From NCBI GenBank assembly GCA_016278615.1, contig JADQBM010000072.1:1-39651 (forward strand): 39,651 nucleotides of DNA, given 5' to 3'. A program made the translations under genes and the position numbers. The notes under the pieces were generated by a model, which was not told the DNA's origin, searched no databases, and worked only from the letters and a program-made list of their open reading frames with translations. Origin of the DNA: Clostridia bacterium. Lineage in GTDB: Bacteria > Bacillota > Clostridia > Peptostreptococcales > JAAYPU01. This document shows positions 1 through 39,651 of this stretch, piece after piece. How positions within the stretch are numbered: the stretch's first letter is position 1; the number at the start of each line of letters is the position of its first letter.

Positions 1-54
1 GCACTGCACCCTCCTTAATCGGCAAAGGAGTATCCCCTCTGCACTCCCCCTTTT

Positions 55-90
55 TAATATAATAGGAAATCGATATTTCCTATTATATTA
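55..90. repeat. 36-bp palindrome, copy 1
   Basis: Perfect inverted repeat with 16-nt arms TAATATAATAGGAAAT and a CGAT loop. It sits between the T-box terminator and the ribosome site of the gene beyond the left edge. A near-identical copy lies at 5059-5094. Confidence 0.85.
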
Positions 91-116
91 AAAAAACCCT
101 GAACATTGTCCAGGGG
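91..116 (-). terminator. T-box regulatory terminator
   Basis: Hairpin with stem CCCTG/CAGGG and inner pairs, followed on the minus strand by six T residues. It lies directly after the T-box core, where uncharged tRNA would favour the antiterminator instead. Confidence 0.85.
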
Positions 117-361
117 CGATGAATTCGCGGTACCACCCTAGTTATAAGCACATACAAATTAGCTTGTCCTGCTTATCTCTTAAATACATAACGCGTACAA
201 AACGTGCATTCTTACTAGAGTTTTCAGAATACAGGCTCCAAGGTGATTTTCAGATCCGCCTTATGTTAACAATCTTTCATCTTATGATTGTCTCTCTTTA
301 AACTGTACGGTCTTACTTGCCTTTTCTTTGCCTTTTTTATGATTTTCTAATTTATTTTATA
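91..361 (-). promoter_or_regulatory. T-box riboswitch, isoleucine-type specifier (AUC)
   Basis: This is a tRNA-sensing leader read on the minus strand. The T-box core AGGGTGGTACCGCG lies at 126-139. It is followed by an intrinsic terminator (stem CCCTG/CAGGG plus six T, 91-116). The stem I specifier context reads CTGAAA-ATC-ACCTTGGAG, which puts the specifier codon AUC (Ile) at 245-247. A good promoter precedes it: TTGACA at 378-383, 16-bp spacer, TATAAA at 356-361. The regulated gene starts at or beyond the left edge. An AAGGAGG ribosome site lies at 10-16, and a GTG at 2-4 could be its start. By family knowledge the target is most likely ileS or a branched-chain amino acid gene, but the target itself is not visible. 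Confidence 0.88.
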
Positions 362-383
362 CAAATGCCTCTTATAATGTCAA
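356..383 (-). promoter_or_regulatory. Sigma-A type promoter for the T-box transcript
   Basis: TTGACA (378-383) and TATAAA (356-361) on the minus strand with a 16-bp spacer, just upstream of stem I of the T-box leader. Confidence 0.7.
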
Positions 384-410
384 GTCTTAGTTCAAAATTT
401 AATATTTTTT

Positions 411-1637
411 TTACATCTTTGCAATGATTTCCTTGATTCTATCTTCTGTTATAAGCTCTGTGATTTGCCTCTCAGTTCCATTCTTGCTAATAATAACAGA
501 AGGAATTTTTTTAATATGTAATTTCTCCATAAGCCCTTTTGCTTTATAAATATCTATAATATAGAAAAAATACTGCCCTTTTAATTCTAATTCCATCTTT
601 TCTATCATTTCTAGCAGCTGACTTTGATCCTCTTCAATTGAGTTATAGGCAAAAGTAATGCTTGGCTTTTCTACCTTCATTCTTTTATTTTTAAAGGCTT
701 TGTTCTTAAGTAAATATTTTTCTGCATGGACACTTGCAATTGCCCCATCGCTGGCACAAGTCACCACTTGCCTTAAGAATTTATCTCGGATGTCCCCAAT
801 TGCATAGACGCCTTCGATATTTGTTTCCATATTCTCATTTGTAATAATATACCCCTTATCTGTCATATGAATAATGTCTTTATATATATCCGTATTGGGT
901 ATGTACCCAATAAATTCAAAACAAGTATTGCAACCAATAGCATCTAATTCATTAGTTTTAAGGTTTTTTAAAACTACTTTTTTTAATTGTGTATCTCCTT
1001 CAAAATGATTGACAATGGTATTCCATCGGATTTCTATTTTGGGATTATTTAGAGCAAGATTCTTAAGGTCGTCACTGCAATCTATTTTATCACAGTCCGT
1101 AGTAGCCGATAAAACAACTTTATCTGCAAATTTGGTTAAAAATAAACTTTCTTCAATAGCCATGTCCCCTGAACCAATTACAACAACTACTTTTCCAATA
1201 TTAACTGCCGCATCACAAACTGAACAAAAAGTAATGCCTTTTCCTAAATACTGATCTTCATTTTTTGCTCCAGTCACTTTTGGTCTTCCCCCTGAAGCAA
1301 TAATCACTACTTTGGCTTCATATGTATCTCTATAGGTTCGAATTTTTTTTATTTCTTCTTCCAAATCCACTCCCTGTACATCTGTAAGTCTAAAATTTAC
1401 TTTAAACCGTTTTGCCTGCTGATAAAAAAGATCCATGAGACCTTTACCGGTAATGCCTTCGGGAAAGCCCGGATAGTTCGCTATTTCATTCATATTAATT
1501 GCAAGTCCTCCAACCAGAGCTTGTTCAATAATCAATGTTTTTAGTCCCGTTCGCCCTGCATATATCCCTGCGGTCAAACCTGCTGAACCTCCCCCAATAA
1601 TCACAACATCATACTGCTCAACTTTCTTTTCCCTCAT
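411..1637 (-). CDS. Thioredoxin reductase-like flavoprotein with C-terminal thioredoxin-fold domain (paralogue 1)
   Basis: A 408-residue protein. The N-terminal ~305 residues are a TrxB-type FAD/pyridine-nucleotide disulfide reductase: FAD motif GGGSAG at 15-20, redox pair C138-S-V-C141, nucleotide motif GSGDMA, and a late GD motif. The HRRxxxR arginines that mark NADPH-specific TrxB are absent. The last ~90 residues look like a thioredoxin fold with a cis-proline (KIPSV), but the usual CxxC is replaced (FAYNSIEED). The ATG at 1637 is preferred over 1655 because it has AGGAAGG upstream and matches the start of the paralogue at 9151-10374. It is the last gene of an operon with two TusA-like genes (1740-2288). 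Its job is probably reduction of a protein disulfide or persulfide in sulfur transfer; the substrate is unknown. Confidence 0.85.
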   Translation of the reverse strand: MREKKVEQYDVVIIGGGSAGLTAGIYAGRTGLKTLIIEQALVGGLAINMNEIANYPGFPEGITGKGLMDLFYQQAKRFKVNFRLTDVQGVDLEEEIKKIRTYRDTYEAKVVIIASGGRPKVTGAKNEDQYLGKGITFCSVCDAAVNIGKVVVVIGSGDMAIEESLFLTKFADKVVLSATTDCDKIDCSDDLKNLALNNPKIEIRWNTIVNHFEGDTQLKKVVLKNLKTNELDAIGCNTCFEFIGYIPNTDIYKDIIHMTDKGYIITNENMETNIEGVYAIGDIRDKFLRQVVTCASDGAIASVHAEKYLLKNKAFKNKRMKVEKPSITFAYNSIEEDQSQLLEMIEKMELELKGQYFFYIIDIYKAKGLMEKLHIKKIPSVIISKNGTERQITELITEDRIKEIIAKM

Positions 1638-1684
1638 AACCTTCCTCTCATTCATCTCTTATCTTTCAATTTTCAGTTGTCTTT

Positions 1685-1738
1685 TCATGTTGAATCCGTT
1701 CTGTCCCCTGTCCCCTGTCACCTGTCATCTATACCCTA
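1685..1738. repeat. Degenerate heptamer repeat (CTGTCCC type)
   Basis: About six 7-bp units follow one another: CTGTCCC, CTGTCCC, CTGTCAC, CTGTCAT, CTATACC, CTATCTA. It fills the gap between the TusA-like gene and the flavoprotein gene and belongs to the same period-7 class as the elements at 6231, 10940, 11377, 11791 and 15996. Confidence 0.7.
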
Positions 1739-1739
1739 T

Positions 1740-1967
1740 CTATTTCACTTTTTCTATAATGATTTCCCATTCGCCATCATCTATTTCCTCTATTTCAACG
1801 TGCTGTCCATTCTTTCTTGCCCAGTCAGGCAAATTTTTCATGGCACATATATGGTCTACCTGTACAATTAACACCTCGCCCATATCCAGCTCCTTTAAAC
1901 GATTCTCTGTTTTCACCAATGATTCCGGACATGCGTCCCCTAGACAATCCAATACATATTCTTTCAT
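1740..1967 (-). CDS. TusA-like sulfur-carrier protein with altered CPxP motif (CPES)
   Basis: A 75-residue TusA/SirA-fold protein. It keeps the DCLG lead-in and the active Cys (C13), but the family CPxP motif reads CPES. A third Cys lies in the DHICAMKN segment. TusA proteins carry sulfur as a persulfide on the CPxP cysteine. The start at 1967 is chosen because AGAGGAGC lies 7 nt upstream; a longer reading to 2039 has no ribosome site and no homology to its paralogues. It is the middle gene of the operon 2288-411. Confidence 0.85.
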   Translation of the reverse strand: MKEYVLDCLGDACPESLVKTENRLKELDMGEVLIVQVDHICAMKNLPDWARKNGQHVEIEEIDDGEWEIIIEKVK

Positions 1968-2063
1968 TTCAAAGCTCCTCTCACACATAAAATCCCTCAA
2001 TTTCCTATGATAAGTGAATCCTATATAATTTATATACAATTCTTAATGCATTTATTTCATATT

Positions 2064-2288
2064 TTATGACTTTTCAATGATTATTTCCCACTCACCATCA
2101 TTCACTTCTATGATTTCCACATTGTGCCCCTCTCCTCTTGCCCATACAGGCACCTTGGTTCCTGCACAGATCTGATCAGTTTGGACAATTAGCGCATCCC
2201 CTACCTCTAATTGACTCAATGCCCCTTCTGCTTTTTCCATAGAAACCCGGCAATCCATACCAATACAATCCAATACCAATTCTTTCAT
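2064..2288 (-). CDS. TusA-like protein with degenerate motif (CRVS)
   Basis: A 74-residue TusA-like protein, the first gene of the TusA-TusA-flavoprotein operon. The lead-in reads DCIGMDCRVS, so the cysteine at position 13 is kept but both prolines of CPxP are lost. The C-terminal half (VPVWARGEGHNVEI, NDGEWEIIIEK) closely follows the other paralogues. The ATG at 2288 has GGAGGAA upstream. Loss of both prolines may mean a changed partner or a non-transfer role. Confidence 0.82.
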   Translation of the reverse strand: MKELVLDCIGMDCRVSMEKAEGALSQLEVGDALIVQTDQICAGTKVPVWARGEGHNVEIIEVNDGEWEIIIEKS

Positions 2289-2306
2289 ATTATTCCTCCG
2301 CTTCAT

Positions 2307-2569
2307 ATTTTTATATAATATAATCCAAAAAGGTAAAAATAATAGTAATAGTCAATAAGGATATTATGGGTCCTTCTGCTATACAAAAGTGAATGCCTTG
2401 AGAGGTTTTATTACAAGAATAAGCAATGAAAAAAACAGAAATTGTTGATTTGATTTCATAGAAATGTCATTAGATATCAGCAACTTGAAAATTTTATTCC
2501 TCTTTGCAAATAATAATGATAAAATATTTACATTGACTTGTTATATAATATTTTAGTAGGAGCGTTAAT
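2307..2569. other. Divergent promoter region, AT-rich
   Basis: A 260-bp gap between the TusA operon (minus) and the ABC importer (plus). TATAAT-like sequence occurs at 2542-2547 close to the start of the importer. I see no clear operator. Confidence 0.4.
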
Positions 2570-3538
2570 ATGAGATGTAGGATAAAATATATTGTTTTTT
2601 TAATTATATGCTTATTTGTTATTTTTTTCAATATAGGATGTACAGAAAAACAAGAAATAAATGATATTTCCATCGCTGAACAATATGGACTTGCTTATGC
2701 GCCCATTCAAGTCATGAAAGAAAGACAAATGCTGGAGAAGAAACTTCCTGAAGATACAATAATAAATTGGGTGAAGCTTGTGAACACAGCTGCTATAAGG
2801 GAATCCATGATTGTAGGCGATGTAGATGTTGGCTTTATGGCGATACCGCCTTTTTTAATTGGCTGGGAAAAAGGCATGGAATGGAAAATCTCTACAGGAT
2901 TGACATGCAGTCCTATTGGTTTAATAACTTATAAAGAAGACATTAAAACCCTTCACGATTTAAGTCCCCAAGACAGAATTGCACTTCCACAACCTGGTAG
3001 CATTCAGCATATCCTTTTATCTATGGCCGCAGAAAAAATGCTGGGAGATGCGCAGAGGTTTGATAATCAACTCATCAGCATGTCTCATCCAGATGGCATG
3101 CAGGCCCTTATTGTAAAACAAGATGTCTCTGCACATTTTACAGCGCCACCCTATTTGAACCAAGAATTGAAAATCGAGGGTATGCACCAAATTCTTAGTG
3201 GAAAGGAAGCCATGGGCAAGGATTTTTCTTTTATTGTTGGGGCTTCTACCCTAAGATTTCATGATAACAACAAAGAATTATATGATATATTTTTTACGAC
3301 TTTAAACGAAGCCATAACATTTATTAATGTACACCCCCAGGAAGCCGCTACCCTTTTATCCGAAATTTATGATATGAGCCCAGAGGAAACTTTGGATTAC
3401 TTAAAAGATATGGAATATACCACAACAGTTAAAGGTATTTTTGAGTTCTCAGATTTTATGGTGCAGAATGGTTATTTAGAACACTCTTTTGGCCATGTAG
3501 ATGAAGTGCTATTCAAAGGTGTTGCTTATGAAAAATAA
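2570..3538 (+). CDS. ABC transporter substrate-binding lipoprotein, NitT/TauT type
   Basis: A 322-residue lipoprotein. The signal peptide has a lipobox ending in NIGC (Cys about residue 24). The body has the NMT1/TauA-like pattern (SIAEQYGLAYAPIQVMKE; VGDVDVGFMAIPPFL). The family binds sulfonates, nitrate, thiamine precursors and similar anions at the cell surface. TAGGAG lies upstream. It overlaps the permease gene and heads an SBP-permease-ATPase operon. The placement between two sulfur modules suggests a sulfur-containing anion, but the ligand cannot be read from the sequence. Confidence 0.88.
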   Translation: MRCRIKYIVFLIICLFVIFFNIGCTEKQEINDISIAEQYGLAYAPIQVMKERQMLEKKLPEDTIINWVKLVNTAAIRESMIVGDVDVGFMAIPPFLIGWEKGMEWKISTGLTCSPIGLITYKEDIKTLHDLSPQDRIALPQPGSIQHILLSMAAEKMLGDAQRFDNQLISMSHPDGMQALIVKQDVSAHFTAPPYLNQELKIEGMHQILSGKEAMGKDFSFIVGASTLRFHDNNKELYDIFFTTLNEAITFINVHPQEAATLLSEIYDMSPEETLDYLKDMEYTTTVKGIFEFSDFMVQNGYLEHSFGHVDEVLFKGVAYEK

Positions 3539-4295
3539 TATAAGATCATTTTTTTGGGTTACTATGATATTTGCTCTCTGGCAAATTGTGTATTTAACAA
3601 AGACTTTTCCAGAAGTTCTATTCCCCTCTCCAACCTCAGTCATCACGTCACTGTTGGATGCAATCCTTGATGGCTCAATGATACAAGCGATTGGGTATTC
3701 TTTATGGGTTATCTTCATGGGGCTATTTATCGGGGTTTTCTTAGCCGTTTCATTTTCTTTTCTTTCTATTCGATGGGAAGTCTTTGAAAGCTTTATTAGA
3801 ACCTGTATCTCCATCGCACATCCTCTTCCTGGTATCGCACTGCTTCCCTTGATTATTTTATGGATTGGTACAGATTCTAAAGCCATTATTTTTATTATTG
3901 TTCACTCGGTGTTATGGCCTTTAGCATTAAACCTCCTTACAGGTTTTCAAGCTGTTCCGGAAATATACATTCAGGTTGGTAGAAATATCGGCTTGTCCAG
4001 ATTAAAAATGATGCTTCATATTTATCTGCCAGCCTCTCTTCCATTTTTTATTTCTGGTTTGAAAATTTCTTGGGCAAGAGCATGGCGCGCTCTTGTAAGT
4101 GCAGAAATGATATTTGGTGCTGCCGGTGGCATAGGCGGTATTGGCTGGCTTATTTATAAAAATAGAGTTTTTATGGATACCGCAGGCCTTTTTGCCTCTA
4201 TCATCGTCATTATCTCAATTGGTATTATGGTTGAAAACTTATTATTCGCTTTCATAGAGAAAAAAACACTTAAGAAATGGGGAATGCATTCATGA
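3528..4295 (+). CDS. ABC transporter permease, NitT/TauT (SsuC-like)
   Basis: A 255-residue inner-membrane protein with about six hydrophobic segments and the EAA-loop region (AVPEIYIQVGRNIGLSRLKM). The start at 3528 is preferred to 3501: AAAGGTG precedes it and it gives the short overlap with the binding-protein stop that is typical of coupled genes. It forms the channel for the binding protein at 2570 and pairs with the ATPase at 4292. Confidence 0.88.
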   Translation: MKNNIRSFFWVTMIFALWQIVYLTKTFPEVLFPSPTSVITSLLDAILDGSMIQAIGYSLWVIFMGLFIGVFLAVSFSFLSIRWEVFESFIRTCISIAHPLPGIALLPLIILWIGTDSKAIIFIIVHSVLWPLALNLLTGFQAVPEIYIQVGRNIGLSRLKMMLHIYLPASLPFFISGLKISWARAWRALVSAEMIFGAAGGIGGIGWLIYKNRVFMDTAGLFASIIVIISIGIMVENLLFAFIEKKTLKKWGMHS

Positions 4296-5047
4296 GTCCC
4301 TTGTTAAGAGTTGAACATTTATACAAATCTTATTTTAACAATGATGAAAAGAAAGAGATAATACATGACTTGAATCTCAATGTATTTGAGAAAGAGTTTA
4401 TTTGCATCCTTGGAAAATCGGGATGTGGGAAGTCAACATTACTTAAGACCATTGGAGGATTTGATACAGACTATCAAGGCATTATTGAAGAGAATGGTTT
4501 ATTGATTACTTCTCCATCAATAGAAAGAGTTATGATCTTTCAAAACACTAACCAACTACTACCATGGAAAAGTGTCCTGGAAAATATCGTTTTTCCTCTT
4601 AAAGCACAATATTCTCATTTTAAAAAAGAAATCCTTCAAACCATTGCCAAGGAATATATGAGCTTGGTAGGAATGAGTGCCTTTGCAGATTACTATCCCT
4701 ATCAACTTTCTGGGGGCATGAAGCAGAGAACAGCCTTAGCAAGGGCTCTTGCATTAAAGCCATCTATTCTTTTAATGGACGAGCCTTTTAGCAGCTTAGA
4801 TGCCATGACACGTTCTTCTCTTCAAGACTTACTTACTGAAATTTGGCAGAAAGTGAATTCTACCATATTATTTGTTACACACGATATTGAAGAAGCCATG
4901 CGGCTTTCAACAAAGATAGTGGTGATGGATTTTGCACCTAATTCCGTTAAAGGTATTATTAAGAATGACTTATCTTTTCCAAGAGGAGATTTAAATGAAC
5001 AATACATTGCTCTGAACTATGCAATCACCCAGTTATTATATAAATAA
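4292..5047 (+). CDS. ABC transporter ATPase, NitT/TauT (SsuB-like)
   Basis: A 251-residue ATPase. It shows Walker A (GKSGCGKST), Q-loop (QNTNQLLPW), signature LSGGMKQR, Walker B ILLMDEP and the switch histidine in VTHDIEEA. The ATG at 4292 overlaps the permease stop as ATGA and has GGGGA upstream; an in-frame ATG at 4277 is less likely. It energises the importer of this operon. Confidence 0.9.
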   Translation: MSPLLRVEHLYKSYFNNDEKKEIIHDLNLNVFEKEFICILGKSGCGKSTLLKTIGGFDTDYQGIIEENGLLITSPSIERVMIFQNTNQLLPWKSVLENIVFPLKAQYSHFKKEILQTIAKEYMSLVGMSAFADYYPYQLSGGMKQRTALARALALKPSILLMDEPFSSLDAMTRSSLQDLLTEIWQKVNSTILFVTHDIEEAMRLSTKIVVMDFAPNSVKGIIKNDLSFPRGDLNEQYIALNYAITQLLYK

Positions 5048-5058
5048 AAAAAGTGGGC

Positions 5059-5094
5059 TAATATAATAGAAAATCTATATTTCCTATTATATTA
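5059..5094. repeat. 36-bp palindrome, copy 2
   Basis: Same element as 55-90: arms TAATATAATAGAAAAT and ATTTCCTATTATATTA around CTAT, with one mismatch between the arms. It lies just after the ABC operon. Confidence 0.85.
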
Positions 5095-5097
5095 AAA

Positions 5098-5140
5098 ATA
5101 GAACGGCTTTCTCAAGGAAAACCGTTCTATCTATCTTTTT
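5098..5140. terminator. Bidirectional terminator between convergent operons
   Basis: Inverted repeat AGAACGG..CCGTTCT with inner pairs (TTTC/GGAAA) at about 5099-5129, followed by a T-rich stretch on the plus strand and A/T-rich sequence on the other side. It lies between the ABC ATPase and the rhodanese gene, which converge. Confidence 0.7.
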
Positions 5141-5151
5141 ATTTCTATTTA

Positions 5152-6099
5152 CTATTGTACGACTTCAAACCCTTCATTTGCCCATCCACTTGGATCCGTA
5201 ACAGGGGTTCCCATACCGGACTTAAGTGAAACAGCATCATAACCTAACGCTCTTAGTCCTCCAACCGTTTGACCTGCTGTTTGGCCACTGTAGCAATAAA
5301 TGACGATTGTTTTGTCCATGGGAAGATCTCCAAAGCTTTCTTGCATTCCAGCAACAAATGGGATATTGATAGCGCCAGGAATATGTCCAGCTGCATAGTC
5401 TTCTGCTTGTCTAATTGAAACTACATAATAGCTAGTATCTTCTGCATCCATAAGCTCCTTTAAATCTGCGGCAGGGATAATATTGTTGCCATATGATGCA
5501 TTCATATTATCAAAGTAGCTTCCAATCATTTCAACAAATTCTGAATCTAATTCACTTCCTTGTGGTTCATCAAATACAGCCACATCTGTTGTTATAATAT
5601 CTTCGAAACCTTCAACCTTACTGATTCCTAAATTATAACCATATTTTACTGATTGTACATCATATCCAGCTATCTTAAGAAGTCCCACAGTTTGTCCTGC
5701 AGTCTGTCCTGTGTAACAATAAACATATATGGTTTCATCCATTGGAAGACTATCCAAATTATCCACCAAAGCGCTTGTATTCCAAGGTACATTGATGGCT
5801 CCAGTTACATGACCTTCGGCATAAACGTCTGCCTGTCTAATATCCAAAATGAATAACTCTTCTCCGGCTTGAACCTTAGCTACAAAATCTTCATTTGAAA
5901 CAATAATTTTTGGTAACTCAGCAAAGAACGCATTTGCAGCATCTTCGACGCTAACGGTTGACTCTTCAACGGGTGTTTCAACTGGTGTGTCAGCATTGGT
6001 ATCTTCTGCAGGTGCATCCGATCCGCCACATGCTGCCAATGAAAACACTAACATTAAAGCAAGTAAAACTGCAAATATTCTTTTTCTCTCTAAAAACAT
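5152..6099 (-). CDS. Surface lipoprotein with two active-type rhodanese domains
   Basis: A 315-residue protein with a lipoprotein signal (SLAAC), an acidic linker rich in Asp/Glu/Pro/Thr, then two rhodanese domains. Both carry an active cysteine in matching loops (YCYTGQTAGQT and YCYSGQTAGQT), and both have the DIRQ/SIRQ-AEDYAAGH entry motif. Rhodaneses move sulfane sulfur through a cysteine persulfide. The second ATG (6099) is chosen because GGGAGG lies 9 nt upstream, while the ATG at 6108 abuts that site. The protein is expected on the outer face of the membrane, where it could accept sulfur for the nearby transporters. Confidence 0.88.
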   Translation of the reverse strand: MFLERKRIFAVLLALMLVFSLAACGGSDAPAEDTNADTPVETPVEESTVSVEDAANAFFAELPKIIVSNEDFVAKVQAGEELFILDIRQADVYAEGHVTGAINVPWNTSALVDNLDSLPMDETIYVYCYTGQTAGQTVGLLKIAGYDVQSVKYGYNLGISKVEGFEDIITTDVAVFDEPQGSELDSEFVEMIGSYFDNMNASYGNNIIPAADLKELMDAEDTSYYVVSIRQAEDYAAGHIPGAINIPFVAGMQESFGDLPMDKTIVIYCYSGQTAGQTVGGLRALGYDAVSLKSGMGTPVTDPSGWANEGFEVVQ

Positions 6100-6230
6100 A
6101 TTATTCATCCTCCCTATTGTTGTTATATTTTTAACATATCGGCTAATGTCATTATATCATTAAATAATTACTGCTATATCATTGATTCTTCAATGCAGTA
6201 TAAGAAAAAACGATAGCCTGTGCGATCAAG

Positions 6231-6460
6231 AAGAGAGATAATAGATAACAGATAAGGTAGAAGAGAGATAAGAGATAAGAGATAACAGATAATAGATAAT
6301 AGATAATAGTTATGGTTAGTTTTGTGTTCACAAAACTTTCATTTTATGTTTTTCTTAAATTGCAGATTTTGTATAACAAAATCTGCCTCAACTTTTATCT
6401 ATTATCTGTTATCTATTATCTATCCTTTGTTCTGTTATCTGTCATCTATTATCTATAATT
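6231..6460. repeat. Heptamer-arm repeat element (GATAATA type) with two-hairpin core
   Basis: The left arm is a run of 7-bp units (GAGATAA, CAGATAA, TAGATAA). The right arm is its complement (TATTATC, TGTTATC). The core holds hairpin AGTTTTGTG/CACAAAACT (6318-6337) and a second hairpin CAGATTTTG/CAAAATCTG. It fills the gap between the two rhodanese genes, so the RNA or DNA strand could fold into one long structure. Confidence 0.75.
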
Positions 6461-6486
6461 AAAAAACCCCCAAATGGGGGTTTTTA
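6461..6486 (-). terminator. Intrinsic terminator of the 6484-7404 gene
   Basis: Stem AACCCCC/GGGGGTT with loop ATTT, followed by T residues on the minus strand. It begins at the stop codon. Confidence 0.8.
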
Positions 6487-7404
6487 GGAATTATCTTGCT
6501 GGTTGGGTTGAACTGGTGGTAAATCTTCAGATTGTTGTTGGGGGAGAGAGTCGTCAGAAGTATATTCCAGCCAAGCACCATCGTATAATTTTAGATTTCT
6601 ATAACCTGCATTATACAGTACAAGATAAGTTTGGGCTGCTCTTATAGATGTTTTACAATACATAATACTGGTATCCTCTGGGACAACTCCATTTTCAATA
6701 TACATAATTTGCACATCCTGAACAGAACGATATTCGCCATTTGGATAATTATTATTTATATAATCTATATGAATAGACGTAGGTATGGTACCCGAATCAA
6801 ATTCTTCCTTTGTTCTTGTATCTAAAAACTTTACCCCTTCTTTAGGCTCATTAATTTGTGCCTTAACCTCATCCAGGGTTGCAATCATCTCTGTATTTTT
6901 ACTGTCAATTTCATAAGAAGCCTCTGAAACGGTAGTGTTATCCTTGGATACCTGAGCACCTGCTTCTACGAGTGCTTTCAATCCTCCACTTACAACCTTA
7001 ACATTTTCATGCCCATATACCTTCATGGTCCACCAAAGTCTCGCAGCATCCATATTATTGTTATCATCATAAATAAGAACCATTGAATCATTTGAAATTC
7101 CTGCTTTACCAAGAGTATTGCCCACTTGGTCTGCAGGAGCTAACATATTGGGAACCGGATCTGAAACAACAATGTCTTCTCTTTCAATATTTACAGCACC
7201 CTGGACATGCCCTTTGTCCAAATAAACACTATTTTTTTGAGTATCTACCATAACGACGCCTTCATTACTAGCCATACTTAGGGCAGTATCTGCTGAGATA
7301 ATCTCAGTGCCTGTTTCATCAAATTCGTATCCACCGCATCCTGTTAATGAGAGTATAAATATTAGAATCAGTAAAAACCCAATTGGCCTTGTTTTTCTAA
7401 TCAT
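6484..7404 (-). CDS. Surface lipoprotein, tandem rhodanese (thiosulfate sulfurtransferase type)
   Basis: A 306-residue protein with a lipoprotein signal (SLTGC) and two rhodanese domains in SseA/TST order. The N-terminal domain lacks the catalytic cysteine (its loop reads IYDDNNNMDAAR). The C-terminal domain has it (MYCKTSIRAAQ), with a six-residue TST-like loop. A Gln/Pro-rich tail ends the protein. The ATG at 7404 is chosen for GGAGG 8 nt upstream; the one at 7419 overlaps that site. It probably handles thiosulfate or a persulfide outside the membrane. Confidence 0.87.
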   Translation of the reverse strand: MIRKTRPIGFLLILIFILSLTGCGGYEFDETGTEIISADTALSMASNEGVVMVDTQKNSVYLDKGHVQGAVNIEREDIVVSDPVPNMLAPADQVGNTLGKAGISNDSMVLIYDDNNNMDAARLWWTMKVYGHENVKVVSGGLKALVEAGAQVSKDNTTVSEASYEIDSKNTEMIATLDEVKAQINEPKEGVKFLDTRTKEEFDSGTIPTSIHIDYINNNYPNGEYRSVQDVQIMYIENGVVPEDTSIMYCKTSIRAAQTYLVLYNAGYRNLKLYDGAWLEYTSDDSLPQQQSEDLPPVQPNQQDNS

Positions 7405-7573
7405 TTGGGACGCCTCCATTCTATTTTTTGTTATTTTAACTTATTATATGGGATATATCGTGACCCCGCTTATTTGTTGTCCTGTTTTTTATGTTTATAT
7501 GAGATCATCCAGTATGCTAAAATAATGATATAATAAATGAGTTAAATGAAGAAAGAATAAACGAGGTTATCAT

Positions 7574-9133
7574 ATGCAAATACCAGATCGTATCCATAAA
7601 AATCCAGATATTGTTTTTTATATATTCATCCTTCTTTACACCTTCATTCATATTCTCTTCATTACAGATTTTCCCTTTGTTCATTCAGATGAATCCTGGC
7701 TCAGTGGACTGAGCCGAAATATTTTATCATCAAAGGATTTGTCCGTAACGGAACCTTTTTTTAATCTTTATCCAAGAAATCCTCATGCCATTAAAACGCT
7801 TTTTCACTTGATCCAAGGAGCAGTTATCCAAGTTTTTGGGTACAGTCTTTTTAATATGCGTTTGATATCTCTTGCCTTTGGTGTCCTGTTCCTTTATTTT
7901 TTCTATAAAACAGGGCGTTATCTGTTTTCTCCATGGATTTCTTTATTAGCCACGTCCATTTTTGCATGGGATATTCAGTTTATTTATGCGTCACATTTTG
8001 CACGTCAAGAAAACCTATTGGTCTTTGTTTTCATGGCTGTATTTTATTATCATGTAAAGCATATGAATCACTTGTCCAAAAAACATGCCATCATTTCAGG
8101 TCTTGTTATTGGTACGAGCATTGGAATTCATCCCAACAGTTTTATCATCGCCTTACCCTTTGTCTTCATTTATGCCTATCTGCTTCTGAAGAAAAAAAGG
8201 AATGGCGCTCTTGTTTTGTCTTTTATTGCAACCTTGGGAATCTTCGCATTCTTTTTTATCGTGTTAAGTTTCTCTTTCAATCCCACTTTCATCTCTGATT
8301 ACACAGCCTATGGACAGACATTAGGTGTTACAAATTCTTTACCAAGTAAGTTCATACAGCTCAAAGACTTCTTCTTAAAACTCTATTACGGAATCAGTGG
8401 TACTTACTATACCCCCAATATAAAGTTTCAGTTTGTTCTTTTCGTCGCTTCATTGTTTTTATCGCTGTTTGTATTTATAAAAGATAAAAATCAAACAACC
8501 CATGAATTCATACTTCTTTGTTATTTGTCCATAGCGGGGATTCTATGTGGCATTATTCTTATTGGTCGTTTCAATGCAACTAGCATCATCTTTTTGTTTC
8601 CATTGCTTTATCTATTGTTATTTACTCTTTTAACAAAAATTCCAACTTCAATCAGAATTACTTCTATGACCATCATCCTCTTAATGGTTGCCATGAATAG
8701 TGCCCAAAATATCTACCCCTATACACAAACAAGCTATGGGTATTATTTGGATGAAATCGGCAATACCGTGCCAAAGGACAGCATTGTTTTAGCCAATCTA
8801 AATTGTGAATACTATTTTGACAACCATAAGTTATTGGATTACCGTAACTTAGCTTATTTAGAAGAAAACAAAATGACCTTTTCTGATTTTATAAGAAAGA
8901 ACCATATTGCCTATATTATCTACCCAGAGGAAATGGATTTCATCTACAACAACCGTCCTGTATACAACGGTATATATGGCAACTTATACCCCTATTACGA
9001 GGACATGCAACAGTTTTTACAAAACAACTGTCTATTGATGGATTCATTTTATTCTCACTACGGTATGCGCATCTCCCGCTATTTTTTAGACAAAGAATGG
9101 CATGTGAAAATATATCAAGTGAAGCCGGATTAA
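7574..9133 (+). CDS. GT39/PMT-like membrane glycosyltransferase (ArnT-related)
   Basis: A 519-residue protein with about ten hydrophobic segments and a long C-terminal soluble part. The first outer loop has the acidic motif VHSDESWLSG, as in GT-C enzymes that use polyprenyl-phosphate sugars. It is a single gene facing the flavoprotein gene at 9151. GAGG lies upstream of the ATG. The acceptor is unknown; a link with the GT2 at 15243, which could make the lipid-linked donor, is plausible but not proven. Confidence 0.75.
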   Translation: MQIPDRIHKNPDIVFYIFILLYTFIHILFITDFPFVHSDESWLSGLSRNILSSKDLSVTEPFFNLYPRNPHAIKTLFHLIQGAVIQVFGYSLFNMRLISLAFGVLFLYFFYKTGRYLFSPWISLLATSIFAWDIQFIYASHFARQENLLVFVFMAVFYYHVKHMNHLSKKHAIISGLVIGTSIGIHPNSFIIALPFVFIYAYLLLKKKRNGALVLSFIATLGIFAFFFIVLSFSFNPTFISDYTAYGQTLGVTNSLPSKFIQLKDFFLKLYYGISGTYYTPNIKFQFVLFVASLFLSLFVFIKDKNQTTHEFILLCYLSIAGILCGIILIGRFNATSIIFLFPLLYLLLFTLLTKIPTSIRITSMTIILLMVAMNSAQNIYPYTQTSYGYYLDEIGNTVPKDSIVLANLNCEYYFDNHKLLDYRNLAYLEENKMTFSDFIRKNHIAYIIYPEEMDFIYNNRPVYNGIYGNLYPYYEDMQQFLQNNCLLMDSFYSHYGMRISRYFLDKEWHVKIYQVKPD

Positions 9134-9146
9134 AGTAATCCGGCTT
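9122..9146. terminator. Hairpin between convergent genes
   Basis: Perfect 10-bp stem AAGCCGGATT/AATCCGGCTT with a 5-nt loop, overlapping the stop of the glycosyltransferase gene. No long T-run, so it may act weakly. Confidence 0.5.
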
Positions 9147-9150
9147 ACAG

Positions 9151-10374
9151 TTACTTAAGTGCTTTTAAAAGCGATTCCTTAGAAATATTCTCTGTTATAA
9201 TACAATCCACTTTGCCATCTTTAATAATGGCCACAGCAGGATATTCTTTGACACCCAATCTATTGGCAAGGCCTTTTGATTTGTAGACGTCGATCTTACT
9301 GAAATAATATTGGTCCTTGTAGTCAAGTTCCATTTTTTCAATCTCAGAAAGTAGTTCCCTCTGATCTGCTTCAATGGCATTAAATACATAAGCAACGCCT
9401 GGTTTATCTTCTTTCATAACATGGCTTACGAATGCTTCACTTTCAGCGATGTATTTTTCAGCGCCTACTCCCGCAGTTGCACCATCACCTACACAAGTTG
9501 CCACTTGTCGAAGGTATCTGTCTCGAACATCCCCTACTGCATAGACCCCTTCCACATTGGTTTCCATATTTTCATTGGTAACAATATATCCTTTGTTTGT
9601 TATATCAATGAGGCCTTTAAAAATATCTGTATTGGGAATGTATCCTATAAATTCAAAGCAAGTATGACAGTCAATTGGGATTAGTGCCTCTGTTTTTAGA
9701 TTTTTAAGAACAACTGTCTTAAGTTCTTCATCCCCTTCAAAGTGGTCTACTACCGTGTTCCATTGGAATTCCATTTTACTGTTTGCTAATGCAGCTGCTT
9801 TTGCTATTTCATTACAATCCATTTTTCCCTCATCATGAATGATGGATACAACCACTTTATTTGCGAACTTTGTTAAGAAAATACCTTCTTCTATGGCTGC
9901 GTCTCCAGATCCAATGACCACTACAGTTTTGCCAGTATTGGCTGCTGCATCACAAGTTGCGCAAAATGCTATACCCTTACCTAAATAATCTTCTTCTTTA
10001 TCCGCACCAGTCACTCTTGGTCGTCCACCAGAGGCAATAATAACTACTTTTGCCTCATATATATTTCTAAAGGTCTCAACTTTCTTAATTTCACCTTCTA
10101 ACTCAACTTTTCTCACATCTGTAAGCTTAAATTTAACATCAAATTTTTTAGCCTGCTGATGGAAAAGCTCCATTAACCCTTTCCCTGTTACGCCTTCTGG
10201 GAAACCTGGATAATTTTCTATCTCATTGGTGTTGGTTGCAAGGCCGCCAACCAAAGCTTGTTCTATAATCAAAGTACTAAGTCGTGCACGTCCAGCATAG
10301 ATAGCAGCTGTCATTCCTGCTGCACCTCCACCTATCACGACAACATCATATTGTTCAACTTTTTTTTCTCTCAT
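9151..10374 (-). CDS. Thioredoxin reductase-like flavoprotein with C-terminal thioredoxin-fold domain (paralogue 2)
   Basis: A 407-residue paralogue of 411-1637. FAD motif GGGAAG 15-20, redox pair C138-A-T-C141, nucleotide motif GSGDAAIEE near 156-163, GDVRD near 281. The NADPH-type arginine motif is not present at about 175-190 (VVVSIIHDEGK). Residues ~322-407 look like a thioredoxin fold with a cis-proline (YPAV, about 379) but FNAIEADQ in place of CxxC. AAGGGAG precedes the start. It is the last gene of the YeeE/YedE-TusA operon. It probably reduces a persulfide or disulfide on a carrier protein; whether it takes electrons from NADH, ferredoxin or the adjoining proteins cannot be told. Confidence 0.86.
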   Translation of the reverse strand: MREKKVEQYDVVVIGGGAAGMTAAIYAGRARLSTLIIEQALVGGLATNTNEIENYPGFPEGVTGKGLMELFHQQAKKFDVKFKLTDVRKVELEGEIKKVETFRNIYEAKVVIIASGGRPRVTGADKEEDYLGKGIAFCATCDAAANTGKTVVVIGSGDAAIEEGIFLTKFANKVVVSIIHDEGKMDCNEIAKAAALANSKMEFQWNTVVDHFEGDEELKTVVLKNLKTEALIPIDCHTCFEFIGYIPNTDIFKGLIDITNKGYIVTNENMETNVEGVYAVGDVRDRYLRQVATCVGDGATAGVGAEKYIAESEAFVSHVMKEDKPGVAYVFNAIEADQRELLSEIEKMELDYKDQYYFSKIDVYKSKGLANRLGVKEYPAVAIIKDGKVDCIITENISKESLLKALK

Positions 10375-10387
10375 GAAAAAGACTCCC

Positions 10388-10921
10388 TTACATAAAGTAT
10401 TTTACTAACAATTTACTCCCTACCACTGCTCCAAAGAACATAAAGAAAGCAAAGACCCAACCAGAAAGCGAAAGTGACGCGATGCCGCTAAATAAAGCGC
10501 CAATGTTACAGCCATAAGCTATTCTTGCACCATACCCCATTAGAAGGCCTCCGAAAGCTGCAGCAACAATCTGTTTTTTTGATTTTATTTTCTTTATCTT
10601 AAACTGTGAAGCCGCCAAAGTAGCAAAAAGAGCTCCGAAAATGATTCCTAAATTTCTTAAACTTCCAGGGTCGTTGAGCAGCCCCCCGTCTAAGGTAGCT
10701 TGAGCACCTGAACTACTAAAATAGTACCACCGATCTACACTTCCTCCTACTGCCTCAAACATCCAAGCACCCCAATTTGCAAACACCCCAGAGACACCCC
10801 AGGGATTTCCAGAGGTTGCAAACGTTACAATTTGAAAAAGAGAAAGCAATATAGCGCCTGTAATATAAGGCCATGCATCTTTAAACCACTTCTTGTAAAA
10901 TTTATTATCTTGTAGTTTCAA
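10388..10921 (-). CDS. YeeE/YedE-family half-transporter (C-terminal-type half)
   Basis: A 177-residue membrane protein with about four or five hydrophobic segments and the family signature YGCNIGALFSGIASLSLSGW near 133-152. Its start codon is TTG at 10921, supported by AAGGAGG 8 nt upstream. Full-length YeeE/TsuA is about 350 residues; here two half-size proteins, this one and 11977-12672, are encoded by the same operon, as in the PmpA/PmpB type. The family imports thiosulfate or related sulfur species by passing them along membrane cysteines. Confidence 0.85.
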   Translation of the reverse strand: MKLQDNKFYKKWFKDAWPYITGAILLSLFQIVTFATSGNPWGVSGVFANWGAWMFEAVGGSVDRWYYFSSSGAQATLDGGLLNDPGSLRNLGIIFGALFATLAASQFKIKKIKSKKQIVAAAFGGLLMGYGARIAYGCNIGALFSGIASLSLSGWVFAFFMFFGAVVGSKLLVKYFM

Positions 10922-10939
10922 TTTTCTACCCTCCTTAAA

Positions 10940-11065
10940 ATCAATTAAGAATTAAAAATTAAGAATTAAGAATTAAGGTGGATTTTGTACCAAAATCTTC
11001 ATTAACTTTCATCTCTTAACCTTTTCATCTATAATCTCTTTCTTTTTTTCAGTTTTCATCTTTTC
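10940..11065. repeat. Heptamer repeat element (AATTAAG type)
   Basis: Five AATTAAG-like units (10943-10977), a short hairpin GGATTTTG/CAAAATC, then TTAAC and TTTCATC words on the other side. It lies inside the sulfur operon, between TusA and the second half-transporter. Confidence 0.6.
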
Positions 11066-11135
11066 AGAAATTTTCGGACAGGCACGGGGACCAGCCCCTA
11101 CTTACACTTAAACTTAAACTTCAAAGTATAAGCTT

Positions 11136-11360
11136 TTACACTTTCTCTATAACAACTTCCCATTCTCCATCATCTACTTCTTCGATTTCTACGTTGTGAC
11201 CATTTTTTCTTGCCCATTCTGGAACATTTTTCATGGCACAACTGTGATCAATCTGTACAATGAGTAGGTCTCCAACTTCAATTTCTTTCAATGCATTTTC
11301 TGCTTTAATTAAAGGCACTGGACACGCTTCACCTAAACAATCTATTGTAACTTCTTTCAT
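11136..11360 (-). CDS. TusA-like sulfur carrier (tandem copy 2)
   Basis: A 74-residue TusA with an intact CPVP motif (DCLGEACPVPLIKAE) and a second conserved cysteine in DHSCAMKN. It differs from the copy at 11550-11774 at only a few residues (TI/ML near the start, V/A near residue 30). AGGAGGG precedes the ATG. It would accept or hand over sulfur as a persulfide for the half-transporters and the flavoprotein of the operon. Confidence 0.93.
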   Translation of the reverse strand: MKEVTIDCLGEACPVPLIKAENALKEIEVGDLLIVQIDHSCAMKNVPEWARKNGHNVEIEEVDDGEWEVVIEKV

Positions 11361-11376
11361 AATAAACCCTCCTAAA

Positions 11377-11536
11377 ATTTAATTAATAATTAATAATGAA
11401 TAATTAATAATTATGGTCAGAAATTTTGCTTTCAGCAAAATTTCTACCGATTTCTTTCATTTCTCTTTTTATAAAATTGACGTTTTGGAACAAAACCTTC
11501 CTCAATTGTTCATTATTCATTGTTCATTGTTCATTC
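11377..11536. repeat. Heptamer-arm repeat element copy B
   Basis: The left arm has TAATAATG-like units, the right arm GTTCATT/ATTCATT units. The core has a perfect 12-bp hairpin AGAAATTTTGCT/AGCAAAATTTCT (11419-11445) and a second hairpin GTTTTGGAACAAAAC. It is nearly identical to 11791-11942. Confidence 0.78.
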
Positions 11537-11549
11537 AAAGAATAAACTA

Positions 11550-11774
11550 TTACACTTTCTCTATAACAACTTCCCATTCACCGTCATCTACTTCTTCAAT
11601 TTCTACGTTGTGACCATTCTTTCTTGCCCATTCTGGCACATTTTTCATGGCACAGCTGTGATCAATCTGTACAATAAGCAGATCCCCTGCTTCAATTTCT
11701 TTCAGTGCATTTTCTGCTTTAATCAAAGGTACTGGACACGCTTCACCTAAACAATCTAACATAACTTCTTTCAT
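11550..11774 (-). CDS. TusA-like sulfur carrier (tandem copy 1)
   Basis: A 74-residue TusA with CPVP and DHSC cysteines, almost identical to 11136-11360. The ATG at 11774 has GGAGG 8 nt upstream; the ATGs at 11780 and 11789 are too close to or ahead of that site. Together with the neighbouring repeat it makes a tandem duplication of roughly 410 bp. Confidence 0.93.
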   Translation of the reverse strand: MKEVMLDCLGEACPVPLIKAENALKEIEAGDLLIVQIDHSCAMKNVPEWARKNGHNVEIEEVDDGEWEVVIEKV

Positions 11775-11790
11775 AATCATTACCTCCATA

Positions 11791-11942
11791 AATTTAATTA
11801 AGAATTAATAATGAATAATGATGGTCAGAATTTTGCTTTTAGCAAAATTTCTACCGATTTCTTTCATTTCTCTTTTATAAAATTGAGGTTTTGGAACAAA
11901 ACCTTCCTCAATTGTTCATTATTCATTGTTCATTGTTCATTT
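11791..11942. repeat. Heptamer-arm repeat element copy C
   Basis: Same architecture and nearly the same sequence as copy B (core hairpin with TTTTGCT/AGCAAAA, then GTTTTGGAACAAAAC, then GTTCATT units). It is located between the first half-transporter and TusA copy 1. Confidence 0.78.
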
Positions 11943-11976
11943 ACCTACCTCTTCTACTTAAACTTAAACTTCAACT

Positions 11977-12672
11977 TCAATTTTCGCTTTGGCTTTTTCT
12001 GTTTTCCCATTTATCTGCTAAAATATAGAGTGTTGCGATAATTAACAGATTAACCAATAAGCCTCCTACCCAGCCAAATATATCTGGTAAGAATACTGCT
12101 TTTCCTTTTAAAATAAAGTTTAACTTCCACCAACCAAAGTGATAAGCACCCAATAGTGATCCTAAAATAAAAAATCCAAGGGTTAACACATTCATAACGA
12201 ACCCTTCTCCAACTCTCATCAAGGTGCCTGATGCACACCCCCCTGCGATTACCATCCCGATACCAAACATAAAGGCTCCTATGGCAGTTGCAAAACTAAT
12301 AGGGGCAATATAACTTTGCCCTGGAATTGGAAGTCCGTTTACATAATATCCGTATTTAATCGCAGTAAAACCTATTGTCGTCATAGCAAATGCAATCAGA
12401 ACTGCTCTTGTGACAGAAGTACTTCCAGTTAAATATGGATCTCTCATGGATGCAGTAAAACAAAACCTGGACCTTTGCAAAATAAAACCAAAGCAAGCTC
12501 CTGTCATCCAAAATAACGCAACTTGGGCATCCTTAGTGATGAGATATGCTGCAAATGCGACTAGAAGTATGATCAATACAGTTGCATGAGGAATCATATT
12601 CTTTTTTGGTTTTCTAGAGCTTCCAGCTCTTGAACTCCTGCGTATACTCTGAGCACTTTGTGCTTCAGCCAT
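11977..12672 (-). CDS. YeeE/YedE-family half-transporter (N-terminal-type half)
   Basis: A 231-residue membrane protein. A basic N-terminal tail of about 30 residues precedes five or six hydrophobic segments. The family motifs RSRFCFTASMRD and GGCASGTLMRVGEG each hold a conserved cysteine. The ATG at 12672 is chosen because AGGAGGTG lies 6 nt upstream; an in-frame GTG at 12681 is part of that ribosome site. It heads the operon that continues through two TusA genes, the other half-transporter and the flavoprotein, and is divergent from the LysR gene. Confidence 0.87.
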   Translation of the reverse strand: MAEAQSAQSIRRSSRAGSSRKPKKNMIPHATVLIILLVAFAAYLITKDAQVALFWMTGACFGFILQRSRFCFTASMRDPYLTGSTSVTRAVLIAFAMTTIGFTAIKYGYYVNGLPIPGQSYIAPISFATAIGAFMFGIGMVIAGGCASGTLMRVGEGFVMNVLTLGFFILGSLLGAYHFGWWKLNFILKGKAVFLPDIFGWVGGLLVNLLIIATLYILADKWENRKSQSEN

Positions 12673-12745
12673 CTGCTTCACCTCCTAAATGATATTTTAT
12701 TAACAATCTTGTTTTAATTTTAACACAATATCAAGTCACCATTAT

Positions 12746-12772
12746 ATCCGATAAACCAATATTGCATCGGAT
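12746..12772. promoter_or_regulatory. Candidate LysR operator
   Basis: Inverted repeat ATCCGAT-N13-ATCGGAT between the divergent LysR gene and the half-transporter operon. On the minus strand a TATAAT (12741-12746) lies at its edge with a weak -35, as expected of a LysR-activated promoter. Confidence 0.6.
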
Positions 12773-12788
12773 TTGACAATAGCTCCTT

Positions 12789-12828
12789 AGATTTTTGTTG
12801 ATAGATTTTTGTTGATAGATTTTGATTG
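12789..12828. repeat. Tandem 14-bp repeat
   Basis: Two exact copies of AGATTTTTGTTGAT and a partial third, in the LysR promoter region. 14 is twice the 7-bp unit of the other elements, but the sequence is different. Confidence 0.8.
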
Positions 12829-12898
12829 TAAAGGTATAATATTGTAAATACTTAAAGAAAATATCTTCATATCACTTTTTTAATGAGAGGGTTTAATT

Positions 12899-13795
12899 AT
12901 GCATATAGAAAATTTTGATTACTTTTATCAAGTTGTTAAGGCAAAGAGTATTTCAAAAGTTGCAAAAAAACAGCATATTTCTCAATCTGCACTAAGTCAA
13001 CAAATTCAAAAATTTGAAGAGAGTATTGGTGTTGACTTATTAGAAAGAAGTAATAAAGGCGTTACTCTAACGCCAATGGGTGAAGTGGTTCTAAAATATT
13101 CAGAAAATATTATTAGAACCTATAATAAAATGTTAGCAGAAATTGATAGTGGTATAGAAAATACTGCAGTTATTAAAATCGAAGCCAACTATGCCATTAC
13201 AGATTATTCTCTACCTTGCACCCTTTATAAAGTTAAAGAAAAATTTGGTTATCATAAATATGAATTAACTTCTAATTCTTTCGTTGATATTGTGGATAAT
13301 GTCATCAATAACATCTGTGATGTAGGCTTTATTTATGGATCTCCCGATTCCGACGAATTACAAATTGAGAAGGTCGGAAGCAATACTGTGGTACTCATCT
13401 CAAACAGTGAGAAAAAAATCAAGTCGCCTATTCATCTTCAAGATTTGTTTAATTACCCTCTGATCACTTTAAATGATAAGTATGAAATGAAGAACACATT
13501 AAAGAAAGATTTAATGCGTTTGGGTTATAGTTACGATGATTTGAATATTGTATTTGAAACAGATTCCATTGAAGCCTTGAAGTCTTCTGTTGCGAGAGGA
13601 CACGGTCTTGGATTTATCCCATATATAGCTGTTAAAGAGGAACTCTATAGAAAAAAGTTTGATATCGTAGAAATACAAGATTATAATATGAACCAAAATG
13701 TATATATGATTAGTAAAGAAGGGCAAAAAAAGAACAAAGCCGTCAATGAATTTATTGATGCCTTTAAGGAAATTGGAAGTAGTAGTTTTTGTTAG
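12899..13795 (+). CDS. LysR-family transcriptional regulator
   Basis: A 298-residue protein. A winged HTH fills residues 1-60 (SISKVAKKQHISQSALSQQI), followed by a linker helix and a periplasmic-binding-like effector domain. GAGAGGG precedes the ATG. It is transcribed away from the half-transporter-TusA-flavoprotein operon, the usual place for a LysR activator, and the inverted repeat at 12746-12772 fits as its site. It likely senses a sulfur metabolite, as CysB and CysL do; this is inference. Its stop directly abuts the stop of the TusA gene at 13796. Confidence 0.9.
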   Translation: MHIENFDYFYQVVKAKSISKVAKKQHISQSALSQQIQKFEESIGVDLLERSNKGVTLTPMGEVVLKYSENIIRTYNKMLAEIDSGIENTAVIKIEANYAITDYSLPCTLYKVKEKFGYHKYELTSNSFVDIVDNVINNICDVGFIYGSPDSDELQIEKVGSNTVVLISNSEKKIKSPIHLQDLFNYPLITLNDKYEMKNTLKKDLMRLGYSYDDLNIVFETDSIEALKSSVARGHGLGFIPYIAVKEELYRKKFDIVEIQDYNMNQNVYMISKEGQKKNKAVNEFIDAFKEIGSSSFC

Positions 13796-14023
13796 CTATA
13801 AGACTGTTATGAATATTTCCCAAACACCATTTATAACTTCTTCTTTTTCTATTTTGACTTTTGCTCTTTTGAAATTATCTGTTACAGACTCTACCACACA
13901 ACTGTGATCTGAGATAACTTTCAGAGTATCTCCACTTTTCATGCTCTGGAGTTCTTTTTTTATTCTAAGAACAGGAATGGGACAGATTTCGCCAAAACAA
14001 TCTAACTCGCGATCACGATTCAT
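13796..14023 (-). CDS. TusA family sulfur carrier, canonical CPIP (fifth paralogue)
   Basis: A 75-residue TusA with CFGEICPIPVLR and DHSC motifs. It is the most divergent from the other four (C-terminal half VTDNFKRAKVKIEKEE) and closest to the ordinary TusA family. The ATG at 14023 has AGGTGA upstream; the GTG at 14032 is within that site. It converges on the LysR gene with no gap. Confidence 0.88.
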   Translation of the reverse strand: MNRDRELDCFGEICPIPVLRIKKELQSMKSGDTLKVISDHSCVVESVTDNFKRAKVKIEKEEVINGVWEIFITVL

Positions 14024-14103
14024 TACTCTCACCTGCTGTTTTTATATATTATTATCATATACAATATTATATATTATCCTCATTGATAATCAAGGTGGTA
14101 AAA

Positions 14104-15243
14104 ATGGAAATACCTTTTAATAAAATCTACTTAACCGGTAATGAAGAAAAATATGTATCCCTTGCTATTCTTAATATTGATGCACAAAAATATACCCATG
14201 GCTGTGCAGAATGGATTAAAAATCATATGAATGCCTATAAAGTCTTCATGACCTCATCCGGAACCTCTGCTCTTGAGGTCGCTCTTAACGCATTGGAAAT
14301 AGATAAAGGAGATGAAATTATTCTGCCTTCTTTTACCTTTCCCTCCACTGCAAACGCTGTTTTATTAGCAGGAGGAACCCCTGTTTTTTGCGAGATTAAT
14401 TCCAGTACTTTATGCATGGATTATGATGACTTTGATTCCAAAATGACTTCTAAAACAAAAGCTGTCATTCCTGTTCATTATGGTGGCAATGCCTATGCAC
14501 TTGATAAAATACTTCAACTTGCAAGGACCAAAAATCTATATGTTGTTGAAGATTCTGCCCATGCTTTTGGCGCTTCTTATCTCAACAAGCCCTTAGGAAC
14601 TTGGGGGGACATGGGAATATTTAGTTTTCATTCAACTAAAAACATTACCTGCGGAGAAGGCGGTGCCCTTCTACTGAATACTAAAAATGAATCTATAAAT
14701 AATCAAGTGGATTCCCTTTATCACAATGGAACCAACCGAACTGAATTCCTTCAAGGTAAAACGCCCTACTACAACTGGCAAAACTTAGGTCTTAACCCTC
14801 ATCCTTCAGAATTATCTATGGCTTTCCTTTATAGCCAGCTCATAGCTTCTAAGGCTCTGACCTTATCAAGACAAAGCGCATATAAAAAGTACCAAGCTTA
14901 TTTTTTAGATGCTCAAAAAAGGCATTCCTGTATTGAATCTTACTCCCAAGAAAGTAGAAAGGCCAGTAGTAATTACCACATCTTTTATGTTGTTTTTGAA
15001 TCAAATAATATAAGAGATTTTATGATGAACCAAATGAAAGAAAGGGGTATTTCTGCTGCTTTTCATTTCATGCCTTTGCATAGCTCCGAAATGGGACAAA
15101 GTTTAGGATACAAGCATACGGACCTTCCCATAACCGAAAAAATTTCCAAATGTGTCCTGAGATTGCCACTTTACAATTATATGAGGGAAGAAGAAACAGA
15201 ATATATCATTGAAATAGTTGACCAGCTATTGAGGGATTTGTGA
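14104..15243 (+). CDS. DegT/DnrJ/EryC1 family PLP-dependent sugar aminotransferase (WecE-like)
   Basis: A 379-residue enzyme of the nucleotide-sugar aminotransferase family. It has SSGTSALEVAL (phosphate-binding turn), EDSAHAFG (aspartate facing PLP) and FHSTKN, where K179 is the expected Schiff-base lysine. The family adds an amino group from glutamate to a keto sugar bound to a nucleotide. The ATG at 14104 has AAGGTGG upstream; a TTG at 14083 lacks one. Its stop overlaps the next start as TGATG, so it is coupled to the GT2. Possible product: an aminodideoxysugar for a surface glycan. Confidence 0.87.
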   Translation: MEIPFNKIYLTGNEEKYVSLAILNIDAQKYTHGCAEWIKNHMNAYKVFMTSSGTSALEVALNALEIDKGDEIILPSFTFPSTANAVLLAGGTPVFCEINSSTLCMDYDDFDSKMTSKTKAVIPVHYGGNAYALDKILQLARTKNLYVVEDSAHAFGASYLNKPLGTWGDMGIFSFHSTKNITCGEGGALLLNTKNESINNQVDSLYHNGTNRTEFLQGKTPYYNWQNLGLNPHPSELSMAFLYSQLIASKALTLSRQSAYKKYQAYFLDAQKRHSCIESYSQESRKASSNYHIFYVVFESNNIRDFMMNQMKERGISAAFHFMPLHSSEMGQSLGYKHTDLPITEKISKCVLRLPLYNYMREEETEYIIEIVDQLLRDL

Positions 15244-15995
15244 TGATTAAAAATCGTATTTCAGTTGTAATACCTGTATATAACGGGCATCTATCCTTAA
15301 AAGAGCTTTCCATGAAATTAAACAAAACATTGACCAAAATATGTCCTGAACACGAAATTATTTTAATTGACGATGGCAGTCAAGATAATAGCTGGCAAAT
15401 AATACAGGAACTCCATAAAGAACATTCCAATATAAAGGGTATTAAGTTAAAAATGAATTATGGACAGCAAAGTGCTATTTTATGCGGTCTTTCAAAAGCT
15501 GCATTTGAATATATTGTGACCATGGATGATGACTTACAGCATAATCCCCATGACCTTTTACACCTCATTAAAGAAGTAGAAAAAGGTTATGATGTGGTAT
15601 ACGGAGTTTCAAAAACAAGGTATCATTCACCTTATCGAGTTATGGGGTCAAAAATAACAGATAAACTGTTTAACATTCTTTTAAAAAAACCTGACCATAT
15701 TAAAATAAGCAGTTTTCGTGTCATGAGAAAAGAAACCGCCCAGAAGATTATGATTGCATCCAGGGATTATGGTTATGTTTATATTTCTGCCGCCACTTTT
15801 AAAGTAACCAACCGTATCCAATCCATATACATTACCCACAACAAGCGGAAATACGGTACAAGCAATTATCATTTTTACAAACTCCTGAAAATTTTTATCA
15901 AAATATATATCTATTATTCTCAAAACCCACTATGTAAACTTTTCAGAAAAACCGAACCGATTTATGAAATAGAGGAAAATACATTTTTAAAATAA
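15243..15995 (+). CDS. GT2 family glycosyltransferase (polyprenyl-phosphate type)
   Basis: A 250-residue GT-A fold enzyme: VVIPVYNG start, DDGS at the nucleotide site, and MDDDLQHNP for the DXD-type metal site. It lacks long membrane segments except a weak one at the C-terminus. It resembles DPM1/ArnC-like enzymes that transfer a sugar to undecaprenyl phosphate. GAGGGAT precedes the ATG. With the aminotransferase upstream, it may load an amino sugar onto the lipid carrier. Confidence 0.85.
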   Translation: MIKNRISVVIPVYNGHLSLKELSMKLNKTLTKICPEHEIILIDDGSQDNSWQIIQELHKEHSNIKGIKLKMNYGQQSAILCGLSKAAFEYIVTMDDDLQHNPHDLLHLIKEVEKGYDVVYGVSKTRYHSPYRVMGSKITDKLFNILLKKPDHIKISSFRVMRKETAQKIMIASRDYGYVYISAATFKVTNRIQSIYITHNKRKYGTSNYHFYKLLKIFIKIYIYYSQNPLCKLFRKTEPIYEIEENTFLK

Positions 15996-16130
15996 AGATA
16001 ATAGATAACAGATAATAGATAAGAGTTAAGGTAAGTTTTGCTGAAGCAAAACAATCGATATTATATATAATCAAAATTTTGTTTATACAAAGTTTTTTCC
16101 TTAATTCTTAATTCTTAACTCTTGAAGCCC
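15996..16130. repeat. Heptamer-arm repeat element (AGATAAT / CTTAATT type)
   Basis: The left arm has AGATAAT/AGATAAC/AGATAAG units. The core has GTTTTGCT/AGCAAAAC-like and AAAATTTTG hairpins. The right arm has CTTAATT units and CTTAACT. Here the outer arms use different words, but the inner AAGAGTTAAGG pairs with CCTTAA and TTAACTCTT. Confidence 0.65.
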
Positions 16131-16135
16131 TAGCA

Positions 16136-16202
16136 GTAATCTCTGATTACGTCGCAGGTCTCATACAGAAACTCTCCAATCTCTGATTGGTTAAGAGTTT
16201 TT
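16136..16202 (+). terminator. Twin-hairpin terminator-like structure
   Basis: A first hairpin GTAATC-TCT-GATTAC (16136-16150), then a second hairpin with outer stem AAACTCT/AGAGTTT and inner stem CCAATC-TCT-GATTGG (16169-16200) that runs into T residues. Both loops are TCT. It could end the aminotransferase-GT2 operon before the ATP-grasp gene. Confidence 0.55.
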
Positions 16203-16261
16203 CAGTTAATTCTTAATTTTTGTATTTATCATCTTACCAAGTTATATAAAAAGGAGTCGCC

Positions 16262-17515
16262 ATGCGTTTACTGATTCTTGGGGCTGGGAGTTGTCAGCTT
16301 AATGCCATACTAAAAGCAAAAGAAATGGGAATAGAAGTGGTTGCATCAGATTACTACCCTCATGCACCGGGTAAAGCTTATTCTGATTTTTCAGATTTGA
16401 CCAGTACCTTCGATACAAAGGGAATGGTTCAAGTCGCAAAAAAATATCAGGTAGATGGCGTCATGACTTTAGGAACTGATCAGCCTGTATATACCTGTGC
16501 CCATACAGCTCAAACTTTGTCCCTACCAACACAAATAGATGTCATCACTGCAAAAGCCGTAACCAACAAACGAACGATGAAATCCATCCTATTAAACAAT
16601 CATATCCCTACAGCAAAACATAAGCTTCTATCAATAAACTTTAAAGATCATGAGCTGAAGGATCTAACATTTCCTGTTGTTATGAAACCTTTGGATTCTC
16701 AGGGGCAAAGAGGCGTTTATAAACTGAAATCATTAGAAGAAATTAGACAATACATTGGTAAGTCCCTTTCCTTTTCCCGAGAAAAGACTGTACTGGTTGA
16801 AGAATTCTACCAAAGCGATGAAATTACAGTGAGCGGATGGGTCCATAACAAAAAACTAACACTCCTTACCATTACGGATCGATTAACATTTAACCGTTTT
16901 CCTGTTATCGGCATCAGTTACGGACATATTTTTCCAACAAAGCATTTTAAAAAATATTACGATGAAATTGCTCAAATCTCTGGAGCACTGGTCGAAGCAT
17001 TTCAGATACAATCCGGCCCCATTTATTTTCAAATGCTCATAGGAGAAGAGGGTGTTAAAGTCAATGAGATCGCCTGTCGTATTGGGGGGGCCTATGAAGA
17101 TGAACTCATTCCATTACTTACAGGGGTAGATATTCTTGACCTACTCATTAATGCATCATTGGGAAGTAAATATGATGTTTCAGGTTTAAATAAATACAAC
17201 ATTATAAAAAATAATAAATATGCTTCAGTCCAACTTTTTTTCGCGAAAGAAGGTAAAATTAAGTACTTAACACCCTTTAGCCAATTAAAAAAGTTGCCGT
17301 TTTTTATAAACGGCAGACATAACTATTCTACGGGCGACGAGATGAAAAGCATTGAAAATGCAGCTCAGAGAGCCGGATATATGATAATAACCGGTAAAAA
17401 TCCAATAAATCTTGAAACCAATATTCATGAAGCTTTTAACCATCTTAAGATATTAGATGACCAAGGAAAAAATCTAATAGTGCCCTATCGTTGGTATTTG
17501 CAAAAGAGGGATTAG
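16262..17515 (+). CDS. ATP-grasp family ligase
   Basis: A 417-residue protein. It has a Rossmann-like N-terminal part (LILGAGSCQLNAILKAKEMG), a dehydrogenase-like preATP domain, and then the ATP-grasp core: VVMKPLDSQGQRGVY lysine and P-loop, VLVEEF, and the magnesium-binding VNEIACRIGGAYEDE. This resembles ATP-grasp enzymes that ligate amino acids or carboxylates; the closest recognised types are carbamoyl-phosphate/PurK-like. AAGGAG precedes the ATG. Next to the aminotransferase and GT2 it may attach an amino acid to a sugar. Its C-terminal third has no assignment from me. Confidence 0.75.
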   Translation: MRLLILGAGSCQLNAILKAKEMGIEVVASDYYPHAPGKAYSDFSDLTSTFDTKGMVQVAKKYQVDGVMTLGTDQPVYTCAHTAQTLSLPTQIDVITAKAVTNKRTMKSILLNNHIPTAKHKLLSINFKDHELKDLTFPVVMKPLDSQGQRGVYKLKSLEEIRQYIGKSLSFSREKTVLVEEFYQSDEITVSGWVHNKKLTLLTITDRLTFNRFPVIGISYGHIFPTKHFKKYYDEIAQISGALVEAFQIQSGPIYFQMLIGEEGVKVNEIACRIGGAYEDELIPLLTGVDILDLLINASLGSKYDVSGLNKYNIIKNNKYASVQLFFAKEGKIKYLTPFSQLKKLPFFINGRHNYSTGDEMKSIENAAQRAGYMIITGKNPINLETNIHEAFNHLKILDDQGKNLIVPYRWYLQKRD

Positions 17516-17526
17516 GGCTTATTGTA

Positions 17527-18474
17527 TTAGAGGTTATTTAGAATAAAAACGAATAAAGGAATCGTTATAGCTGAAAAAAGTGTGCTGACGAATACGATCT
17601 GCGAAGAAAAATAACTGTCATTTCCATACTTTTCAGCTAAAAGTGGGGTCGTGGCTGCAGAGGGCATAGCTGTTGCTATGACGGGAATGCTGACCATGAG
17701 TCCCGAGAATCCTATTATTCTTAGAAGAAAAAGAACTATAAAAGGCAAAATGATTAATCTTAGAAAACTAGACAAGATAACCAGTCTGTTGGTAAAAATA
17801 GTGTTAAATTGCATGTCTGCCAGCATTGAACCAATAAATAACATGGATAAGGGTGAGGCAATGCTTCCCAACATATCCAAAACACCCGTAACAGTTGCGG
17901 GGAGTTCAATGGATAAAATCAAAAAAATCAATCCTAATAACACAGCAATCAAACACGGATTCATCAACCCTTTCAGATGCTTTAAATCAAAAAAATTCAT
18001 TTTCTGATATTCTCCCTCTCTACTAGGTCTTGCAAGCAAGGTAACCCCATAAGTCCATGCAAACACATCATAGAAGATATTTACGATTACCATATAAAAT
18101 AGCCCTTTTTCGCCAAAAAATACCAAGGAAATAGGAAAACCCATAAAACCTGTATTAGCAAAAATGGTCATAAACTGAATAATATCCTTCTGAGTTCCTT
18201 TTGCTCTCAATATCAAGGGGGTCACGAAGGATATTGCGATATAGAATAAATATAAACATGCACCCATGATTGCAACGTTTATAACCTCATAAATCATTTC
18301 TTTTGAATAAGTAAATGAAGACGTAGATTGAATAATCAGAGCAGGTAAAGCAATATATAAAATAAGGTTTCCTAAATCTTTGTTCATATTATTGCTGATA
18401 ATTTTAGTTTTTTTCGACAAATATCCAATGCCAATTAAAATAAACAATATAAAAAACTGATTATATATACTCAT
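17527..18474 (-). CDS. AEC (auxin efflux carrier) family transporter
   Basis: A 315-residue membrane protein with about ten hydrophobic segments and the family N-terminus (FFILFILIGIGYLSKK, LYIALPALI) and repeat second half. Bacterial members move organic acids such as malate. The ATG at 18474 has GGAGGC upstream; the reading to 18492 has no site. It converges on the ATP-grasp gene, 11 bp away. The substrate is not evident. Confidence 0.85.
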   Translation of the reverse strand: MSIYNQFFILFILIGIGYLSKKTKIISNNMNKDLGNLILYIALPALIIQSTSSFTYSKEMIYEVINVAIMGACLYLFYIAISFVTPLILRAKGTQKDIIQFMTIFANTGFMGFPISLVFFGEKGLFYMVIVNIFYDVFAWTYGVTLLARPSREGEYQKMNFFDLKHLKGLMNPCLIAVLLGLIFLILSIELPATVTGVLDMLGSIASPLSMLFIGSMLADMQFNTIFTNRLVILSSFLRLIILPFIVLFLLRIIGFSGLMVSIPVIATAMPSAATTPLLAEKYGNDSYFSSQIVFVSTLFSAITIPLFVFILNNL

Positions 18475-18668
18475 TGACGTGCCTCCACCCATAGCTCTAT
18501 CATTATGGTAATTATCTTACTTTGATTATGGTTCCTGCATTTAATAGCTCTTGCCTTTTCTCTATCCTTTACAACAAATGTCATATCTATATCTAGCAAA
18601 TTCAAAAACACGGTGCTTTTATTATATATATTAAAATTTAAACAATCAATAAAATAATATAATAAAGC

Positions 18669-18694
18669 GCGCATAAAGGGAAACCTCTATGCGC
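18669..18694 (-). terminator. Terminator of the GntR-ABC operon
   Basis: Stem GCGCATA/TATGCGC with inner AGG/CC pairs, followed on the minus strand by T-rich sequence, 38 bp after the permease stop. Confidence 0.6.
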
Positions 18695-18731
18695 ACTAAG
18701 AGAAAACTATCTTTCTAGTACTCTTGTTTTT

Positions 18732-19529
18732 TTATTCCAGATTTAATTTGTTTTTCAAAATGTATTGAGTTAATATAAAATATCCCGCTGTACTCAAAGC
18801 TAAGGGAATAAAGATAAATAAAAGAATGGATTGAATGTCAGCAAAGGTTGCAGAATGAGAAAACCAATCAAATCGATCTATTAAAACTGCATAGAAAGCT
18901 GTGATGCTTTCACTTATAATCCCCAAAACAATATACATGCCAAAAGAAGCTAAAAGCTTATGCTTATTGAATAAATGCCCCAATGCAATAGCTGCATATA
19001 TCATCAAGATGCCAGACGCAAGGGCTAGAAGACTTAGTAATATTGCTTCAAATCCAATGAGATAAATTCCTTTTCCTAAAAAGGTTTCCATTTCTTTTAA
19101 CCCCATAGAAATGTCTCTAATTAATTCTCTCCATGTATCACCATTCAATATGAGTATGAAAATAGACAATAACGCTACAATGCCGCTGAAAATGACCCAC
19201 ACCATAGAAGAAAAGAGTTTATTCAAAATATGTTTCCAAGATGGCACAGGTAAGGTAAACATCAAGTAGCCTTCGTCGCCTAAGAGGTTTTTGTAAAACC
19301 GTTGTATCAAAACCACCAATGTCATGACCAAAGTTCCGATCATCAAAGTAACATATACGGTCATACTGATTCCTGCTGTGATGCTGGCAAACATTGAATT
19401 TTGGATAGGCTCTATTCTTATTAAACCAAAGATTCGGTTGATACCCGCAAAGATTATTAGAGCTAAGTATAGGGGAATAAACCAACGGCCCGTTGCCTTG
19501 ATTTCATATCTTAAAAGTTTTCTTAACAT
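18732..19529 (-). CDS. ABC-2 type transporter permease
   Basis: A 265-residue membrane protein with about six hydrophobic segments, a YtrC/ABC-2 fold without a recognisable substrate signature. It overlaps the ATPase gene by a few bases and is the last gene of the GntR-ATPase-permease operon. Such YtrA-type operons often answer cell-wall stress or antibiotics. Confidence 0.82.
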   Translation of the reverse strand: MLRKLLRYEIKATGRWFIPLYLALIIFAGINRIFGLIRIEPIQNSMFASITAGISMTVYVTLMIGTLVMTLVVLIQRFYKNLLGDEGYLMFTLPVPSWKHILNKLFSSMVWVIFSGIVALLSIFILILNGDTWRELIRDISMGLKEMETFLGKGIYLIGFEAILLSLLALASGILMIYAAIALGHLFNKHKLLASFGMYIVLGIISESITAFYAVLIDRFDWFSHSATFADIQSILLFIFIPLALSTAGYFILTQYILKNKLNLE

Positions 19530-20221
19530 TTGAATACCTCCCTAAACACAGCATCTACGGACTTTCCTTCTTCATCTCGGATTTCATCTACTGTTTTGGT
19601 CAAAACAATCTGACCTTCTTTAATAAAGATAATATCGTCTAAAATTTGCTCTATGTCTGAAATAAGATGTGTGGATAAAATCACCGTTGCATCTTCACTA
19701 TAATTACTGATAATGGTATTTAGAATATAATCTCTGGCAGCAGGGTCTACGCCTCCTATAGGTTCATCCAACAGATATAACTGAGCTTCGCGACTCATGA
19801 CCAAAATAAGTTGAACCTTTTCTTTGGTACCCTTAGACATGGTCTTGAGCTTATCATTGGGATCAATCTTAAGGCGCTTCATCATGTCGTATGCTTTTTC
19901 TGTGTTAAAGTCTGAATAAAAATCTTTAAAAAAACTTATGATCTCTGAAACCTTCATCCAGTCATTTAAATAGGTCGTTTCAGGCAAGTAAGACACTATT
20001 TTTTTTGTTTCGATCCCAGGTTTGTGTCCTCCAATATGAATTTCACCACTTGTTGGATTCAGTAGTTCATTGCATATCTTAATCAATGTGGTTTTCCCAC
20101 TGCCGTTAGGTCCTAATAAACCCACGATTCGTCCTCTCGAAATATTCAAATTTATGTTCTCAAGCGCTTTCTTTTTGCCAAATTTTTTATAAAGATCTTT
20201 ACACTCTAAGATCATGCTCAT
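19523..20221 (-). CDS. ABC transporter ATPase (YtrB-like)
   Basis: A 232-residue ATPase: Walker A GPNGSGKTT, signature MSKGTKEK in place of LSGGQ, Walker B LYLLDEP, and D-loop GGVDPAAR. GGAGG lies 9 nt before its start, inside the end of the GntR gene; the two are separated by one base. It drives the permease at 18732. Confidence 0.88.
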   Translation of the reverse strand: MSMILECKDLYKKFGKKKALENINLNISRGRIVGLLGPNGSGKTTLIKICNELLNPTSGEIHIGGHKPGIETKKIVSYLPETTYLNDWMKVSEIISFFKDFYSDFNTEKAYDMMKRLKIDPNDKLKTMSKGTKEKVQLILVMSREAQLYLLDEPIGGVDPAARDYILNTIISNYSEDATVILSTHLISDIEQILDDIIFIKEGQIVLTKTVDEIRDEEGKSVDAVFREVFKC

Positions 20222-20222
20222 T

Positions 20223-20591
20223 CTATTTATCCTCCTTTAATATTGTTGCAATTCTCGTAATAATTTCATCCTTTTCCAAACCAAGGCTTTTCATCTTCTC
20301 AAGAAATTCATTGATTTGACTATGTGCGAGTTTATTTTTTGTCTCATTAACCATTTGAGCATCCTCCGTTACAAATCTTCCACTTGTTCGATGGGTAGAT
20401 ACCAATCCATCTTCCTCTAATTTGGCCAGGGCTTTTTGCATTGTATTTGGATTTACTGCAGCTACCTGTGCCAAATCTCTAACTGAGGGTAATTTCGAGC
20501 CAAGGGCATAGTCCCCTGAACAGATTTTAAGCTCTATTTGTTCAATCAACTGGGCATAAATAGGGCGATCCGAATTTAAATCCCATGGCAT
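20223..20591 (-). CDS. GntR family regulator, YtrA subfamily
   Basis: A 122-residue protein with a winged HTH (PIYAQLIEQIELKICSGDYALGSKLPSVRDLAQ...NPNTMQKALAKLEEDG) and only a short C-terminal helical part, as in the YtrA subfamily. AGGAGG precedes the ATG. It likely represses its own operon through the palindrome at 20621-20658. Confidence 0.9.
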   Translation of the reverse strand: MPWDLNSDRPIYAQLIEQIELKICSGDYALGSKLPSVRDLAQVAAVNPNTMQKALAKLEEDGLVSTHRTSGRFVTEDAQMVNETKNKLAHSQINEFLEKMKSLGLEKDEIITRIATILKEDK

Positions 20592-20620
20592 ATTATCAAT
20601 CCTCCTGTATTTTTTTGCTG

Positions 20621-20658
20621 TTGTATTATTGTATTAGCTAATTAATACAATAATACAA
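20621..20658. promoter_or_regulatory. Operator palindrome for the GntR regulator
   Basis: Perfect 16-bp arms TTGTATTATTGTATTA and TAATACAATAATACAA separated by GCTAAT, about 30 bp upstream of the GntR start codon. Each arm contains a direct repeat TTGTATTA, so the site could bind two dimers. Confidence 0.75.
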
Positions 20659-20741
20659 TAAACTCTATCTGTCAATATATTTTTATTGAAAAAAATGCAA
20701 AAGTATTAAAACAGCTATTAGAATTATATTTGCACACCAAA

Positions 20742-20772
20742 AAGTGCACAAGGAATTTTTCCTTGTGCACTT
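20742..20772 (-). terminator. Terminator of the NuoE/F/G-type operon
   Basis: Perfect 14-bp stem AAGTGCACAAGGAA/TTCCTTGTGCACTT with a 3-nt loop, followed by five T on the minus strand, 33 bp after the stop at 20805. Confidence 0.85.
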
Positions 20773-20804
20773 AGGCTTAAAAAACGGTCAGTTTTGTATA
20801 TCTT

Positions 20805-23800
20805 TTACTTTACTGCAGGTTTCGGAAGTTTGGCATTAATCATATTCATAAGATTATCTGTGTTTCGCATGGGATTAAACATAACGCCATCTTCTACATT
20901 CTGTAGTTTTGCTTTTTTGTCCTGGAATCCAAATCTATCTACATATAAAACGCCACCAAGAATTTCTCCAATCTCGGATTCTCTGTAATAGGGAAGATTG
21001 ACTTCCATTTCATCAATAATGTCCACTATATCTTCATATGGCATATCGCTTTCAAGAACCCCAGCAATACCTGCTGCAATTTCCCAGTTGGTATATGCCA
21101 CATCTCCATCTACTGCTTTTGAAACTCTTTGAAGCCTTCTTTCTGTATTGGTAAAAGTACCATCAACTGTTGCAAAGGATGAAGCTGGGAATACTACATC
21201 TGCCTTTTGTGCAGTTTCAGTCAAATGGGTATCCTGAACCATCAGGAACTCCAACTTACTCAGGTCGAAAGAGGTGTCTTCTCCAAATACCAAAAGTGCT
21301 TTCAATCCTTCAAGAGCTTCTGCTCCGTCGGTAATTCCAAGATCTACTAAGCCCTGGCTGTTATTCTTAGATTTCAGTTGCAGGATACCGTTTCTCGGTG
21401 CTCCTATGTGTCCTGAAATCACCGCTATGTTAGCAATCATTTGAGCAGCTTGGGTTGTGACAAAATTCTGCCCGAATACAATCATAGCTTTTTTTGCTAA
21501 TCCATACTTTTCTGCAATTTCTTTAGCGGCGTCACTGACGACAACATTCTTGAGGCTATCCTTCAATGCATCAAAGCCTTCTGCATTTTGAGGTGTTTTT
21601 CCAGCATCTATTAGGGCCTTTACAACTTCTTTTAGGAAAGTCACATTATTATCAGGTGAGACAATGGTTTCTGCTCCGTGGATGGGTATTTCTTTGGGAT
21701 TTATCACCATCAACTTAGCACCATTATTAACAGCCTGACGAATCTTTAGCATGGCTACTGGATTGTCATTGGGGCTGAATCCCACAAGTAAAATTAGGTT
21801 GGTAGATAGTAACTCATCAATGGTATTAGGGGATGCATCCATACCTAAGACACTTTCTAATCCGCTTTTTCTATTATTGAAACTAAAAACATTGGCACCT
21901 AATGTGTCTGCTAATCCTTTAAACACATAAGCCTCTTCATTTGTGTACCGATCTGAAACCGATACGCCTACTTTCTCTCTACCATGTTTAATAAAGGCAC
22001 TTTGTACTTTCTTAGCCGTATAAACAAAAGCCTCATTCCAGCTTGTTTCTGTTAATTCGCCGTTCTTTCTAATTAATGGATTCACAAGGCGTCCTTCTGC
22101 CTTGTCAATATCAAACCCGAACCTTCCTTTACCACACAGAAGACCCTTGTTTACAGCGCCTTCACTGTCAGGAAGAGAACGAAGCAACATATTTCCTTTG
22201 TAGGTCAGTTTAGTGCTACATCCTACTGAACAAAATGCACAAGTCGTGTCTACGGATTCCGCATCTACTGGAACCGGCTTATCAATGCTAAGTCTTTCAC
22301 CTAAAGCACCTGTAGGACACACGCTGATACATTGACCACAAGAAACACACCCGGATTCTATCAAGGGTTCGTCCATAGCAGGTTTTGCCATAGTATCAAA
22401 GCCTCGATCTACTAAACCAAGTGCTGTGACGCCCATGACCTGATCACATATTCTTACGCATAATCCACATAAGATACATTTGTTTGGATCTCTCATAATA
22501 AAGGGGTGATCATCTTCAAATTCAACCTCTTCATTTTCTCCTGAGAATCTTGCAGGCTCAACACCATATTCATTGGCAAAATCCACTAACTTACATTCAA
22601 AGTAATCATGGCATCCACATTCCAAGCATCTTTCAGCATCTTCTTTTGCTTGTTCTTCTGTATAGCCTTTCATGATTTCTTCAAAGTTTCTATTTCGATC
22701 TTCCGGTTTCAAATGACTCATAGAAGGTCTGAATCTTCTTTCTCTTTCTTCAAAATCTTCCGGTGTCATATCTGTTTTTTCTACAAAGTAGGGCTTCTCA
22801 AATCTTATTTTTTTACCTTCTAAGTAGGCATTAATTATTTGAGCTGCATTTTTAGCATCTGCAATGGCTTCAATAGCGATGGATATTTTATCATTAGAGC
22901 AATCGCCCCCAACAAATACGCCTTCCATACTGCTCATAAAGGTTTCTTTATCCGTCACAATACCTTTTCTCTTTGTTAACATGAGCTCTTCAAAGCCTAC
23001 AGGATTTACTGCCTGACCAATTGCAACGATGACATTATCTACTTCGATAATTTCTTCTGCACCCTCAATAGGGACTGGCTTGCGTCTGCCGCTTTCATCC
23101 GGCTCCCCTAATTCCATTTTCTGCAATCGAATCTTTGTTACTTTCCCATCTTCATCTCCAATTATTTCTATTGGATTGGTGAGATATTTAAAAATAACGC
23201 CTTCTTCTTCTGCTTCTGCAATTTCGATTTCTTCTGCAGGCATTTCTTCTCTTGTACGTCTATAGATGTTGTATACTTCCTTTACGCCTAATCTTACAGA
23301 TGTTCTGCATGCATCCATTGCCGTATTACCACCACCGACAATGGCAACTCTTTCTCCTAATTTTATTTCTTGATTACAAACGACCTTCTCAAGAAAATCG
23401 ATTCCTCCCAAGACACCGTCTAAATCTTCTCCTGTACAGCCCATAGGTGCGCTTTTCCATGCACCCAGTGCAACATATACAGCATCAAAGTCATTTCTTA
23501 TTTTTTGAAAGGAGACATCCTTCCCAATTCTTATATTGTTGATAAGCTCAACACCCATCTCGTGGATTGTAAGCACTTCTTCATCCAATACATCTTTAGG
23601 CAGTCTATATTCAGGAATGCCGTATCTTAACATACCACCCATTTGAGGCATTGCTTCATATACGGTGACATCATGCCCTTCTATTTTCAAATAATATGCC
23701 GCCGATAATCCACTGGGGCCACCGCCGATTACTGCTACTCTTTTACCTGTAGACGGCTTCATATCCGGTAAAAATGGATGATCTGTTCCCAAGTCCATAT

Positions 23801-24323
23801 CTGCTGCAAATCTTTTTAAAAAGGCAATGGAAATGGGCTCATCTACCAGTTTTCTTCTACAGGCATCCTCGCAAGGATGTGGACATACTCTTCCAATAGC
23901 CGCCGGCAGAGGAATCTTATTCTTAATGAGTTTAAGGGACTCTTCATATTCTCCATTGGCTATCAATCCAACATATCCCTGACAATCCGTTCCCCCTGGA
24001 CATGCCAACATACAAGGCGGTCTGCAATCGCCTATATGTTGAGACAGCAACAATTCAAGGTTTGTTTTTCTGGATTCTTTAACTCTTTGCGTATCGGTTC
24101 GAACGATCATCCCTTCTGATATTTCCGTAGCACAAGCTTTAAACAGCTTAGGAATGCCTTCAATCTCTACCATACATAAGCCGCAAGATCCATATATCTC
24201 AGTTCTTTCATCATAACAAAGGGTTGGAATGTAGATGTCATTTTCAATAGCGACTTCTAAAATAGTCTGACCTCTGACACCTGTCACTTCTTTTCCATTC
24301 ATATTTAATCTAAACTTATTCAC
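20805..24323 (-). CDS. Large subunit: NuoG-like iron-sulfur protein fused to a GltD/NfnB-type NADP oxidoreductase (StnC-like)
   Basis: About 1172 residues. Domains in order: NuoG [2Fe-2S] (C36, C47, C50, C64); H96 with cysteines at 100, 104, 108 and 114; a GltD/NfnB-type FAD domain (VIGGGPSGLSAAYYL) and an NADPH domain (VGGGNTAMDA, then YRRTREEMPA); two [4Fe-4S] motifs (CILCGLCVRIC, CVSCGQCISVC); and a molybdopterin-oxidoreductase-like part (CAFCSVGC, LCGKGRFG). The formate dehydrogenase Sec/Cys active site is missing (FNNRKSG in that place), so Mo catalysis is unlikely. With the NuoE- and NuoF-like subunits this resembles the Stn electron-bifurcating transhydrogenase (NADH, ferredoxin, NADPH). 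A GTG at 24323 fits AGAGGTGA better than the GTG at 24332. Confidence 0.83.
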   Translation of the reverse strand: MNKFRLNMNGKEVTGVRGQTILEVAIENDIYIPTLCYDERTEIYGSCGLCMVEIEGIPKLFKACATEISEGMIVRTDTQRVKESRKTNLELLLSQHIGDCRPPCMLACPGGTDCQGYVGLIANGEYEESLKLIKNKIPLPAAIGRVCPHPCEDACRRKLVDEPISIAFLKRFAADMDLGTDHPFLPDMKPSTGKRVAVIGGGPSGLSAAYYLKIEGHDVTVYEAMPQMGGMLRYGIPEYRLPKDVLDEEVLTIHEMGVELINNIRIGKDVSFQKIRNDFDAVYVALGAWKSAPMGCTGEDLDGVLGGIDFLEKVVCNQEIKLGERVAIVGGGNTAMDACRTSVRLGVKEVYNIYRRTREEMPAEEIEIAEAEEEGVIFKYLTNPIEIIGDEDGKVTKIRLQKMELGEPDESGRRKPVPIEGAEEIIEVDNVIVAIGQAVNPVGFEELMLTKRKGIVTDKETFMSSMEGVFVGGDCSNDKISIAIEAIADAKNAAQIINAYLEGKKIRFEKPYFVEKTDMTPEDFEERERRFRPSMSHLKPEDRNRNFEEIMKGYTEEQAKEDAERCLECGCHDYFECKLVDFANEYGVEPARFSGENEEVEFEDDHPFIMRDPNKCILCGLCVRICDQVMGVTALGLVDRGFDTMAKPAMDEPLIESGCVSCGQCISVCPTGALGERLSIDKPVPVDAESVDTTCAFCSVGCSTKLTYKGNMLLRSLPDSEGAVNKGLLCGKGRFGFDIDKAEGRLVNPLIRKNGELTETSWNEAFVYTAKKVQSAFIKHGREKVGVSVSDRYTNEEAYVFKGLADTLGANVFSFNNRKSGLESVLGMDASPNTIDELLSTNLILLVGFSPNDNPVAMLKIRQAVNNGAKLMVINPKEIPIHGAETIVSPDNNVTFLKEVVKALIDAGKTPQNAEGFDALKDSLKNVVVSDAAKEIAEKYGLAKKAMIVFGQNFVTTQAAQMIANIAVISGHIGAPRNGILQLKSKNNSQGLVDLGITDGAEALEGLKALLVFGEDTSFDLSKLEFLMVQDTHLTETAQKADVVFPASSFATVDGTFTNTERRLQRVSKAVDGDVAYTNWEIAAGIAGVLESDMPYEDIVDIIDEMEVNLPYYRESEIGEILGGVLYVDRFGFQDKKAKLQNVEDGVMFNPMRNTDNLMNMINAKLPKPAVK

Positions 24324-24341
24324 ATTTCTCACCTCTTTCCA

Positions 24342-26093
24342 TTAGTCTATTAGAATTGCTTTGAATTTACAGGAGCTTTCACATTTACCACATTTGATAC
24401 ACAGTTCCTGATCAATTTTATGCAATTTTTTAACTTCGCCTGTAATGGCATTAACTGGGCATTTTCTAGCACATAAAGTACATCCTGTACAGGTTGTTTC
24501 ATCAATGGTGAAAGTCAAAAGTGATTTACAGGATTTTGCTGTGCATTTTTTGTTATAAATATGATCTTCATATTCATTTCGGAAGTACTTAAGGGTTGTT
24601 AATACGGGATTGGGAGCTGTTTGCCCTAAAGCACACATAGACCCATCTTTTATTTTTGTTGCCAACTCTTCAAGAAGTTCTATGTCCCCTTCTTTTCCCT
24701 GACCTTCTGTAATTCTTTCTAATATTTCAAGCATTCTCTTGGTCCCAATACGGCAATAGTTACACTTGCCACAGGATTCTTTTCTTGTAAAGTCAAGAAA
24801 GTATCTGGCCATGTCTACCATACATGTGGTTTCATCCATAACAACCATACCGCCGGATCCCATAATTGCCCCTGTTTTAGTAAGAGACTCATAATCAACT
24901 GTCGTGTCTATAAGTTCAGCAGGAATACATCCTCCAGAGGGTCCTCCCATTTGAACCGCTTTGAAAGCTTTCTCATCTTTAATCCCGCCTCCAATGTCAT
25001 AAATGACTTCACGCAAGGTTAAACCCATGGGGATTTCAACAAGTCCACCTTTTTTAATCTTTCCTGTTAAAGCAAAAACTTTTGTACCTTTACTTTTTTC
25101 TGTTCCCATGGCAGCATATGCCGCACCACCATTGTTGATGATCCAAGTTATATTTCCAAATGTTTCAACATTATTGATATTGCTTGGCTTTTGCCAATAA
25201 CCCTTTTGTGCAGGGAATGGAGGCTTAAGTCTTGGCATGCCTCTTTCGCCTTCTAAAGATGCAATGAGGGCCGTTTCTTCGCCGCATACAAATGCACCTG
25301 CTCCTGCTTTAATTCTCATATCAAAGTTAAAATTGGTTCCAAGAATATTGTTGCCTAAGAACCCTTTATCTTTAGCCTGCTCAATTGCTTTTTCTAACCG
25401 GATAATGGCTAATGGATATTCCGCCCTTACGTATAAGATGCCTTCTTTTGCTCCAATGGCATATCCACCGATAATCATGCCTTCCAATACAGAGTGAGGA
25501 TCGCCTTCCAAAACACTTCTATCCATAAAGGCACCTGGATCCCCTTCATCTGCATTGCAAATCATATATTTTTCATCACCTGGGGATTTATTGGCTGCAT
25601 CCCATTTGAACCATGTGGGAAATCCAGCACCGCCTCTTCCCCTAAGTCCCGATATTTTCATTTCATCAATTACTTCAGCTTGTGACATTTGAGTCAGAAC
25701 TTTTTTTGTTGCTTCATACCCACCCGCTTCTATATATTCATCAATACTTTCAGGGTTTATAACACCACAATTTCTGAGGGCTATTCTTTTCTGTTTCCCC
25801 AATATATCTGAATCCTCATCTGAAATCATGTAATCTGAAACAAGCGTGTTTCCTTCTAAATGCTTTTCAACAAGCTCAATAACCTGCTCTGGATTTATGC
25901 TGACATAGGTTGTCTTTTTTCCCATATCGTCCACAATATCCACCATTGGCTCTAAATAGCAAGTACCTATGCACCCTGTTTTCTCTAAAGAAACATTCAG
26001 TTGTTTTTCATTAATTAATTTTTCAAATTCACCGAAAACTTTATTGGCACCTGCTGCAATTCCACAACTGCCTTGACCTACTATTACTTTCAT
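24342..26093 (-). CDS. NuoF-like NADH-binding flavoprotein subunit
   Basis: A 583-residue protein. A thioredoxin-like N-terminal domain holds only three visible cysteines (C10, C41, C45), one fewer than usual for a cluster. The NuoF core has FMN/NADH motifs GRGGAGFP and AGAGAFVCGEETAL, a [4Fe-4S] site at C441, C444, C447 and C487, and a C-terminal double [4Fe-4S] ferredoxin (C535-C545 and C565-C575). It is the NADH-oxidising, FMN-containing subunit where bifurcation occurs in the Hyd/Stn class. It follows the NuoE gene with no gap and GGGGAGGTG upstream. Confidence 0.92.
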   Translation of the reverse strand: MKVIVGQGSCGIAAGANKVFGEFEKLINEKQLNVSLEKTGCIGTCYLEPMVDIVDDMGKKTTYVSINPEQVIELVEKHLEGNTLVSDYMISDEDSDILGKQKRIALRNCGVINPESIDEYIEAGGYEATKKVLTQMSQAEVIDEMKISGLRGRGGAGFPTWFKWDAANKSPGDEKYMICNADEGDPGAFMDRSVLEGDPHSVLEGMIIGGYAIGAKEGILYVRAEYPLAIIRLEKAIEQAKDKGFLGNNILGTNFNFDMRIKAGAGAFVCGEETALIASLEGERGMPRLKPPFPAQKGYWQKPSNINNVETFGNITWIINNGGAAYAAMGTEKSKGTKVFALTGKIKKGGLVEIPMGLTLREVIYDIGGGIKDEKAFKAVQMGGPSGGCIPAELIDTTVDYESLTKTGAIMGSGGMVVMDETTCMVDMARYFLDFTRKESCGKCNYCRIGTKRMLEILERITEGQGKEGDIELLEELATKIKDGSMCALGQTAPNPVLTTLKYFRNEYEDHIYNKKCTAKSCKSLLTFTIDETTCTGCTLCARKCPVNAITGEVKKLHKIDQELCIKCGKCESSCKFKAILID

Positions 26094-26621
26094 CTATTTC
26101 ACCTCCCCTGATTTTTCTGCATTTCGAACCTCTTTCAGTATTTTTTTAACACTGTCTTTTGTGAGTTTCCCATAGGTCTCACCATTAATCATCATAACTG
26201 GTGACAAGCTACAGCATCCAAGACAAGCAACATTATTTAAAGTAAATAGCCCATCTTCCGTTGTCTCACCTTCCTGAACACCTAATTCTTCACAAATAGA
26301 TTCTTCAATCATCTTTGCGCCATTTACATGACAAGCTGTTCCCTGACAGAGCATAATCAAATTTTTACCGATAGGCTCTAATCGAAATTGCGTATAAAAT
26401 GTTACCACGCCATAAATCTTCGAGGGTTTTACACCTGTTTCTTGAGAAATATAGTTCATTACTTCTTTAGGCAAGTATCCATAGATGTCCTGCGCTTTCT
26501 GCAAAATTGTAATTAAGCTTCCCGGAGTTTTCTTATATTTGTCCATTACTGGATCTAACTTTGAAAAATCAAACACCGGTGAATCGCTACTATTACAAGC
26601 ACAATTATTTTTTTCACACAT
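26094..26621 (-). CDS. NuoE-like [2Fe-2S] subunit
   Basis: A 175-residue thioredoxin-like [2Fe-2S] protein with ligands C92, C97, C133 and C137 (CQGTAC and CLGCC). Its N-terminus is rich in cysteine (MCEKNNCAC). The ATG at 26621 has AAGGAG 8 nt upstream; the GTG at 26630 lies in that site. It is the first gene of the three-gene operon and passes electrons between the NuoF-like subunit and other clusters. Confidence 0.92.
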   Translation of the reverse strand: MCEKNNCACNSSDSPVFDFSKLDPVMDKYKKTPGSLITILQKAQDIYGYLPKEVMNYISQETGVKPSKIYGVVTFYTQFRLEPIGKNLIMLCQGTACHVNGAKMIEESICEELGVQEGETTEDGLFTLNNVACLGCCSLSPVMMINGETYGKLTKDSVKKILKEVRNAEKSGEVK

Positions 26622-27310
26622 TCTCTTCACTCCTTACATCCCATAGAATTCTAATACAATTGTACTACAAAGCTAACTACTAAAAATAGTGTTATTTTTT
26701 GTGCAAAATGATAAATGACTCAACTATCATTTTTAAAACAAAAAATTTTGGTCATCTGTTCACTCCTTTAATACTTTGTTTAATAATTAACATGATGGTC
26801 GTCTTTAAATAAAGTTTTACGATTAGATTTATACATATGCAACATGTGTGCCATGCATTATCAGTTGTTATTCTATTAACAAAGCAATTATTTGTATGTT
26901 ATTTTTTTATCAAACTATTGGATTCAACGTTGAATTACAAAGAAAATTCGAGATTAATGAAACACAGTCAAAATCAAAAATCGTAACAAATCACAAAGGC
27001 CTTTAAATGGATGGGTCTATTTTGTTATATTTTGAGAAAAAGTGTTCCGAAAAAGAGACAGTTTGGGTATTTTTATTCTGTGTTTATTAATAAACAGCAC
27101 AGACATTCATCATATATTAATGAAAAAATAGAACATATACAATTTTTTAACAAAATAATATGAATATTTTGTCACATAATATATCATATTACATTGAAAG
27201 CCTTCCTTCAAGCGAAACTTCCATTATGTAAAATATTATAAATTATATTATTAAATCCCAATTCTGTATTAATAAATGATCATATGCATTATTAATTATA
27301 GAAATAAAAA
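26622..27310. other. Long AT-rich intergenic region
   Basis: About 690 bp with no convincing gene. A 49-codon reading at about 27011 on the plus strand has no ribosome site. A Rex-like site lies at 26865-26882. Otherwise I see only AT-rich sequence. Confidence 0.6.
26865..26882. promoter_or_regulatory. Candidate Rex (NADH/NAD+) operator
   Basis: TTGTTAT-TCTA-TTAACAA differs by one base from the clostridial Rex consensus TTGTTAA-N4-TTAACAA. It is about 245 bp upstream of the NuoE-like gene. A redox switch would fit an NADH-linked complex, but the distance is long and AT-rich DNA can match by chance. Confidence 0.35.
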
Positions 27311-27340
27311 TAGAAGCTCTCAGAAATACGAGAGCTTCTA
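27311..27340 (-). terminator. Terminator of the small spore-type gene
   Basis: Perfect 11-bp stem TAGAAGCTCTC/GAGAGCTTCTA with an 8-nt loop, followed by TTTTT on the minus strand, about 90 bp after the stop at 27431. Confidence 0.75.
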
Positions 27341-27430
27341 TCATAATACAAGTATTAGCTATCTAATAATTCATACTTAATGTACGAATATTAATTTGCT
27401 ATGTCATTAGAGTTTTCAGTAGGCAAGATC

Positions 27431-27568
27431 TCACTTACCGTATGCTCCAATGCCTCCGACACCACCGAAGCCACAGCTACAGAATAAAACAACTAATAGC
27501 AAAAAGAAGAACAACAAACTACTATCGCAACCATCAAAAATGCCGCCAATACCACCATAATTAGACAT
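27431..27568 (-). CDS. YjcZ-like small spore/sporulation protein
   Basis: A 45-residue hydrophobic protein: glycine-rich N-terminus (MSNYGGIGGIFDGC), a central run of Leu/Phe/Val, a cysteine pair (FCSC), then GFGGVGGIGAYGK. This is the form of YjcZ-type proteins, one short membrane helix between Gly-rich ends, found in spores of Bacilli and Clostridia. GAGGAGGTG lies 7 nt before the ATG. A sigma-K-like promoter lies at 27599-27628 and a terminator follows at 27311-27340, so the gene appears to be a free-standing transcription unit. Family identity is inferred from composition. Confidence 0.72.
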   Translation of the reverse strand: MSNYGGIGGIFDGCDSSLLFFFLLLVVLFCSCGFGGVGGIGAYGK

Positions 27569-27598
27569 GATCACACCTCCTCATTAAATAACCTATTT

Positions 27599-27628
27599 TA
27601 TTGTATGAAATGCAATACATATTCGTTA
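27599..27628 (-). promoter_or_regulatory. Sigma-K/sigma-E-like mother-cell promoter
   Basis: On the minus strand, CATACAATA matches the -10 of sigma K (CATANNNTA) and also CATACAAT of sigma E. AAC about 17 nt upstream fits a sigma-K -35. It would start transcription about 25 nt before the ribosome site of the small gene. Confidence 0.5.
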
Positions 27629-27687
27629 TCAAAGATCGATATAATTTTCCAGGATTGGCAAACGCTAAATATTACTATAATCAATAT

Positions 27688-27723
27688 AGTAGACGGAAAT
27701 TAATTATTTAATTTCCGTCTACT
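27688..27723 (-). terminator. Hairpin after trpB
   Basis: Perfect 16-bp stem AGTAGACGGAAATTAA/TTAATTTCCGTCTACT, ending 17 bp after the trpB stop. The minus-strand sequence after it lacks a clear T-run, so the terminator call is only moderate. Confidence 0.5.
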
Positions 27724-27739
27724 CATTCCATCGTACTTA

Positions 27740-28918
27740 TTATTTGAATTTTAACATTTCCTTTACCTGCGCCACATCTTTGTCCCCTCTACCTGATAAA
27801 TTTACAATAATAATTTTATCTCTAGGTAACTCTTTTGCCATTTTAATGGCCTGTGCAATGGCATGAGAACTTTCTAATGCTGGTATAATGCCTTCTGTTT
27901 TAGACAGTTCATGAAAGGCTTCTAATGCTTCATCGTCAGTTGCCGATACATACGAACCTCTTCCTGTTTCTTTGTAATAACTGTGTTCAGGTCCTACACC
28001 AGGATAATCTAATCCCGCCGCAATAGAATGTACTGGTAAGGGCTCACCCTTTTCATCTTGTAGGTTATAACACTTAAATCCATGAATAACACCCACTTCC
28101 CCTTTGGTCAAAGTCGCAGCATGATCCGGTGTATCCAGTCCTTTTCCTGCAGGCTCGACCCCAACAATCTTTACATCTTTATCCTCATAGAATGAATGGA
28201 ACAAACCGATGGCATTACTGCCTCCCCCAACACAAGCAACCAGATAATCAGGTAGTCTTCCTTCTTGTTCCATAATCTGTTCTTTTGCTTCTTTTCCAAT
28301 AATGCTTTGGAATTCTCGAACCATAACAGGATATGGATGGGGTCCTACTGCAGAGCCTAATAGGTAGAATGTGTCATGGGCATTCATAACAAAATCTCCT
28401 AAAGCAGCATCTACTGCATCCTTTAATGTTCTGGTTCCCGTTTTTACAGGTACAACCTTGGCTCCCAGAAGCTCCATTCTAAAAACATTTAGCTCTTGTC
28501 TTTGAGTATCAATTTCACCCATGAATACGGTACAATCCATTCCAAACATGGCACATACAGTAGCCGTCGCAACGCCATGCTGGCCAGCACCCGTTTCGGC
28601 TATGATTCTTTTCTTACCCATCCTTTTTGCCAATAACACTTGACCAATGGCATTGTTAATTTTATGAGCACCTGTGTGGTTTAGGTCCTCTCTTTTAAGA
28701 TAAATCTTTGCGCCTCCCAGTTTATTGGTTAGTCTTTCAGCATAATATAAAGGATTGGGCCTGCCTGTATATTGCCTGTGATAATACATCAATTCCTCTT
28801 GAAAATCAGGATCTTCAATAAACTTATAAAAATTTGTTGCCACTTCCTCTAATACCGCATTTAATTGCTCTGGTACATACGACCCACCAAACTGTCCAAA
28901 AAATTCTGTTCTTTTCAT
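27740..28918 (-). CDS. trpB: Tryptophan synthase beta chain (TrpB1 type)
   Basis: A 392-residue PLP enzyme that joins indole and serine to make tryptophan. It has the PLP lysine K86 in HTGAHKIN, the catalytic glutamate E108 (AETGAGQ) and the phosphate-binding GGGSN at 231-235. Length and motifs match TrpB1, not the longer TrpB2. No trpA or other trp gene flanks it. Its leader is a tryptophan-specific T-box, so expression should rise when tRNA-Trp is uncharged. A stand-alone copy may rescue free indole or serve a TrpA encoded elsewhere. GGAGG precedes the ATG. Confidence 0.95.
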
Positions 28919-28981
28919 TTTATTTTTCCTCCATTTTTTTTATTTTAAGTAACCAGTGGGATATCTCCTCGTTTTATCTTA

Positions 28982-29301
28982 AAAACAAAAAACCTCTATA
29001 CGCAAAGCGTATAGAGGACGAAAATTCCGTGGTGCCACCTCAATTGGTTTATAAAAAAACCATCTCATTTCAGATACGAGAGTAAATCCGATATCCTATC
29101 TCTATAACGGGAGATGCCCGGGTCCCCTACTCTTTTCAGTTTCCACTCGTAAGTCCATTCTGTATATTCTTTGATACCGAATTTCCACCCTCATCGGCTC
29201 TCTTTAAATCTTGGAATCATACATACTACTCTTACTCATCGCTTTTTTGATTACTTATTTTATTTCTACCTATTCTAATGTATAACCCTATCTGTTGTCA
29301 A
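28982..29301 (-). promoter_or_regulatory. T-box riboswitch, tryptophan specifier (UGG), with promoter
   Basis: The core AGGTGGCACCACGG lies at 29027-29040. The specifier context GAA-TGG-ACTTACGAG gives UGG (Trp) at 29155-29157. A terminator hairpin at 28993-29017 ends in T residues. The promoter has TTGACA at 29296-29301 and TAGAAT at 29272-29277 (18-bp spacer). It controls trpB immediately downstream. Confidence 0.92.
28985..29017 (-). terminator. Terminator of the tryptophan T-box
   Basis: Perfect 11-bp stem CCTCTATACGC/GCGTATAGAGG with a 3-nt loop, then TTTTTTG on the minus strand. Confidence 0.9.
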
Positions 29302-29387
29302 CTAATTTTTTAACAGATCCCAATTTTTATTTTGAAGTCAACCACTGCAATAAAATGTATTGGTTATTTTTTTATTCGAAAAACAAT

Positions 29388-29616
29388 TCGGGTTAGCACA
29401 AAGTGTTAGCCCGAGATTGTTAAAAAGGTATAGTATAATATTAGAAAGTGAGTGCAATTAATATTGAATCATGAACTTTCTTATGATTTTTACCAAATCG
29501 TCATATCCAGTTGCAAATTGATCCAATCTCTTATTGACGCGCCGAAAGTATCAAATTCTTTTACGGACACCCCTTCATCGACTTTAAGAAAATCCGAACC
29601 TAAAGCAATTGTTTGA
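29388..29616 (+). mobile_element. Decayed IS-like 5' end (left island boundary)
   Basis: Near-palindrome GGTTAGCACAAAGTGTTAGCC is followed by an ORF starting TTG at 29464 (first residues LNHELSYDFYQI). The same arrangement occurs at 39550-39651. The ORF here is broken: it stops at 29616 after 50 codons, with a possible one-base frameshift near 29609. I do not recognise the IS family. Confidence 0.6.
29464..29616 (+). pseudogene. Truncated ORF of the IS-like element
   Basis: Reads for 50 codons (start TTG) before TGA. Sequence after the stop can continue in the next frame (FDVFIKHFLIFIEDG), as expected of a one-base insertion. The function is not recognised; a transposase is the simplest guess because the same 5' end recurs at 39616. 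Confidence 0.5.
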
Positions 29617-29671
29617 TGTATTCATTAAACATTTTCTGATATTTATAGAAGATGGTCTAAGTAAGATACCA

Positions 29672-30631
29672 TTACTCCTTAAAGGTATCAACATTACTGC
29701 TGTCAACCACTATCGTTTTTACTTCATAGAAATCTTCCAGCTCTTGACCATTAAGAAGATCAGCCGCCGCCTTCACAGCAGTGTACCCCTGCATATATGG
29801 ATTGCCAAATGAGGTCACGAAGATTTTTCCTTCACGAAGAGCTTCACAAGCGTCATCGTTGGCATCCTGACCACTGATGAAGATCGAGCCGGTTTTTCCT
29901 GCAGCATCAACCGCTTCAACGCTGCCAAGTGCCATTTCATCGTTGCAGCAGAAAATTGCATTCACATCAGGATGTGATTGGAGTAGGTTCTGAACAACAT
30001 TCAACGCCTCTGCACGGTTGTAATTTGCAGACTGCTGAGCAACTACTTCGACATCAGGATACTCTTCTATAGCTGCCAAAGCCCCTTTTACACGATCAAT
30101 AGAAGTCTGTGCACCGGTGGAGCCTTCAATGATAAACATCTTGCCCTTGCCGCCCATGCCTTCCAGCAGCGCCTTAGCTGTATCATATCCCTGATTGAAG
30201 TTTTCAAGGCCAACAAAAGTTTCAAACATGCCGGCATCGGCAATACGGGTGTTCAGATTGACAACAGGTATTCCTGCCTCTTTCAGTTTCTCCATTGCGG
30301 GTATAATCGCTTGCGAATCCACAGGACACATTACAACACAATGGGCCTGGCTGACAATCGCTTCTTCCACCAAATGCGTCTGCTGCTCATTTCCGGAACC
30401 CTCAGCAGTCTCGACAGGGGTCTTTACAATTACATTCAGACCCAATTCTTCGCCAGCCGCTTTTGCACCTTCTGCTACTGAAATGAAAAACGGTACAGTA
30501 TTATTCTTCAGAATAACGACAACGTCTTTTTGTTCTGCTTCATCATTAGCCATGCTGGGATCGGTTGACCCACAAGCTGTGAAGGCTATGACAATAGTCA
30601 ACGCAAGTAACAATACAAAAAACTTCTTCAT
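29672..30631 (-). CDS. RbsB-like sugar/cyclitol-binding lipoprotein
   Basis: A 319-residue lipoprotein (signal ending FTACG) of the ribose/galactose-binding fold: SVAEGAKAAGEELGLNV, NAIFCCNDEMALG, SGQDANDDA. This is the cluster-B (CUT2) binding protein. The ATG at 30631 has GGAGGG upstream. It is the last gene of the operon that starts at 37353, so it receives solute for the two permeases and the ATPase. The context (IolN/IolO-like enzymes) suggests myo- or scyllo-inositol or another cyclitol. Confidence 0.88.
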   Translation of the reverse strand: MKKFFVLLLALTIVIAFTACGSTDPSMANDEAEQKDVVVILKNNTVPFFISVAEGAKAAGEELGLNVIVKTPVETAEGSGNEQQTHLVEEAIVSQAHCVVMCPVDSQAIIPAMEKLKEAGIPVVNLNTRIADAGMFETFVGLENFNQGYDTAKALLEGMGGKGKMFIIEGSTGAQTSIDRVKGALAAIEEYPDVEVVAQQSANYNRAEALNVVQNLLQSHPDVNAIFCCNDEMALGSVEAVDAAGKTGSIFISGQDANDDACEALREGKIFVTSFGNPYMQGYTAVKAAADLLNGQELEDFYEVKTIVVDSSNVDTFKE

Positions 30632-30664
30632 GTTTTTTCCCTCCATTTTTTTATATATATCAAA

Positions 30665-31654
30665 TCAGCGATGCTGAATTGATTCCGCAATCTTTTTTTT
30701 CTTGCTAGTATTGGCCATCAGTTTCTTTAAAAACACCTCATATAGGATTGAGAAGAGGATAACAAAGCCAACAACGGATGATTGCCAGTTAATTGACATG
30801 TTCATAATGTTCATACCATTACGAATGAAAATGATAATTAGTGCACCGACAACCGTATTAAGCACTGTTCCTTTACCTCCGCCGAACGGAATTCCTCCAA
30901 TCAATGCTGCCGCAATCGAATCCATCACAAGAGTGCCTTTAATGCTGGGATCTGCCGCATTCAATCTCGAAAGATACATTACGCCGGTCAAAGCAGCGAG
31001 CACACCGTTGATCACATATACTGAAATCAAAATATTGTCCACCTTGATACCCGACAGGCGTGCCGCTTCTTTGTTGTGTCCGATTGAATACAGACCTCGG
31101 CCATACGTTGTCATTCTGGTAAAAATGAATAAAATGAAGAATACGGCAAGAGTGATAAGGGTAATATTGGGAATACCAAATATTGTCCCCTTTGTTAGCT
31201 GACGAAAGCTATCCGGGAAAGAATAAATATAATTGCCATTGCAAATCACATAGGCCAGTCCTATTGCTATAAAGTCAATACTGAATGTAGCAATAAACGG
31301 TTCAATTTTGACCTTGCTGACAAGGATACCATTGGCCATACCAAAGCCCACACCAACACCAACAGCAACCAATGTACCCAATATATAATTGCCTTGTTGG
31401 AAAAACGTTGCGCTCAGATAGCTCGACAGCACCATTATGGATGCCATGGAAATATCGATTCCTTTTGATATGATCGCAAGACTCATACCAAATGCCATTA
31501 AGATAATATATGGCGCTTGATGAAATACAACCTGAGTGATATTATCTTTAGTCCAGAAAGATTCGGTTTTTATAATGGCCAGCACAGCTACAATCACAAT
31601 CAGAATCGCTATACGGGATAACAGGTCAATCAGGTTTTGTTTTTTAATCGACAT
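30665..31654 (-). CDS. CUT2 sugar ABC permease (RbsC-like) 2
   Basis: A 329-residue permease with about nine hydrophobic segments and the RbsC motifs GIDISMASIMVLSS and GKGTVLNTVVGALIIIFIRNGMN. It overlaps the preceding permease gene by 11 bp. Having two permeases instead of one homodimeric RbsC suggests a heterodimeric channel. Confidence 0.87.
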   Translation of the reverse strand: MSIKKQNLIDLLSRIAILIVIVAVLAIIKTESFWTKDNITQVVFHQAPYIILMAFGMSLAIISKGIDISMASIMVLSSYLSATFFQQGNYILGTLVAVGVGVGFGMANGILVSKVKIEPFIATFSIDFIAIGLAYVICNGNYIYSFPDSFRQLTKGTIFGIPNITLITLAVFFILFIFTRMTTYGRGLYSIGHNKEAARLSGIKVDNILISVYVINGVLAALTGVMYLSRLNAADPSIKGTLVMDSIAAALIGGIPFGGGKGTVLNTVVGALIIIFIRNGMNIMNMSINWQSSVVGFVILFSILYEVFLKKLMANTSKKKKIAESIQHR

Positions 31655-32618
31655 CGAGATAGACCCTCCTCAATCCTTTCATATTCTTTCTCTTCTCACT
31701 TATCACATCTGTCACAATGAGAATCAAAATAGCAATACCTATTATTGCTTTCTGCCAAGTTGACGGAATACCCATAAGGCTGAGCCCGCTGGCAAGAATT
31801 CTGAGTAGCATCGTACCGAATATTGTACCGACCATGCCGCCCTTGCCGCCTTCGAAGGATGTTCCTCCAATTACAACAGCAGCCATCGCACTGAATGTAT
31901 ATTCGTGTCCGACAGTCGGGCTGCCCGAGTTGGTCATGCAAGCAATCACGAGGCCGGACAGAGCGGCGAAAATACCGCTAAGCACGTACACCATTGTCCT
32001 GTTTTTGACAACTTTAATACCACTGGCTGTTGCAACCGATTCAGATCCGCCGATTGAATAAATGTTGTATCCAAACTTTGTCTTTTTGAGCATAAATATT
32101 ACAATCGCCGAAACCAATACTGTGAGCCAAATAACCGTGTAAATTCCGAAAATCCTACCGTTACCGATAAAATTCAATGCTTCATTTTTCGTTGATATCG
32201 TCTCTCCATTGGCAATTACAAGTGCAAGCCCACCCATAATGCTCATTGTAGAAAATGTGACAATCCAAAAATCCAGCTTATACTTTGAAATCAGTATACC
32301 ATTGATAAAGCCGACAACTGCTCCCATTATAAGAGGAATCAGTATCGTAAGAATTAAAGGCGCCCCTGCGTTATTGAGCAAAGCCACTACTACAGCAGAC
32401 ATTGATACAACAGACCCTACAGACAGATCTATTTGCCCCACCAAAATCGTCAGAGTCATGCCAATCGCTACAATCAACAGAGTTGAGCAATTACGAAGGA
32501 TAAGAATAAGGTTGTATCCGCTTAAAAAATGTTCCGCGACTGCGCAGAAGAACAGAAACAGTACGATATCACCAATGGCAATACCTGGGATATTAAGTTT
32601 TTTTATCCACTTAAGCAT
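31644..32618 (-). CDS. CUT2 sugar ABC permease (RbsC-like) 1
   Basis: A 324-residue permease with about nine hydrophobic segments, the GQIDLSVGSVVSMSA motif and VIGGTSFEGGKGG near the EAA-like loop. AAAGGAG precedes the ATG. It is paired with the permease at 30665 and the ATPase at 32623. Confidence 0.87.
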   Translation of the reverse strand: MLKWIKKLNIPGIAIGDIVLFLFFCAVAEHFLSGYNLILILRNCSTLLIVAIGMTLTILVGQIDLSVGSVVSMSAVVVALLNNAGAPLILTILIPLIMGAVVGFINGILISKYKLDFWIVTFSTMSIMGGLALVIANGETISTKNEALNFIGNGRIFGIYTVIWLTVLVSAIVIFMLKKTKFGYNIYSIGGSESVATASGIKVVKNRTMVYVLSGIFAALSGLVIACMTNSGSPTVGHEYTFSAMAAVVIGGTSFEGGKGGMVGTIFGTMLLRILASGLSLMGIPSTWQKAIIGIAILILIVTDVISEKRKNMKGLRRVYLDVD

Positions 32619-32622
32619 TTTG

Positions 32623-34131
32623 TTACTCCTTTCCGCCTACTGCATAGTGCATAATACGTTCTTGTATCAGCTCGCCCCGGTCTAATATACCGGTAACCTC
32701 GCCTTCCTTCATAACATATACCCGGTCGCTTATACCAATGATTTCATTCATTTCCGATGAAATCAGTAAAATTCCGTAACCTTTTTGAGTAAGGGAATCC
32801 AGAAGCTTGTATATTTCACTTTTTGAGCCAACATCAATGCCTCTTGTGGGTTCATCAAAAATCAAGAACTTACATCCTGTTTCCAGCCATTTACCCATAA
32901 CCACCTTTTGCTGATTCCCTCCGGAAAGCTCTTCAACGACTTTATTGACATCCGGTGTAGCAATTTTCAAACTTTTGACATACTTTTCACCAATTTCACT
33001 CTCTTTTTTGGTGTTAAGGAAGCGGCTAGGAAATGTTTTTGTCAGACATGCGCTCACCATGTTCTCAGAAATTGTCATAGGCTGAACAAGGCCTTCGCTC
33101 TTTCTATCCTCCGGAAGAAATCCCATTCCATTTGCCACGCTTTTAATGGGAGTTGGTCTTTTGATTTCTTTTCTCATTAGTTTGATCTTTCCGCTGTCAA
33201 TAGGGTCGTAGCCAAATACCGCTTTTGCAATTTCTGTTCTGCCAGAGCCCACAAGACCGGAAAGCGATACAATTTCCCCGGCCCTGACTTTTATATTAAC
33301 ATTTCGGAACCGAAGACCGGTCAAATTCTCAGTTTCAAATACGACTTCACCTAGCTGGCAGTAATTTCTTTCGTACATCTTTTCGATCTTACGGCCGACC
33401 ATCATGGAAATCAACACATTTAAATCAACCGTTGCTGCGTCAAGCGTATCAATGTACTGGCCATCTCGCATAACTGTCACGGAGTCACCGATACGTTTAA
33501 TTTCATCCATACGGTGAGAAATATATATAATGGCAATGCCATCTTCCTTCAGCTTCTCAACGATATTAAACAGCTTCTGGATTTCCCGGCTGGTCAGTGA
33601 AGACGTCGGTTCGTCCATGATTACCAGTTTGACATCCTGTGATAGTGCCTTGACCACTTCAACCATCTGTTTCTGCGCGATGCTGATTTTATGTATCGGA
33701 ATGTTCGGGTCAAGCTCCACGCCCAGTCTGTCAAGTAATTCTTTGCTGTCCTGAATCATCTTTTTATAGTCGACAACACCCTTCAGTCCTTTTTTCATCG
33801 GTTCATGCCCAAGGTAAATATTCTGCGCGATGGTGCGTTCTGGAAGCAAGCTCAGTTCCTGATGAATCATACCTATACCGGCCGCCATTGCTTGGCGTAC
33901 ATCAGTAAAATTTACTTCTTTTCCATCATACCAAATGGTTCCTGCATCACGCGTGTAAACACCTGAAATAATCTTGACCAGTGTTGATTTTCCCGCACCA
34001 TTTTCACCAAGCAATACGTGGACTTTTCCCTTTTCACAGATAAAATCCACATTGTCAAGTGCTAACGTGCCCGGAAAACGCTTCGTAATCCCCGTCATTT
34101 TTAATATCACGTTTTCTTCATTAAGCGCCAC
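32623..34131 (-). CDS. CUT2 sugar ABC ATPase (RbsA-like, two ATPase domains)
   Basis: A 502-residue double ATPase. The first domain has GENGAGKST and LVIMDEPTSSL. The second has GLVGSGRTE (Walker A in the GSGRT form usual for RbsA) and LSGGNQQKV with LIFDEPTRGID. The start is GTG at 34131 with AGGAGGGG 6 nt upstream. It energises the two permeases and, as in RbsA, one nucleotide site is probably regulatory. Confidence 0.9.
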   Translation of the reverse strand: MALNEENVILKMTGITKRFPGTLALDNVDFICEKGKVHVLLGENGAGKSTLVKIISGVYTRDAGTIWYDGKEVNFTDVRQAMAAGIGMIHQELSLLPERTIAQNIYLGHEPMKKGLKGVVDYKKMIQDSKELLDRLGVELDPNIPIHKISIAQKQMVEVVKALSQDVKLVIMDEPTSSLTSREIQKLFNIVEKLKEDGIAIIYISHRMDEIKRIGDSVTVMRDGQYIDTLDAATVDLNVLISMMVGRKIEKMYERNYCQLGEVVFETENLTGLRFRNVNIKVRAGEIVSLSGLVGSGRTEIAKAVFGYDPIDSGKIKLMRKEIKRPTPIKSVANGMGFLPEDRKSEGLVQPMTISENMVSACLTKTFPSRFLNTKKESEIGEKYVKSLKIATPDVNKVVEELSGGNQQKVVMGKWLETGCKFLIFDEPTRGIDVGSKSEIYKLLDSLTQKGYGILLISSEMNEIIGISDRVYVMKEGEVTGILDRGELIQERIMHYAVGGKE

Positions 34132-34187
34132 AATTTCCCCTCCTCAAATGTGTTGCCAACTCTTTTTTATCCATCCAAACGCGTGGA

Positions 34188-35222
34188 TTATATCGTTAAA
34201 ACAACTTTCATGGTACCCTCAGGAACTTCGGCTATTTTAAACGCTTCATCTGCTTGATTCATCGGGTAATAATGACTGATTAGCTTTGAAGCGGTTTCCG
34301 GGTATGTGGCGATGAACTCCATTGCCCTGTCAAAATCCCCTGTACCGCCAATGGAACCAATAATCGCCAACGATTTTGTTACGATTAATTTTTGAGGTAT
34401 TTCTACCTTTGCAATCATTCCGAGAGAACCCAAAACCCCACCAGGTTTCACAAGATACATGGCGTTCACGAACACAGACGCCACACCTGTTGACTCCAGA
34501 ACAATATCATATTTTGCCATTTTATACATGGACGAATAGGTCTCATCAATGTTGCCAGTATTCAATTCGGTAGTTGAGGGGATTCGTGCGCCCACCGATT
34601 TCGCAATCGCTGTTCTGGATTTTGCCAAATCATACAATTCAGCATGCTTGCAGCCCTCCATTTTTTTTAGGAGCATCAATGCGCTCATGCCGATTACTCC
34701 GCCGCCCATCACCAGTATCTTTTTATCTTCAAGACTCCCTCCAACGACATTTTTTATTTTTTCAAGCAGATGAGCCGCAACAGCAACAGGTTCAGACAAG
34801 CACAGCAATTGGACATCTACCCCTTCCGGTGCCTTATAGAGATATCTTTCTTTCCTTATAATATACTCCGCTGTTGCACCATCGATTGTGATTCCGAATT
34901 TTTCAATATTCAGACAGAGGTTCTTATCCGTCTGACAGCTTTCACAGTAATCACAGTATCGAGAACAGTCACCGGTTACCTTGTCATTAGGCTGTAGCGT
35001 TGTGACTTGGCTTCCTGTTTTGACGATTGTTCCGGACCACTCATGTCCCAGAAGCATCGGGTATTGATGTGGCCCGTTATATGTACCATGAAAAAGATGA
35101 ATATCGGAACCACAGATTCCTACATTTTCAACGCGAATTAGCGCTTCGTCTTCGCCAGGAACCGCACAATCCACTTCTTTTTGCACAATTGACATGGGTT
35201 GCTGTAAAACATATTCTTTCAT
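34188..35222 (-). CDS. Zinc-dependent medium-chain dehydrogenase (cyclitol/polyol type) 1
   Basis: A 344-residue MDR enzyme. Catalytic zinc ligands are C37 (GICGSD) and H60-E61 (GHEW). A structural-zinc cluster of cysteines lies at 90, 93, 96 and 103. The Rossmann motif is VMGGGVIGM. This family oxidises polyols with NAD. Together with the dehydrogenase at 35235 it gives the two oxidation steps that a Thermotoga-type inositol route needs, where IolG is otherwise a GFO/IDH enzyme. Which of the two acts first is not known. AAGGAG precedes the ATG. Confidence 0.82.
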   Translation of the reverse strand: MKEYVLQQPMSIVQKEVDCAVPGEDEALIRVENVGICGSDIHLFHGTYNGPHQYPMLLGHEWSGTIVKTGSQVTTLQPNDKVTGDCSRYCDYCESCQTDKNLCLNIEKFGITIDGATAEYIIRKERYLYKAPEGVDVQLLCLSEPVAVAAHLLEKIKNVVGGSLEDKKILVMGGGVIGMSALMLLKKMEGCKHAELYDLAKSRTAIAKSVGARIPSTTELNTGNIDETYSSMYKMAKYDIVLESTGVASVFVNAMYLVKPGGVLGSLGMIAKVEIPQKLIVTKSLAIIGSIGGTGDFDRAMEFIATYPETASKLISHYYPMNQADEAFKIAEVPEGTMKVVLTI

Positions 35223-35234
35223 GCTTACTTCTCC

Positions 35235-36302
35235 TTAATCATTGGGATGGATGATAACCTTGACAGCACCGTCTTTTCTATTTATAAACGTATCGAACGC
35301 GTCATGAATTTTATCGATTGAGTAAATATGCGTAATCAAACTCTTAATGTCCAATCCCCCCTGTGAAATGAGATCCAGCACAGACTTGGAGCAGTTCGGG
35401 TTTGCCCGGACTCCATGTAGCGTAATCTGATTCATAATCATGCTTTTCAGTGCCATCTCCTGCCCATCGCCCCCCGGAATGCTGATCAATGCTACATGGC
35501 CGTGCTTTCTGGTCATCTGCACAGCTTCAAAATAAGCCGTCGCATTGCCGGCGCACTCGATGACCTGGTGGGCACCCAGCCCATCTGTCAGTTTGCGCAC
35601 CTCTTCGACAGGATCGTCCACCTTTTCAAAATCAATAATGTAGTCGGCTCCAAGCTTCTTAGCCACTTGAAGGCGTTCCCGGCGACCAATAACAATGGTC
35701 TTCGAGCTCATGGTTTTGGCAAGTGCCATGGACATTAAGCCCATAGGTCCAGGGCCGATCACAGCCGTATAGCCGCCAGGCTCAACACCCGTCAGCTTCA
35801 GTGCATTGTACGCCGTTCCTGCAGTATCCACAAGCGCCCCCTCGTCATAAGACACATTGTCTGGCAGCAGTGTCAGCGCCTTTTGGTCATAGACCTGATA
35901 CTGTGCATAGCATCCAGATGTATTATGACCATAATGATGATGCCCAGCAGTAGAGTTTCCATAATTCAAGCAGAGATTGTAGTAACCCTGCATACACATT
36001 TCACACGTGCCGCATCCGCAGTGTGCTTCGCCTGCAACACGGTCTCCTACTTTTAATGTTGTCACAGCCTCTCCTAATTCAATGACACAGGCCGCAAATT
36101 CATGCCCCGCCACAAACGGATAATATGGCGGCCATCCATTTTTTAAAACCTTACCGTTTAATATATTGGGGTCTGATCCACAAATTGCAACAGACTTAAT
36201 CTCAGCAAGAACCTCGCCGTGTTGTGGCTTGGGAATATCTATGGATGCAACTTGGAATTTGCCTGGTTCAGTTATCTGAACCGCTTTCATTTTTCCATTC
36301 AT
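35235..36302 (-). CDS. Zinc-dependent medium-chain dehydrogenase (cyclitol/polyol type) 2
   Basis: A 355-residue MDR enzyme. Catalytic zinc ligands are C41 (ICGSD) and H67-E68 (GHEF). Structural-zinc cysteines lie at 97, 100, 103 and 111. The nucleotide motif is VIGPGPMGLM. GGAG precedes the ATG at 36302; an upstream reading to 36371 has no site. It resembles the Zn-dependent IolM class (scyllo-inosose dehydrogenase) in size and fold, but I cannot prove the substrate. Confidence 0.82.
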   Translation of the reverse strand: MNGKMKAVQITEPGKFQVASIDIPKPQHGEVLAEIKSVAICGSDPNILNGKVLKNGWPPYYPFVAGHEFAACVIELGEAVTTLKVGDRVAGEAHCGCGTCEMCMQGYYNLCLNYGNSTAGHHHYGHNTSGCYAQYQVYDQKALTLLPDNVSYDEGALVDTAGTAYNALKLTGVEPGGYTAVIGPGPMGLMSMALAKTMSSKTIVIGRRERLQVAKKLGADYIIDFEKVDDPVEEVRKLTDGLGAHQVIECAGNATAYFEAVQMTRKHGHVALISIPGGDGQEMALKSMIMNQITLHGVRANPNCSKSVLDLISQGGLDIKSLITHIYSIDKIHDAFDTFINRKDGAVKVIIHPND

Positions 36303-36393
36303 ATCTTTCGCTCCTTTTTCACTTATCAAAGCGAATATCCTGGTAGTCAATACCATCTGCTTCGGGTGCAATCCTTAGCTTTTTTGCCAATTA

Positions 36394-37353
36394 CTAATAA
36401 GTTAATGTATATAGATGACGTCCACCATTATCTGGTCCCTTAATAACGCTTTCGATATCCTCTCGATTACGTTGAGTTACCTTTTCAATTGGGGGTAATT
36501 CTCCAGCCGGATATTGTGTAATAATGTCATTTACCAATTTTTCCAAATAGCTCAAAATACGTTCTACACCTTCACGAGCCTTTTCTATATTTGCTAACTT
36601 AGCATTTCCGATAACTCCTTCAGGTGTACAGATACATTCCATACCAACAGAACCATATGCATTATACCACTTGATTGGACCCACACCTGTTTCTGCTGAA
36701 TTATTTATGTGTCCTGGCGGCAACATAGGTGCAGGCTTCGTTTCAATAGCATCTTCCTGATGGCATAATTCTGGAAATAATGCGAGAGAATAAGATTGTT
36801 CACACTCATCAGCATGGATAAATGGTGTTTCAAATGGCCCACCAAATTCTTTTGTATTCAGAAGTTCTTTTGCGGCATTCCAAAAGTGAGTATATAAAAT
36901 AATGCCAGGCACCTGAAATTTCTTTCCGAACTTATGAATTGCTAATGGAATAACATAATCCTGTCCATGCCCATTGACAACAATCATCTTTCGAAAACCT
37001 GTATTCCAGAAGCCTGCAAACACATAGCACAGATAATCTGCCAGTATTTCCTCAGGGATCATGATTGTTCCTGGCATACCTAAGTGATGATAAGGATGGG
37101 ATCCATACCAAATCGGTTGAGCTACTGTACATCCTGTAGCTAAGGCTACTTGCTCGCAAAGTCTTGTATCTAGATAAGTATCTTCACCATAAGGTGCACT
37201 AGGACCGTGATTTTCAGTAGAGCCTACCGGTATCAATATGACATCATTCTTTTTTAAACGTTCTTTCACTTGAATTGTTGTCATGTTTTGAAAATAGACT
37301 CCCGTATTATTTTCCATGTGTCCACCCTTTGCGGGTATTTGCCATTTTGACAT
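36394..37353 (-). CDS. iolN: Creatininase-fold hydrolase, IolN-like (3-dehydro-scyllo-inosose hydrolase)
   Basis: A 319-residue creatininase-family protein. Metal-ligand positions are visible: E47, H49 (GSTENHG), D58, H129 (NGHGQD) and E185 in HADECEQS (the HAGxxET motif). In Thermotoga maritima the family member IolN opens the diketo-inositol ring to give 5-keto-L-gluconate. The presence of an IolO-like epimerase and two NAD dehydrogenases next to it supports this role. GGAGGTAG precedes the ATG, and this is the first gene of the operon 37353-29672. Confidence 0.7.
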   Translation of the reverse strand: MSKWQIPAKGGHMENNTGVYFQNMTTIQVKERLKKNDVILIPVGSTENHGPSAPYGEDTYLDTRLCEQVALATGCTVAQPIWYGSHPYHHLGMPGTIMIPEEILADYLCYVFAGFWNTGFRKMIVVNGHGQDYVIPLAIHKFGKKFQVPGIILYTHFWNAAKELLNTKEFGGPFETPFIHADECEQSYSLALFPELCHQEDAIETKPAPMLPPGHINNSAETGVGPIKWYNAYGSVGMECICTPEGVIGNAKLANIEKAREGVERILSYLEKLVNDIITQYPAGELPPIEKVTQRNREDIESVIKGPDNGGRHLYTLTY

Positions 37354-37617
37354 GATTCTACCTCCATAAATATCTATAATTATATTATTACTAAAAATTT
37401 TAATTTCTTCTAAGTTTCAACAATTTAATTAATTTATAATGTATTATTTAATTTTCTATAAATAATTTACATCGTGACTTAATTATAGCACATTGTAATT
37501 TGCTTTGTCTACATTCATTAATAATTAAATTTTATTAATTATTTAATTAATAATGTAATAATGCTAACAACCAAAAATTTTCGTTTCACTATTTAAACTA
37601 TATTTACTCATAAAAAA
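37354..37617. promoter_or_regulatory. Promoter region of the catabolic operon with repeated TTAATTAA sites
   Basis: An AT-rich stretch bounded by the regulator's terminator. It contains imperfect palindrome CATTAATAATTAAAT/ATTTAATTAATAATG (about 37517-37556) and a second TTTAATTAATTTATAATG (about 37424). Similar sequences occur before the XRE gene and the epimerase gene. Confidence 0.5.
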
Positions 37618-37637
37618 AACTCCAACATGTTGGAGTT
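37618..37637 (-). terminator. Terminator of the XRE-cupin gene
   Basis: Stem AACTCCAACA/TGTTGGAGTT followed by a run of T on the minus strand, 43 bp after the stop. It separates the regulator from the operon. Confidence 0.85.
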
Positions 37638-37679
37638 TGATTGCAAAGCATATCAAGAAAAATCGTAAATCTTCTTATA

Positions 37680-38309
37680 TTAAAACCACGGAGGATCATT
37701 AGCCCAAACACAAGTACAAATCTTATCACTTACGTTTCGTTTTGAATGTGGATCAGAGGAATTAAAAGTTATACTATCCCCTTTTTCGAGAACATATACT
37801 TGGTCCTTTATCTGAACGACAAGTTGTCCTTCAAGTATTAGTCCGCATTCACTTCCCGGATGAGAATAAAGACTATCTCCAGTACTACTGCCGGGTTCAT
37901 AAACATTATATATAAACTCGATTGGTCCATTGAGGTTAGGATTCAGCAGATAAAAACGAATACCTTTACCGGGGGACAACAATTTCCGCTGATGCTCATG
38001 AACTACCGGGAATACGTCTGAAAAAACTGAACTGTTTTCTGAGCTTTTACCGACATTATTTACTTGAGTTTCAGGTTGATTCACATCCTCAAAAAAATAG
38101 CCTACCGGTGTATCCATCGCATTGCCTATTTTTTTAAGTGTTTCTATTGATGGTGATATAATAGCCCGTTCCACTTGACTTATCATACTTACCGTAAGAC
38201 CAGTTAAATTAGAGAGATCCACGATTTTTAAATTTTTTTGTTTGCGAAGTTCACGAATTCGTTTACCGAGAGTAATAGATAAATCATTATTACTGATGTT
38301 ATTTCCCAA
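37680..38309 (-). CDS. XRE-family regulator with C-terminal cupin
   Basis: A 209-residue protein. The HTH_3 domain fills residues ~13-67 (LGKRIRELRKQKNLKIVDLSN...SMISQVERA). A cupin_2 barrel is at the C-terminus (HPGSECGLILEGQLVVQIKDQ; DSITFNSSDPHSKRN). The start is TTG at 38309, supported by AGGGGTG 6 nt upstream. Regulators of this type sense a small ligand in the cupin pocket and control nearby catabolic genes. It has its own terminator. Confidence 0.88.
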   Translation of the reverse strand: MGNNISNNDLSITLGKRIRELRKQKNLKIVDLSNLTGLTVSMISQVERAIISPSIETLKKIGNAMDTPVGYFFEDVNQPETQVNNVGKSSENSSVFSDVFPVVHEHQRKLLSPGKGIRFYLLNPNLNGPIEFIYNVYEPGSSTGDSLYSHPGSECGLILEGQLVVQIKDQVYVLEKGDSITFNSSDPHSKRNVSDKICTCVWANDPPWF

Positions 38310-38522
38310 ATTTTCACCCCTATGTCAATTACTTTTGTTATCATCTGAATTAGTAAAACTTATTGATTTTATTAATATCCTAAGCATTTTCACTTTAGCC
38401 AGACCAATTAGTAGTAACGCAAAAATCATTCTTAATTAAATATTTTATTATATAATTAATTTAACATGAAATAAATCAGTTGTCAACAAGCAATTCCAAT
38501 AGCTACTGCATAAGAGCATAAT

Positions 38523-39383
38523 TTAATTCACACTTAGATATGGATTCAACACTTCTTTGATGTTTTTGATGGCAATCCGAGCAGCTTCTTCTCCAGTAGG
38601 CTTTGGAAGACATTCAACTGCAATATAACCATTATAATTAATATCATCAAGAGCTTTTATTATGCTTTTAAAATCAATATGTCCTGATCCCGGGTATTCC
38701 CTATTGCTGTCTGCAAAATGAATGTAACCAAGCTTATTGCCGCAATATCTGATAGCATCACTCATGTTTTCTTCCTCAATATTCATATGAAAGGTATCTA
38801 AATGGACGAATACATTAGGGATTTCGTATTTCTCGATAAAGTCCTTTATTTCCCTTCCTTTATTCAGATAATTAGTTTCATATCTGTTTATTGCCTCCAC
38901 AAATAATTTAACATTTTTATCCGATGCATGATTCACTAAAGTCTTCAAGTTATCTGCAAGCCTTTTTTCATAGATGTTAAACTTATCTCTGTCAGGCAAA
39001 ACACCCTTTATCCATCCAATAATTATATCTGTTTTCAATACTTGGGCAATATCAATATATTTTTCCAAGCCCTCCATAGCAGCTTTGACTTTATTTGAAT
39101 CATCATCAATCAACGATACATTCTCCTGAGTATTCAGTCTCCCTGTCACTACAGCTGATATCGTCATGTTCAATTCACTACACACATCTAATATTTTTTG
39201 GTAATCTAAACTCACATTTTCTCTTATGTGTATCTCAATTGCAGAATATCCTGCATTATAGGCTTTTTTTAAGTTTTCACAGATCCCACCCAGTAATAAT
39301 AGGGGAGCGGTATCCGGAGCAGTATCTGCTGTTGACACTGAAAGTTTATACTTATTCTCATTCTCCAACCTGATTTGCTTCAT
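38523..39383 (-). CDS. iolO: 5-keto-L-gluconate epimerase-like TIM-barrel (IolO-like)
   Basis: A 286-residue xylose-isomerase-like TIM barrel. The metal site is E163, D196, H222 and E257. Segments VEAINRYETNYLN, LDTFHMNIEE, HFADSNREYPGSGH and VECLPKP closely follow the IolO family; the match is from memory. In the Thermotoga route IolO turns 5-keto-L-gluconate into D-tagaturonate, which goes on to the hexuronate pathway. No hexuronate genes are present here. GAGGGTG precedes the ATG. Confidence 0.78.
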   Translation of the reverse strand: MKQIRLENENKYKLSVSTADTAPDTAPLLLLGGICENLKKAYNAGYSAIEIHIRENVSLDYQKILDVCSELNMTISAVVTGRLNTQENVSLIDDDSNKVKAAMEGLEKYIDIAQVLKTDIIIGWIKGVLPDRDKFNIYEKRLADNLKTLVNHASDKNVKLFVEAINRYETNYLNKGREIKDFIEKYEIPNVFVHLDTFHMNIEEENMSDAIRYCGNKLGYIHFADSNREYPGSGHIDFKSIIKALDDINYNGYIAVECLPKPTGEEAARIAIKNIKEVLNPYLSVN

Positions 39384-39458
39384 ATATTCACCCTCTTTAT
39401 TTTCTTTATTACTTCAACTTTTAATTTATTATAAGTTGTTTTGCTAGATATTTTATCA

Positions 39459-39515
39459 TTAATTAATTATTATTTCAATATATATTAAATTTTAATTAAT
39501 TATTAATTAATTACA
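39459..39515. promoter_or_regulatory. TTAATTAAT repeat site upstream of the epimerase gene
   Basis: Two copies of TTAATTAATTATTA-like sequence flank TTTCAATATATATTAAATT. The same words occur at 38430-38466 and 37517-37556, suggesting shared XRE-cupin sites. The background is very AT-rich. Confidence 0.4.
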
Positions 39516-39549
39516 TTATAAAACTAGTGTTATTTTAATACTTACTTAA

Positions 39550-39651
39550 AGGGTTAAGGCTAACACTAAGTGTTAGCCCACATATATAAAATATAGAGAG
39601 GGAGAGCAATTAATATTGAATCATAATTTTTCTTATGATTTTTACCAAATC
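39550..39651 (+). mobile_element. IS-like 5' end (right island boundary, continues past the window)
   Basis: Near-palindrome GGCTAACACTAAGTGTTAGCC (about 39559-39579), then a leader and an ORF starting TTG at 39616 (LNHNFSYDFYQI). It matches the left copy at 29388-29520 in layout and in most bases. It may be a complete element beyond the edge. Confidence 0.6.
39616..39651 (+). CDS. Partial ORF of the IS-like element
   Basis: Only the first 12 codons are visible (start TTG, GAGAG upstream). Homologous to the broken ORF at 29464-29616. Function not recognised; transposase suspected. Confidence 0.45.
   Translation, partial: MNHNFSYDFYQI

Follow-up and report, generated by a model that had tools for sequence, protein, structure and literature searches.

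YeeD has been reported to cleave thiosulfate through a cysteine with release of sulfide, and the donor clearing the persulfide from TusA/YeeD is left unnamed in the available text of that report (PMC11073785). Transporters likewise built as halves have been described as PmpA/PmpB (PMC11582611), and the YTD cluster of sulfur disproportionators combines a yedE-related gene with tusA (PMC12998232). Fusibacter tunisiensis is a thiosulfate reducer, while phsA/psrA, glpE and dsrAB were undetected in Fusibacter-type fermenters and the sulfide route from thiosulfate is left open in the available part of the same paper (PMC10386464). Among the thioredoxin reductases of C. difficile, the FFTR-type TrxB1 is reported without both NAD(P)H motifs and TrxB3 with HRRxxxR (PMC10880999). 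Our literature search, with subscription papers and preprints outside its scope, found no thioredoxin reductase tied to TusA/YeeE of the kind described below in the text available.

In this study, we analysed a window of 39,651 nucleotides, the whole stretch of contig JADQBM010000072.1 from a Clostridia bacterium, which encodes two thioredoxin-reductase-like paralogues, TRXL1 and TRXL2, with 65% identity to each other. Both fall in a single clade, here called TRXL (SH-aLRT 99-100). Their features are as follows.

411..1655, minus strand: TRXL1, paralogue of TRXL2, 414 aa, architecture matching TRXL2 by alignment
414..686, minus strand: C-terminal thioredoxin-fold domain of TRXL1, by alignment, with EEDQ replacing CxxC
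9151..10374, minus strand: TRXL2, 407 aa, FAD/NAD(P)-type thioredoxin-reductase core (residues 1-315) and redox-dead thioredoxin-fold domain (318-407)
9154..9423, minus strand: C-terminal thioredoxin-fold domain of TRXL2, lacking CxxC
9361..9372, minus strand: lost thioredoxin CxxC site of TRXL2, residues 335-338 (EADQ)
9799..9846, minus strand: acidic replacement of the NADPH-selecting HRRxxxR in TRXL2, residues 177-192, SIIHDEGKMDCNEIAK
9952..9963, minus strand: redox-active CATC (C138, C141) of the TRXL2 reductase core

Relatives were gathered with two short peptide patterns, and 80 of at least 215 confirmed loci were taken as a sample rather than a census; the 57 listed TRXL loci count one record twice, since L091 and L056 encode an identical protein. 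The motif pattern recurs across these 57 loci and is thus not due to chance. Both paralogues keep the CxxC of TrxB in the nucleotide domain, as the initial annotation had stated (C138-A-T-C141 in TRXL2, CSVC in TRXL1), and C138 and C141 are invariant in the 58 distinct family sequences (58/58). Cys239 is near-invariant, occurring in 58/58 distinct sequences and in 67/68 rows of a larger motif alignment, from which the duplicate row of L102 and 13 comparison loci on long branches were excluded. Cys187, considered as a universal extra cysteine, was rejected with 48 of 58 sequences. Against the NTR model TIGR01292, TRXL1 and TRXL2 score 312-313 bits, under the cut-off of 343; membership in AhpF_homolog TIGR03143 was rejected, the scores of 314.7 and 318.6 bits lying below its cut-off of 687.65, and PHROGs gave TRXL only an uninformative label. 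The AlphaFold model of TRXL2 (pLDDT 92.7), built on 39 sequences with neither cofactor nor partner, has an FO-like predicted shape and matches the thioredoxin reductases of D. radiodurans and Thermosipho best (Z 40), TRXL1 being known by alignment. Foldseek/VIA comparisons with the whole model covered residues 4-315 only, and the C-terminal domain was therefore folded separately.

Folded alone, this domain gave a confident AlphaFold prediction (pLDDT 91.4) with the order beta-alpha-beta-alpha-beta-beta-alpha, and matched thioredoxins with a Foldseek value of 4.5e-7 and a best Z of 13.9, so the thioredoxin fold proposed earlier for residues 320-407 was recovered by structure prediction. The Pfam Thioredoxin model recognised TRXL2 at E 1.2e-7 and TRXL1 at just 6.8e-3, under the cut-off. 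The predicted replacement of CxxC was borne out as well: of the 57 TRXL sequences with this domain, just 2 retain both cysteines, at 335 and 338, and both of these lie outside the window. The retained proline also stood, Pro379 being present in 53/58 rows with its cis state assigned by homology. On these sequence grounds, a role of the fused domain as dithiol redox partner is very unlikely. The two exceptions, L070 and L094 from Spirochaetales, fix the register of the lost motif at 335/338. They keep the domain CxxC, so some TRXL members may be redox-active there. Both are nested inside the TRXL tree, and their CxxC may have been retained or regained.

The HRRxxxR motif that selects NADPH is missing, as had been noted, from all TRXL sequences (0/58 vs 37/50 comparison TrxB rows), while the ordinary TrxB of the same genome retains HRRDELR. 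The arginine sites are occupied by conserved Asp/Glu (HDxGxMD), and the GxGxxA loop is kept in 58, 57 and 58 of 58 sequences at residues 155, 157 and 160. The initial annotation had offered either NADH or reduced ferredoxin as electron donor; with GxGxxA kept and the arginines replaced by conserved acids, NADH is the likelier of the two, and judged from these motifs it is the better guess, while the same evidence disfavours ferredoxin, which was rejected as first-choice donor because GxGxxA is retained. A ferredoxin-dependent enzyme of the FFTR kind would agree with the missing HRRxxxR and with host genera that are largely anaerobes, yet the loop is present in 57 or 58 of 58 sequences at each position, and the conserved acids do not look like random loss. 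Moreover, with a TRXL query, PDB entries 6gna, 6gnc and 6gnd reach only 92-98 bits vs 271 for ordinary TrxR (6gnd is an FFTR by its entry title, and we take 6gna and 6gnc to be FFTR structures as well). We therefore regard the FFTR reading as very improbable; the trees contained TRXL, ordinary TrxB and glycine-reductase-type rows and no FFTR sequences.

The neighbouring genes place TRXL2 in a probable sulfur-handling operon within a wider conserved island.

1740..1967, minus strand: TusA paralogue 1 adjoining TRXL1, CPES replacing CPxP
2064..2306, minus strand: TusA paralogue 2 adjoining TRXL1, CRVS replacing CPxP
2570..5047, plus strand: SsuABC-like ABC importer, three genes, wider conserved island; SsuA-family model of the binding protein under cut-off
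5152..6108, minus strand: rhodanese-domain protein A; exported lipoprotein by visual inspection
6484..7419, minus strand: rhodanese-domain protein B; exported lipoprotein by visual inspection
7574..9133, plus strand: PMT-type membrane glycosyltransferase, wider island
10388..10921, minus strand: C-terminal half of a split YeeE/YedE sulfur transporter, PF04143 profile positions 165-310
11136..11360, minus strand: operon TusA copy a (CPVP)
11550..11789, minus strand: operon TusA copy b (CPVP)
11977..12681, minus strand: N-terminal half of the split YeeE/YedE transporter, PF04143 profile positions 1-160
12899..13795, plus strand: divergent LysR regulator, best NCBIfam match selenium-metabolism LysR, under cut-off
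13796..14032, minus strand: divergent TusA-like protein adjoining LysR
14083..17515, plus strand: DegT-type aminotransferase, ArnC-like GT2 and ATP-grasp ligase, wider island; families taken from homologues in L044, L048 and L051 rather than the window copies

A PF04143 transporter thus shares one operon with a TusA-like partner, the arrangement that marks YeeE/TsuA; membership in NCBIfam TsuA or TsuB was rejected, the scores lying under the cut-offs. The CPxP cysteine and the HSC cysteine are present in 65/65 operon TusA copies. YeeE lies directly upstream of TRXL on the same strand in 52/57 listed loci, and TusA is present in 52/57, whereas the 50 control TrxB loci hold no YeeE and two distant TusA genes (loci shorter than 8 kb make up 10/50 controls vs 3/57 TRXL). 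The misses for upstream YeeE stem from an overlong ORF call in L044 and a contig end in L095, while YeeE is absent from L037, L058 and L084 though no contig end cuts them; L058 and L084 also lack TusA, as do L041, L042 and L095, all at contig ends. Among 148 relatives, the orthologous N-terminal half of YeeE occurs in 23, TRXL in 24 and both in 21. One genome carries TRXL-TusA-TusA-TRXL in the absence of YeeE, and the two that have YeeE without TRXL, G056 and G079, are also without the operon TusA. The whole cluster is found in the Fusibacter tunisiensis locus. At a threshold of 1e-60, a search for AsrC, a subunit of anaerobic sulfite reductase, gave no match in this genome and matches in 34/148 relatives.

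The same neighbours could be read as selenium handling, with import of YedE kind, a carrier resembling TusA/YedF, and TRXL reducing selenite or the selenium carrier for SelD. The LysR match and the matches to YedE/YedF models point this way, all of them under cut-off, and selD is present in 23 of the 24 TRXL genomes among the relatives. However, selD occurs in 124/148 relatives and thus does not discriminate, and in 18 more TRXL genomes (one a record identical to G078) it was missing above cut-off from four, G169, G250, G349 and G501, the first being a single-contig, 100%-complete genome. We consider this selenium reading improbable.

The closest relatives outside TRXL are the thioredoxin reductases of glycine-reductase type. 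The protein of L102, one of these, has matches at E <= 1e-85 in 132/398 genomes, including TRXL and some ordinary-length TrxBs. We read 53 L102-type loci (12, 40 more and L102 itself). L108 and L124, the latter with a stop codon, were omitted from the earlier sequence set, and 2/147 rows were dropped from the tree of the larger set for short cores. In the sister clade of TRXL (43 loci read), glycine/betaine-reductase genes are present in 30/43 and a TrxA-like gene in 38/43. Its members show the same fusion, with both CxxC cysteines in 0/42 rows showing the domain, and for the most part share the acidic motif. Position 239, Cys in TRXL, is V/I/L in 43/43 sister rows, and position 339 is L/I/M in 38/43 and never Arg. 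TrxA is presumably what the sister enzymes reduce, and TRXL too might therefore act on a thioredoxin whose gene lies elsewhere, TusA/YeeE being merely co-regulated. The shared dead domain and acidic motif and the sister loci themselves favour that explanation, as does GrdA, found in the TRXL genomes G003, G009, G078 and G487 that were tested; in all, GrdA was detected in 6 of 9 genomes searched, including both grd-locus genomes. Yet the search found none in this genome, G001 or G169, and the window and TRXL loci have tusA/yeeE in place of the trxA and grd genes of the glycine-reductase setting. A stand-alone TrxA-like ORF occurs in only 3/57 listed TRXL loci, as a weak match kilobases away and not adjoining TRXL, and in none of 10 further TRXL loci. 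In G056 and G079, the YeeE operon is missing both TusA and TRXL, which speaks against it as well, and we consider reduction of a distant TrxA unlikely.

The sister clade also bears on the fused domain, which the initial annotation had suggested as a docking arm for TusA. Since the sister clade shares the CxxC-less fusion, the dead domain did not arise to serve TusA, and a TusA-specific origin is rejected. R339 is found in 64/68 TRXL rows and 0/43 sister-clade rows; the TusA branch thus has conserved domain residues of its own, and docking of TusA may still be among its roles, in keeping with a very likely non-redox domain and TusA as constant neighbour.

Most close relatives adjoin a sulfur importer and a sulfur carrier, hence TRXL probably uses NADH to strip imported sulfur off the carrier. 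We propose, giving the proposal about equal credence and doubt, that TRXL is an NADH-dependent reductase of the sulfur-loaded operon TusA behind the split YeeE importer, yielding sulfide from thiosulfate or sulfane sulfur. We infer that NADH is the donor, TusA the direct substrate, thiosulfate the cargo and sulfide the product, and that the domain has a binding role. The split YeeE, as two half-transporter subunits, would import a sulfane-sulfur anion, most likely thiosulfate, whose sulfur would be bound as persulfide or S-sulfonate by the CPxP cysteine of the operon TusA. The HSC cysteine would then attack, sulfide or sulfite would leave and a TusA disulfide would remain, to be reduced along a putative path from NADH through FAD and C138/C141 to TusA, as TrxR reduces thioredoxin. 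The fused domain, probably inherited from an ancestor shared with TrxBs of glycine-reductase type, may serve as a non-redox binding surface, with the former active-site loop putatively re-tuned (N332, D335, R339, D-x-Y-K). In support of this reading, the yeeE gene of Thermotoga maritima, which shares a unit with homologues of dsrE and tusA, was up 42.6-fold on thiosulfate (PMC9431562). The same paper explains this case by another enzyme, NSR, which counts against our reading, as do the sudhAB genes carried by Fusibacter genomes (PMC10386464).

It is conceivable, though we hold it with less than even confidence, that TRXL is the first enzyme dedicated to reducing TusA and supplies the thiosulfate/sulfane-sulfur reductase still missing from fermenting Clostridia and Spirochaetes, Fusibacter among them. 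A reductase travelling with TusA offers a single testable gene for both the Fusibacter sulfide route and the clearance of persulfide from TusA/YeeD. It also points to a thioredoxin-reductase branch, widespread in Bacillota, in which the thioredoxin domain has been retired and the nucleotide site probably takes NADH. If the reading is true, the substrate of a thioredoxin reductase would no longer be thioredoxin but a sulfur carrier protein, in a cytoplasmic chain coupled to the split YeeE.

Compared with known systems, TRXL is nearest to the glycine/betaine-reductase TrxB (L102 and the glycine-reductase rows among L147-L198), with which it has in common the TrxR core, GxGxxA, for the most part an HDEGxMD-like motif, a C-terminal thioredoxin fold lacking CxxC (by alignment) and a small partner gene alongside; the partner there is TrxA and the clade is separate, whereas the partner gene of TRXL is TusA. 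TrxB3/TrxA3 of C. difficile is the studied relative of that enzyme, judged by operon. NTR (TIGR01292) shares the FAD fold, CxxC and GxGxxA, but HRRxxxR is a feature of NTR that TRXL lacks, and TRXL has the extra domain. FFTR, like TRXL, is without HRRxxxR, but TRXL keeps GxGxxA, unlike FFTR, and by the PDB scores the similarity is far weaker. The TrxR-Trx fusion of M. leprae type carries an active thioredoxin with CxxC, a feature that TRXL has in just 2/57. The YTD cluster, unlike the window, includes a dsrE-related gene and hypothetical proteins, and 'thioredoxin' is absent from the main text of PMC12998232. In YeeE-YeeD (TsuA-TsuB), as here, one operon combines PF04143 with a CPxP TusA; what sets the window apart from both YeeE-YeeD and PmpA-PmpB is the flavin reductase that comes after these genes.

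The two thioredoxin-reductase-like proteins of the window, TRXL1 and TRXL2 (65% identity), belong to a clade, TRXL, in which a thioredoxin-fold domain is fused to the reductase core. Their genes and the features around them are given below, with the 5'-ends of some open reading frames uncertain.

411-1655, reverse strand: TRXL1, thioredoxin-reductase-like gene
9151-10374, reverse strand: TRXL2, thioredoxin-reductase-like gene
2570-9133 and 14083-17515: conserved island (also in loci L037-L059 and L064-L096) with DegT aminotransferase, ArnC-like GT2, ATP-grasp ligase, PMT-type glycosyltransferase, SsuABC and two exported-looking rhodanese proteins
13796-14032, convergent with the LysR gene: divergent small TusA-like gene
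11387-11535 and 11795-11950: ~150-bp repeat between tandem TusA copies, a dispersed intergenic element (97 genome matches at E <= 0.001, mostly partial)

The TRXL2 core is matched by Pyr_redox_2 (Pfam, E 3.1e-44), by Deinococcus radiodurans TrxR in sequence search (1e-79) and by TrxR structures (Foldseek 7.6e-39, Z 40), and the AlphaFold model of the whole protein has mean pLDDT 92.7 and pTM 0.85. The initial annotation had claimed a C-terminal thioredoxin fold, and this is borne out by residues 318-407 of TRXL2, which modelled in isolation (pLDDT 91.4) match thioredoxins (Foldseek 4.5e-7), with a top VIA-align Z of 13.9 for a designed thioredoxin and natural ones from 12.8; a profile search gave 1.9e-16, 7.5e-10 and 7.9e-9 for designed, reconstructed and natural thioredoxins, respectively. 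The further claims that the TrxB CxxC is kept, that the fused domain has lost its own CxxC but not its cis-proline, and that the NADPH-selecting HRRxxxR is missing largely hold across the clade. Among 58 distinct TRXL sequences (TRXL2 numbering), C138 and C141 are invariant and GxGxxA is retained, residue 239 is cysteine in all (3/50 comparison rows), and HRRxxxR occurs in none, versus 37/50 comparison TrxBs. The motif in its place is HDxGxMD(C/A)NE, with D/E at residue 181 in 56/58 and D at 186 in 57/58, both former arginine sites. Given what is established for TrxR and AhpF, we infer from the acids at the 2'-phosphate site of TRXL that the donor would be NADH rather than NADPH. In the 57 thioredoxin domains, position 335 is D/E in 52, position 338 is S (34), C (9), D (8) or Q (5), and R339, D362, Y364, K365 and P379 are strongly conserved. 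Both cysteines are present only in two Spirochaetales MAGs, L070 (10949-11218, CELC) and L094 (8679-8939, CVNC), which nest in the tree among TRXLs lacking CxxC. The TRXLs of L041 and L042 have cysteine-rich tails beyond this domain, with several CxC and CxxC.

TRXL was found in 24 of 148 relative genomes, with the thioredoxin domain in all except G002, and stands well apart from ordinary TrxB in identity (60-82% vs <=48%). Carriers include Clostridia, Paenibacillus and Spirochaetales, with Fusibacter tunisiensis, Moorella mulderi, Thermovorax, Anaerospora and Youngiibacter among those named. Of 57 TRXL loci, 52 have TusA, 50 have YeeE-N and 50 YeeE-C (the halves of the split YeeE transporter), 43 have LysR and 39 the divergent TusA, and YeeE (C-half or full length) lies immediately upstream of TRXL in 52; the 50 control TrxB loci contain no YeeE, two distant TusA and two LysR (loci below 8 kb, 3/57 TRXL and 10/50 control; medians 17.0 and 17.5 kb). 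Because locus lengths differ, neighbourhood counts are lower bounds, including those for ATP-grasp (33), GT2 (30), SsuA (27), PMT (24), RhodB (16), DegT (15) and RhodA (12); 18/57 loci have none of these seven. The island, which also surrounds the core in Spirochaetales (L070, L095), has the appearance of an envelope-glycan pathway linked to sulfur uptake, and the divergent TusA-like protein is possibly a sensor partner of the LysR regulator. Orthologous YeeE-N (>=57% identity) occurs in 23/148 relatives, 21 of which also have TRXL. In G056 and G079 YeeE-N adjoins YeeE-C, and operon TusA and TRXL are both absent while the divergent TusA is kept; G001 has two TusA genes between two TRXLs with no YeeE nearby and no YeeE-N match at 1e-15. 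Thus TRXL presence tracks operon TusA, and although two genomes are few, the direction is clear. Beside TRXL1 (1740-2306; L037 6478-7285), CPES and CRVS/CRIS replace CPxP in TusA paralogues, which with TRXL1 form a second, diverged set found, among the loci examined, only in the window genome and G001. A genome of the same family encodes a 317-aa TRXL without thioredoxin domain (L058, 9848-10801), on a 12.7-kb contig with no TusA or YeeE.

On an Endozoicomonas MAG contig (L102), a gene for this type of fusion, reading HDEGVMD at the motif and lacking CxxC in the fused domain, is followed by trxA and glycine/betaine-reductase (Grd) genes, the latter named by reading and backed by Pfam GRDA matches in or beside such loci (G356, G463). 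The L102 protein has matches in 132/398 Bacillota genomes at 1e-85; those listed are mostly stop-free frames of ~400 aa, some of them TRXL, and weaker ones are ordinary-length TrxB. Of 53 such loci read, 10 are TRXL with YeeE/TusA; the other 43 include a Grd gene in 30 and a TrxA-like gene in 38. No Grd gene was matched in the stretch read of 13 (L170, L171, L172, L175-L180, L183, L194, L196, L198), several of which adjoin a TrxA-like gene, and these possibly represent a third context of the family; L171 has two fused-TrxB/TrxA-like pairs, and in L194 the fused gene is followed by one for a 605-aa protein, part of which is TrxA-like. In a tree of 145 TrxR cores, containing no ferredoxin-dependent (FFTR) sequence, one branch splits off TRXL (66; SH-aLRT 100) and another the GRD rows (43; SH-aLRT 97), with all 109 fused proteins on one side of a moderately supported branch (80). 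HRRxxxR occurs in 1/43 GRD rows, residue 186 is D in 40/43, and both thioredoxin-domain cysteines occur in 0/42 with the domain. Because the sister clade shares them, the fusion, CxxC loss and acidic motif probably predate the partnership with TusA. Specific to TRXL are Cys239 (67/68 vs 0/43), R339 (64/68 vs 0/43) and a strict D-x-Y-K (Y364 and K365 in 65/68).

Since stand-alone TrxA-like ORFs occur in just 3/57 TRXL loci, weak and non-adjacent, the simplest reading is that TusA stands where TrxA stands in the sister clade. The CPxP and HSC cysteines are kept in 65/65 operon TusAs, which could let TusA resolve a persulfide or S-sulfonate internally; the TRXL CxxC would then reduce the resulting disulfide. 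That TusA is the substrate is inferred from linkage, which falls short of proof. A general role in selenium metabolism, at which the regulator, YedE/YedF model matches and selD in 23/24 TRXL-bearing relatives hint, is unlikely, because selD is common overall (124/148) and was absent above cut-off in 4 of 18 further TRXL genomes (G078 recurs as one of the 18), including the complete, single-contig G169.

In the portion of PMC11073785 consulted, the TusA-like YeeD cleaves thiosulfate via its cysteine and sulfide appears. Fusibacter species reduce thiosulfate with phsA/psrA, glpE, tsdA and dsrAB undetected, according to an excerpt of PMC10386464, and F. tunisiensis carries the complete TRXL cluster. 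A competing explanation is sudhAB, which the same excerpt places in three Fusibacter genomes, its authors also suggesting disproportionation. For Thermotoga maritima, an excerpt of PMC9431562 describes an induced yeeE unit acting alongside another reductase, NSR.
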